The notes beneath the pieces were generated by a model. It saw only the letters and a list, made by a program, of their open reading frames with translations. It was not told the DNA's origin and made no database searches. The position numbers and the translations under genes are program-made. Shown one piece after another: positions 1 to 36,223 of a DNA stretch of 36,223 bases; the first letter of the stretch is position 1, and the number at the start of each line of letters is the position of its first letter. Source of the stretch: Thomasclavelia saccharogumia DSM 17460 (GTDB lineage: Bacteria; Bacillota_I; Bacilli_A; Erysipelotrichales; Coprobacillaceae). The stretch covers positions 1 through 36,223 of the forward strand of contig NZ_JMLH01000029.1 in assembly GCF_000686665.1 (NCBI RefSeq). Direction: 5' to 3'.

Positions 1-413
1 GATTTTGCTTGGTTTTAACGGTTCTTAGGAATTTGGCTCCACTGTAAATAAGGAAATTGGAATAAATTAATTTGATTGTTTGTGCCATTATATTTTGCTA
101 TTTTTTACTAATTAGCTCATATCTTTTACTTCTGTTATCCAATTTAATTTGCCAAAAATTTGTTAAAATAAAATGCTAATCAACAGTTATCTATCATTTA
201 TTAAAGACTAATCAACCATTTGATGCTTCTTTATTAAAATAAAGTCAATAATGAAAACGATTTCAAAAAATGAAGCCTCTTGAGGTTGTTTTCATCATGC
301 CCAAAAATACAAATATATACATATTGTCAATGTTCTCATAGATTTTTAACTTATAAAATCAAGTATTAAATATTTTCAAACTTTTTCATAAAAAACTCTT
401 GATTTTTATATAG
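1..413. other. Intergenic, no gene seen
   Basis: This AT-rich stretch has stops in all frames and no recognisable protein. A loose inverted repeat lies near 251-296 (ATGAAAAC with GTTTTCAT). It could help end transcription of the minus-strand ATPase gene, but I see no clean hairpin with a T-run. Confidence 0.5.
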
Positions 414-2279
414 TTAGCTCCATTTCAATAACAACGCTGAATTAATAATTACAAATACGGATCCCGCATTATGCACTAAAGCACCGACAATAGGATTTAA
501 AATTCCTGTCATCGCTAAAATAATCGCTAGAAAATTTAATCCCATCGAAAATGATAAATTAAAGCGAATCGTTTTCATCATCTTTTTTGATAAGGCAATT
601 AAATGTGGCAATTCCTGAATTTCATCATGAACTAAAACAATGTCAGCGGCATCTACAGCAATATCACTACCAATACTACCCATCGCGATCCCAACATCAG
701 CTTTTTTTAAAGCCGGAGCATCATTGATGCCATCACCGACCATACAAATATTTTGCTGTTTGTTTTGATAAGCTTCAATAATTTTCAACTTATCCTCAGG
801 CAAACAGTGAGCATGAACTTCTTGAATATGGAGCTTAGCAGCAATCGTTTTAGCAGTATTTTGATGATCACCTGTCAACAAAACAGGAGCAACATGTAAA
901 TGATCAAGGGCCTCGATCATCATTGAACTCTCCTGACGGAGCATATCTGTCAAAACAAGATATCCTGCCAGCTTACGATCTATCACTATATAAATCACAG
1001 TACTGCCTTGTTCAATATATCAGTCAACTTCTTTTTCAACAATATCTAACAGATTAATTCCCTGCATATTTAACATTTCTTTATTACCAGCTAATATCTC
1101 TTGATGATCAACTAATCCTTTAACACCTTGACCAATATTCATTTGAAAATTTTCTACAGTCATATTAAATTCACCATACTCTTTTTTATATCCTGCGACA
1201 ATTGCTTTTCCTAGTGGATGTTCAGAACAGCTTTCTACTACTGCCGCTTTTTTATAAAGATCTTCTTTTTTATAGTTAGATGATAAACTCTTAACCACAC
1301 TCACTTCTGGTGTTCCATAAGTAAGTGTTCCTGTTTTATCAAAAGTGATTTTAACTACTGAAGATAACCTTTCCAAAGCATCACCTTTACGAACAAGAAA
1401 ACCATGCTCCGTAGCATTACCACTCGCTGCCATAATTGCTGTTGGTGTAGCAAGAACTAATGCACAAGGACAAAAAACAACTAAAATTGTTACTGATCTT
1501 AAAATTTCACCAGTTATAAGCCAAGTCAACAGCGCTGCAGTTAAAGCAATAATAACGATCCATGTAGCCCAACGATCAGCAATACCTACGATTCTTGCTT
1601 TACTGGCATCAGCAGATCTAACAAGACGAATCATCCTTTGAATAGAACTATCTTCACCAACTTTTGCTGCCTTCATCTCAAAAGTTCCAAACTGATTGAC
1701 TGTCCCGCTTGATACATCATCGCCCACAGTTTTATCTACTGGTAATGATTCACCAGTCATAACAGCCTGATTGATTGAAGTACTGCCAGAAACGATCACC
1801 CCATCAACAGGTACCATTTCCCCTGGTAAAACTCTTAAAAGATCATTAACTTTGACTTCTTTAGCTAAAATCATTTTTTCTTGATGATCTATCACTAATC
1901 TTGCACTTTGTGGTGTTAAACGAACAAGTCTTTCAATTCCAGCATTTGCTTTAGCAACAGTCAAGTCTTCTAATAAAGCTCCTAGCTGCATAATAAACGC
2001 AACCTCCCCAGCAGCAAAATATTCACCAATCCAAATAGAAGCTAATAACGCTAATGAAACTAAAACATCAGCTTTGATATCAAATTCTGTTACAAGACCA
2101 ATAATCGCTTCTAAAATAATTGGAGTTCCACATAAAATAATTGCTACCCAGGCAATATCAAATGGTAAAGTAGTACTTTCAAAAACACTTATCAATAAAG
2201 CTATTCCCGAAATTATTAAAAGAATAATTTCTTTTTTTAGACCACCCCATTGTAAAAAATCCTCTATTTTTTCTATCAT
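414..2279 (-). pseudogene. P1B-type metal ATPase split by in-frame TGA
   Basis: This is a heavy-metal P-type ATPase of the plasma membrane, expected to export a metal ion using ATP. It reads from ATG at 2279 behind AAAGGAGG. The first part (419 aa) has the actuator TGES (residues 175-178), CPC in the membrane (270-272), the phosphorylated Asp in DKTGT (D314) and SEHPLG (352-357). It stops at a TGA (1020-1022). The same frame then continues without shift to 414 with LTGDH, MVGDGINDAP and a last TM pair ending HNAGSVxVxxNS. Repaired length is about 621 aa, normal for a P1B pump without an N-terminal HMA domain. The YN and MxxSS signatures of Cu(I) pumps and the DxG of Zn/Cd pumps are not seen, so the metal is uncertain despite the CsoR-type repressor upstream. 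It is either a one-mutation pseudogene, a sequencing error, or two polypeptides. Confidence 0.85.
1020..1022 (-). other. In-frame TGA inside the ATPase gene
   Basis: The stop lies between ...KEVD and YIEQGSTVIY, in the linker between the nucleotide-binding and phosphorylation parts. The coding frame is identical on both sides (998 and 2279 are in the same phase), so one base substitution is enough to explain it. Confidence 0.9.
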
Positions 2280-2293
2280 ACCCTTCCTCCTTT

Positions 2294-2309
2294 ATACCTA
2301 TAGGGGTAT
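2294..2309. promoter_or_regulatory. CsoR-type operator 1
   Basis: ATACCTATAGGGGTAT lies between the ATPase promoter and its ribosome site. It belongs to a three-member set with consensus ATACCTATRRGGGTAT and has the GC-tract pseudo-palindrome known for CsoR-family sites. Confidence 0.8.
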
Positions 2310-2323
2310 TAGTTTGTATTTAG

Positions 2324-2352
2324 ATTATACCTATGGGGGTATATGTTGTCAA
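2324..2352 (-). promoter_or_regulatory. Consensus promoter of ATPase gene with operator 2
   Basis: On the minus strand there is TTGACA (2347-2352), a 17-bp spacer and TATAAT (2324-2329), a perfect sigma-A type promoter. Operator copy ATACCTATGGGGGTAT (2327-2342) covers the spacer and part of the -10, where a bound repressor would block RNA polymerase. Confidence 0.85.
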
Positions 2353-2363
2353 CCATTGGTTAT

Positions 2364-2389
2364 TTGTTCTTATAATATTATGAGAACAA
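2364..2389. repeat. 26-bp near-perfect palindrome upstream of the ATPase promoter
   Basis: The two 13-base halves differ at one position (TTGTTCTTATAAT against TTGTTCTCATAAT when folded). It lies about 12 bp upstream of the -35 of the ATPase gene. It has no T-run, so it may be a second operator rather than a terminator. Confidence 0.5.
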
Positions 2390-2391
2390 AT

Positions 2392-2416
2392 AAAAAGCAT
2401 AGTCAAAAATGACTAT
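2392..2416 (-). terminator. Weak terminator after csoR-like gene
   Basis: ATAGTCA / TGACTAT arms (2399-2405, 2410-2416) with a 4-base loop are followed on the minus strand by GCTTTTTA. The short stem suggests incomplete termination. Confidence 0.5.
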
Positions 2417-2451
2417 ACCTCATTTAATAAAATTCTATTCACAATTTTCAT

Positions 2452-2730
2452 TTATCGCATATTAGCAAAACGTTCAACCGCTTTAGTAAAACTCTCAATC
2501 GTTTTATCAGCATCACCATGTTCAATACCATCACGTACACAATGTTTGATATGCCCTTCTAATACAACCTGCCCAGCCTTGTGCAAAGCTGATTTTGCAG
2601 CATTAATTTGTGCTAATATATCTTCACAGGGAACATCTTCATCAACCATTCTATCGATTGCTTGAACTTGTCCAATGATCTTTTTTAATCTTCTATGCAG
2701 ATTGTCAGCATCCATACATTTTCTCATCAT
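2452..2730 (-). CDS. csoR: CsoR/RcnR-family metal-sensing repressor
   Basis: A 92-aa all-helical DNA-binding repressor. The family sheds DNA when metal is bound. Candidate ligands are C35, H60 and C64, matching the Cys-His-Cys set of Cu(I)-sensing CsoR proteins; a further Cys at position 5 is unusual. The basic face (RRLKKIIGQVQAIDRMV) is the typical DNA-binding helix. The start is fixed by AAGGAGG just upstream of two consecutive ATGs (2730 or 2727). Operators precede both this gene and the ATPase gene downstream, so autorepression and control of the pump are expected. The sensed metal, copper or another soft metal, is inferred from the ligand pattern only. Confidence 0.9.
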   Translation of the reverse strand: MMRKCMDADNLHRRLKKIIGQVQAIDRMVDEDVPCEDILAQINAAKSALHKAGQVVLEGHIKHCVRDGIEHGDADKTIESFTKAVERFANMR

Positions 2731-2740
2731 ATTCCTCCTT

Positions 2741-2756
2741 ATACCTATAAGGGTAT
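2741..2756. promoter_or_regulatory. CsoR-type operator 3
   Basis: ATACCTATAAGGGTAT lies between the csoR -10 and its ribosome site, around the predicted transcription start. It indicates autoregulation. Confidence 0.8.
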
Positions 2757-2763
2757 ATGTTAT

Positions 2764-2792
2764 ATACTAATCTATGAATCATTAAATGTCAA
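2764..2792 (-). promoter_or_regulatory. Promoter of csoR-like gene
   Basis: Minus strand: TTGACA (2787-2792), 17-bp spacer, TAGTAT (2764-2769). Operator 3 begins about 8 bp downstream of the -10. Confidence 0.75.
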
Positions 2793-2828
2793 GCTATCAA
2801 AATTATATCAACTATACTTTATCGTTAT

Positions 2829-3779
2829 TTATAATAATTGCCAATCAACCATCGCATCTTTTAACTCTTGCCAAAAAGGCATAGATATTGCAGCCCCTTT
2901 ACATAAAATGTCAAACTGCTGATCTAACAAACGCATCTCAGCTACAGCATGCATGGCATGATCGCTAGCTGCCAAACGGCCTAATGGTGTTTTACACATA
3001 ATAAATATCATCATTACCATTAAAAATCTTTTTGCCCCTGGTTGAAAATATCGATCTTCATCTTTAGGACAGATTGGATAACCACATTTTTTTATAACTT
3101 CATAGCCTTCATTAGCAGCATCTAAAATCATTTTTCGCTGCTTTCTCGTTGCTTTAGGTAATTTACCATCAACATTATAACAGACATAACAAATCGGTAA
3201 AATAAATGCTAAATGACATTTTAACCATGCATCCATTCGAATCTGCCAAGTGAGTTTATAAACAGTAGACTTAAAAAGTTCTTCTATCTGGTTTTGAAAA
3301 GATGGTGATAATGAACCATTAGCTTTTCCAATCGTCATCGATAAACTTTTATAAATACTAATAACCAGCTCTTTTTCCCTACGGCCACCTGTTCCTTGAA
3401 AAGCAAATGCAATTTCTTTTTTTATTTGTGACAGCTTTTGTATTTTTTCTTCGATACCTGAAGCATCACCATTATTACCAACTAAGATGATTCTTGAACT
3501 AGTATTTTTTGATAAAATAGGCACGATTGAGGCCAATTGATTACATTGCATCACGACAAAAATTAAATCGTATCGATCATTTGGCAGTAATGTTTCAATG
3601 GTACGAATTCGATCAACAGATGTTTTTCTTTGAATATAATGACGAATAAGCAAACCATTTTTATCAATATTTTCTTTCCAGCTTCCCCTAGCAAGAAGGG
3701 TTATATCATGCTCTGTTTGTTGTAAAGTGTGGGCTAATTGGCATCCTAAGACACCAGCACCATATATAAGAACTCTCAT
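2829..3779 (-). CDS. Ketopantoate reductase (ApbA/PanE)-like oxidoreductase
   Basis: A 316-aa cytoplasmic protein. The N-terminus MRVLIYGAGVLGCQLA is a Rossmann GxGxxG NADPH site typical of the ApbA/PanE family, which reduces 2-dehydropantoate in pantothenate and CoA synthesis. The middle GNNGDASG matches the family's QNG-type region loosely, and the helical C-terminal half follows. The length is about right. It may be a paralogue with another 2-oxoacid substrate, because no pan genes are near and the sequence looks divergent. The start follows AGAGGGA. It is a single gene lying between csoR and the divergent plus-strand pump operon. Confidence 0.75.
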   Translation of the reverse strand: MRVLIYGAGVLGCQLAHTLQQTEHDITLLARGSWKENIDKNGLLIRHYIQRKTSVDRIRTIETLLPNDRYDLIFVVMQCNQLASIVPILSKNTSSRIILVGNNGDASGIEEKIQKLSQIKKEIAFAFQGTGGRREKELVISIYKSLSMTIGKANGSLSPSFQNQIEELFKSTVYKLTWQIRMDAWLKCHLAFILPICYVCYNVDGKLPKATRKQRKMILDAANEGYEVIKKCGYPICPKDEDRYFQPGAKRFLMVMMIFIMCKTPLGRLAASDHAMHAVAEMRLLDQQFDILCKGAAISMPFWQELKDAMVDWQLL

Positions 3780-3887
3780 TATTTCCCTCTTTTCATTGAT
3801 TATAAATATAAGTTAGCAATAACTAATTAAATAATATCATATTTTTTTCTTTTTTCGACAAATATTTAATCATTTTGATCTAAATGT

Positions 3888-3941
3888 TTGAATTCAAAAT
3901 AAAAATGGCGTATTGTTATATTGTGATAGCAATCAGCTATC
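3888..3941 (+). promoter_or_regulatory. Promoter with inverted repeat before the 70-aa/ATPase pair
   Basis: TTGAAT (3888-3893), a 17-bp spacer and TATTGT (3911-3916) form a moderate promoter. GATAGC-AATCA-GCTATC (3925-3941) is a perfect 6-bp inverted repeat around the expected start site, a plausible operator. It is unlike the CsoR-type sites. Confidence 0.5.
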
Positions 3942-3967
3942 AAAAATTTTAATAAGGGGGATCTTGT

Positions 3968-4180
3968 ATGAAAAAAATAATTGCATCATTTGCTGGAGGC
4001 GTGATTACAGCGCTTGTAGGAAATCATTTTATTAAAACTGATAAGGCAAGAACAATTGCTGTTAATTCTCTAGCAACAGGAATGAAAATAAAAGACGATG
4101 TTGTTGCAAGCTATGAAACAATGAAAGAAGATGCACTTGATATTGTCAATGAAGCTAAAAATAAAAAAGATGGTGAATAG
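3968..4180 (+). CDS. Small membrane protein, PacL/DUF1490-like, pump partner
   Basis: A 70-aa protein with an N-terminal Gly/Ala-rich TM segment (about residues 4-21), then an amphipathic helix (ARTIAVNSLATGMKIKDDVV) and a charged tail. Its architecture resembles the mycobacterial PacL (DUF1490) proteins that scaffold or feed metal to the P-type ATPase CtpC, and DUF6110-type proteins of Firmicutes. I cannot prove homology from the sequence alone, and the acidic-histidine metal-binding tail of PacL1 is absent. The stop lies 3 bases before the next start, so it is probably co-translated with the pump. The start follows AAGGGGG. Confidence 0.7.
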   Translation: MKKIIASFAGGVITALVGNHFIKTDKARTIAVNSLATGMKIKDDVVASYETMKEDALDIVNEAKNKKDGE

Positions 4181-4183
4181 TAA

Positions 4184-6292
4184 ATGCTAACCTATCAAAT
4201 CGTTCATGATATTCCTGGTAGAATGCGAATTCGTTATGGACGCTATGCTTTTTCAAAAAATATTGAACCTAGTCTTTGTAGTGAATTAAAAAAATGGCAG
4301 ATGGTCTTTCAAATCGAAGTCAATCATATTACGGGCAGTATTTTATTTATTTATGATAAACAAAGACGTGATGATTTACTCCAACTTGTTGAACAGTTAT
4401 CCATTGATGAATTTACACCAGTTATACCATTGACAGAAAATGATAAAAGTTATGAATTAATGCAAAAAAACATTAAAGATCATTATTTTAAAAATTTTGG
4501 TATTTTGTTTTTTAAAAGATATTTTGTCAAGTGGCTTTTACCACTACCATTTCAGCGTATTTCATGTTTTATCATGGCCTGTCAATACTTTAAAAAAGGA
4601 CTTCATTCGTTAAAAAAAGGAAAAATAAATGTCCCAGTATTAGATGCTACAAGTATTGGGGTTTCCATGATTAACGGTCAGTTTAATACTGCAGGAAATA
4701 TCATGTTTTTATTATCGATTTCAGAATTATTAGAAGACTATACTAAAAAGAAGACAACTTTACAGCTTAAAGAAAGTTTATCATATCACTTAGATAAAGT
4801 ATGGATCTTAGAAAATGAAACCGAATTAGAAATTCCCATGTCACAATTAAAAAAAGATAATATTGTTATTATCCAAACAGGAGCAATGATTCCAATTGAT
4901 GGTGAAATCACTAGTGGTGAAGCAATGGTCAACGAATCTAGTTTCACTGGTGAACCTTTAAGCAAACATGTAAAAGAACATGATACTGTCTTTGCGGGAA
5001 CTATCGTTGAAGAAGGAAAAATTTATGTTAAAGTTAGAAATCTACAGCAAGAAAGTAGAATTTCAAAAATAGTTGATATGATTGATACCAACGAATCATT
5101 AAAAGCGAGTATTCAAGCAAATGCTGAACATCTTGCTGATTCAATCGTCCCTTTCAGTCTGATGGGATTTTTGACAATGCTGCTTTTTACAAGAAGTTTA
5201 ACAAGAGCCGCATCGATCTTAATGGTTGATTATTCATGTGCTATTAAATTATCAACATCAATTTCTATCATCAGTGCGATGCAGGAAGCCAGTAAGCATT
5301 CAATCATGGTCAAAGGTGGTAAATATTTAGAAGCAATGGCTAATGCAAATACAATTGTTTTTGATAAAACTGGTACATTGACACATGCTACACCTTCGGT
5401 GCAAGAAGTTATTCCTTTACAAAACTATTCCCGTGATGAAGTTTTATCGATTGCTGCCTGCTTAGAAGAGCATTTTCCTCATAGTGTTGCTAATGCAATT
5501 GTTAAACAAGCAGAAATTGAAAATCTTGTCCACTATGAAGAACATGCTGAAGTGGAATATATTATTGCTCATGGTATTGCGACATATTTACATGGTCAAA
5601 GAGCAATTATTGGCAGTGAACATTTTATTTTTGAAGATGAAAAAATCGAAAAAACTGATGAAATTGTCAACCTCATCCATGATTTGCAAAACCGCGGCTC
5701 TAGTTCTCTTATCTATCTTGCTATTGGTCAACAGTTAGCGGGAATAATCAGCATCTATGATCCATTAAGAGAAGAAGCTAAACAAGTTATTCATGAGTTG
5801 AAGATGAATGGTTTTGAAAATATTGTCATGTTGACTGGAGATTGTGAAAATGCTGCTAAACATATTGCTAAAGAATTAGAAATAACAGCTTATCAAGCAA
5901 ATGTACTACCTGAAGATAAGGCTAAATATATTCATATGTTAAAAGACAACGGACATAAAGTAGTTATGGTTGGTGATGGCGTTAATGATACTCCAGCTTT
6001 ATCAGTAGCAGATATTTCCATTTCGATGCAGGATAGTTCTGATATTGCTAGGGAATTAGCGGATGTTACATTAGTATCCAGCCAGCTTCAAGAAATTGTA
6101 GCTTTAAAACAACTGTCTGGATTACTTATGAAACGAATCAAAAAAAATTATGCTCAAATCGTTTCATTTAACAGCCTGCTTATTTTAAGTGGTTTATTTG
6201 GTTTATTACAGCCTAGTACAAGTGCGCTTTTACATAATGTCTCAACATTTGTTTTTTCGGCTAATTCAACTAAACCATTAATGAAAAAATAG
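4184..6292 (+). CDS. P1B-like metal-translocating ATPase with SC motif
   Basis: A 702-aa membrane cation pump. The first 80 residues look like a degenerate HMA fold (PGRMRIRYGR, no CxxC). The actuator has SFTGEP (about 253-258). The membrane motif that is usually CPC reads VDYSCAIKLSTS (C352), so the Pro and one Cys are missing. Then follow DKTGT (D394), the HP-like motif FPHSVANAIV, MLTGD, and MVGDGVNDTPAL. The C-terminus has LLHNVSTxxxxxNS. All catalytic ATPase motifs are present, so it should be active. The altered ion-site motif, the HNxS tail and the small partner protein recall the CtpC group, which is linked to Zn or Mn export in mycobacteria. The substrate is not decided by the sequence. 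It is the last gene before a terminator. Confidence 0.85.
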   Translation: MLTYQIVHDIPGRMRIRYGRYAFSKNIEPSLCSELKKWQMVFQIEVNHITGSILFIYDKQRRDDLLQLVEQLSIDEFTPVIPLTENDKSYELMQKNIKDHYFKNFGILFFKRYFVKWLLPLPFQRISCFIMACQYFKKGLHSLKKGKINVPVLDATSIGVSMINGQFNTAGNIMFLLSISELLEDYTKKKTTLQLKESLSYHLDKVWILENETELEIPMSQLKKDNIVIIQTGAMIPIDGEITSGEAMVNESSFTGEPLSKHVKEHDTVFAGTIVEEGKIYVKVRNLQQESRISKIVDMIDTNESLKASIQANAEHLADSIVPFSLMGFLTMLLFTRSLTRAASILMVDYSCAIKLSTSISIISAMQEASKHSIMVKGGKYLEAMANANTIVFDKTGTLTHATPSVQEVIPLQNYSRDEVLSIAACLEEHFPHSVANAIVKQAEIENLVHYEEHAEVEYIIAHGIATYLHGQRAIIGSEHFIFEDEKIEKTDEIVNLIHDLQNRGSSSLIYLAIGQQLAGIISIYDPLREEAKQVIHELKMNGFENIVMLTGDCENAAKHIAKELEITAYQANVLPEDKAKYIHMLKDNGHKVVMVGDGVNDTPALSVADISISMQDSSDIARELADVTLVSSQLQEIVALKQLSGLLMKRIKKNYAQIVSFNSLLILSGLFGLLQPSTSALLHNVSTFVFSANSTKPLMKK

Positions 6293-6294
6293 TT

Positions 6295-6324
6295 AAAAGA
6301 ACTGGAAAGTTTTCCAGTTCTTTT
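6295..6324. terminator. Bidirectional terminator
   Basis: The 14-base arms AAAAGAACTGGAAA (6295-6308) and their complement (6311-6324) form a hairpin with A/T runs on both sides. It ends the plus-strand pump operon and lies at the end of the minus-strand ABC remnant. Confidence 0.9.
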
Positions 6325-6800
6325 ATAATCTCCAATTTATAGTCTTTTTTCTTTCTAAAACAAAATTTCTATAAATATTGTCTTCTTGAATTAATTGTTC
6401 ATGTTTTCCCTGCTAAATAATATTTCCTTGATCAACATTTCTTACTGTTTTTAGACGATGAGCAATCATATGATCGTTTTATTTTCATTAACTATTCCAT
6501 TGCTTTTTGCAGTTTATCTTCATTTTCAAAATCAACATTAGCTATAGCTTCATCAAAAATAATAATTGGGGCATCTTTTAACATTGCTCAAGAAATCGAA
6601 ATTCTTTGTTTTTGACCTTCTAATAATGATGAACCACCTTCATTAATAATAGTTTGATAACCATCAGGTAAAGCTTCGATAAAATCATCACAACATACTT
6701 TTTTAGCAGCCTTTTTGACCATTTCTAAAAAAGCTTCAGGTAACCCAAACTTAATATTATTTTCAATCGTTCGATCTATTTTTTTATCATCCAAAGTGTT
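6323..6800 (-). pseudogene. ABC transporter ATPase remnant (C-terminal part)
   Basis: Read on the minus strand, this holds the back half of an exporter nucleotide-binding domain. DDKKIDRTIENNIKFG (Q-loop region) is followed by GGSSLLEGQKQRISIS (ABC signature). After a stop comes IIFDEAIANVDF (Walker B/D-loop), then DHMIAHRLKTVRNVDQGNII (H-loop), a further stop, and a tail ending in TINWRL. The N-terminal membrane domain and Walker A are gone and several frames are broken. It resembles a peptide or multidrug exporter. It is unrelated in position to the intact ABC gene at 12673-14436, but could be a relic of the same locus. Confidence 0.8.
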
Positions 6801-6857
6801 AAGTTAAAAAATTTCTAATTAAACATGACCCTAAACTTTACTAATTACAATATTTTA

Positions 6858-8249
6858 TTAATATAGTTCTTCTATTCGCGCTTTAGCCGTTTTAACCGAC
6901 TCATCATCAGGAACCATCATATATAAATCATCACCATAAATAGGTGAATAAAGCGTTGCCCCACTACCATCAACACTACTCTGTTGAATATCCCAGGCAC
7001 TCATATCTTCTATTTGCATTCGAACTAAACTTATCATTTGAGTTTCTGAGATATTTGTTTGAAATGAAGAATTTAATGTTTCTAACAATGAATCATAACT
7101 ATTTAAAATCGTTGGTGAAAGTACTTTATTGATGATTCCAGTAATTACACGCATCTGATTCCGACCACGTTCTTTATCGCCATCTTCAAATGCATACCTT
7201 TCACGAGAGAAAGTTAAAGCCTCTTGACCATTTAAAGAAATAGTTCCGGCTTTAAAATTACCAAAGGCCTGCGGATTTTGAACTTCGATACCGCCTATTG
7301 TATCGACGATCTTAATAAGACTATCAAAATTGACTCTAACATAATAATCAATATTAATATCAAAATAGGCAGAAACATCAGCCATTGTCTCAGTGATTCC
7401 ATATAACCCACTATGAGTTAATTTATCTTTCTGACCATCAAGAATATTAAAAGGAATATAGTAATCACGCGGAATACTTGTTAATAAAACTTTTTTAGTT
7501 GTCGGATTCACAGTTATGATGATATTAACATCACTACGTGATTTGGTAGTGATAGCGCCATATGTATCGATACCACTAACATAAACACTAAATGTATCTT
7601 TAGTAACATCTTTATTTTCTGGTGCTTCTATTTCTGATATATATTGTTTTGAATAAATGACTTTTGTATCATCTGAAAAAGAAGGATAATTTTCTTCAAT
7701 TACTGAACGATAAGATTCATTGATAATAATACAGTCAACATCATTACAATATAGTGCATTTACCAACGTTACTATTCCTGAATATATTTTAGGCTTGATA
7801 TTTTCTTTATTTTCTCTTTGAATTTTTTTTATAGTTTTATCAACTAAACCATCGTCAGCAGCTAATACTGAATATACTTTTCCTTTTAGATCCTGCGTAT
7901 ACTGGCAAGAACTATTTTTTTTAACAATTACAGAAACAGTATCTGTTTCAATACGATTTTCAGTTTGAACTAAAGCATTCATAGTTTTATCAAAAATATA
8001 ATTTACCGGAATTACTAATACACATAATAAGATAATTACTGTTTTTCCAGCTATTTTTATTTTTTTACTTTTAGCTTTATATTGACTCAATGCTAATATT
8101 ACTACAAGAGCTAAAAAAATGATAATCATAATGAGCATATATTTAAATGACAAAATAGGATATTTATTAAATAGATATAAAATCCAGCCTAAGATTCCTG
8201 CTAAAATAATCATAAAATATGTTCTTATATCTTTAAAAATCTGATTCAT
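6858..8249 (-). CDS. LytR-CpsA-Psr (LCP) family ligase
   Basis: A 463-aa envelope protein with three N-terminal TM segments (about 10-27, 36-55, 68-86) and an outside domain. The LCP core is clear: SRSDVNIIITVNP, SIPRDYY, the FDSLIKIVDTIGGIEV stretch, and FSRERYAFEDGDKERGRNQ with the conserved Arg residues. LCP enzymes transfer lipid-linked polymers (teichoic acid, capsule) to peptidoglycan. The start overlaps the preceding cpsB-like gene by 17 bases behind AGGAGGG, so the two are coupled. It is the last gene of the ten-gene run. The insert before the LCP core (about 100-225) fits the accessory domain of longer CpsA-type members. Confidence 0.9.
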   Translation of the reverse strand: MNQIFKDIRTYFMIILAGILGWILYLFNKYPILSFKYMLIMIIIFLALVVILALSQYKAKSKKIKIAGKTVIILLCVLVIPVNYIFDKTMNALVQTENRIETDTVSVIVKKNSSCQYTQDLKGKVYSVLAADDGLVDKTIKKIQRENKENIKPKIYSGIVTLVNALYCNDVDCIIINESYRSVIEENYPSFSDDTKVIYSKQYISEIEAPENKDVTKDTFSVYVSGIDTYGAITTKSRSDVNIIITVNPTTKKVLLTSIPRDYYIPFNILDGQKDKLTHSGLYGITETMADVSAYFDINIDYYVRVNFDSLIKIVDTIGGIEVQNPQAFGNFKAGTISLNGQEALTFSRERYAFEDGDKERGRNQMRVITGIINKVLSPTILNSYDSLLETLNSSFQTNISETQMISLVRMQIEDMSAWDIQQSSVDGSGATLYSPIYGDDLYMMVPDDESVKTAKARIEELY

Positions 8250-8994
8250 TTTTTCCCTCCTCTTTAATAAAAGGTATCATCTTATCTTCAATTACAGCTT
8301 TAGGATGAAGATAAAGTAATCTTCTAGCATCATCAACCCCATAATTTAATTCTAAATAATCTTGTATTTCGTCCATATTAGTTCGCCGATAAATACTGTT
8401 ATGACCGTCACTAGCAACTATACTCACCAAATTATATTTCAATAATTTTTTTACCGTCATTTTTACCGTTGCCCCAAAACTACCTAGTATACTGCCTCTA
8501 TTAATTTGAGATAAACATCCTAATTTTAACCAGTCATAAACTAACCATGGTTTCTGATGAATACAGATGTATCGTTCTGGATGAGCAATGATCGGAATTT
8601 TCCCTATTTTAAGAATTTCTTTTAAAATCGTTGTTATATACTGGGGATGTTCATCAAATGCAAATTCTATTAAATAATACTTTGTTTTATTTAAGCCGAT
8701 AACTCTTTGATTTATTATTTTTTCTACAATATCATCAGAAGCAAAAATTTCCATTCCTAAATAAACCTTTAAATCAATTCTTTCTTTTTCAAGTTCTCTA
8801 CTAAAATTATCAAAAGATTTAATTAAACTAGCATCATAGAAATTTTCAAACCGCTTTATTTGATTGCTATGCGGGGTAACAACCATCGCCCTAACTCCAC
8901 TTCCAGCTGCAAGTTTGGCCATTGCTATCGATTCTGCCATTGAATCTGCTCCATCGTCTAAATACGGCAAGATATGAACATGGATATCGATCAT
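8233..8994 (-). CDS. CpsB/YwqE-type PHP tyrosine phosphatase
   Basis: A 253-aa cytoplasmic metal-dependent phosphatase of the PHP fold. Metal ligands are visible as HxH in MIDIHVHILPYLDDGAD (H5, H7), VTPHSN, IAHPERY and ASDGHN. In capsule systems CpsB removes phosphate from the Tyr-rich tail of the BY-kinase, and here it directly follows two such kinases (6-base gap). The start at 8994 follows AAGGGG. The family's usual length is about 245-255 aa, so the gene looks whole. Confidence 0.93.
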   Translation of the reverse strand: MIDIHVHILPYLDDGADSMAESIAMAKLAAGSGVRAMVVTPHSNQIKRFENFYDASLIKSFDNFSRELEKERIDLKVYLGMEIFASDDIVEKIINQRVIGLNKTKYYLIEFAFDEHPQYITTILKEILKIGKIPIIAHPERYICIHQKPWLVYDWLKLGCLSQINRGSILGSFGATVKMTVKKLLKYNLVSIVASDGHNSIYRRTNMDEIQDYLELNYGVDDARRLLYLHPKAVIEDKMIPFIKEEGKNESDF

Positions 8995-9000
8995 AGATCA

Positions 9001-10428
9001 TTACCCCTTATCTTTATATCCATACCCATAGCCATATTTACCATAACCATAACTACCATAATCATGAATATTATGAGCATAAAAATTAAAGACATAACCT
9101 TTAACACAGCTTTCATCTTTTAACATTGATAAACCATCTTGTATTTTTTGATGTGGTATGAAATCATATTTTACAACATATAATAACGCATCACCATAAT
9201 CTTGAAGCTGCATAAAATCTGGAAATATCCCGCAAGGCGGTGTATCGATAATAACATAATCAAATTCCTGCTTGATTTTGTTGAGATATTCTCCTAACTT
9301 AGGATCACTTAAAATTGCAATTGGATTTTCAACTAATTCCTGTCCCCCTAAAAACCAAAGCTTCTCTTCTTTTAATTCACTGATTTCCTGACACACATCA
9401 CCATTTCTATATACATCTTGAATTCCTTTACTATTAGGACAATTTAAAATATGCGCAAGTGCCTGTTTACGTAAATCACCGTCGATCAAAAGAACTTTTT
9501 TACCATTAACAGCAAATGTTTCCGCTAAATTAGTTGAGATCGTTGATTTACCTTCTCCAGAAGCACTGCTGGTAATTAAAATAATTTTATTTTTTTCTTT
9601 ATCGAAAGCTCGTTCTAATCTTATTTGTAAAGAACGTAATCCTTCTTTATAACCATAAGATATTCTTCGATCAAGTATCGAAATTCGCTTTAATTTTTGT
9701 GTCTTACGAGCTTTAAATTTAACTTTAGGAATAGTTGCCATACATTTTAAACTTGTAATCCGCTTCATTTCATCAACTGTTTTTATTGTCTTTCTAAAAA
9801 AGGCCATACTTCCCAAAATAATTAAACCGACTGCAGCTCCAATCAAAACACCTAAACTTACTGTTTTAAAAAATGATAAGTTATTGTAAGGAACAGTAGG
9901 CATTTGGGGATTATTGATCATATGAAATTGAATATCACCTAAAACAAAACGCGCTGCATCAGGATATACTTCAATTGCTGAAGTTAAAATAGAAATAGCA
10001 TCTTGTGCTTTAGGACTTTCTACTGCCATCGTTACAATATTTGAATCACTAACTGTACTTGCACTTAATGTCCCATTTAATTTATCTACACCTAGTTCTT
10101 CAAGTAAAATTCCCTTAAAATAACTACTGTCAAGAATATAAGGAAATGTTTTTGATAATTGATCAGCAGTATTTTGCGAATAATAGTAACTGTAGCTGCC
10201 ACTATTTTCATCTCCGGTAGCAACAGTAAATGTAGCTTCACAGCGATAATAAGGATCATATGTCAGATAACAAAAAGTACTATAAATTATCGTTGTAATA
10301 ATAATGATTCCAAAAAATAATCCCCAGTATTCACGAATAATCTTGAGAAAATCATGAACTAAAATTCGTAAGTCAATTTCGACATAATCTTCTTCTGTCA
10401 TTAATTTTTTGAGTTTTTGTTCATCCAT
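9001..10428 (-). CDS. Wzz-BY-kinase fusion, Tyr-rich tail
   Basis: About 475 aa. I start it at ATG 10428 behind AGGTGAG rather than at an upstream in-frame ATG (10569), which would overlap the previous gene by 137 bases. An N-terminal Wzz/CpsC part with two TM segments flanks an outside loop. The cytoplasmic BY-kinase has Walker A (SASGEGKST), A' (VLLIDGDLR) and Walker B (YVIIDTPP). The tail is a Tyr/Gly cluster (DYGSYGYGKYGYGYGY), the autophosphorylation site. It is expected to regulate polymer chain length and export through phosphorylation cycles with the CpsB-like phosphatase. Such fused proteins are more usual in proteobacteria (Wzc); Firmicutes often split them. Confidence 0.9.
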   Translation of the reverse strand: MDEQKLKKLMTEEDYVEIDLRILVHDFLKIIREYWGLFFGIIIITTIIYSTFCYLTYDPYYRCEATFTVATGDENSGSYSYYYSQNTADQLSKTFPYILDSSYFKGILLEELGVDKLNGTLSASTVSDSNIVTMAVESPKAQDAISILTSAIEVYPDAARFVLGDIQFHMINNPQMPTVPYNNLSFFKTVSLGVLIGAAVGLIILGSMAFFRKTIKTVDEMKRITSLKCMATIPKVKFKARKTQKLKRISILDRRISYGYKEGLRSLQIRLERAFDKEKNKIILITSSASGEGKSTISTNLAETFAVNGKKVLLIDGDLRKQALAHILNCPNSKGIQDVYRNGDVCQEISELKEEKLWFLGGQELVENPIAILSDPKLGEYLNKIKQEFDYVIIDTPPCGIFPDFMQLQDYGDALLYVVKYDFIPHQKIQDGLSMLKDESCVKGYVFNFYAHNIHDYGSYGYGKYGYGYGYKDKG

Positions 10429-10432
10429 AATC

Positions 10433-11818
10433 TCACCTACTTTCATGCCTGTTATAAGCATAATTGGCATAGCCATATGCTTCTTGATCACTTTTTTCTT
10501 CGATGAAGAAGTTAAGAATAAAACCAGTGAAATCACAGTTGCTTTGCCAAATAAGGTCAACAGTGTCATTGATTACTCTGATATCTGACCAGTCTTGACG
10601 AACAACCAATAAAGTTGTATCAACGACATCCATCCATACTTCAGCATCTGTAGAAACAGTTGATGGTGAACAGTCGATAATAATATAATCAAATTGTTCT
10701 TTTAATTTATTTACTATCTCTTTTAACTTTATTGTATCCATCAAACCAGCTGGTTCTTCTACTGCTTGATAAACAAACAATTCCCAAATATTAGTTCTTT
10801 TATTAAAATAAACATTGTCTTCTAAAGATATTTTTCCAGTTAAAATATCAACTAGTGAATTATTTTGTGATTTTTCTTTATCAAATACTTTATATTGTGC
10901 TGGGTTTCTAAAATCACCATCAATAATCAATACTTTTTTATTCTTTTCAACTAATGATAAAGCTATATTAGCAGTTACTGTCGATTTGCCTTCGTTTTCA
11001 CTAATACTAGTGACTAAAATTATTTTTTGCTGATGTCTATTTAAATGATTCTCGATTCGTGATGCTATTTTACGATTTGATTCTACAAAACTCATACTAA
11101 CGATAGGTGAACTAATGAGTAGTGCCTGATTAGATTTTTTTGTTTTCCCTTTCTTCTTTTCAAAAGGAACAACTCCTAATATCTTACCATCTAATAGCTT
11201 AGAAGCGTTTTTACTTGTTTTAAGTGTATGTCTAAATAAATATAAACAAACAATAATTCCCGCCATTATAGCAGCTGCTAGTAAAGCTAATTCATTACGA
11301 CGATTCATTAGTATCGGACTATTAGACGGTGACGTTGGTATCGTCGGCTCTTGTAAAATTTGTAAAGATGCGTTAGTAAATACATAATCTGATACTTCGT
11401 CATAGTGTTTTAAAGCTGAATTCATAAAAAGGTAACTGTTTTGTGGATCATTGGTTGTTACTTTCAACACCAAAAGATTTGTTTCTTGAACCTGCTCACA
11501 GCTGATTACACCATCAATCGTCTTACCTGTTTCTTTTTCTACAAGTTCTTTCATTACGTCACTTTGAAAAACTTCTTTGATTACATCGGCCATTTGCGTA
11601 GCCATTGCAAGTGAGGTATAAGTATTACTATCACCTTTGGCACTTACTACTAAAGTCGATGAAACAGTGTATTGAGGCACATAAATTAATTCTCCAACTC
11701 CGGTAACTGCTAACCATAAAGAAGCACCTGCAAAAATGATCATCCACCAGTTTTTTAATAAATCTTTGATAATCCCTCGATAATTAATCGAATCTAAATC
11801 AATCTCATCCTGATTCAT
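10433..11818 (-). CDS. Wzz-BY-kinase fusion, second paralogue
   Basis: About 461 aa from ATG 11818 behind AAAGGAG; an upstream ATG at 11848 overlaps the preceding gene and lacks a good site. It has the same architecture as its neighbour: a TM near residues 25-45, an outside Wzz loop, a second TM near 170-195, then Walker A (SENEGKST), A' (VLIIDGDFR) and Walker B (YIIIDCSPS). The tail is poor in Tyr (GYANYAYNRHESR) compared with the next gene's, so it may act as a partner or modulator. The Walker A Lys and the Asp residues are kept, so it should bind ATP. Four bases separate its stop from the next start. Confidence 0.88.
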   Translation of the reverse strand: MNQDEIDLDSINYRGIIKDLLKNWWMIIFAGASLWLAVTGVGELIYVPQYTVSSTLVVSAKGDSNTYTSLAMATQMADVIKEVFQSDVMKELVEKETGKTIDGVISCEQVQETNLLVLKVTTNDPQNSYLFMNSALKHYDEVSDYVFTNASLQILQEPTIPTSPSNSPILMNRRNELALLAAAIMAGIIVCLYLFRHTLKTSKNASKLLDGKILGVVPFEKKKGKTKKSNQALLISSPIVSMSFVESNRKIASRIENHLNRHQQKIILVTSISENEGKSTVTANIALSLVEKNKKVLIIDGDFRNPAQYKVFDKEKSQNNSLVDILTGKISLEDNVYFNKRTNIWELFVYQAVEEPAGLMDTIKLKEIVNKLKEQFDYIIIDCSPSTVSTDAEVWMDVVDTTLLVVRQDWSDIRVINDTVDLIWQSNCDFTGFILNFFIEEKSDQEAYGYANYAYNRHESR

Positions 11819-11837
11819 TTCTTCTTCTCCTTTACAA

Positions 11838-12659
11838 TTATTCAACAACTACAGTTAACCAGGTTTCACCTTTATTTCCAGACGAAACCGCACTATAATG
11901 AATTTCATATATTCCTGGTGTATTGGTATCAACTTGAGAATCAATTGTGACGTTCTTTTTGTTAACCTTCTTTTTAGAAATAGTTTCAACACTTTCAATA
12001 TATTGATATGGATCGATCGTTTCTCCAGCGTTAATATAAACAATTCCTTCAGTTAGTTCAATATTAATACTTTGATTTTCACTTTTAACTATATGAATAG
12101 GGATTTCCATTGTCCTAACATCACCATAACTATTACTTACTTCTAAAGTTAAATGATAACTGCCTGCTGTAGTATAGTTTACATCACTGGTGCCTTGAAT
12201 TATTGATTTCGTTAAATCACCATCAAGCATATCTTCAGCCGTTATTTGCGATATCGTTTTTTGATAATTCCCCTCTTTTTCTATATACACTAAAGGTTTA
12301 GCCGTTATAAATCTTGGTGAATGATAATCTGTGAATCGAACATTTCTAGTAAGACTTGTTGATTGATTAGAGGAATCAAAAACAACATAAGTAACACTAC
12401 AAAGACCTTTATCAATAAATCTTGTCATATTTCCTACTAATATTTTATTAGTTAGATCACCATCTTCTTTATCAAAAGCACTTAATCCATCCAATAATTG
12501 TTCTTGTGTATATTCACAAGGAATCTCTAAAACATCATGGTCACTTGTGATAGTTGGTAAAGTAGGATCCTTACTAATTAATTCCTTGCTCTTAGCTATT
12601 AAAAAAACACCTAAGGACAAACAGAAAACTATGATAACAGTATATCTTATTAATTTCAT
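11838..12659 (-). CDS. Membrane-anchored bacterial Ig-like (DUF5011-type) protein
   Basis: A 273-aa protein with one N-terminal TM or signal anchor (residues 5-22), no lipobox, and the rest predicted outside. Two repeats carry the DUF5011/HYR-like phrase: FDKEDGDLTNKI (about 62-73) and EDMLDGDLTKSI (about 141-152). A third beta-rich unit ends in GIYEIHYSAVSSGNKGETWLTVVV. Such domains bind or space surface structures; no enzyme motif is seen. The start follows GGAGGA, 13 bases after the ABC gene. Its place between exporter and Wzz proteins suggests a part of the export or assembly complex on the outside. Function is unknown. Confidence 0.75.
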   Translation of the reverse strand: MKLIRYTVIIVFCLSLGVFLIAKSKELISKDPTLPTITSDHDVLEIPCEYTQEQLLDGLSAFDKEDGDLTNKILVGNMTRFIDKGLCSVTYVVFDSSNQSTSLTRNVRFTDYHSPRFITAKPLVYIEKEGNYQKTISQITAEDMLDGDLTKSIIQGTSDVNYTTAGSYHLTLEVSNSYGDVRTMEIPIHIVKSENQSINIELTEGIVYINAGETIDPYQYIESVETISKKKVNKKNVTIDSQVDTNTPGIYEIHYSAVSSGNKGETWLTVVVE

Positions 12660-12672
12660 CTATCTTCCTCCA

Positions 12673-14436
12673 TTAAACCTCATTTAAAAAAGCCTCTATT
12701 TCTTCTTCATCCACTTCATCAATTCGTCCCTCTTGAATTTTATAAACACGATCACATATAGATAAAACACTAGGACGATGGGCAGTTACAATGATTGTCT
12801 GCAAAGGATCACGATGTAAAATATTTCTTAAAACCTTTTTTTCACTAACCATATCTAAAGCGCTTGTAGCTTCATCAAGCAATAATACAGGCGCTTTAGC
12901 CATCAATGCTCGAGCAATACTCAATCTTTGTTTCTGACCTTCCGAAAAACGATTTCCTCCTTCACTTACTTCTGTATGGATCCCATTTTCCAATTGTGCA
13001 ACAAACTCCCAGGCACAAGCTGTTTTTAAAACTTCGATGATCTCTTCATCACTAGCATCAGGTCTAAGCATTTTCATATTGTCAGCTATCGTTCCCGAAA
13101 ACAAAGTATTACCTTGAGGAATATAACTAAATAAACATCTCGTTCCTGAACTAATAGGAATAGTTTCATACCCAGGATTACTCACAGTTACTGCACCTGC
13201 TTTAGGATGATATAATCCTAACAAGATCCTTAATGTCGTTGTCTTACCTTGACCCGAAGGTCCAATCAAACCAATGATTTCACCTGGTGAAGCAATCATA
13301 TTAGCATTTTGATATACATAAGGATTATCACCATATCGAAAACTAACATCTTTCATTTCTACTGTAATTCCTACATCTTTAGCTTTAGCTAAAAGCTTTT
13401 TTGCTTCCTGCTCATCTTCTAGAGACTCCCTAGGTAATTGAATAATTTCCATGATTCTGCCAGCACTAATACCAGCTCGCATCGCTGTTGGCAATAAATT
13501 TAAAACCGATGAAAACGATCCTCTTAAAGATGAAGACATTGACACATATAATGTCATTGTTCCATAACTAATATCTCCCTGCCATAGTCTATATGCTGCA
13601 AAACCATAACAAGCATAACCAATCAACTGACCAATAAATCCTGTCAAGATCGTCATTTTAGATTGAAACTTATTTTGAATCATCGCATAATCAATCGATT
13701 GATCCTGAACGTCTTTATATTGTTTAATAAAATAATCAACCAAGCCAAAGGCTTTGATCATTTGCATATTTTGTAATGTTTCTTGATTAAATGATGTCTT
13801 ATGACTTTGCAGTTCCATTTGTTTACGCTGAAAATCACGCATTTTTCTCATAGAAAAACGGGTGCTCATAAACGAAATAGGAGCACCTGCTAAAGCAATT
13901 AATGCCATAATAATATCATTTTGTACCATCACAATAAAAGCACCGCCAAATGAAATCAAGATTGAAACCACATTAGGTAAATACGTTAAAATATTATTAG
14001 AAACCATTGCAGCATCACCATTGATTCGATACATTAGATCCCCCGTTCTATATTTAGACAATTCTTCCCAATCAGTCTGTAAGATCTGAGAAAAAATATC
14101 AATCCGAATCTCATTATTCACTTTCATACTAATGCGTAACGATAAACGCGTTTTAAAAGCATTAATAAACAACTGTGACACCCCTACACCAACATATAGA
14201 GCAACGACTTTTACGATTTCTAAAGAATTCTGACCAGTAATTGCGTCTACCAAATCTCTAGAAACCATCGATGTCCCTAACGTTAAAAAAGAACCCGAAG
14301 CCCCTAAAAGAGTATATGTTCCAATTAAAAACCAATAACGTTTCATATAGCTTCCCATCCATAACCATTGAGAAACCAGCTCTTTTAAACGCCCCTCTTT
14401 TATTCTTTTTATGTAGTGTTTAATTTTTTTAATCAT
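12673..14436 (-). CDS. ABC exporter, fused permease-ATPase
   Basis: A 587-aa half-transporter acting as a dimer. The N-terminal six-TM ABC type-1 domain (about 30-320) is followed by an ATPase domain with Walker A (GPSGQGKTT), signature (FSEGQKQRLSIARAL), Walker B (VLLLDEATSALD) and H-loop (VTAHRPS). There is no N-terminal C39 peptidase, so it would not itself cut a leader. It overlaps the preceding kinase-like gene by 8 bases. Family members export peptides, lipids or drugs. The neighbourhood of radical SAM and PqqD-like genes points to a modified peptide as cargo, but this is inference. Length is normal. Confidence 0.92.
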   Translation of the reverse strand: MIKKIKHYIKRIKEGRLKELVSQWLWMGSYMKRYWFLIGTYTLLGASGSFLTLGTSMVSRDLVDAITGQNSLEIVKVVALYVGVGVSQLFINAFKTRLSLRISMKVNNEIRIDIFSQILQTDWEELSKYRTGDLMYRINGDAAMVSNNILTYLPNVVSILISFGGAFIVMVQNDIIMALIALAGAPISFMSTRFSMRKMRDFQRKQMELQSHKTSFNQETLQNMQMIKAFGLVDYFIKQYKDVQDQSIDYAMIQNKFQSKMTILTGFIGQLIGYACYGFAAYRLWQGDISYGTMTLYVSMSSSLRGSFSSVLNLLPTAMRAGISAGRIMEIIQLPRESLEDEQEAKKLLAKAKDVGITVEMKDVSFRYGDNPYVYQNANMIASPGEIIGLIGPSGQGKTTTLRILLGLYHPKAGAVTVSNPGYETIPISSGTRCLFSYIPQGNTLFSGTIADNMKMLRPDASDEEIIEVLKTACAWEFVAQLENGIHTEVSEGGNRFSEGQKQRLSIARALMAKAPVLLLDEATSALDMVSEKKVLRNILHRDPLQTIIVTAHRPSVLSICDRVYKIQEGRIDEVDEEEIEAFLNEV

Positions 14437-15244
14437 TCAATATAGCCCTTTCAACTAACTCAACTGATTCTTCATCAGGTCTACACTTCAACAAATAAAC
14501 AGGCACACAAGATAATAAACCATCAAGCATTGCCATTACTGCTTCAACCCCTATTTCATACCAGTGTGGTAAAAAGACATTTGCCAGCACTCTTTCAACC
14601 ATTCTAATACCATCAAGTTTTTCTATCGTATTTTCTAAATCCTGCTGCAATACTACAATTCCCGATAATGCAACTTGTCTATTTTCACAATATGGTGATG
14701 ATCCATGCCATGGACAGCCACATCCCCAATACGTTTGACCATCATCATGAACTAACGCCATATCTCCATTAATAATTACTGCATCACGATACTTATGCCA
14801 TAACTCTGCCTGCGTTGTCTTACCAATACCTGAAGGTCCAATAAACATGATTCCTTTACCACTTACATCAACAAGGCTGCTATGCATCATTATTCCATGA
14901 CGAGTCGCTAGATGTGTCATAATCGCTGCAATCAATGCTCCCTCTAAGCCATCACTTTGACCATCAAGCAACGTGATACTCGCTTTACTCCAATCATCAT
15001 TAGCACTTAACAAAGCATTTTGACACTTCAACACAGCACATCCAGGTTGCGGTTCAAACACTTCAACACCATATTTATGCATAAGCTGAGAACAAACATT
15101 AATTTCTAAATCTGTCATCTCAGTATCACATTTAAACAAATCCCACGATGGATAATCAAATGAGTATTTACATAGCTTTATGACTTTTTTACATATTTCA
15201 AACATTAACATATTTAAATTATCTACTGTGGCCAAATTAAACAT
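14429..15244 (-). CDS. HPr kinase/PEPCK-like P-loop protein
   Basis: A 271-aa protein resembling the HprK/PEPCK-fold proteins found beside PqqD-like and exporter genes in RiPP clusters. The core has MHSSLVDVSGKGIMFIGPSG with Walker A GPSGIGKTT (136-144), then INGDMALV (Asp 161) and a Trp/Gly/Cys-rich stretch (YWGCGCPWHGSSPYC). It lacks the HPr-binding part of true HprK. In lasso-type clusters, relatives phosphorylate the precursor; here the substrate is unknown. The first ATG (15244) overlaps the preceding gene by 22 bases; ATGs at 15211 and 15205 are alternatives, and no start has a strong ribosome site. Translational coupling is likely. Confidence 0.8.
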   Translation of the reverse strand: MFNLATVDNLNMLMFEICKKVIKLCKYSFDYPSWDLFKCDTEMTDLEINVCSQLMHKYGVEVFEPQPGCAVLKCQNALLSANDDWSKASITLLDGQSDGLEGALIAAIMTHLATRHGIMMHSSLVDVSGKGIMFIGPSGIGKTTQAELWHKYRDAVIINGDMALVHDDGQTYWGCGCPWHGSSPYCENRQVALSGIVVLQQDLENTIEKLDGIRMVERVLANVFLPHWYEIGVEAVMAMLDGLLSCVPVYLLKCRPDEESVELVERAILND

Positions 15245-15675
15245 GTTCCATAATAAGAATTGAACCTAGCCCAATCATAATCTGGCTCATATCCTGACAA
15301 TCTCTGAACATTTAAAACATATTGATAAATTAAATCATTTATCTTAGCTGTAACAGTAGCTATATCTCCTTCTACTAAATTACCTTGTTCATCAAATTTA
15401 ACACCTAATTCTTGAGTTAAATAGTTGCAAAATTCACTTGTAGTCCAATATGTATCTTGGTAATCTCTTCCTAAAATATATCCCCATCCTGAACCACCAG
15501 GTTCATTATCTTTACTTTGTATTCCGCCTGGAAGATGCCATAAAACTGTGACAGATAAATGTCCTGTTCCAGAAGTATTTTGATTTACCGATCCACCAAT
15601 ATCCGCTGGCATAATTCCTGAATCCATATTTTGACCACCTATACTTGTATAGGGTACTGTTACTTCTCCTTGCAT
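15223..15675 (-). CDS. 150-aa unknown protein, candidate maturase substrate
   Basis: I do not recognise this protein. It has no signal peptide or TM. The N-terminal half is Gly/Ser/Asn-rich (SIGGQNMDSGIMPADIGGS, then GGSGWGYILGRDY); the second half is more acidic and helical and ends in YYGTCLIWPQ. It has two Cys (one near residue 98, one at 145) and many aromatic residues. Its start has a strong AAGGAGG site, only 3 bases after the radical SAM stop and before the kinase-like gene, which is where RiPP substrates often lie. At 150 aa it would be a long precursor. It could instead be an accessory enzyme or partner. The gene is intact. Confidence 0.7.
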   Translation of the reverse strand: MQGEVTVPYTSIGGQNMDSGIMPADIGGSVNQNTSGTGHLSVTVLWHLPGGIQSKDNEPGGSGWGYILGRDYQDTYWTTSEFCNYLTQELGVKFDEQGNLVEGDIATVTAKINDLIYQYVLNVQRLSGYEPDYDWARFNSYYGTCLIWPQ

Positions 15676-15678
15676 TAA

Positions 15679-16733
15679 TTATTCCTCCTTAACCTTTCTA
15701 CTTATATCTATCATTTCTTTTATCTTTTTACAATATTCTTTATCTAATTTGTTTAGCCCTCCACTGAAACATGCTAGATGAGCTAAACATTTTTTACACT
15801 GTTTTTTATACTCACATGTATAGCATTCATCTGGCCATCTTAGTTTTTCTTGATAATCTAAAAGTTCTTTCCAGCATTTTTCAAGTGATTGATTGACAAC
15901 AGATATATGTGGTTCATCTAAAAACAAACAGAATCTCATATTACCATCCCAGGTAATATTAAATTCTTTATGATAACCTGAACATCTTTTAGCAGGTATG
16001 TCATCATTGGATGGTGGTAATTCATTCCATAGTTTTGAAGTTTGTTCAATACCTTCTGGATCCCATATTTCTATTGCACATTCTTTTGCTTCGCTTTGAG
16101 CGCCTCTTAATGATGGATAACAAGATGCGCTATAATACCATGGTAAGTTATTTTCTTTTGCGTATTGCATAATATTTTGAGTATCTTTTTTATTGTTTTT
16201 GATAAATGTTGTTACAAGCTGAATATTCATGTTTCTATCTTTTAAAGCTTGAATTCCAGCATTTGTTTTAGTAAAACCATTTTCAATACAACAAACATCT
16301 TGATAAACTTCATCATTTGAACCATATAAAGTTATTTTAACTGTTTCTGGGGGATATTCTTCTAATACATCTAGAATATCACCACTAAGCTGTGAAGCAT
16401 TTGTTTGCAATGTAAGTAAAAATCCCATTTGTGATAAACCAATCCATATTTTTTTAAAATCTGGATGGCATACTGGGTCCCCCCAGTTATGCATATGGAA
16501 AAAACGCCCATTTCAACAGCTTGTCGACCTATTTCTAACCATTCATCACCAGTTAATTCTCTACCGTCTCCAACTTTAGATATTCTGTCTACAGGTAAAT
16601 GTACATAGCACATCCGGCAATTAAAACCACATCGAGGCGTTATTTCAAATGTTGCATGAATGGGAATTGCATTTTCATATGCTTTTTGCTGCATCTTTGC
16701 TAATTTAAGCATGCCATACAAATTCTTCTGCAT
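15679..16733 (-). pseudogene. Radical SAM/SPASM peptide maturase, frameshifted
   Basis: The gene encodes about 351 aa if one base is added. The first frame (from ATG 16733, stop-start overlap TAATG with the PqqD-like gene) carries CGFNCRMCY, the CxxxCxxC ligands of the radical SAM cluster (C35, C39, C42), and runs to ICITGG. The next frame, open from about 16494 to 15679, continues DPVCHPDFKK and ends in a SPASM region: C in KRCSGYHKEFNITWDGNMRFC, then CYTCEYKKQCKKCLAHLAC and a last C near the end. The break is at six G (plus-strand C6, 16479-16484); seven would restore TGGDP. SPASM enzymes of this type install thioether or C-C bonds in peptides next to a PqqD-like recognition protein. It may be a sequencing error, phase variation or real decay. 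Confidence 0.88.
16479..16484. repeat. C6/G6 homopolymer at the radical SAM frameshift
   Basis: This is a run of six C on the plus strand inside the codons for TGGDP of the radical SAM protein. A change of one base switches between the two open frames. Confidence 0.9.
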
Positions 16734-17086
16734 TATTTTTTAGAATCCTTTTCTAATTTTTTGATTTCCTCTTGTGAAAGTTCAATCTTAACTGAACCTG
16801 TAGCCGGTAATGGTCGTCCATTATCTAACATATAGTTGTTATCCAATAATTTTAAAAAAGCTTGAATATCTTTTCTTGCTATTTCTTTACTTACTCCAGA
16901 AAAATGTCCCATCACCGCTTCTACTAATGAATCTTCTGTGAATTCATCATTTTTCATGATATTCCATAACCAAGCTGTTGAATCTGTTATTTCCATCATT
17001 GGTGATATTTGTGATAAGCGTCCAATGGGAACAACAATATTCTCTCCAGCCACTTTACGTAAAACAAGATCTTTTTTTAATTTCAT
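16733..17086 (-). CDS. PqqD-like peptide-recognition protein
   Basis: About 117 aa from ATG 17086, chosen because GGAG lies 9 bases upstream; two ATGs further up (17113, 17101) have no ribosome site. The fold pattern is that of the PqqD/RRE family: three N-terminal beta strands (LVLRKVAGENIVVPIG), then DSTAWLWNIM and a helical FLKLLDNNYML end. Such proteins bind the leader of a precursor and hand it to the radical SAM enzyme encoded next. A 20-residue charged C-terminal extension (QEEIKKLEKDSKK) is extra. It is the first gene of the minus-strand run. Confidence 0.88.
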   Translation of the reverse strand: MKLKKDLVLRKVAGENIVVPIGRLSQISPMMEITDSTAWLWNIMKNDEFTEDSLVEAVMGHFSGVSKEIARKDIQAFLKLLDNNYMLDNGRPLPATGSVKIELSQEEIKKLEKDSKK

Positions 17087-17422
17087 TATAATAATCTCCA
17101 TTTTCAATAACATTTTATGTAAAAATGTAATATATCAATAAATAATTACTATCTATAATTATTATCTACCTTCAAATTTCATCAATCAGATTAATTTTAT
17201 CATAATTTATTTAATTTACAACCTTTATCTACTCAAACGCAGGTTTTATGTTTAAAGCGCAAAAAATAGTAATATTAAAAGTCTTTTTTATTTTTTCATA
17301 AAAATAATTTAGTTATAAAGCATCAATAGATACTACTTTATATTATTATAGTTTTTCAATATTTTATAGATATTTTAAAAGTTTGTGATATTATATAAGA
17401 AAAATATGAATTAGGTGAAATT
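17087..17422. promoter_or_regulatory. Divergent promoter region
   Basis: This is AT-rich and without ORFs. An inverted repeat ACATTTT-ATGTA-AAAATGT (17110-17128) lies just upstream of the PqqD-like start. A possible minus-strand promoter reads TTATTG, 18 bases, TAAAAT across it. On the other side AGGTGA precedes the ATG at 17423. The ten-gene run and the nucleotidyltransferase gene may share control from here. Confidence 0.4.
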
Positions 17423-18661
17423 ATGAATGTTATTAATGAATTATTTATGAAGATGATATCTTGTTATATGCATGATAAAGAATTTGAGGAATCTTTATCT
17501 TTTTTAACTAATGAACAGTGGCAAAAATTGCATGATTTTTCTAAAATGCATTATTTATCGCCAATTGTATATGAAGTTGTTAAAAATAATGATTCTTTTA
17601 AACAATTACCAGATTTGTTTAAAAATCAGTGGAAACAGGAAACTATTTCTTTAGTTATTAAACAGGTGCAATTAAGTGAAGCTTTTTTGAAAATATATCA
17701 GGAAATAAGAAAAACAGGTATTAATTGTATTGTTACGAAAGGAATTGTTTTAAGACAGTTATATTCTAAAAGAGAATGGCGTGTATCTGGTGATGAAGAT
17801 ATTTTTATTAAAAAAGAGGATTTTAAAAAGGTACATCAGATATTTATTGATCGTAATTATCATGTAATAAATGATATTGCCAATGAGAATATTCCAGTTA
17901 TTACTTATGTTGATCCAATAACAGATTTAAATATTGAACTTCATTTACAATTATTTGGTAAAGATACTTATTTGGGTTTTCTTAATGATTATTTTAAGGA
18001 TAGTTTTGATCATTGCATGGAAATAGAAATAGATAATGTTTTTATACAGGTAATGAATGAAAATGATCAATTATTTTATTTGATTTGTCATTGTTTTAAA
18101 CATTTTATTAATAATGGAGTTGGTTTAAGACAGTTAATGGATATTGGAATGTATAGTCAAAAATATTATAGTATGATCGACTGGTTGGCACTATTACATA
18201 AAACAAATGATTTTAAAGGTAATTTGTTTGTTCATTGTATTTATAGTATTCTTGAAGATTTTTTTAATGTTTCAATGGATAGTATAAACTATCCTAAACA
18301 ACTAATTGATAATTTAGATTATCATGATATTTTAGAAGATATCTTTGATAGCGGAGTATTCGGACTTTCAAGCGAAGAAAGAATTTATAGCAATTTAGTC
18401 ACCAGACGAGTTATTAATAAAGAACATAAAAAAATTCCTTTACGGGAACTTATTTTTCCATCAGCTAAAAAACTACGCTCTGGTTATGCTGTTTTATATG
18501 ATCATCCATATTTATTACCATATATATGGATAAAACGAATTTTAAGATTTCTTATTCGTTATAACAGCAGTCGAAAAAACAGTAATCTTGATATAACAAA
18601 ATCTGTAGTTTTAGGTAATGAAAGAATTGCTTTGTTGAAAAAATATCATATTATTGATTAA
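17423..18661 (+). CDS. Nucleotidyltransferase-like protein (NTP_transf_5 type)
   Basis: A 412-aa protein matching the pattern of the uncharacterised nucleotidyltransferase family (PF14907). It has TKGIVLRQLYSKREWRVSGDEDIFIK, with the KG...Y...R..(S)GDxD core (Asp pair near 131-133), then IELHLQLFG and a long helical C-terminal half with FYLICHCFKHF. Members occur next to HprK-like kinases, PqqD-like proteins and exporters, but their substrate is not established. It is divergent from the maturase operon across a 336-base region. The start at 17423 follows AGGTGA. An adenylyl or nucleotidyl transfer to the peptide or to a sugar is inference only. Confidence 0.75.
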   Translation: MNVINELFMKMISCYMHDKEFEESLSFLTNEQWQKLHDFSKMHYLSPIVYEVVKNNDSFKQLPDLFKNQWKQETISLVIKQVQLSEAFLKIYQEIRKTGINCIVTKGIVLRQLYSKREWRVSGDEDIFIKKEDFKKVHQIFIDRNYHVINDIANENIPVITYVDPITDLNIELHLQLFGKDTYLGFLNDYFKDSFDHCMEIEIDNVFIQVMNENDQLFYLICHCFKHFINNGVGLRQLMDIGMYSQKYYSMIDWLALLHKTNDFKGNLFVHCIYSILEDFFNVSMDSINYPKQLIDNLDYHDILEDIFDSGVFGLSSEERIYSNLVTRRVINKEHKKIPLRELIFPSAKKLRSGYAVLYDHPYLLPYIWIKRILRFLIRYNSSRKNSNLDITKSVVLGNERIALLKKYHIID

Positions 18662-18732
18662 AATGTATATTTAAAAACTATTAGAATATTTTTACATACT
18701 TATTTTGTAAAGTAGATAAGGAGGTTAACATC

Positions 18733-18927
18733 ATGTTAACTAGTAAACAAATTATGAATGAAATTTGTAAACGCATTATTATATTATCCCCTCAAGAAAG
18801 AGTTGCTTTTTTAAAAGAATTAGGAATTGAAATTTCGATAGAACAATGTTCATCACTTGCCTTTGAAACAGATATCATTGATTTAATTGAACATTTATCA
18901 AATAATAGTGATAATAAAATCATTTAA
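18733..18927 (+). CDS. 64-aa protein of unknown function
   Basis: This starts at ATG 18733 with a strong AAGGAGG site, 71 bases after the nucleotidyltransferase gene and in the same direction, so it is probably expressed. It is predicted helical and acidic: ILSPQERVAFLKELGI in the middle, EQCSS with the second of two Cys, and ELIDLIEHL-like heptads after it. There is no TM or signal. Size and place would allow a peptide substrate or leader for the neighbouring maturase, but no core-like region is evident. A small adaptor or regulator is equally possible. Confidence 0.55.
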   Translation: MLTSKQIMNEICKRIIILSPQERVAFLKELGIEISIEQCSSLAFETDIIDLIEHLSNNSDNKII

Positions 18928-18928
18928 A

Positions 18929-19437
18929 CCTATTAATATTAAAACAACTAAAAATATAAATGATGCTTTTAAAAACGCCAGAATTTACAACATATATAAA
19001 CAGACCAAAGACAGTGTTGAATATTATCTACTTAAGCACTAGAGCTATCTACTGCTAAAAAAGATGATATTGAAAACAAGCCGCCTTGATACGATAATAA
19101 AATAAGTTACAAATATTGAAACCGATACTTAAAATCGATTCAATGTTAAAACAGGCATATGAATGAAAAGAAGACTAGCTTGACTTCAATAAAAATCACA
19201 CATATGAAAACGTATCAAAAAATATAATGGACTTTATAACTAGTTAGTAGCATTAAATATCAATGAGTTTAAAAATGCTGTAAATATCTTTAAAAATATA
19301 AAAAGACAGATCATCAATTCATTTATTATCATTAACAGCAGAATTAAGATTCTATTAAAAACAGCTTTAAAATATAAAAATTTTAAAAGATCAAAAAACC
19401 AAAAGATCTGTACAAAATCAGATAATAATTAAATAAG
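18929..19437 (+). pseudogene. Degraded transposase remnant (ISL3-like)
   Basis: No intact ORF is present. Fragments in changing frames read like protein: NDAFKNARIYNIYKQTKDSV (from about 18971), then AKKDDIENK, and from about 19250 EFKNAVNIFKNIKRQIINSF...INSRIKILLKTALKYKNFKR. The last resembles the C-terminal INSKIK...GYKNFKRFRNR stretch of ISL3-family transposases. Many stops and frame changes show long decay. Assignment is by recall and tentative. A terminator hairpin at 19465 closes the stretch. Confidence 0.45.
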
Positions 19438-19464
19438 ATAGTTGTTTGATCATATTATATTAAT

Positions 19465-19505
19465 AGTACCATTCTTGACCCCATAGTGTTGAATGGTACT
19501 TTTTC
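19465..19505 (+). terminator. Strong terminator hairpin
   Basis: Perfect 10-base arms AGTACCATTC (19465-19474) and GAATGGTACT (19491-19500) are followed by TTTTT. The loop is 16 bases. It may belong to the end of the transposase remnant. Confidence 0.8.
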
Positions 19506-19549
19506 GACTATAAACAGAATTAGAGTCATCAAATCCCACATTTAAACAT

Positions 19550-21235
19550 AAACTTTTGTTAACATATAATAATTTAAATGCTATATCTTTAGTTTATTTC
19601 CTCTATCTTACATATATGTTTTTTACTCTTTTTATCATAACTGATTCCTACTAATATTAGATCATCTAAATATTTCTCTAATCCATAATAATATTTCTTC
19701 TCTTTGATCTGATCTATCGCTGTCTCTACTTCCTGATCCCACTTCAATTCTACTATCATCGCTGGTTTATCATCTTTTGGAATAAACACCATATCTGCAT
19801 ACCCTTTGCCGCTTGGCATCTCTCTTATTATCGTATAATGATTTCTTGCATATATATACGCGATCGATATCGTATATGACAGGGCATTTTCATTATTATA
19901 TGTTAGTATCGCTGTATCCAAATGTGCTTCTTCGATATACTTGGCTACTAATTCCTCTTCTCTATTCCATGTCACTTCTAATAAGGCACGGCTGTTTAAT
20001 AACGCTTTCGTCGTTTCATTCCATGATGAATCTTCAATTGATGCTACAAACGAACTTGTTACTTCCTTATTTGGAATATAACATGTCTGATCAGAACTGT
20101 TATATCCTAGATAACCTAGATGGATCAGCAGTGTTAAAACATCATCTTTTGATTTAAACGTCGTCATATCATTTTGAAACTTGTCTGTATTCAAATATAC
20201 CTCTTCTCCAGCTAATAATTTAACAACATCATCTTTCAAGCCGTCATAATTCATATCGATATATACTCTTAAGGCTTCATACGTCTCCGTTGATGTCCAG
20301 TAATTCCCAAACTTTTTCCTTATGATCGAGGCTACTACTGATCTTGGCGAAAATGTTGAAATCGTATCTGTCAAATGATAACCATCATACCATTCTTTCA
20401 TTTCTTCATAACTGATATTATACTGATGACATAGTTTTTCAACTTCTTTTTCTGTAAAACCCATATATTCTGATAATAATCCTGGATCAACCATTGAAAT
20501 TTCATCAAACATATTTAAGGCACTATGGGTTCCATATTTCTTGATTGGCAGAATTCCCGTCATATAGCATAATGATACATATGATTTATCTTTCAACAGA
20601 TTTCTTAAAAAATCCAGATATTTTTCCTGGGCTTCTTTATCATTTTTGTATTCTCTGAAAATACAGTCCCATTCATCAATGATAAAAATAAAGCTGTTTT
20701 GAATCTGACTGTATATATCATTGAGAACTCTAATAAGTTTTGTTTTATCAAAATATAACAAATCCTTATATTTCAAAAGCAGTTCCCAAATAACTGAATC
20801 ATTCACCAATTGAATCATCTTTTCAACATCATGTGTTTCACTTAAAAAATCCTGCATATTGAGATGGATCACATTATGCTGATTTAAATGCTTTTGATAT
20901 AACTCTGTTTGACAGATTTTTAAATCATTGAATATCTGTGATGAATCACAGCCCTTGGAATAATAAGCTGTTAACATATTAGCATCGGTGCTCTTTCCAA
21001 AACGCCTTGGTCTTGAAACACATAACATTTTATTTGGTGTACGTATTAGAGGATTTGTTTTCTCTATCAATAAGCTATGATCAACAAATACTTCTCCTCG
21101 CAGCATTTCAGCATACTTTTCATTATTTGGATTTAAATAGATACCCATGACTATCGCTTCCTTTCATAGAGTTATTGTAACATTTTTTATTTGTCTATTC
21201 ATCACATTTGATGCTAATCATAGTTTAATTTTATT
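19550..21235. repeat. Long direct repeat, copy 1
   Basis: This unit includes the AAA/nuclease gene plus conserved flanks: TTTTGTTAACATATAATAAT downstream of the gene, and TCGCTTCCTTTCATAGA upstream of it. It matches 21390-23070 closely at both ends and less in the middle of the gene. Confidence 0.85.
19589..21148 (-). CDS. AAA-ATPase-like / PD-(D/E)XK nuclease-like protein, copy 1
   Basis: A 519-aa protein of the AAA-ATPase_like + DUF1703 (PD-(D/E)XK superfamily) type, common in gut Bacteroidetes and Firmicutes with no settled function. Walker A is RPRRFGKST (46-54), Walker B FIFIIDEWD (153-161). The C-terminal nuclease-like part shows GKGYADMVFIP and IVELKW, fitting the D...ExK core with Gln/Lys further on (DQIKEKKYYYGL). 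A role in defence or mobile-element biology is often supposed but not shown here. It is nearly identical to the next gene except at residues 101-151 and 215-290. The start follows AAAGGA. It has its own promoter space of 280 bases. Confidence 0.85.
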   Translation of the reverse strand: MGIYLNPNNEKYAEMLRGEVFVDHSLLIEKTNPLIRTPNKMLCVSRPRRFGKSTDANMLTAYYSKGCDSSQIFNDLKICQTELYQKHLNQHNVIHLNMQDFLSETHDVEKMIQLVNDSVIWELLLKYKDLLYFDKTKLIRVLNDIYSQIQNSFIFIIDEWDCIFREYKNDKEAQEKYLDFLRNLLKDKSYVSLCYMTGILPIKKYGTHSALNMFDEISMVDPGLLSEYMGFTEKEVEKLCHQYNISYEEMKEWYDGYHLTDTISTFSPRSVVASIIRKKFGNYWTSTETYEALRVYIDMNYDGLKDDVVKLLAGEEVYLNTDKFQNDMTTFKSKDDVLTLLIHLGYLGYNSSDQTCYIPNKEVTSSFVASIEDSSWNETTKALLNSRALLEVTWNREEELVAKYIEEAHLDTAILTYNNENALSYTISIAYIYARNHYTIIREMPSGKGYADMVFIPKDDKPAMIVELKWDQEVETAIDQIKEKKYYYGLEKYLDDLILVGISYDKKSKKHICKIEEIN

Positions 21236-21429
21236 GATCAATCCAATCATACATATTGGTGGGTATGACTAATTAATTTAACATCATTATCAAATTGATT
21301 GTATATATTAAATTTATGTAAATCAGTTTTGAATTAACGCTTCAAAATCATACGTATACCAATTGACCAATGCTGTGCCAATTTAAATATAGAGTTTTGT
21401 TAACATATAATAATTTAAATGTTATATCT
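21149..21429. other. Spacer between the duplicated genes
   Basis: The right half of this spacer resembles the sequence downstream of copy 1, and the left half resembles the sequence upstream of copy 2. Between them, about 21236-21389 is unique. No terminator hairpin or ORF is seen. Confidence 0.5.
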
Positions 21430-23070
21430 TTAGTTTATTTCCTCTATCATACATATATGTTTTTTACTCTTTTTATCATAACTGATTCCTACTAATATTA
21501 GATCATCTAAATATTTCTCTAATCCATAATAATATTTCTTCGCTTTGATCTGATCTATCGCTGTTTCTACTTCCTGATCCCATTTTAACTCTACTATCAT
21601 CGCTGGTTTATCACCTTTAGGCATAAAAACCATATCTGCAAACCCTTTACCGCTTGGCATTTCTCTTATTATCGTATAATGATTTCTGGCATATATATAC
21701 GCGATCGAAATTGTATACGCTAAGGCATTTTCATTATTATATGTTAGTATCGCTGTATCCAAATGTGCTTCTTCGATATACTTGGCTACTAATTCCTCTT
21801 CTCTATTCCATGTCGCTTCTAATAAGGCTCTGCTGTTTAATAACGCTTTCGTCGTTTCATTCCATGATGAATCTTCAATTGATGCTATAAATGAACTTGT
21901 TACTTCCTTATTTGGAATATAACATGTCTGATCAGAACTGTTATATCCTAGATATCCTAGATGAATCAGCAGTGTTAAAACATCATCTTTTGATTTGAAC
22001 GTCGTCATATCATTTTGAAACTTATCTGTATTCAAATATACTTCTTCTCCAGCTAATAACTTGACAATATCATCTTTCAAGCCATCATAATTCATATCGA
22101 TATACACTCTTAAGGCTTCATACGTCTCGGTTGCACTCCAGTAGTTTTCGTATTTTCTGTCCATTAAAGCATAAACAACAGAACGATGGTTATAAACTGA
22201 TAAATCATCTGTCATCCTGTATCCATCATACCAGTCCTTCATTTTTTCATAGTCCATATCATATTTTAAACATAAATCTTCAACTTCTTTTTCTGTAAAC
22301 CCCATAAACTCTTCCAGTGGTGTTGGATTGAGTATTGATATTTCCTTGAACATATTCAAGGCACTATGGGTTCCATATTTCTTAATTGGCAAAATTCCCG
22401 TCATATAGGCAAGCTCTACATAGGGCTTATCTTTTAATAAATCTCTTAAAAAATCCAGATATTTTTCCTGAGCTTCTTTATTTTCTTTATATTCTCTAAA
22501 AATACAGTCCCACTCATCGATAACAAAAATAAATGTATGATGATATTTAACATAGATCTTATTAAAAATATCAGCTAAAAATTTATACCTGCCTATTCTT
22601 ATTTCATAAACTTCTAACAATTCTTCTAAAACACTTTCTGTAAGATAATCAACAAATTCAAATATATCTTTTGTTCGTGATGAAAAATCCTGCATATTGA
22701 GATGTATCACATTATGCTGATTTAAATGCTTTTGATATAACTCTGTTTGACTGATTTTTAAACGATTGAATATCTGTGATGAATCACAGCCCTTGGAATA
22801 ATAAGCAACAAGCATATTGGCATCAGTGCTTTTTCCAAATCTTCTTGGTCTTGAGACACATAACATTTTATTTGGCGTACGTATCAAAGGATTTGTTTTC
22901 TCTATCAATAAGCTATGATCAACAAATACTTCTCCTCGCAGCATTTCAGCATATTTTTCATTATTTGGATTTAAATAGATTCCCATGATTATCGCTTCCT
23001 TTCATAGAATTATTGTAACATTTTTTATTTACCTATTCATCACAATTTGATGCCGATCATAACTAAATTT
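21390..23070. repeat. Long direct repeat, copy 2
   Basis: This is the second copy of the 1.7-kb unit at 19550-21235, in the same orientation. The flanks are alike to the base over tens of bases on both sides of the gene. Confidence 0.85.
21430..22986 (-). CDS. AAA-ATPase-like / PD-(D/E)XK nuclease-like protein, copy 2
   Basis: A 518-aa paralogue of the gene at 19589-21148. Walker A RPRRFGKST, Walker B FIFVIDEWD and the nuclease residues GKGFADMVF/VELKW are all kept, so both copies appear functional. Residues 1-100 differ from copy 1 at three sites and the last 230 at about nine. By contrast 101-151 (SRTKDIFEFVDYLTESVL...) is almost unrelated and 215-290 is about half different. This pattern suggests selection or recombination on two internal blocks, perhaps target- or partner-binding surfaces. 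Start site and ribosome site are the same as in copy 1. Confidence 0.85.
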   Translation of the reverse strand: MGIYLNPNNEKYAEMLRGEVFVDHSLLIEKTNPLIRTPNKMLCVSRPRRFGKSTDANMLVAYYSKGCDSSQIFNRLKISQTELYQKHLNQHNVIHLNMQDFSSRTKDIFEFVDYLTESVLEELLEVYEIRIGRYKFLADIFNKIYVKYHHTFIFVIDEWDCIFREYKENKEAQEKYLDFLRDLLKDKPYVELAYMTGILPIKKYGTHSALNMFKEISILNPTPLEEFMGFTEKEVEDLCLKYDMDYEKMKDWYDGYRMTDDLSVYNHRSVVYALMDRKYENYWSATETYEALRVYIDMNYDGLKDDIVKLLAGEEVYLNTDKFQNDMTTFKSKDDVLTLLIHLGYLGYNSSDQTCYIPNKEVTSSFIASIEDSSWNETTKALLNSRALLEATWNREEELVAKYIEEAHLDTAILTYNNENALAYTISIAYIYARNHYTIIREMPSGKGFADMVFMPKGDKPAMIVELKWDQEVETAIDQIKAKKYYYGLEKYLDDLILVGISYDKKSKKHICMIEEIN

Positions 23071-23117
23071 TATTTTACAATAAAGGATTAAAAAAACAAT
23101 CGTAAAGGCATACTAGA

Positions 23118-23146
23118 AAAACTACTCGAAAATGAGTAGTTTTTTA
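23118..23146. terminator. Terminator hairpin
   Basis: Arms ACTACTC (23121-23127) and GAGTAGT (23134-23140) are followed by a T-run on the plus strand and, in reverse, by a shorter one. It separates the tRNA from the accessory genes. Confidence 0.75.
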
Positions 23147-23244
23147 TTATTTTTTTGACTACCATTTGACTACCACTAAACATAGTTAAATATATCTAAA
23201 TTTACTTAAATACAACTAAGTAAATCAAAATCAAAAGATAAAAT

Positions 23245-23282
23245 AAAAAAGCTTAAACCTTAGTAAAACCTAGTGTTTAAGC
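23245..23282 (-). terminator. Terminator of tRNA-Lys
   Basis: Arms GCTTAAAC (23251-23258) and GTTTAAGC (23275-23282) are followed on the minus strand by TTTTTTATTTT, 12 bases downstream of the tRNA 3' end. Confidence 0.85.
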
Positions 23283-23294
23283 CATTATTTACAA

Positions 23295-23370
23295 TGGTCT
23301 CCCCTCACGGTCTCGAACCGTGGACCCTCTGATTAAGAGTCAGATGCTCTACCAACTGAGCTAAGGAGAG
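23295..23370 (-). tRNA. tRNA-Lys (CTT anticodon)
   Basis: A 76-base cloverleaf. The acceptor CTCTCCT pairs with AGGGGAG (one G-U), the D-arm is AGCTCAGTTGGTAGAGC, and the anticodon loop CTCTTAA lies on a TCTGA/TCAGA stem. The T-arm has GGTTCGAGACC, and CCA is encoded. The anticodon CTT reads AAG (Lys). It stands alone. Confidence 0.97.
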
Positions 23371-23421
23371 ATGACAATTATTATAATACACCTATTTTTA
23401 GATAAAAGCAAGTGAATTTTA

Positions 23422-23450
23422 ATGATAAACTATAAAAGTTATGCTATAAT
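23422..23450 (+). promoter_or_regulatory. Promoter of HAD-like/PAP2 pair
   Basis: Perfect TATAAT (23445-23450) with an extended TGC in front, and a weak -35 (ATGATA, 23422-23427) at 17 bp. The ATG at 23477 follows GGGGTGAG. Confidence 0.7.
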
Positions 23451-23476
23451 TAACAAATAGATGGGGTGAGTGTCAA

Positions 23477-24994
23477 ATGTTTTATAAACAGACTGTAAAT
23501 GATATAAAATTAGTTATTTTGTCATTAGATGGCGGATTATTAGATTTAAATCGCTTAAGATTCAATTATCTTAAAAAAATATGTAAAATTCATAATCAAG
23601 TTTTAACAAAAGAAGAGTTTGAAAGATCATTAGGTAATATGTATACAATGTATGATAATTTTCCTATCAGTCAGGATATTGTTTCTGATGATTTAAATGA
23701 ATTGATTGAACGTGATTTATATGAATATGCAAAATTAAAGCCAAATTCATTAATGAAAGAAGGCACTGAAGAATTATTACAATTTTTTAAACAAAAAAAT
23801 ATAAAAATTGCTGTAATTTCGACTCATAAAATAAAGCGTGCCATCCAATATCTACAATTAACTAGATTATATAATTATGTTGATTTTATTATTGGCGGCG
23901 ATAGTAATAATCCTCCATTACCTGATCCATATCTATTATCCATAATTTTAGAACAATTAAATGTTACCCCTGAACATGCTTTAGTAGTTGCAAACTACCC
24001 TAATTTATTATATGCTGCTAATCAAAAATTATTTAATGTTATTTATTTAACTGATTTATGTCCAGCAGTTAATTCGATTTCTTATCGAGCCTTTAAAGTT
24101 GCTAAAAACAATCTTGAGGTTATCAATATTTTCCTCTTTGCACGATATGATTCTATGGAAATGTACTCGCCTTTATTAGGTATGTCTAGCGATATGTCCA
24201 TTGAAACACTTGAACAAACATATTATAAACTGCTTGAAGAATACAAGAATGATCCTCAATTAGTTGATTTAGTACGTCAAACATATCATTACTTTTTAGG
24301 TGAAATTTTAGATAAAAAACCTGACTCTGCTAATTCTTCATTATTTGAAGATGAAAAAGTATCTAATCAGCAAGAGCCTCCAGATACTAAGGAAAATACG
24401 ACTGCCAAAATTGATAATTCTTCTGAAGATCTAGTTAAGCATTTTGAATTTTCAGACGAACCTGAAGATGTAAAATCAGTAAATGATAAACCTATAATTG
24501 GTGGTGATCCTAAACGAGTTAATGAACTTATGGATATTATTAATGGAACTGTTAAAGAAGAAACTGATCATGATGAGATTCCTGATTCTCCAATTGAAAA
24601 AGAAGAAACAAATATAAGTAATCATATTATTAACTTTTTCTATACTTTAATAATTGTAACAATTATTTCTTTTTCTGGAATGCTTGTTTTTTCAGCTTTT
24701 GAAGATTTTATCAATAGACCTGGTATTGTTACAGGAATAATAAAAAAGCTAATAGATTTATATGTTAATATTGTTTCAAGTATTTATGCTTTTATTTTTA
24801 ATATTCTTCATAAAATTTTAAATTTTATTCCTGATTATGATAACTTGATTTCTGGTAATAATTTTTTATCTAGTCTTGCAATTAAATTGATATTATTCAT
24901 TATTTTTAACTTGATTATTGTATATATCATAAAATTTGTAACTAATCTATTAAAAGAGTCGGAGGAAGATAATGACCCTTATTCAAAAAATTAA
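23477..24994 (+). CDS. Membrane-anchored HAD-like pseudophosphatase
   Basis: A 505-aa protein. Residues 10-200 follow the HAD hydrolase fold of the phosphoglycolate phosphatase type, but the active site is gone. Motif I reads LSLDGGLLD where FDxDGT is normal (nucleophile Asp replaced by Ser). The motif III Lys is missing (PLPDPYLL), and motif IV reads VVANYPN instead of VGDSxxD. A stretch of about 110 acidic, probably disordered residues (about 280-385) follows. Then come hydrophobic segments near 386-410, 425-450 and 460-485, and a charged tail. It is likely a membrane-bound binding or regulatory protein without catalysis; what it senses is unknown. The next gene overlaps its end by 23 bases. 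Confidence 0.75.
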   Translation: MFYKQTVNDIKLVILSLDGGLLDLNRLRFNYLKKICKIHNQVLTKEEFERSLGNMYTMYDNFPISQDIVSDDLNELIERDLYEYAKLKPNSLMKEGTEELLQFFKQKNIKIAVISTHKIKRAIQYLQLTRLYNYVDFIIGGDSNNPPLPDPYLLSIILEQLNVTPEHALVVANYPNLLYAANQKLFNVIYLTDLCPAVNSISYRAFKVAKNNLEVINIFLFARYDSMEMYSPLLGMSSDMSIETLEQTYYKLLEEYKNDPQLVDLVRQTYHYFLGEILDKKPDSANSSLFEDEKVSNQQEPPDTKENTTAKIDNSSEDLVKHFEFSDEPEDVKSVNDKPIIGGDPKRVNELMDIINGTVKEETDHDEIPDSPIEKEETNISNHIINFFYTLIIVTIISFSGMLVFSAFEDFINRPGIVTGIIKKLIDLYVNIVSSIYAFIFNILHKILNFIPDYDNLISGNNFLSSLAIKLILFIIFNLIIVYIIKFVTNLLKESEEDNDPYSKN

Positions 24995-25490
24995 AGAAAC
25001 TGATATTAAAGTATCGCATATTTTTCCAAAATTTTATCATCATAAATTCTTATGCAAAGCTATGACTATTATTACAGGTGTCGGTGATTTTGGTATGATC
25101 TGGCTGTTTTTAATATTTGTTTTAAGTTTAAATAGTAAAACTCAGCTTCTAGCTCAAAAAATGCTCGCAGCTTTACTTCTATCAACTATTATTAGTCAGG
25201 TTATTATCAAATCAATAGTAAAAAGAAAAAGGCCCTGTCAGACTTACAGCGATATTAAAATGTTAATTGCTATCCCTAGTGATTATTCTTTCCCATCTGG
25301 ACATACTGCATCAAGTTTTGCCTGCGCGACTACCATATGCTTTCTTTTCCCTAAAACTGGCTCCTTATTTATTTTATTTGCCTTTTTGATATCATTTTCA
25401 CGATTATTTCTATTTGTTCATTATTTAAGTGATGTAATCTGCGGAATCATTCTAGGCATTCTTGTAGGTATTCTAGTAATGATATTTTAA
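24972..25490 (+). CDS. PAP2-family membrane phosphatase
   Basis: A 172-aa integral membrane enzyme. The three phosphatase motifs are present: KSIVKRKRP (KxxxxxxRP), FPSGHTAS (PSGH) and SRLFLFVHYLSD (SRxxxxxHxxxD). About five TM segments are seen. Relatives dephosphorylate undecaprenyl pyrophosphate or phosphatidate at the outer face; the small size fits the short bacterial PAP2 type. It starts inside the end of the HAD-like gene behind GGAGGA, so the two are coupled in translation and may work together in lipid-carrier or phospholipid handling. Confidence 0.92.
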   Translation: MTLIQKIKETDIKVSHIFPKFYHHKFLCKAMTIITGVGDFGMIWLFLIFVLSLNSKTQLLAQKMLAALLLSTIISQVIIKSIVKRKRPCQTYSDIKMLIAIPSDYSFPSGHTASSFACATTICFLFPKTGSLFILFAFLISFSRLFLFVHYLSDVICGIILGILVGILVMIF

Positions 25491-25518
25491 AAAACAGCAT
25501 GTCTTTTAAGACATGCTA
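25490..25518. terminator. Hairpin terminator, convergent genes
   Basis: Ten-base arms (AGCATGTCTT, 25496-25505, and complement 25508-25517) are followed on the minus strand by GTTTTTTAAAA. The hairpin overlaps the end of the CPBP gene. It serves the minus strand best and may also stop the PAP2 transcript. Confidence 0.8.
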
Positions 25519-26250
25519 TAACATCACATAAATCAAAATAACAGCAATTAGATTCTTTACACTATGCAATACGATAGGGGCAATAATATTTTGCCTTCTT
25601 TCATAAGCATAAGAAAATGCTAAACCAGCTGTCATATAAGGAATCAATTTCAGCCATTCTGTCATATCACCAGCTAAAATATAACTATAAACATGTAATA
25701 ATCCAAATAAAAAAGATGAAATCAAGTGTGCCCAAAAGGCACTTTTTTGGCGTAAAGTGTTAAAAACAAGACCTCTAAAAAATAACTCTTCAACTATTGG
25801 TGCTAAAATAACAGCATGAACTGTCATCAACAAAACATTTGAAGATAACATAGTAACAACAAATGTTTGATTTGTCGCTTCACTAGCATCAGCTGATAAA
25901 AATAAATTAACTATAAATTCACCTATATAACCAAGCACATATGATGATATTATCCCAATCGTTAAAATCCAAATAATATTTTCTAATAACTCTTGTCGAA
26001 ATATTTCCCAATTCTTTTTTATAAAATCCTTAAATACAACTAATAATAATATTGCTGTAGATAAACCAATCAATACATTAAAATAAACATTGATTGATTC
26101 TGAAGTAACATCATTACTTATAAATACTGTATATAATTTGATCAAAAAATTAAAAATACTTGGTGCAAAATACAAATACCAGGGAAACAAAATAATTGTT
26201 CCAATTGCCTTTTGCCGACTACTTAATTTTATTTCTTTTATTAAATTCAA
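25516..26250 (-). CDS. CPBP-family intramembrane metalloprotease
   Basis: A 244-aa multi-TM protein of the CAAX-protease/bacteriocin-processing (Abi) family. The motifs EELFFRG (Glu-Glu near 154), FGLLHVYSY (first His) and LHSVKN (second His) form the known metal site. The family cleaves within membranes; in Firmicutes some members give bacteriocin immunity or process signals, and most have unknown substrates. It lies 12 bases after the DUF975-like gene and should be cotranscribed with it. Confidence 0.9.
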   Translation of the reverse strand: MNLIKEIKLSSRQKAIGTIILFPWYLYFAPSIFNFLIKLYTVFISNDVTSESINVYFNVLIGLSTAILLLVVFKDFIKKNWEIFRQELLENIIWILTIGIISSYVLGYIGEFIVNLFLSADASEATNQTFVVTMLSSNVLLMTVHAVILAPIVEELFFRGLVFNTLRQKSAFWAHLISSFLFGLLHVYSYILAGDMTEWLKLIPYMTAGLAFSYAYERRQNIIAPIVLHSVKNLIAVILIYVML

Positions 26251-26262
26251 TCTAACACCCCA

Positions 26263-27111
26263 TTAAATAATATTTTTATCCTCTAAATCAATTTCTTCAA
26301 ATAATACCGCAAGACAGATCTGCATTTCAGCTGAAAATAAATAAACCATTATCACTGCAACCAATAAATCAGAAACTAGAGTAACTGGTAAAAATACTTG
26401 AATTATCGCTGTTATTATGATTGTTAATAAAAACCAGCCTAAATATGAAAGATATAAGACAAACAAAGTCCCTTTATATCTTTTCATCAAACGTGCAGAT
26501 TCACTCATCGCCTTAGCCCCATAAATCTTATATTTTTCTAAAACATATGGTGTCAATGCAAAAGTCAAACTATATAATACAGCAATAATCAAAATAGCAG
26601 CAAATTCTATTGTTATAAATCCCCCTAAAGCTCCCGCTATTTCAATAAAAGCAGGATCTTCAACAACCGCAGTAAGATCACTAGTATAAAGATTTGATTG
26701 GGTTAATAATAATCCAAGATTATCAAACACATTTTCATCAATAGTTATTTTAGCAATAAAAAATAATATCAAAGTAGCCAGCAAAACAAGTACTATTAAA
26801 AAAGCAATTTGAATAAAATAAGTAAAAAACAATTCTTTAAATCTTTTAAATCCTGTTAAACCTTCATTTTCAATTGTAACTTCATCACCACGTTCATTTA
26901 CTGCTTTTAAAGCTGTAACAACATTCCCATGAGAAAATGGTAGCATTATTATTGATACTAACAAAGAGATAAATGGTATTGTCACATTCAATGTTTGACC
27001 AAGATAATCTATAACCGTTGTTATCACACTTATAAAAATAAAAACAAAAATTATATTATTATGATCTTTCAAAACACTTCTAGCTTTTATTTTAATATCC
27101 CGAATATTCAT
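26263..27111 (-). CDS. DUF975-like integral membrane protein
   Basis: A 282-aa protein with about six TM segments. Its N-terminus (MNIRDIKIKARSVLKDHN) matches the RxxKxxARxxLKG-like start of the DUF975 family; LPFSHGNVVTALKAVNERG and the GFKRFKELFFTYF region also fit. No function is known for this family. A membrane stretch with LMKRYKGTLFVLYLSYLGWFLL is typical. The start follows GGGAGGT. It is the first gene of a two-gene unit with the CPBP protease. Confidence 0.7.
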   Translation of the reverse strand: MNIRDIKIKARSVLKDHNNIIFVFIFISVITTVIDYLGQTLNVTIPFISLLVSIIMLPFSHGNVVTALKAVNERGDEVTIENEGLTGFKRFKELFFTYFIQIAFLIVLVLLATLILFFIAKITIDENVFDNLGLLLTQSNLYTSDLTAVVEDPAFIEIAGALGGFITIEFAAILIIAVLYSLTFALTPYVLEKYKIYGAKAMSESARLMKRYKGTLFVLYLSYLGWFLLTIIITAIIQVFLPVTLVSDLLVAVIMVYLFSAEMQICLAVLFEEIDLEDKNII

Positions 27112-27164
27112 TTAGATCTACCTCCCTGAGCGTATTATAACAAAAAAGCAGTCTAAATGTAAAA

Positions 27165-27500
27165 TTATTTAATATCTAAACTAGTCTTGATTGCTTGATT
27201 GATCAATTGCATTATTTTATCATCTATGATTCCAACTTTCTCCCTTATTCTTTGTTTATCGATCGTTCTGATCTGTTCCAATAAAATAACACTTTTTTTC
27301 TCTAAATAATTATTCTCTACCATAACATGTGTTGGCAATGGATTCTTTGTTAATTTAGATGATATCGGTGCTACAATAATCGTTGTAGAATAACGATTAC
27401 CTTTATTATTTTGTAATACAACAACTGGACGATAACCACCTTGTTCACTTCCAATCACTGGTGATAAATCAGCATAATAGATTTCCCCTCTATGTATCAT
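27165..27500 (-). CDS. mazF: MazF/PemK-type endoribonuclease toxin
   Basis: A 111-aa protein very like EndoA/MazF: MIHRGEIYYADLSPVIGSEQGGYRPVVVLQNN, with the catalytic RP...T core and APISSKLTKNPLPTHV. The C-terminal EKKSVILLEQIRTIDKQRI is diagnostic. MazF toxins cut mRNA at short sites under stress and are held by an antitoxin. The gene upstream on the same strand is missing: 112 bases away a divergent gene begins, and no MazE-type ORF is seen. So the antitoxin is elsewhere or lost. Its start follows AAAGGAG. Confidence 0.93.
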   Translation of the reverse strand: MIHRGEIYYADLSPVIGSEQGGYRPVVVLQNNKGNRYSTTIIVAPISSKLTKNPLPTHVMVENNYLEKKSVILLEQIRTIDKQRIREKVGIIDDKIMQLINQAIKTSLDIK

Positions 27501-27533
27501 ATTTCACAACTCCTTTAGTGCAATATATGAACT

Positions 27534-27563
27534 AAATAATTTTTTATTACTTAAAAATTATTT
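27534..27563. repeat. 11-bp inverted repeat between mazF and HAD gene
   Basis: AAATAATTTTT (27534-27544) and its complement (27553-27563) lie 8 bases apart in the divergent promoter region. It could be an operator or, being pure A/T, a chance repeat. Confidence 0.35.
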
Positions 27564-27612
27564 AACTGTCTGATCATTTTATGTTAGGATAAAATTAACG
27601 GAGGTAATAATA

Positions 27613-28263
27613 ATGATCAAAGCTGTGATTTTTGATATGGATGGTTTAATGATTGATAGTGAGCGAGTTACTTTTGAAGGATATCAGCATGTTTTAGCTA
27701 AAAAAGGACTAACGATGTCACTAGATTTTTATAAAACTTTATTAGGTAAACCATTAATAGCCATTTTTAATCAGTTTTATGATACATATGGTAAAGATTT
27801 TAATGTCGAAGATACGATTGAGGCAGTTCACCAATATATATCTGATATATTTGAAAAGGATGGTGTTCCATTAAAAAAAGGACTGATTGAATTATTGGAA
27901 TATTTAAAAACTCATAACTATAGAACAATTGTAGCCACAAGTTCCCAGCGTTATCGGGTAAATCGCATTCTTCAATTAGCAAAATTAAATCAATATTTTG
28001 ATGATTCTATTTGTGGTGATGAAGTAACTAAAGGCAAACCTGATCCTGAAGTATTCTTAAAGTCATGTGAAAAATTAAATGTAAAACCACACGAAGCGTT
28101 GGTACTCGAAGATTCTGAAGCTGGCATCAAAGCTGCCGATCTTGCAAAAATTAAAGTAATTTGTATTCCTGATCTAAAATATCCAGATCCTGAATTTGTA
28201 AAAATGACATATAAAATCATGAATGATTTGTTAGAGGTTCGTGATTTTTTTAACCAAGATTAA
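27613..28263 (+). CDS. HAD-family phosphatase (beta-PGM-like)
   Basis: A 216-aa soluble hydrolase. All four HAD motifs are seen: FDMDGLMIDS (nucleophile Asp and acid Asp), TSSQRY (motif II), KGKPDPEVF (Lys) and VLEDSEAGIKAA (acidic). The helical cap sits after motif I. The subfamily covers beta-phosphoglucomutase-like and 2-deoxyglucose-6-phosphate-type phosphatases; the substrate cannot be named. The start follows GGAGGT. It ends in a terminator whose loop contains the stop codon. Confidence 0.9.
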   Translation: MIKAVIFDMDGLMIDSERVTFEGYQHVLAKKGLTMSLDFYKTLLGKPLIAIFNQFYDTYGKDFNVEDTIEAVHQYISDIFEKDGVPLKKGLIELLEYLKTHNYRTIVATSSQRYRVNRILQLAKLNQYFDDSICGDEVTKGKPDPEVFLKSCEKLNVKPHEALVLEDSEAGIKAADLAKIKVICIPDLKYPDPEFVKMTYKIMNDLLEVRDFFNQD

Positions 28264-28277
28264 CTTGGTTTTTTTAT
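28252..28277 (+). terminator. Terminator of HAD gene
   Basis: AACCAAG (28252-28258) and CTTGGTT (28264-28270) are followed by TTTTTTT-like T-rich sequence. The TAA stop lies in the loop. Confidence 0.85.
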
Positions 28278-28330
28278 TTGAATAATATAAAAAGCTGGTT
28301 AAAAACCAACTTATAATAAATTTGAATATA

Positions 28331-29011
28331 TCATTTAGCAAGTTTATCTAAAGCATCTTTAGCAGCCTTTTGCTCTGCTCTTTTTTTACTAGATCCTACA
28401 CCAATGCCTAAAACCATATCATCCATTTTTACAGCCATCTCAAAAACAGGATTATTTGAAGGTCCTGTAGCTGAAATCAAATCATAAGTAACTGTTTTTC
28501 GCTGATCAGCTTGAATCAGTTCTTGAAGTCTAGTCTTAAAATCAGTTATTTCATCATAATCAACATCTTTAACATGTTTATAAACTGTCTTATTTAATAC
28601 TTTTTCCACATATTCATGACCACAATCATAACAAACAGCACCAATAAAAGCTTCAAAAATATCTGCCAGGACGCTATCACGATCACGTCCACCATTATTT
28701 AATTCGCCAGCACCTAAAAAAATCAACGATCCTAAATCCAGCTCTCTTGCAAAACGAGCCAAGGATTCTTCACGAACTAATTTAGCTCGTAACTTTGTTA
28801 GACGTCCTTCGGGTAAATCAGGATATAGATCGTAAATATATCGTGAAACATGATACTGTAATACCGCATCACCTAAAAATTCTAATCGTTCATAATCATG
28901 ATTTTTTAACCGATGTTCATTTGCATAAGAAGGGTGCGTAAAAGCTTCGATAAAAATATCTATTTCATGATAAGGTATCTCCATAATTTGTAAAAATTGT
29001 TTTAATTCCAC
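28331..29011 (-). CDS. rnc: Ribonuclease III
   Basis: A 226-aa double-strand RNA endonuclease for rRNA and mRNA processing. The catalytic domain has the signature ERLEFLGDAVL (Glu, Asp metal ligands) and a second acidic site at DIFEAFIGAV (about residues 113-122). The double-strand RNA-binding domain covers about residues 155-226 with FKTRLQELIQ and GSSKKRAEQKAAKDAL. The start is GTG at 29011, one base after the plsX stop, behind AGAAGGA. It belongs to a recG-plsX-rnc unit. In many Firmicutes smc and ftsY follow, but here a convergent HAD gene does. Confidence 0.97.
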   Translation of the reverse strand: MELKQFLQIMEIPYHEIDIFIEAFTHPSYANEHRLKNHDYERLEFLGDAVLQYHVSRYIYDLYPDLPEGRLTKLRAKLVREESLARFARELDLGSLIFLGAGELNNGGRDRDSVLADIFEAFIGAVCYDCGHEYVEKVLNKTVYKHVKDVDYDEITDFKTRLQELIQADQRKTVTYDLISATGPSNNPVFEMAVKMDDMVLGIGVGSSKKRAEQKAAKDALDKLAK

Positions 29012-29012
29012 G

Positions 29013-29996
29013 TTATTTCAATCCTTCTTTCATTTTTTCTACTACATTACTTGAAACCATTTCAAAAGCTAAATTTATAGCATTTTCAAAAGCAACAGCA
29101 TCACTAGAACCATGAGCTTTAATTACCGGTTTAACAAAGCCCATCATCAAAGCCCCACCAGCCGCTTTAGGATCAAATTTTGTCATTAATTGTTTTAAAG
29201 CTGGTTTAGCCATTACTGCACCTAATTTAGTACGAGTCGAAGACATAAAACCATCTTTTAAACTTTTTACTAACACTTTAGCTACACCTTCAGTTGTCTT
29301 CAAAGCAACATTACCAGTAAAACCGTCAGTAACTATGACATCCACCTCGCCATCTAAGATTTCCTTACCTTCAATATTGCCAATAAAATTAATTTCTTGC
29401 ATACTTTCTAAAATTTTATATGTTTCTTGATGGATTTCATCACCTTTATGATGTTCACTTCCGATATTTAATAAAGCTATTTTAGGATTATCGATTTTTC
29501 GCACATTTTTAGCATAAACATTGCCCATAATTGCAAATGATTTTAATTGTTCGACTGTATTTTCAGAATTAGCACCAACATCAAGCATAGCTACATCTTT
29601 ACCATTATATGTCGGTAACATTGCCATTAAACAAGATTTTTCTACTCCTTCTAAACGTTTTAAAAATAGCATCGCACTAGCATAATAAGCTCCCGTATTT
29701 CCACATGACAGTACTGCATCAACTTCATTTTTTCTTGCCAGCATCATTGTTTTAACCATGCTGGATTCTTTTTTTCTACGAATTGCAAGAATATTTTCTG
29801 TCATTTCTAATACTTCTTGAGCATCAATTAAAGTTACCTGAGAATAGGGTTTCAAAGCTTCTAATTCTTCTATTTTTCCTACCACATATAACTCATCAGT
29901 TTTATTTTTACTAAGAAATGATAAACAGGCTTCGACAACGATCGAACTTCCCAAATCACCACTCATAGCATCTATTCCTAATTTCATCTTTTTCAC
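29013..29996 (-). CDS. plsX: Phosphate acyltransferase PlsX
   Basis: A 327-aa enzyme making acyl-phosphate from acyl-ACP in phospholipid synthesis. The N-terminus has GIDAMSGDLGSSIVVEA, a slight variant of the usual MGGD; LSCGNTGAYYASAM, MLDVGANSEN and VTDGFTGNVALKTTEG are family signatures. Length is normal. It follows recG by 28 bases with AGGTGA before the ATG. No fab or acpP gene lies beside it. Confidence 0.97.
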   Translation of the reverse strand: MKKMKLGIDAMSGDLGSSIVVEACLSFLSKNKTDELYVVGKIEELEALKPYSQVTLIDAQEVLEMTENILAIRRKKESSMVKTMMLARKNEVDAVLSCGNTGAYYASAMLFLKRLEGVEKSCLMAMLPTYNGKDVAMLDVGANSENTVEQLKSFAIMGNVYAKNVRKIDNPKIALLNIGSEHHKGDEIHQETYKILESMQEINFIGNIEGKEILDGEVDVIVTDGFTGNVALKTTEGVAKVLVKSLKDGFMSSTRTKLGAVMAKPALKQLMTKFDPKAAGGALMMGFVKPVIKAHGSSDAVAFENAINLAFEMVSSNVVEKMKEGLK

Positions 29997-30024
29997 CTCA
30001 TATTAGTACATATTATAACACAAA

Positions 30025-32043
30025 TCAATCAATATATTTATTATTGTTGATCAATTGTTCTTCAATCTCATTAATTAATTTTAAATATGCTGCATCATTA
30101 GATTTACTTTCTAATAATTCCTGAGCATCTTTTCTAGTTACTTCCAAAATATTAATATCTTTAAAAATATCTCCGATTGCAAAAGCTGGTAGACCACTTT
30201 GTTGATTTCCTAATATTTCACCAGGTCCCCTTATTTTCAAATCATAATAAGACACCTCAAAACCATCATGACAATTTTTCAAAAACTCTAATCTTTCAAT
30301 TGCTTCTTTACTAGAAGAATTACTCAACAAATAACAATAGCCTTGTTTATGCCCTCGACCAACTCGGCCTCTTAATTGATGTAGTTGACTTAATCCAAAA
30401 CGTTCAGCATTATAAATCACGATCCAATTGGCATTACTAACATCAACGCCAACTTCAATAACTGTTGTTGAAACTAAAATTTGAATTCGATTAGCTTTAA
30501 AATCATTCATTGTTTTTTCTTTAGTTTCATCATCCATTTTACCATGAAGCAGCCCTACTGTATAATGATTTTTAAAATAAGCTTTCATTCCTTCGTAAAT
30601 ACTAGTTGCATCACGACTATCAATAGCCTCACTTTCATCAACCAAGGGACATACAACATAGCATTGTCCGCCACTAGCCAAATAATTTTTTAGTTTATTT
30701 AAAATAGGCTTCATACTATGCGATTTTATTACCTCAGTTACAACTGGTTTTCTTCCGCTAGGCATTGTTTTAATAGTTGAAACATCCATATCTCCATATA
30801 AACTGATTGCTAAAGTTCGCGGAATCGGTGTTGCTGACATAACCATAAAATCTACTTTTTGACCTTTTTCTTTCAATGCTTTACGCTGATTTACGCCAAA
30901 ACGATGTTGTTCATCTGTTATTACCAAACCAAGATTATGATAATTTACTTTTTCTTGAAATAATGCATGTGTTCCTACAATAATATCTATTTTCCCGTCT
31001 CTTAAATCTTGATAGATTGCTTGTTTTTCTTTGGTTGACAAATGTCCTGTCAATAAACCTATATTAACACTAGTTTCTTTAAATAATTTTATTAATGATT
31101 GATAATGCTGTGTTGCTAAAATTTCCGTGGGTGCCATCATGGCACCTTGAAATCCGGCTAAATAATTGGCATACAATCCAATTGCACCAACTACGGTTTT
31201 ACCACTTCCTACATCACCCTGAATAAAACGATACATCGTCGTATCTTTTTTTAAATCATTAATTACTTCATCGACCGCTTTTATTTGGTCATCTGTTAAT
31301 TTAAAGGGAAGCTTTTCGATAAACTGCTCTAATATTTTTTGATCAAAATTTTTCTTGATACCAATATTTTTCTTATGTGAGATCTTAATATATTGCATTG
31401 TTAATTGAAATTTTAAAAATTCTTCGTATTTTAAATGCCGTGAAGCTTCTTTAATATCATTATTGTTAGATGGAAAATGAATTAAATTTAAAGCTAATTC
31501 TTTATGAATTAAATGATGTTTGATCAATAAAGAATTAGGTATTTCATCTTGTATGTGTCCCTGATAAAATTTTAAAGCTTTTTTTACATAATTCTGAAAT
31601 GACTTTTGGGTTATTCCCTCTTTTAATGAATAAACAGGACTGATTCCGGCAATTTCATCTAAAGTCTTTAATTTAATATCACTAGCCACAATACTGTTAT
31701 TAGCACTATTATATTTACCAATTACTGTCAAAATCATCCCTTTAGTCATATTTTTTTTCATAAAATGACGATTAAATATCGTGATTTTATAAGTTTCGTG
31801 CTGATAAAGAAGAGGAAATGTCAACCTAGATAATCTTCCCTTAAAAAAGACTTTTGGTTCCTCAATTAAAACACCTTCAATAATAACTTTTTCATTATTT
31901 ATTAAAGGTGTTTCCTCAATACACTCATAGCGATAGGGAAAATGAAGTACCAGATCTCTAAGATTATTTATGCTCATTTCATTTAATAATTTAATTCTAT
32001 TTTCAGTTATCTTTATCTGCTGTAAAGGAATTTGTCTTGCCAT
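30025..32043 (-). CDS. recG: ATP-dependent DNA helicase RecG
   Basis: A 672-aa helicase that remodels stalled replication forks and Holliday junctions. An N-terminal wedge with an OB-like fold (about 1-150) precedes a two-domain motor: Walker A GDVGSGKTV (about 273), MAPTEILATQH (Ia), TDEQHRFG (DExH-type), SATPIPRT, then TTVIEVGVDV and QLRGRVGRG. The C-terminal region has RGPGEILGNQQSG, typical of RecG. Length fits. Its stop is TGA, useful evidence that TGA is not read as an amino acid in this genome. The start at 32043 follows GGTGAT. Confidence 0.98.
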   Translation of the reverse strand: MARQIPLQQIKITENRIKLLNEMSINNLRDLVLHFPYRYECIEETPLINNEKVIIEGVLIEEPKVFFKGRLSRLTFPLLYQHETYKITIFNRHFMKKNMTKGMILTVIGKYNSANNSIVASDIKLKTLDEIAGISPVYSLKEGITQKSFQNYVKKALKFYQGHIQDEIPNSLLIKHHLIHKELALNLIHFPSNNNDIKEASRHLKYEEFLKFQLTMQYIKISHKKNIGIKKNFDQKILEQFIEKLPFKLTDDQIKAVDEVINDLKKDTTMYRFIQGDVGSGKTVVGAIGLYANYLAGFQGAMMAPTEILATQHYQSLIKLFKETSVNIGLLTGHLSTKEKQAIYQDLRDGKIDIIVGTHALFQEKVNYHNLGLVITDEQHRFGVNQRKALKEKGQKVDFMVMSATPIPRTLAISLYGDMDVSTIKTMPSGRKPVVTEVIKSHSMKPILNKLKNYLASGGQCYVVCPLVDESEAIDSRDATSIYEGMKAYFKNHYTVGLLHGKMDDETKEKTMNDFKANRIQILVSTTVIEVGVDVSNANWIVIYNAERFGLSQLHQLRGRVGRGHKQGYCYLLSNSSSKEAIERLEFLKNCHDGFEVSYYDLKIRGPGEILGNQQSGLPAFAIGDIFKDINILEVTRKDAQELLESKSNDAAYLKLINEIEEQLINNNKYID

Positions 32044-32186
32044 AATATCACCATGAATATTGTATATTATTTACTCAAAAATATCTACTCCTAACATTTT
32101 ATTATGATCAAACAATCAGAATATTTTTATCTATAATATCAACTTAATCATTAGATTATTTTTATTAATATATTTTTAACTATAAT

Positions 32187-32220
32187 AAAAATAAGTCATC
32201 CTTTAGAATAACTTATTTTT
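32187..32220 (-). terminator. Possible terminator of PTS IIB gene
   Basis: Arms AAAAATAAGT (32187-32196) and complement (32211-32220) form a weak A/T-rich hairpin overlapping the last codons. Confidence 0.4.
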
Positions 32221-32518
32221 CAATCAATTCAATAGCTTGTTTCAATACTACCTCACCATTCATCTCTAAAAGATCTTTTTCTTCAATTACGGCAACTGGA
32301 ATAGAATTTTTAACAATAGAGCGAATTTTTTCAAGATCTCCAGCATTTTGTGGTGCTATTAAAATACAGTCAGCCTCTGCCCAAAATAACTCAATTGCAC
32401 TTGAAATTGCTGTCCAGATCATCACATTTATATTTTGTCTATGCGCTTCTTTTTTCATCGCATTAACAAGCATAGTTGTAGTCAATCCTGACATGCAGCA
32501 AAGTAAAATTTTATACAC
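32213..32518 (-). CDS. Orphan PTS EIIB, lactose/cellobiose type
   Basis: About 101 aa. I start it at GTG 32518, because GGAGG lies 7 bases upstream; the ATG at 32536 contains the ribosome site itself. The fold begins with a strand and the phospho-Cys loop LLCCMSGLTTTML, where the second Cys (residue 8) fits CxxGxxT. IIB proteins pass phosphate from IIA to sugar, but no IIA or IIC gene is nearby. So it may serve a distant permease or act in regulation. It resembles the IIB-Cel group. Confidence 0.75.
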   Translation of the reverse strand: MYKILLCCMSGLTTTMLVNAMKKEAHRQNINVMIWTAISSAIELFWAEADCILIAPQNAGDLEKIRSIVKNSIPVAVIEEKDLLEMNGEVVLKQAIELIEK

Positions 32519-32768
32519 AATTATACCTCCATACATACTATTTTATATTATGCAACGATTCTATCACAACGAAACAAAAAATACTACTTTTTTATCACAA
32601 AAAAAGATAATTATCATTTAATGCATGTTGTAAAATGAAACTGGAATTTAATTTTGTACATTTCCACCATCAATCAACTATAAAAAGAAATTTTTATTTA
32701 TTTTTAAATCCTTGATTTTATTATATCGTCTTTAAATTAATAATCATTTTTTTGATAGACTTATAAAA

Positions 32769-32797
32769 AACCAATCAACTTAAATTGTCGATTGGTT
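32769..32797 (-). terminator. Terminator of surface protein gene
   Basis: AACCAATC (32769-32776) and GATTGGTT (32790-32797) are followed on the minus strand by a T-run. Confidence 0.85.
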
Positions 32798-32805
32798 AGT
32801 TTTTA

Positions 32806-35115
32806 CTAATTAGTTTTTAAAAATTTCTTTTTTAAAAGAATTGATGAAACACATAAAGCAATAATATAACTGCATAACCCTAAATCATCACCTGTTTTAA
32901 CAGTACTATTTTGATTATCAACTAAATTTCCTAATCTATTATTGCCAGCACCAGATACAGTAGTACCTGGTTCATTATTGCCTAGCTCAGGCGCTGGATT
33001 CAAATCAGGTTTAATCGAATCAGGATCTGTTGTTAAAGTTATCTTTGCAGTTCCAGAAGGAATTCCACTACCTCCCGTTAACTTTACATTTTTAGTAGTA
33101 ACTATTATTTTCTCACTAACAGCATCGCCACCTTTTTTACGATCATTTGCTGATAAAGCTAAACTATCACCACCGTTACTTTCAAGATTAGCTACTGTTA
33201 TCTTACCATAACCAGTAATTCCATCACCGCCATCACCATAATGACCATAACCACCATTAGCAATTAATGTACCTAAACCAGAAATAGTTCCGCCATTTAA
33301 TACAACACCATTACCACCTTGAACTGATGGATAGAAAACTTCTTCTCCTCCACCAGTAGCAGTTAAAATAGCATTTTCTGCAATAATAAGTTCTCCATTA
33401 ACCAAGATTGCATTTTGACCTGGTAATGTGCCACTGCCATCATCACCTTGAATAGTATTAGTACCTAACACAGTTACTTTTCCATTTACAATTACAACAC
33501 TCAAATTATCTGGTTTATTAGCACCATCTGTTAAATAGCGGCTATTTGAAATAATTTGAGCATCTTTTAAAACACTACCTTCATTCAATGTTAAAGTATC
33601 TGTCAATGCTGAAGAGTGTGACATTGTAAACGTTCCACCATTAACCTCAACTGGTCCAAAAGCAACAGAGTCTTTTAAATGTAAACTACCGCCTTTTTCA
33701 ACAATAATTTTTACACTTGAATATATTTTCATGTTTTCAATAGTTACAGAACATCCTGCAGGTATCGTTAAAGTTTCTAAAGCATATCCTTGATTATTAC
33801 CAATGATTCCATATAAACCAGATTCATGTGAACCATAAATATGAGTTAAATTAACTGGTACGATACTATCAGCACATTTAGAAATTTCATATGGTTCCAT
33901 ATCCCATGAAGTAATTGTTTGATCTAAAGCATCAAAACGTTGTTGTAAAGTTTGATCATCTACATAAATACGTAATTGACATTGATTAGATACTATAGTT
34001 TGTCCACGATCAGTTAATGTAGCTTGAACAATATATACCCCAGCTTTTTCTGGCGTTCCAGAAACAGCAATCGTACCATTAATATTAATAACATTCATTC
34101 CGCTTCCTTCTGGAGAAATAGAAACAGATAATTTTGCTTCTGAATGTTTATTTCGATATTCATAATAATCTGATTTATCAGTTCCTTCTATTACATAAGG
34201 AGTTAAATAACATTGATATCCTGTTTGTCCAACAGTTACAGCATCTAAAGAACCTTCTAATGTTAATGATAACTTGTCATTAATTTTTAAAGGTACTGTT
34301 TTTTCAATAGATACATCTCTTTCATCATCAGATATTATTTTAATATTAACAGTATAATCTCCAATATTTTCTGGTGTTCCAGTAATTTCAATTTTATTAT
34401 CAACAACTCTTGCCTCTAATCCATTAGTATTAGGCAAAACACTAATTTCTAATGAAGCTTGATCACTGTTTGTTCCCGTTAATTCATATGATAAAGAATC
34501 ATAATATGCTTGCCCTTTAGCACCATCTTTTAAAGATGTTGATAACATTGTTAAATTTAAAGGAATAAAAGATGGTTTTGCGTTTCCAACATTTTCTGGT
34601 TCAACAGTTGTTCCAGCATATATTGCTGAGCCGTTGTTTTCGATTTTTCCGGTATCAAATGTACAATTAGTAAAAGTTGCTGTTCCATTGTTAATAACTG
34701 TTTGACTAAAAATACATGATTCGAATACTACATTTGCTCCTTCTTCAATTAAAAGCCCACTATCAATATCAAATGTAATATTTCTTACAAGAACATTACT
34801 ATTAGCACCAAATTTCATCGTTCCACCACGAACATCTCTAATTGTTCTTTGCATTGGTTTATCTTCAAAAAAGTTTTTTGTCCATCCTAATAATTGTTCA
34901 ACATTAGAGCCAATCGTAGTTGTTCCAACACCTGTTAAATTAGCACTAACTTTAATAATTGATGCATTATTGGACCAGCCTAAATAAGTATCTAAATTAT
35001 AACTGTTATCATCAATAATATATTCATCATTAGCTGCATATACTTTTGTCATATTTGCAGCTGGTTGTAACATCACAACCATAGCTAAAAATAAAGAAAG
35101 TATAATTTTTTTCAT
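32806..35115 (-). CDS. Secreted cell-surface protein with xKTGD anchor
   Basis: A 769-aa protein. A signal peptide (residues 1-28, MKKIILSLFLAMVVML...VYA) is followed by a beta-helix-like stretch of short repeats (about 30-170, ITFDIDSGLLIEEGANVVFE). Then come putative-Ig (He_PIG-like) domains with ITGTPENIGDYTVNI and VSGTPEKAGVYIV, and a second beta-helix-like segment (about 430-690) with Gly-rich turns (NGGYGHYGDGGDG). The tail has VKTGD near residue 739, a TM segment and KKKFLKTN, a degenerate sortase signal. It is probably an adhesin or matrix protein. Its promoter carries a palindromic operator. The binding target is unknown. Confidence 0.8.
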   Translation of the reverse strand: MKKIILSLFLAMVVMLQPAANMTKVYAANDEYIIDDNSYNLDTYLGWSNNASIIKVSANLTGVGTTTIGSNVEQLLGWTKNFFEDKPMQRTIRDVRGGTMKFGANSNVLVRNITFDIDSGLLIEEGANVVFESCIFSQTVINNGTATFTNCTFDTGKIENNGSAIYAGTTVEPENVGNAKPSFIPLNLTMLSTSLKDGAKGQAYYDSLSYELTGTNSDQASLEISVLPNTNGLEARVVDNKIEITGTPENIGDYTVNIKIISDDERDVSIEKTVPLKINDKLSLTLEGSLDAVTVGQTGYQCYLTPYVIEGTDKSDYYEYRNKHSEAKLSVSISPEGSGMNVININGTIAVSGTPEKAGVYIVQATLTDRGQTIVSNQCQLRIYVDDQTLQQRFDALDQTITSWDMEPYEISKCADSIVPVNLTHIYGSHESGLYGIIGNNQGYALETLTIPAGCSVTIENMKIYSSVKIIVEKGGSLHLKDSVAFGPVEVNGGTFTMSHSSALTDTLTLNEGSVLKDAQIISNSRYLTDGANKPDNLSVVIVNGKVTVLGTNTIQGDDGSGTLPGQNAILVNGELIIAENAILTATGGGEEVFYPSVQGGNGVVLNGGTISGLGTLIANGGYGHYGDGGDGITGYGKITVANLESNGGDSLALSANDRKKGGDAVSEKIIVTTKNVKLTGGSGIPSGTAKITLTTDPDSIKPDLNPAPELGNNEPGTTVSGAGNNRLGNLVDNQNSTVKTGDDLGLCSYIIALCVSSILLKKKFLKTN

Positions 35116-35141
35116 ATCCGATCCTCACTATTTATTTTATA

Positions 35142-35190
35142 GTTAGCTTAAGCTAACAATAAGTATATTACTACCTACCCATATTGTCAA
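35142..35190 (-). promoter_or_regulatory. Consensus promoter with palindromic operator
   Basis: Minus strand: TTGACA (35185-35190), 17-bp spacer, TATACT (35162-35167). A perfect 16-bp palindrome GTTAGCTTAAGCTAAC (35142-35157) covers the expected start site. A half-copy AGCTAAC occurs again at 35217-35223. A dimeric repressor is likely. The shape loosely recalls DtxR/IdeR boxes, but this is only a resemblance. Confidence 0.75.
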
Positions 35191-35227
35191 TAAAAACATG
35201 ATATTTTGTTATAAAAAGCTAACAAAA

Positions 35228-35253
35228 TAAACTACCTAAATCTAGGTAGTTTA
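35228..35253 (-). terminator. Terminator of the partial surface gene
   Basis: Eleven-base arms TAAACTACCTA and complement (35228-35238, 35243-35253), with T-rich sequence following on the minus strand. It separates the two surface genes. Confidence 0.85.
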
Positions 35254-35263
35254 TCCGTGTATA

Positions 35264-36223
35264 CTATTTTTCTTCATTTCGTTTTGATTTTCTTACTTTC
35301 CATGTAAGTCCACTTGCTCCAAATGAAGAAATTGCTAGACTCATCCATCCCCAAATACTAGCTGGATCACCCGTTTTTAGATCATTTGAATCTGTTTTGT
35401 TACCTGAGTTATCTGGAGAAGGCGCTGATGAATTACCGCTATTTGTAACATCACTAGATGGTAAATCATCACTATTATCAGCTTTTGCTAAAGCATCAAT
35501 TGCACTTTGTAATGCTTTTGCAATATTATCAACTGATTCTTGAGATTCTTTTGTTTCTAAAATTGTTTTAGCTTCATCAAGAACTATTTGAAGTGTTGAC
35601 CAGCTATCTGCAGTATAATCTGTTTCTTTTAATGCTTCTGCCTTTTCAATGATAGATTGTAGTGCTGCTGTATCAATTTCATCAACTGGCTCATCTTTTA
35701 GTGAAACTACTATACCAGATACTGATGGATATCCGATTGACTGAACATCTAATTCATATTCTGTACCAGCATCTGGGAAGACTACTGTCGTATTTCCATG
35801 GAAACTTACTTCAGCATCAAAGTTTATACTTCCATCTTCATTAAATACTACCGTTCCCAAATTACTTCCTCTTAATGCTTTTCCATTTACACTGATTCCT
35901 GATATACTGCTTAAATATGTCGCTACATCTAATCCTTCTGGTAATACTAATTTGTTATTTACTAGTTTTACGTCTCCTTCGTTATATCCTGCTGTTAAAA
36001 TAACATTTGCTGTCATATCTTCATATAACTCATCTGTATATGTTAATGTATACTGCCCAATTCCTGTAGCAGCTGTCTTATAGACTGTTAAGACATTGTT
36101 TTCATATTTATAATCTGTTCCGGCAACTAAACTGTTTCCTTTATAGCTTACTTCTGTTAATTTATAACTGCTTCCCTCTGGTGCCTTTATACTCATTGCC
36201 ACATTTACACCATCTTCATATAC
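35264..36223 (-). CDS. Surface protein, C-terminal part, FIVAR domain and xKTGD anchor (partial)
   Basis: The frame is open to the window edge, so the 5' end lies outside; 312 aa are seen from an internal Met at 36202, plus seven residues before it. A beta-rich unit (EVSYKGNSLVAGTDYKYENN...YTLTYTDE) resembles the X2/Ig-like units of carbohydrate-active surface proteins. A FIVAR-type helical domain follows (AALQSIIEKAEALKETDYT...SAIDALAKA, about 175-240). Next is a Ser/Asn/Asp-rich wall-spanning linker, LKTGD near residue 275, a TM segment and KVRKSKRNEEK. It is probably a large adhesin or glycosidase; the catalytic part, if any, is outside the window. Confidence 0.8.
   Translation of the reverse strand, partial: VYEDGVNVAMSIKAPEGSSYKLTEVSYKGNSLVAGTDYKYENNVLTVYKTAATGIGQYTLTYTDELYEDMTANVILTAGYNEGDVKLVNNKLVLPEGLDVATYLSSISGISVNGKALRGSNLGTVVFNEDGSINFDAEVSFHGNTTVVFPDAGTEYELDVQSIGYPSVSGIVVSLKDEPVDEIDTAALQSIIEKAEALKETDYTADSWSTLQIVLDEAKTILETKESQESVDNIAKALQSAIDALAKADNSDDLPSSDVTNSGNSSAPSPDNSGNKTDSNDLKTGDPASIWGWMSLAISSFGASGLTWKVRKSKRNEEK

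Follow-up and report, generated by a model that had tools for sequence, protein, structure and literature searches.

A conserved gene cassette joining radical SAM/PqqD-type maturation genes to a Wzz/BY-kinase module, with a hypervariable protein as probable cargo

Gene content of the locus

The window, i.e., the whole stretch of DNA analysed (36,223 nucleotides, Thomasclavelia saccharogumia DSM 17460), harbours a run of genes on the minus strand extending from 17113 to 6858. The first-pass annotation had described ten consecutive genes; the compact arrangement (gaps or overlaps of at most about 20 bases) holds, except that the radical SAM gene is split into two frames. The PF14907 gene reported to diverge from the run is present. 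The features are as follows:

17423..18661, plus strand: NTP5, a divergent PF14907 nucleotidyltransferase (Pfam, 8.7e-45)
16733..17113, minus strand: PqqD-like peptide chaperone (RiPP recognition element; PF05402, 29.1 bits, cut-off 23.4)
15679..16733, minus strand: radical SAM/SPASM-type maturase in two frames (PF04055; cysteine alignment with 46 relatives; G7 in locus L052)
15223..15675, minus strand: U, a 150-aa hypervariable protein, proposed cargo/substrate (alignment, swap comparison)
15589..15675, minus strand: N-terminal segment of U (aa 1-29), kept when the body is swapped (identity to L052; DNA identity profile)
15241..15243, minus strand: codon of Cys145 of U, invariant and near the C-terminus (alignment, 47/47)
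14429..15211, minus strand: HprK-like kinase with a conserved P-loop kinase half and a diverse N-terminal half (profiles; AF2 fold)
12673..14436, minus strand: ABC exporter, permease and ATPase (PF00664, PF00005)
11838..12659, minus strand: IgP, hydrophobic N-terminus and PF16403 Ig-like domains (Pfam)
10433..11818, minus strand: BYK1, Wzz-type domain fused to BY-kinase, C-terminus with Tyr (TIGR01007, 2.5e-37; start according to the L009 homolog)
9001..10428, minus strand: BYK2, second Wzz/BY-kinase, Tyr-rich tail YGSYGYGKYGYGYGY (TIGR01007, 3.1e-34)
8233..8994, minus strand: CpsB-type phosphotyrosine phosphatase (PF19567, 5.5e-62)
6858..8249, minus strand: LCP-family glycopolymer-peptidoglycan transferase (PF03816, 2e-35)
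6294..6325, minus strand: terminator-like hairpin 3' of the run, 14 pairs with T-rich tail (sequence scan)

The true starts of BYK1 and BYK2 are probably at about 11818 and 10428, respectively, as opposed to the starts of the longest open reading frames. In the mapped relatives, IgP immediately precedes BYK1. LCP occupies its cassette position within the genus of the window; most other cassettes lack LCP there. NTP5 is a frequent, not universal, neighbour of the cassette in relatives, and two paralogs of the PF14907 nucleotidyltransferase are present in the genome of the window.

Radical SAM gene

The gene for the radical SAM enzyme is divided into 16371-16733 and 15679-16494, with a G tract at about 16479-16484 being one base short (G6); the sister genome (L052) has G7 at the same tract and an intact frame. 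This frameshift had been overlooked in the first-pass annotation. All catalytic and SPASM-type cysteines are retained across the two halves, i.e., the three of the CxxxCxxC core and eight further ones conserved among 46 relatives. A conserved programmed frameshift was rejected, because the relatives are in frame with varied Gly codons and have no G tract; the contraction represents either a sequencing error or a slipped-strand off-state. SkfB and PqqE are the nearest solved relatives, the Pfam scan yielded no match to the SPASM model, and no NCBIfam equivalog scored above its cut-off. The PF05402 gene adjoins the PF04055 gene, a pairing conserved in relatives.

HprK-like kinase

In the HprK-like kinase, the motifs GPSGIGKTTQA and NGD are invariant. 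Its AF2 model (pLDDT 95) has the predicted PEPCK/HprK fold, and Foldseek matched this model to PEPCK and HprK structures (E 4e-7 to 1e-5). A true HPr kinase/phosphorylase is not indicated, the equivalog TIGR00679 reaching only 27.7 bits against a cut-off of 240. PqqD-like and HprK-like proteins are also combined in SynChlorMet (Scm) sets, there with a radical SAM enzyme, and in the PEP-CTERM-linked HPr-rel-A sets of exopolysaccharide loci. For the cassette, the ScmC match was far below the cut-off (14.9 versus 125 bits), the HprK-rel-A model did not match and no exosortase gene was seen.

Linkage of the two halves in relatives

With the HprK-like kinase alone as bait, i.e., without use of the BYK genes, 79 loci were retrieved from Lachnospiraceae, Erysipelotrichia, Oscillospiraceae and Olsenella, 44 of which have room enough to be informative for linkage. 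The order HprK-ABC-Ig-BYK-BYK was found in 36 of the 44 and a rearranged or tandem form in three more; dozens of loci keep the order PqqD-rSAM-U-HprK-ABC-Ig-BYK-BYK-CpsB. Since 39 of 44 informative relatives, recovered with a BYK-independent bait, keep both halves together in any order, the linkage goes far beyond chance. The joining of a peptide module to a BY-kinase module, as put forward in the first-pass annotation, is thus borne out: both modules belong to a single conserved, evolutionarily joined cassette of nine genes.

That two unrelated modules merely became neighbours by chance is largely refuted and may be regarded as highly improbable, considering that these 39 loci belong to several families and also include an actinobacterium. 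Separate placement in relatives, which had been named as the mark of such a coincidence, is confined to a few cases: L100 and L041, where the halves reside on different contigs of one genome, and L081, L110 and L111, which have no BY-kinase half nearby; Ig-BYK sets without radical SAM gene (L041, L042) point in the same direction. The segment 11818-12700 contains no terminator-like site, and promoter-like matches there are no commoner than in shuffled sequences. A phage or plasmid origin was discarded, as no relative was confirmed on viral contigs and only three weak matches were obtained on plasmids.

The hypervariable protein U

Every complete cassette encodes exactly one U protein. Outside the cassettes, no U was found in the 26 genomes searched, and a silent archive of U genes for cassette switching was rejected on this basis. 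U has no match to a known family (no Pfam or PDB sequence match). An alignment of 47 sequences revealed a short conserved N-terminus followed by a diverged body, the end of which lies close to an invariant Cys; residues M1, G51 and C145 are invariant, and Y9, G28, W46 and W64 nearly so. The family accordingly has the layout of a precursor (small protein, conserved N-terminus, variable body), the N-terminus of which may act as leader.

The U body is swapped within otherwise near-identical cassettes. Window and sister locus L052 share about 97 % DNA identity over the run, interrupted by an island of about 400 nt in which the U body drops to 41-51 %; at the protein level, the first 30 aa of U are 90 % identical, the remainder 38 %. 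Loci L061 and L070 are 95-100 % identical in DNA, but only 19-50 % over U and the N-terminal half of HprK, and the pair L074/L097 displays the same swap of U and HprK N-half. In the first-pass annotation U appeared as a "150-aa unknown", and its nature as a variable, swapping candidate substrate was missed. Partial correlation with a Mantel-type control, which does not fully remove shared history, shows the identity of the U body to track the N-half of HprK (partial r 0.26), PqqD (0.21), the C-half of the radical SAM enzyme (0.15) and, weakly, BYK1 (0.18); no tracking was observed for the radical SAM N-half, the HprK C-half, ABC or Ig.

U proteins comprise about 100-150 aa with a body that is predicted to be folded. 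For this reason, a small RiPP-like peptide as product is probably the wrong picture. Foldseek retrieved nothing below E 0.5 and the best VIA match had Z 2.7, by which a new fold is not yet proven. Being hypervariable, present once per cassette and without known family, U is therefore probably the cargo of the cassette.

Comparison with RiPP and lasso peptide systems

The combination of PqqD, radical SAM enzyme with auxiliary-cluster cysteines and small open reading frame is shared with SPASM-type RiPP systems (PqqE/PqqD, SkfB, sactipeptide and ranthipeptide maturases), from which the cassette differs by a substrate candidate that is larger, hypervariable, predicted to be folded and endowed with one conserved Cys. 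Together with an exporter this is the usual RiPP layout, and one may therefore consider U as a secreted, antagonistic bacteriocin-like protein, modified by the radical SAM enzyme and HprK and exported by the ABC protein, with quorum-type sensing as switch and the BYK genes as passengers or as coordinators of capsule and export. A two-component gene indeed lies just upstream in 23 of 35 cassettes with room, many of these being of the GHKL plus LytTR type, a pairing typical of peptide-pheromone regulons. This reading is nevertheless considered unlikely, since the swapped block contains no candidate immunity gene, most loci preserve the order of the BY-kinase set, U has a sizeable body with a predicted fold, and the cassette of the window has no adjoining sensor of this kind.

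For U as cargo of a surface system, the phosphorylated or phosphoglycosylated lasso peptides (paeninodin, PadeK; pseudomycoidin, PsmK and PsmN) offer a parallel: there, too, a ribosomally made precursor is handled by a kinase of HprK type together with a nucleotidyltransferase, a PqqD-like recognition protein and an exporter (PMC8498205, PMC9266682). The likeness of PsmN to NTP5 is one by description. In these systems, HprK-type kinases phosphorylate the precursor, and the nucleotidyltransferase is needed for placing hexose on the phosphate (PMC8498205, PMC9266682). Lasso clusters encode a B2 protease and an asparagine-synthetase-like C protein, instead of which the cassette has a radical SAM enzyme; furthermore, the cassette precursor has 100-150 aa, lacks the conserved C-terminal Ser and is accompanied by a BY-kinase half. 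A lasso peptide cluster was dismissed, as neither a B2 transglutaminase-like protease nor an asparagine-synthetase-like cyclase was found among the scanned cassette proteins.

Capsule machinery and sugar transferases

Association of a BY-kinase with CpsB and LCP, as in the run, is a trait of Wzy-dependent capsule loci, and Wzz plus BY-kinase, CpsB phosphatase and LCP transferase are likewise the components of Wzc/CpsCD-CpsB modules. The cassette deviates from the latter by two fused Wzz-kinases, the Ig-domain protein and the usual lack of glycosyltransferase, flippase and polymerase. None of these three adjoins the run in the window, in agreement with the first-pass annotation. Apart from the cassette, targeted searches of the window's genome detected five initiating sugar transferases of family PF02397; a canonical CpsC/CpsB/CpsD set, with CpsC and CpsD split, is likewise located elsewhere. 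In G042, a complete genome, more than 230 kb separate the cassette from the closest PF02397 gene.

These polysaccharide-type BY-kinases, CpsB and LCP could also suggest that U is a regulator or adaptor of a polysaccharide machine (e.g., a variable factor for chain length or export specificity), which has to be modified to act, the polysaccharide enzymes being coded elsewhere. Sugar transferases elsewhere in all 17 genomes tested (17/17) are in accordance with this, as are the few cassettes located beside glycosyltransferase genes (L053, L074, L084, L097, L106). Neither hypervariability nor a dedicated exporter would, however, be anticipated for an intracellular regulator, and U tracks neither ABC nor Ig and BYK1 only weakly; such a role thus appears still less probable than that of a bacteriocin.

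Proposed function of the cassette

With roughly even confidence, we propose that the cassette makes the hypervariable protein U and delivers it to the cell surface. For chemistry, export, kinase role and destination we infer the following steps: (i) PqqD would bind the conserved N-terminus of U, (ii) the radical SAM/SPASM enzyme would modify the body, the invariant near-C-terminal Cys or the near-invariant Trp/Gly motif being the likeliest targets, (iii) the HprK-like kinase, its variable N-terminal half serving to recognise U, would phosphorylate the protein, and in cassettes with NTP5 the phosphate may then receive a sugar in the manner of pseudomycoidin, (iv) the ABC exporter would carry U out, and (v) IgP and the pair of Wzz/BY-kinases, which CpsB would cycle, may form an outside assembly platform, U ending up exposed on, or attached to, a surface glycopolymer whose glycosyltransferases are encoded elsewhere. 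In the genus of the window, LCP may then fix the U-bearing glycopolymer to the wall. A second HprK-PqqD-S26-NTP5 set, located in the window's genome at the end of a full polysaccharide operon, is counted in favour of this proposal.

Several observations count against U as cargo: the start of U does not resemble a signal peptide, the C-terminal Ser of lasso precursors is missing, the exporter has no C39 peptidase domain (relevant to leader removal, if any), the kinase half is missing nearby in 5 of the 44 informative loci, and many cassettes lack NTP5 and LCP. The frameshifted radical SAM gene of this assembly, the modest U-HprK partial correlation and the weak tracking of BYK1 are reckoned likewise.

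In the literature collection searched, no paper combines the genes of the cassette. The joining of enzymes that appear to alter U to machinery normally serving to build a sugar capsule suggests a previously undescribed route by which a variable protein may reach the cell surface. Tentatively, and with more doubt than for delivery as such, one may speculate that the cassette represents a surface system of a new class: its BY-kinase/Wzz cargo would be a radical SAM-modified, kinase-tagged and cassette-swapped protein that replaces or accompanies sugar, amounting to a protein "serotype" which is hypervariable, common to gut Firmicutes and has spread between phyla. If right, the radical SAM/PqqD world would gain a substrate family without known relatives, peptide modification would be linked to BY-kinase surface assembly, and a fast-swapping gene would be identified that phage or host immunity may see on common gut bacteria. 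The cassette would also represent a defined, testable case for the role of HprK-like kinase and PF14907 protein beside polysaccharide genes.

Gene organization and radical SAM frame break

ORF and profile checks bear out the first-pass annotation in its placement of ten minus-strand genes and a divergent PF14907 gene (NTP5), as well as in the junctions within the run, which are overlaps or gaps of at most about 20 bases. The radical SAM (rSAM) gene is present as annotated, but is split over two frames. Features referred to, and further observations from the window, are:

17423..18661 (+), PF14907 nucleotidyltransferase gene NTP5
16371-16733 and 15679-16494 (-), the two frames of the rSAM gene
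15223..15675 (-), U, a 150-aa hypervariable protein
6588-6794 (-), 68-aa ABC ATPase remnant between the LCP gene and a terminator-like hairpin
414-2279 (-), P-type metal ATPase, split into 419 and 194 aa by an in-frame TGA near 1018-1020
19589-21148 and 21430-22986 (-), tandem pair of near-identical ~519-aa genes starting MGIYLNPNNEKYAEMLRGEVFVDHS, with a further relative on contig C20 of the same genome (L184 3-647)
32806-36223 (-), two large surface-type proteins with hydrophobic C-terminal tails containing TGD, possibly sortase substrates

The frame break lies at ACTGGGGGGACCC, inside the TGG[DE]P motif of the rSAM active-site region. The G tract at 16479-16484, the sole G or C run of at least six within the whole window, has six G; that of the sister genome (L009/L052) has seven, with the motif in frame. 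A conserved recoding signal was ruled out, since the motif codons vary among relatives, and the break reflects either a sequencing error or real slippage. Several single-base homopolymer differences disrupt the rSAM and ABC genes of L052 itself; these look like sequencing errors. At L009 (2639-4054), a single fused BY-kinase gene replaces the two of the window (9001-11818), with ~1.4 kb from the Walker B region of one to that of the other cleanly deleted, owing to either recombination or assembly collapse.

Linkage of peptide-modification and BY-kinase halves

With the HprK-like kinase as sole query (alignment A1), a search across 84,980 species genomes yielded 79 loci in Lachnospiraceae, Erysipelotrichia, Oscillospiraceae and Olsenella, for which mapping of the cassette genes revealed the recurring order PqqD-rSAM-U-HprK-ABC-Ig-BYK-BYK-(Ig)-CpsB. 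In 36 of the 44 loci whose downstream sequence extends 7.5 kb or more, BY-kinases follow within 7.5 kb in the same order; they are also linked in L090 (front half in tandem), L096 and L107 (kinases ahead of the front half). This establishes the cassette linkage and supports the proposed joining of both halves; a front half without linked BY-kinases, as expected of chance neighbours, was found in L081, L095, L100, L110 and L111, but not in the other 39. In the genome of L100, the Ig-BYK half resides on a different contig (L041). In view of this split and the 36 ordered loci, both halves are separable, yet mostly co-travel. Likewise, loci retrieved by the Ig protein with sufficient upstream sequence mostly carry rSAM and HprK genes too. 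The Ig-protein family also includes a second cassette type with other small ORFs (L045, L046, L049, L050), which start like MREYxKPxMxxExF..A.EYVxAC and adjoin rSAM/HprK/S26 genes, the Ig-BYK-BYK-CpsB half being unchanged.

U protein as candidate substrate

Every complete cassette contains one ORF of ~95-150 aa between rSAM and HprK. In the U alignment (A2, n = 47), M1, G51 and C145 are invariant and Y9, G28, W46 and W64 occur in at least 90 % (consensus M..G..Y..V.A ... SG ... W....GG.TG.GW ... NLN..F..W ... GC near the C-terminus); 40 of 49 sequences have no Cys other than the terminal one. Sequence searches against Pfam, NCBIfam and PDB gave no family match for U. Its AlphaFold model (good overall confidence in residues and topology) comprises a strand (2-9), a disordered linker (14-34) and a mostly confident body, for which no known fold was found among Foldseek candidates.

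Exchange of the U body is established by comparison of close relatives. Window and L052 share ~97 % DNA identity along the run, but 41–51 % over ~400 nt at U, beginning after codon ~29 and stopping at the HprK start. Between L061 and L070, a ~700-nt island covers U and the HprK N-half, with flanks at 95–100 % DNA identity (protein identity: PqqD 98, rSAM 97, U 26, HprK 69, ABC 99, Ig 99, BYK 100, CpsB 97 %); between L074 and L097, an island spans rSAM C-half to HprK N-half. Swapping is not universal, since the L057/L059 and L067/L077 pairs show merely mild U divergence. Across 35 complete cassettes, with the other genes regressed out (Mantel-type test), U-body identity tracks HprK N-half (0.26), PqqD (0.21), BYK1 (0.18) and rSAM C-half (0.15), modest values that are supporting rather than proof, and does not track rSAM N-half, HprK C-half, ABC or Ig. 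On the simplest reading, the HprK N-half and the PqqD/rSAM pair would touch U.

U is the probable substrate of the cassette enzymes, judging by where it lies, its presence once per cassette, an N-terminus resembling a leader and its joint swapping with HprK. From family knowledge, U would be chemically modified, exported and attached to a glycopolymer or the wall. The main rival, U as a secreted antagonist, draws on pheromone-type sensors upstream of many cassettes, i.e., two-component genes directly upstream in 23 of 35 cassettes with room (GHKL histidine kinase and LytTR regulator, or YesM/YesN pairs, ahead of PqqD; L055-L112), absent at the window cassette; however, the swapped block lacks any immunity gene.

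In the HprK-like protein (A4), the C-half has invariant GPSGIGKTTQA, NGD and G-SS-Y motifs; the N-half is diverse. The very confidently predicted model of this protein resembles the folds of PEPCK and HPr kinase. Lasso precursors are phosphorylated by homologs of HPr kinase, and for pseudomycoidin a nucleotidyltransferase gene is required if the phosphate is to receive its one or two hexoses (PMC8498205, PMC9266682). NTP5 may play a part like that of the pseudomycoidin enzyme PsmN.

Sugar genes and glycopolymer partner

Past CpsB, most loci continue into genes unrelated to the cassette; when 70 of the ORFs there were scanned with Pfam, PF02397 (sugar transferase) was detected in three members and GT1/GT4 in three members. 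A search for glycosyltransferases elsewhere in the window's genome retrieved five PF02397 genes on other contigs, and the canonical split CpsC/CpsB/CpsD set is located on contig C23. The complete genome G042 has its cassette at ~1.24 Mb and the closest PF02397 gene at ~1.48 Mb. Sugar transferases are present in 17 of 17 cassette genomes tested, and a glycopolymer partner, if there is one, would as a rule be produced in trans. Contig C20 of the window's genome harbours a second HprK-PqqD-S26 peptidase-PF14907 set, without rSAM. It forms the last part of a complete polysaccharide operon (L184 920-18500), which includes several glycosyltransferases and a flippase-like gene, a separate hint that peptide-tagging enzymes of this kind work with surface glycans.
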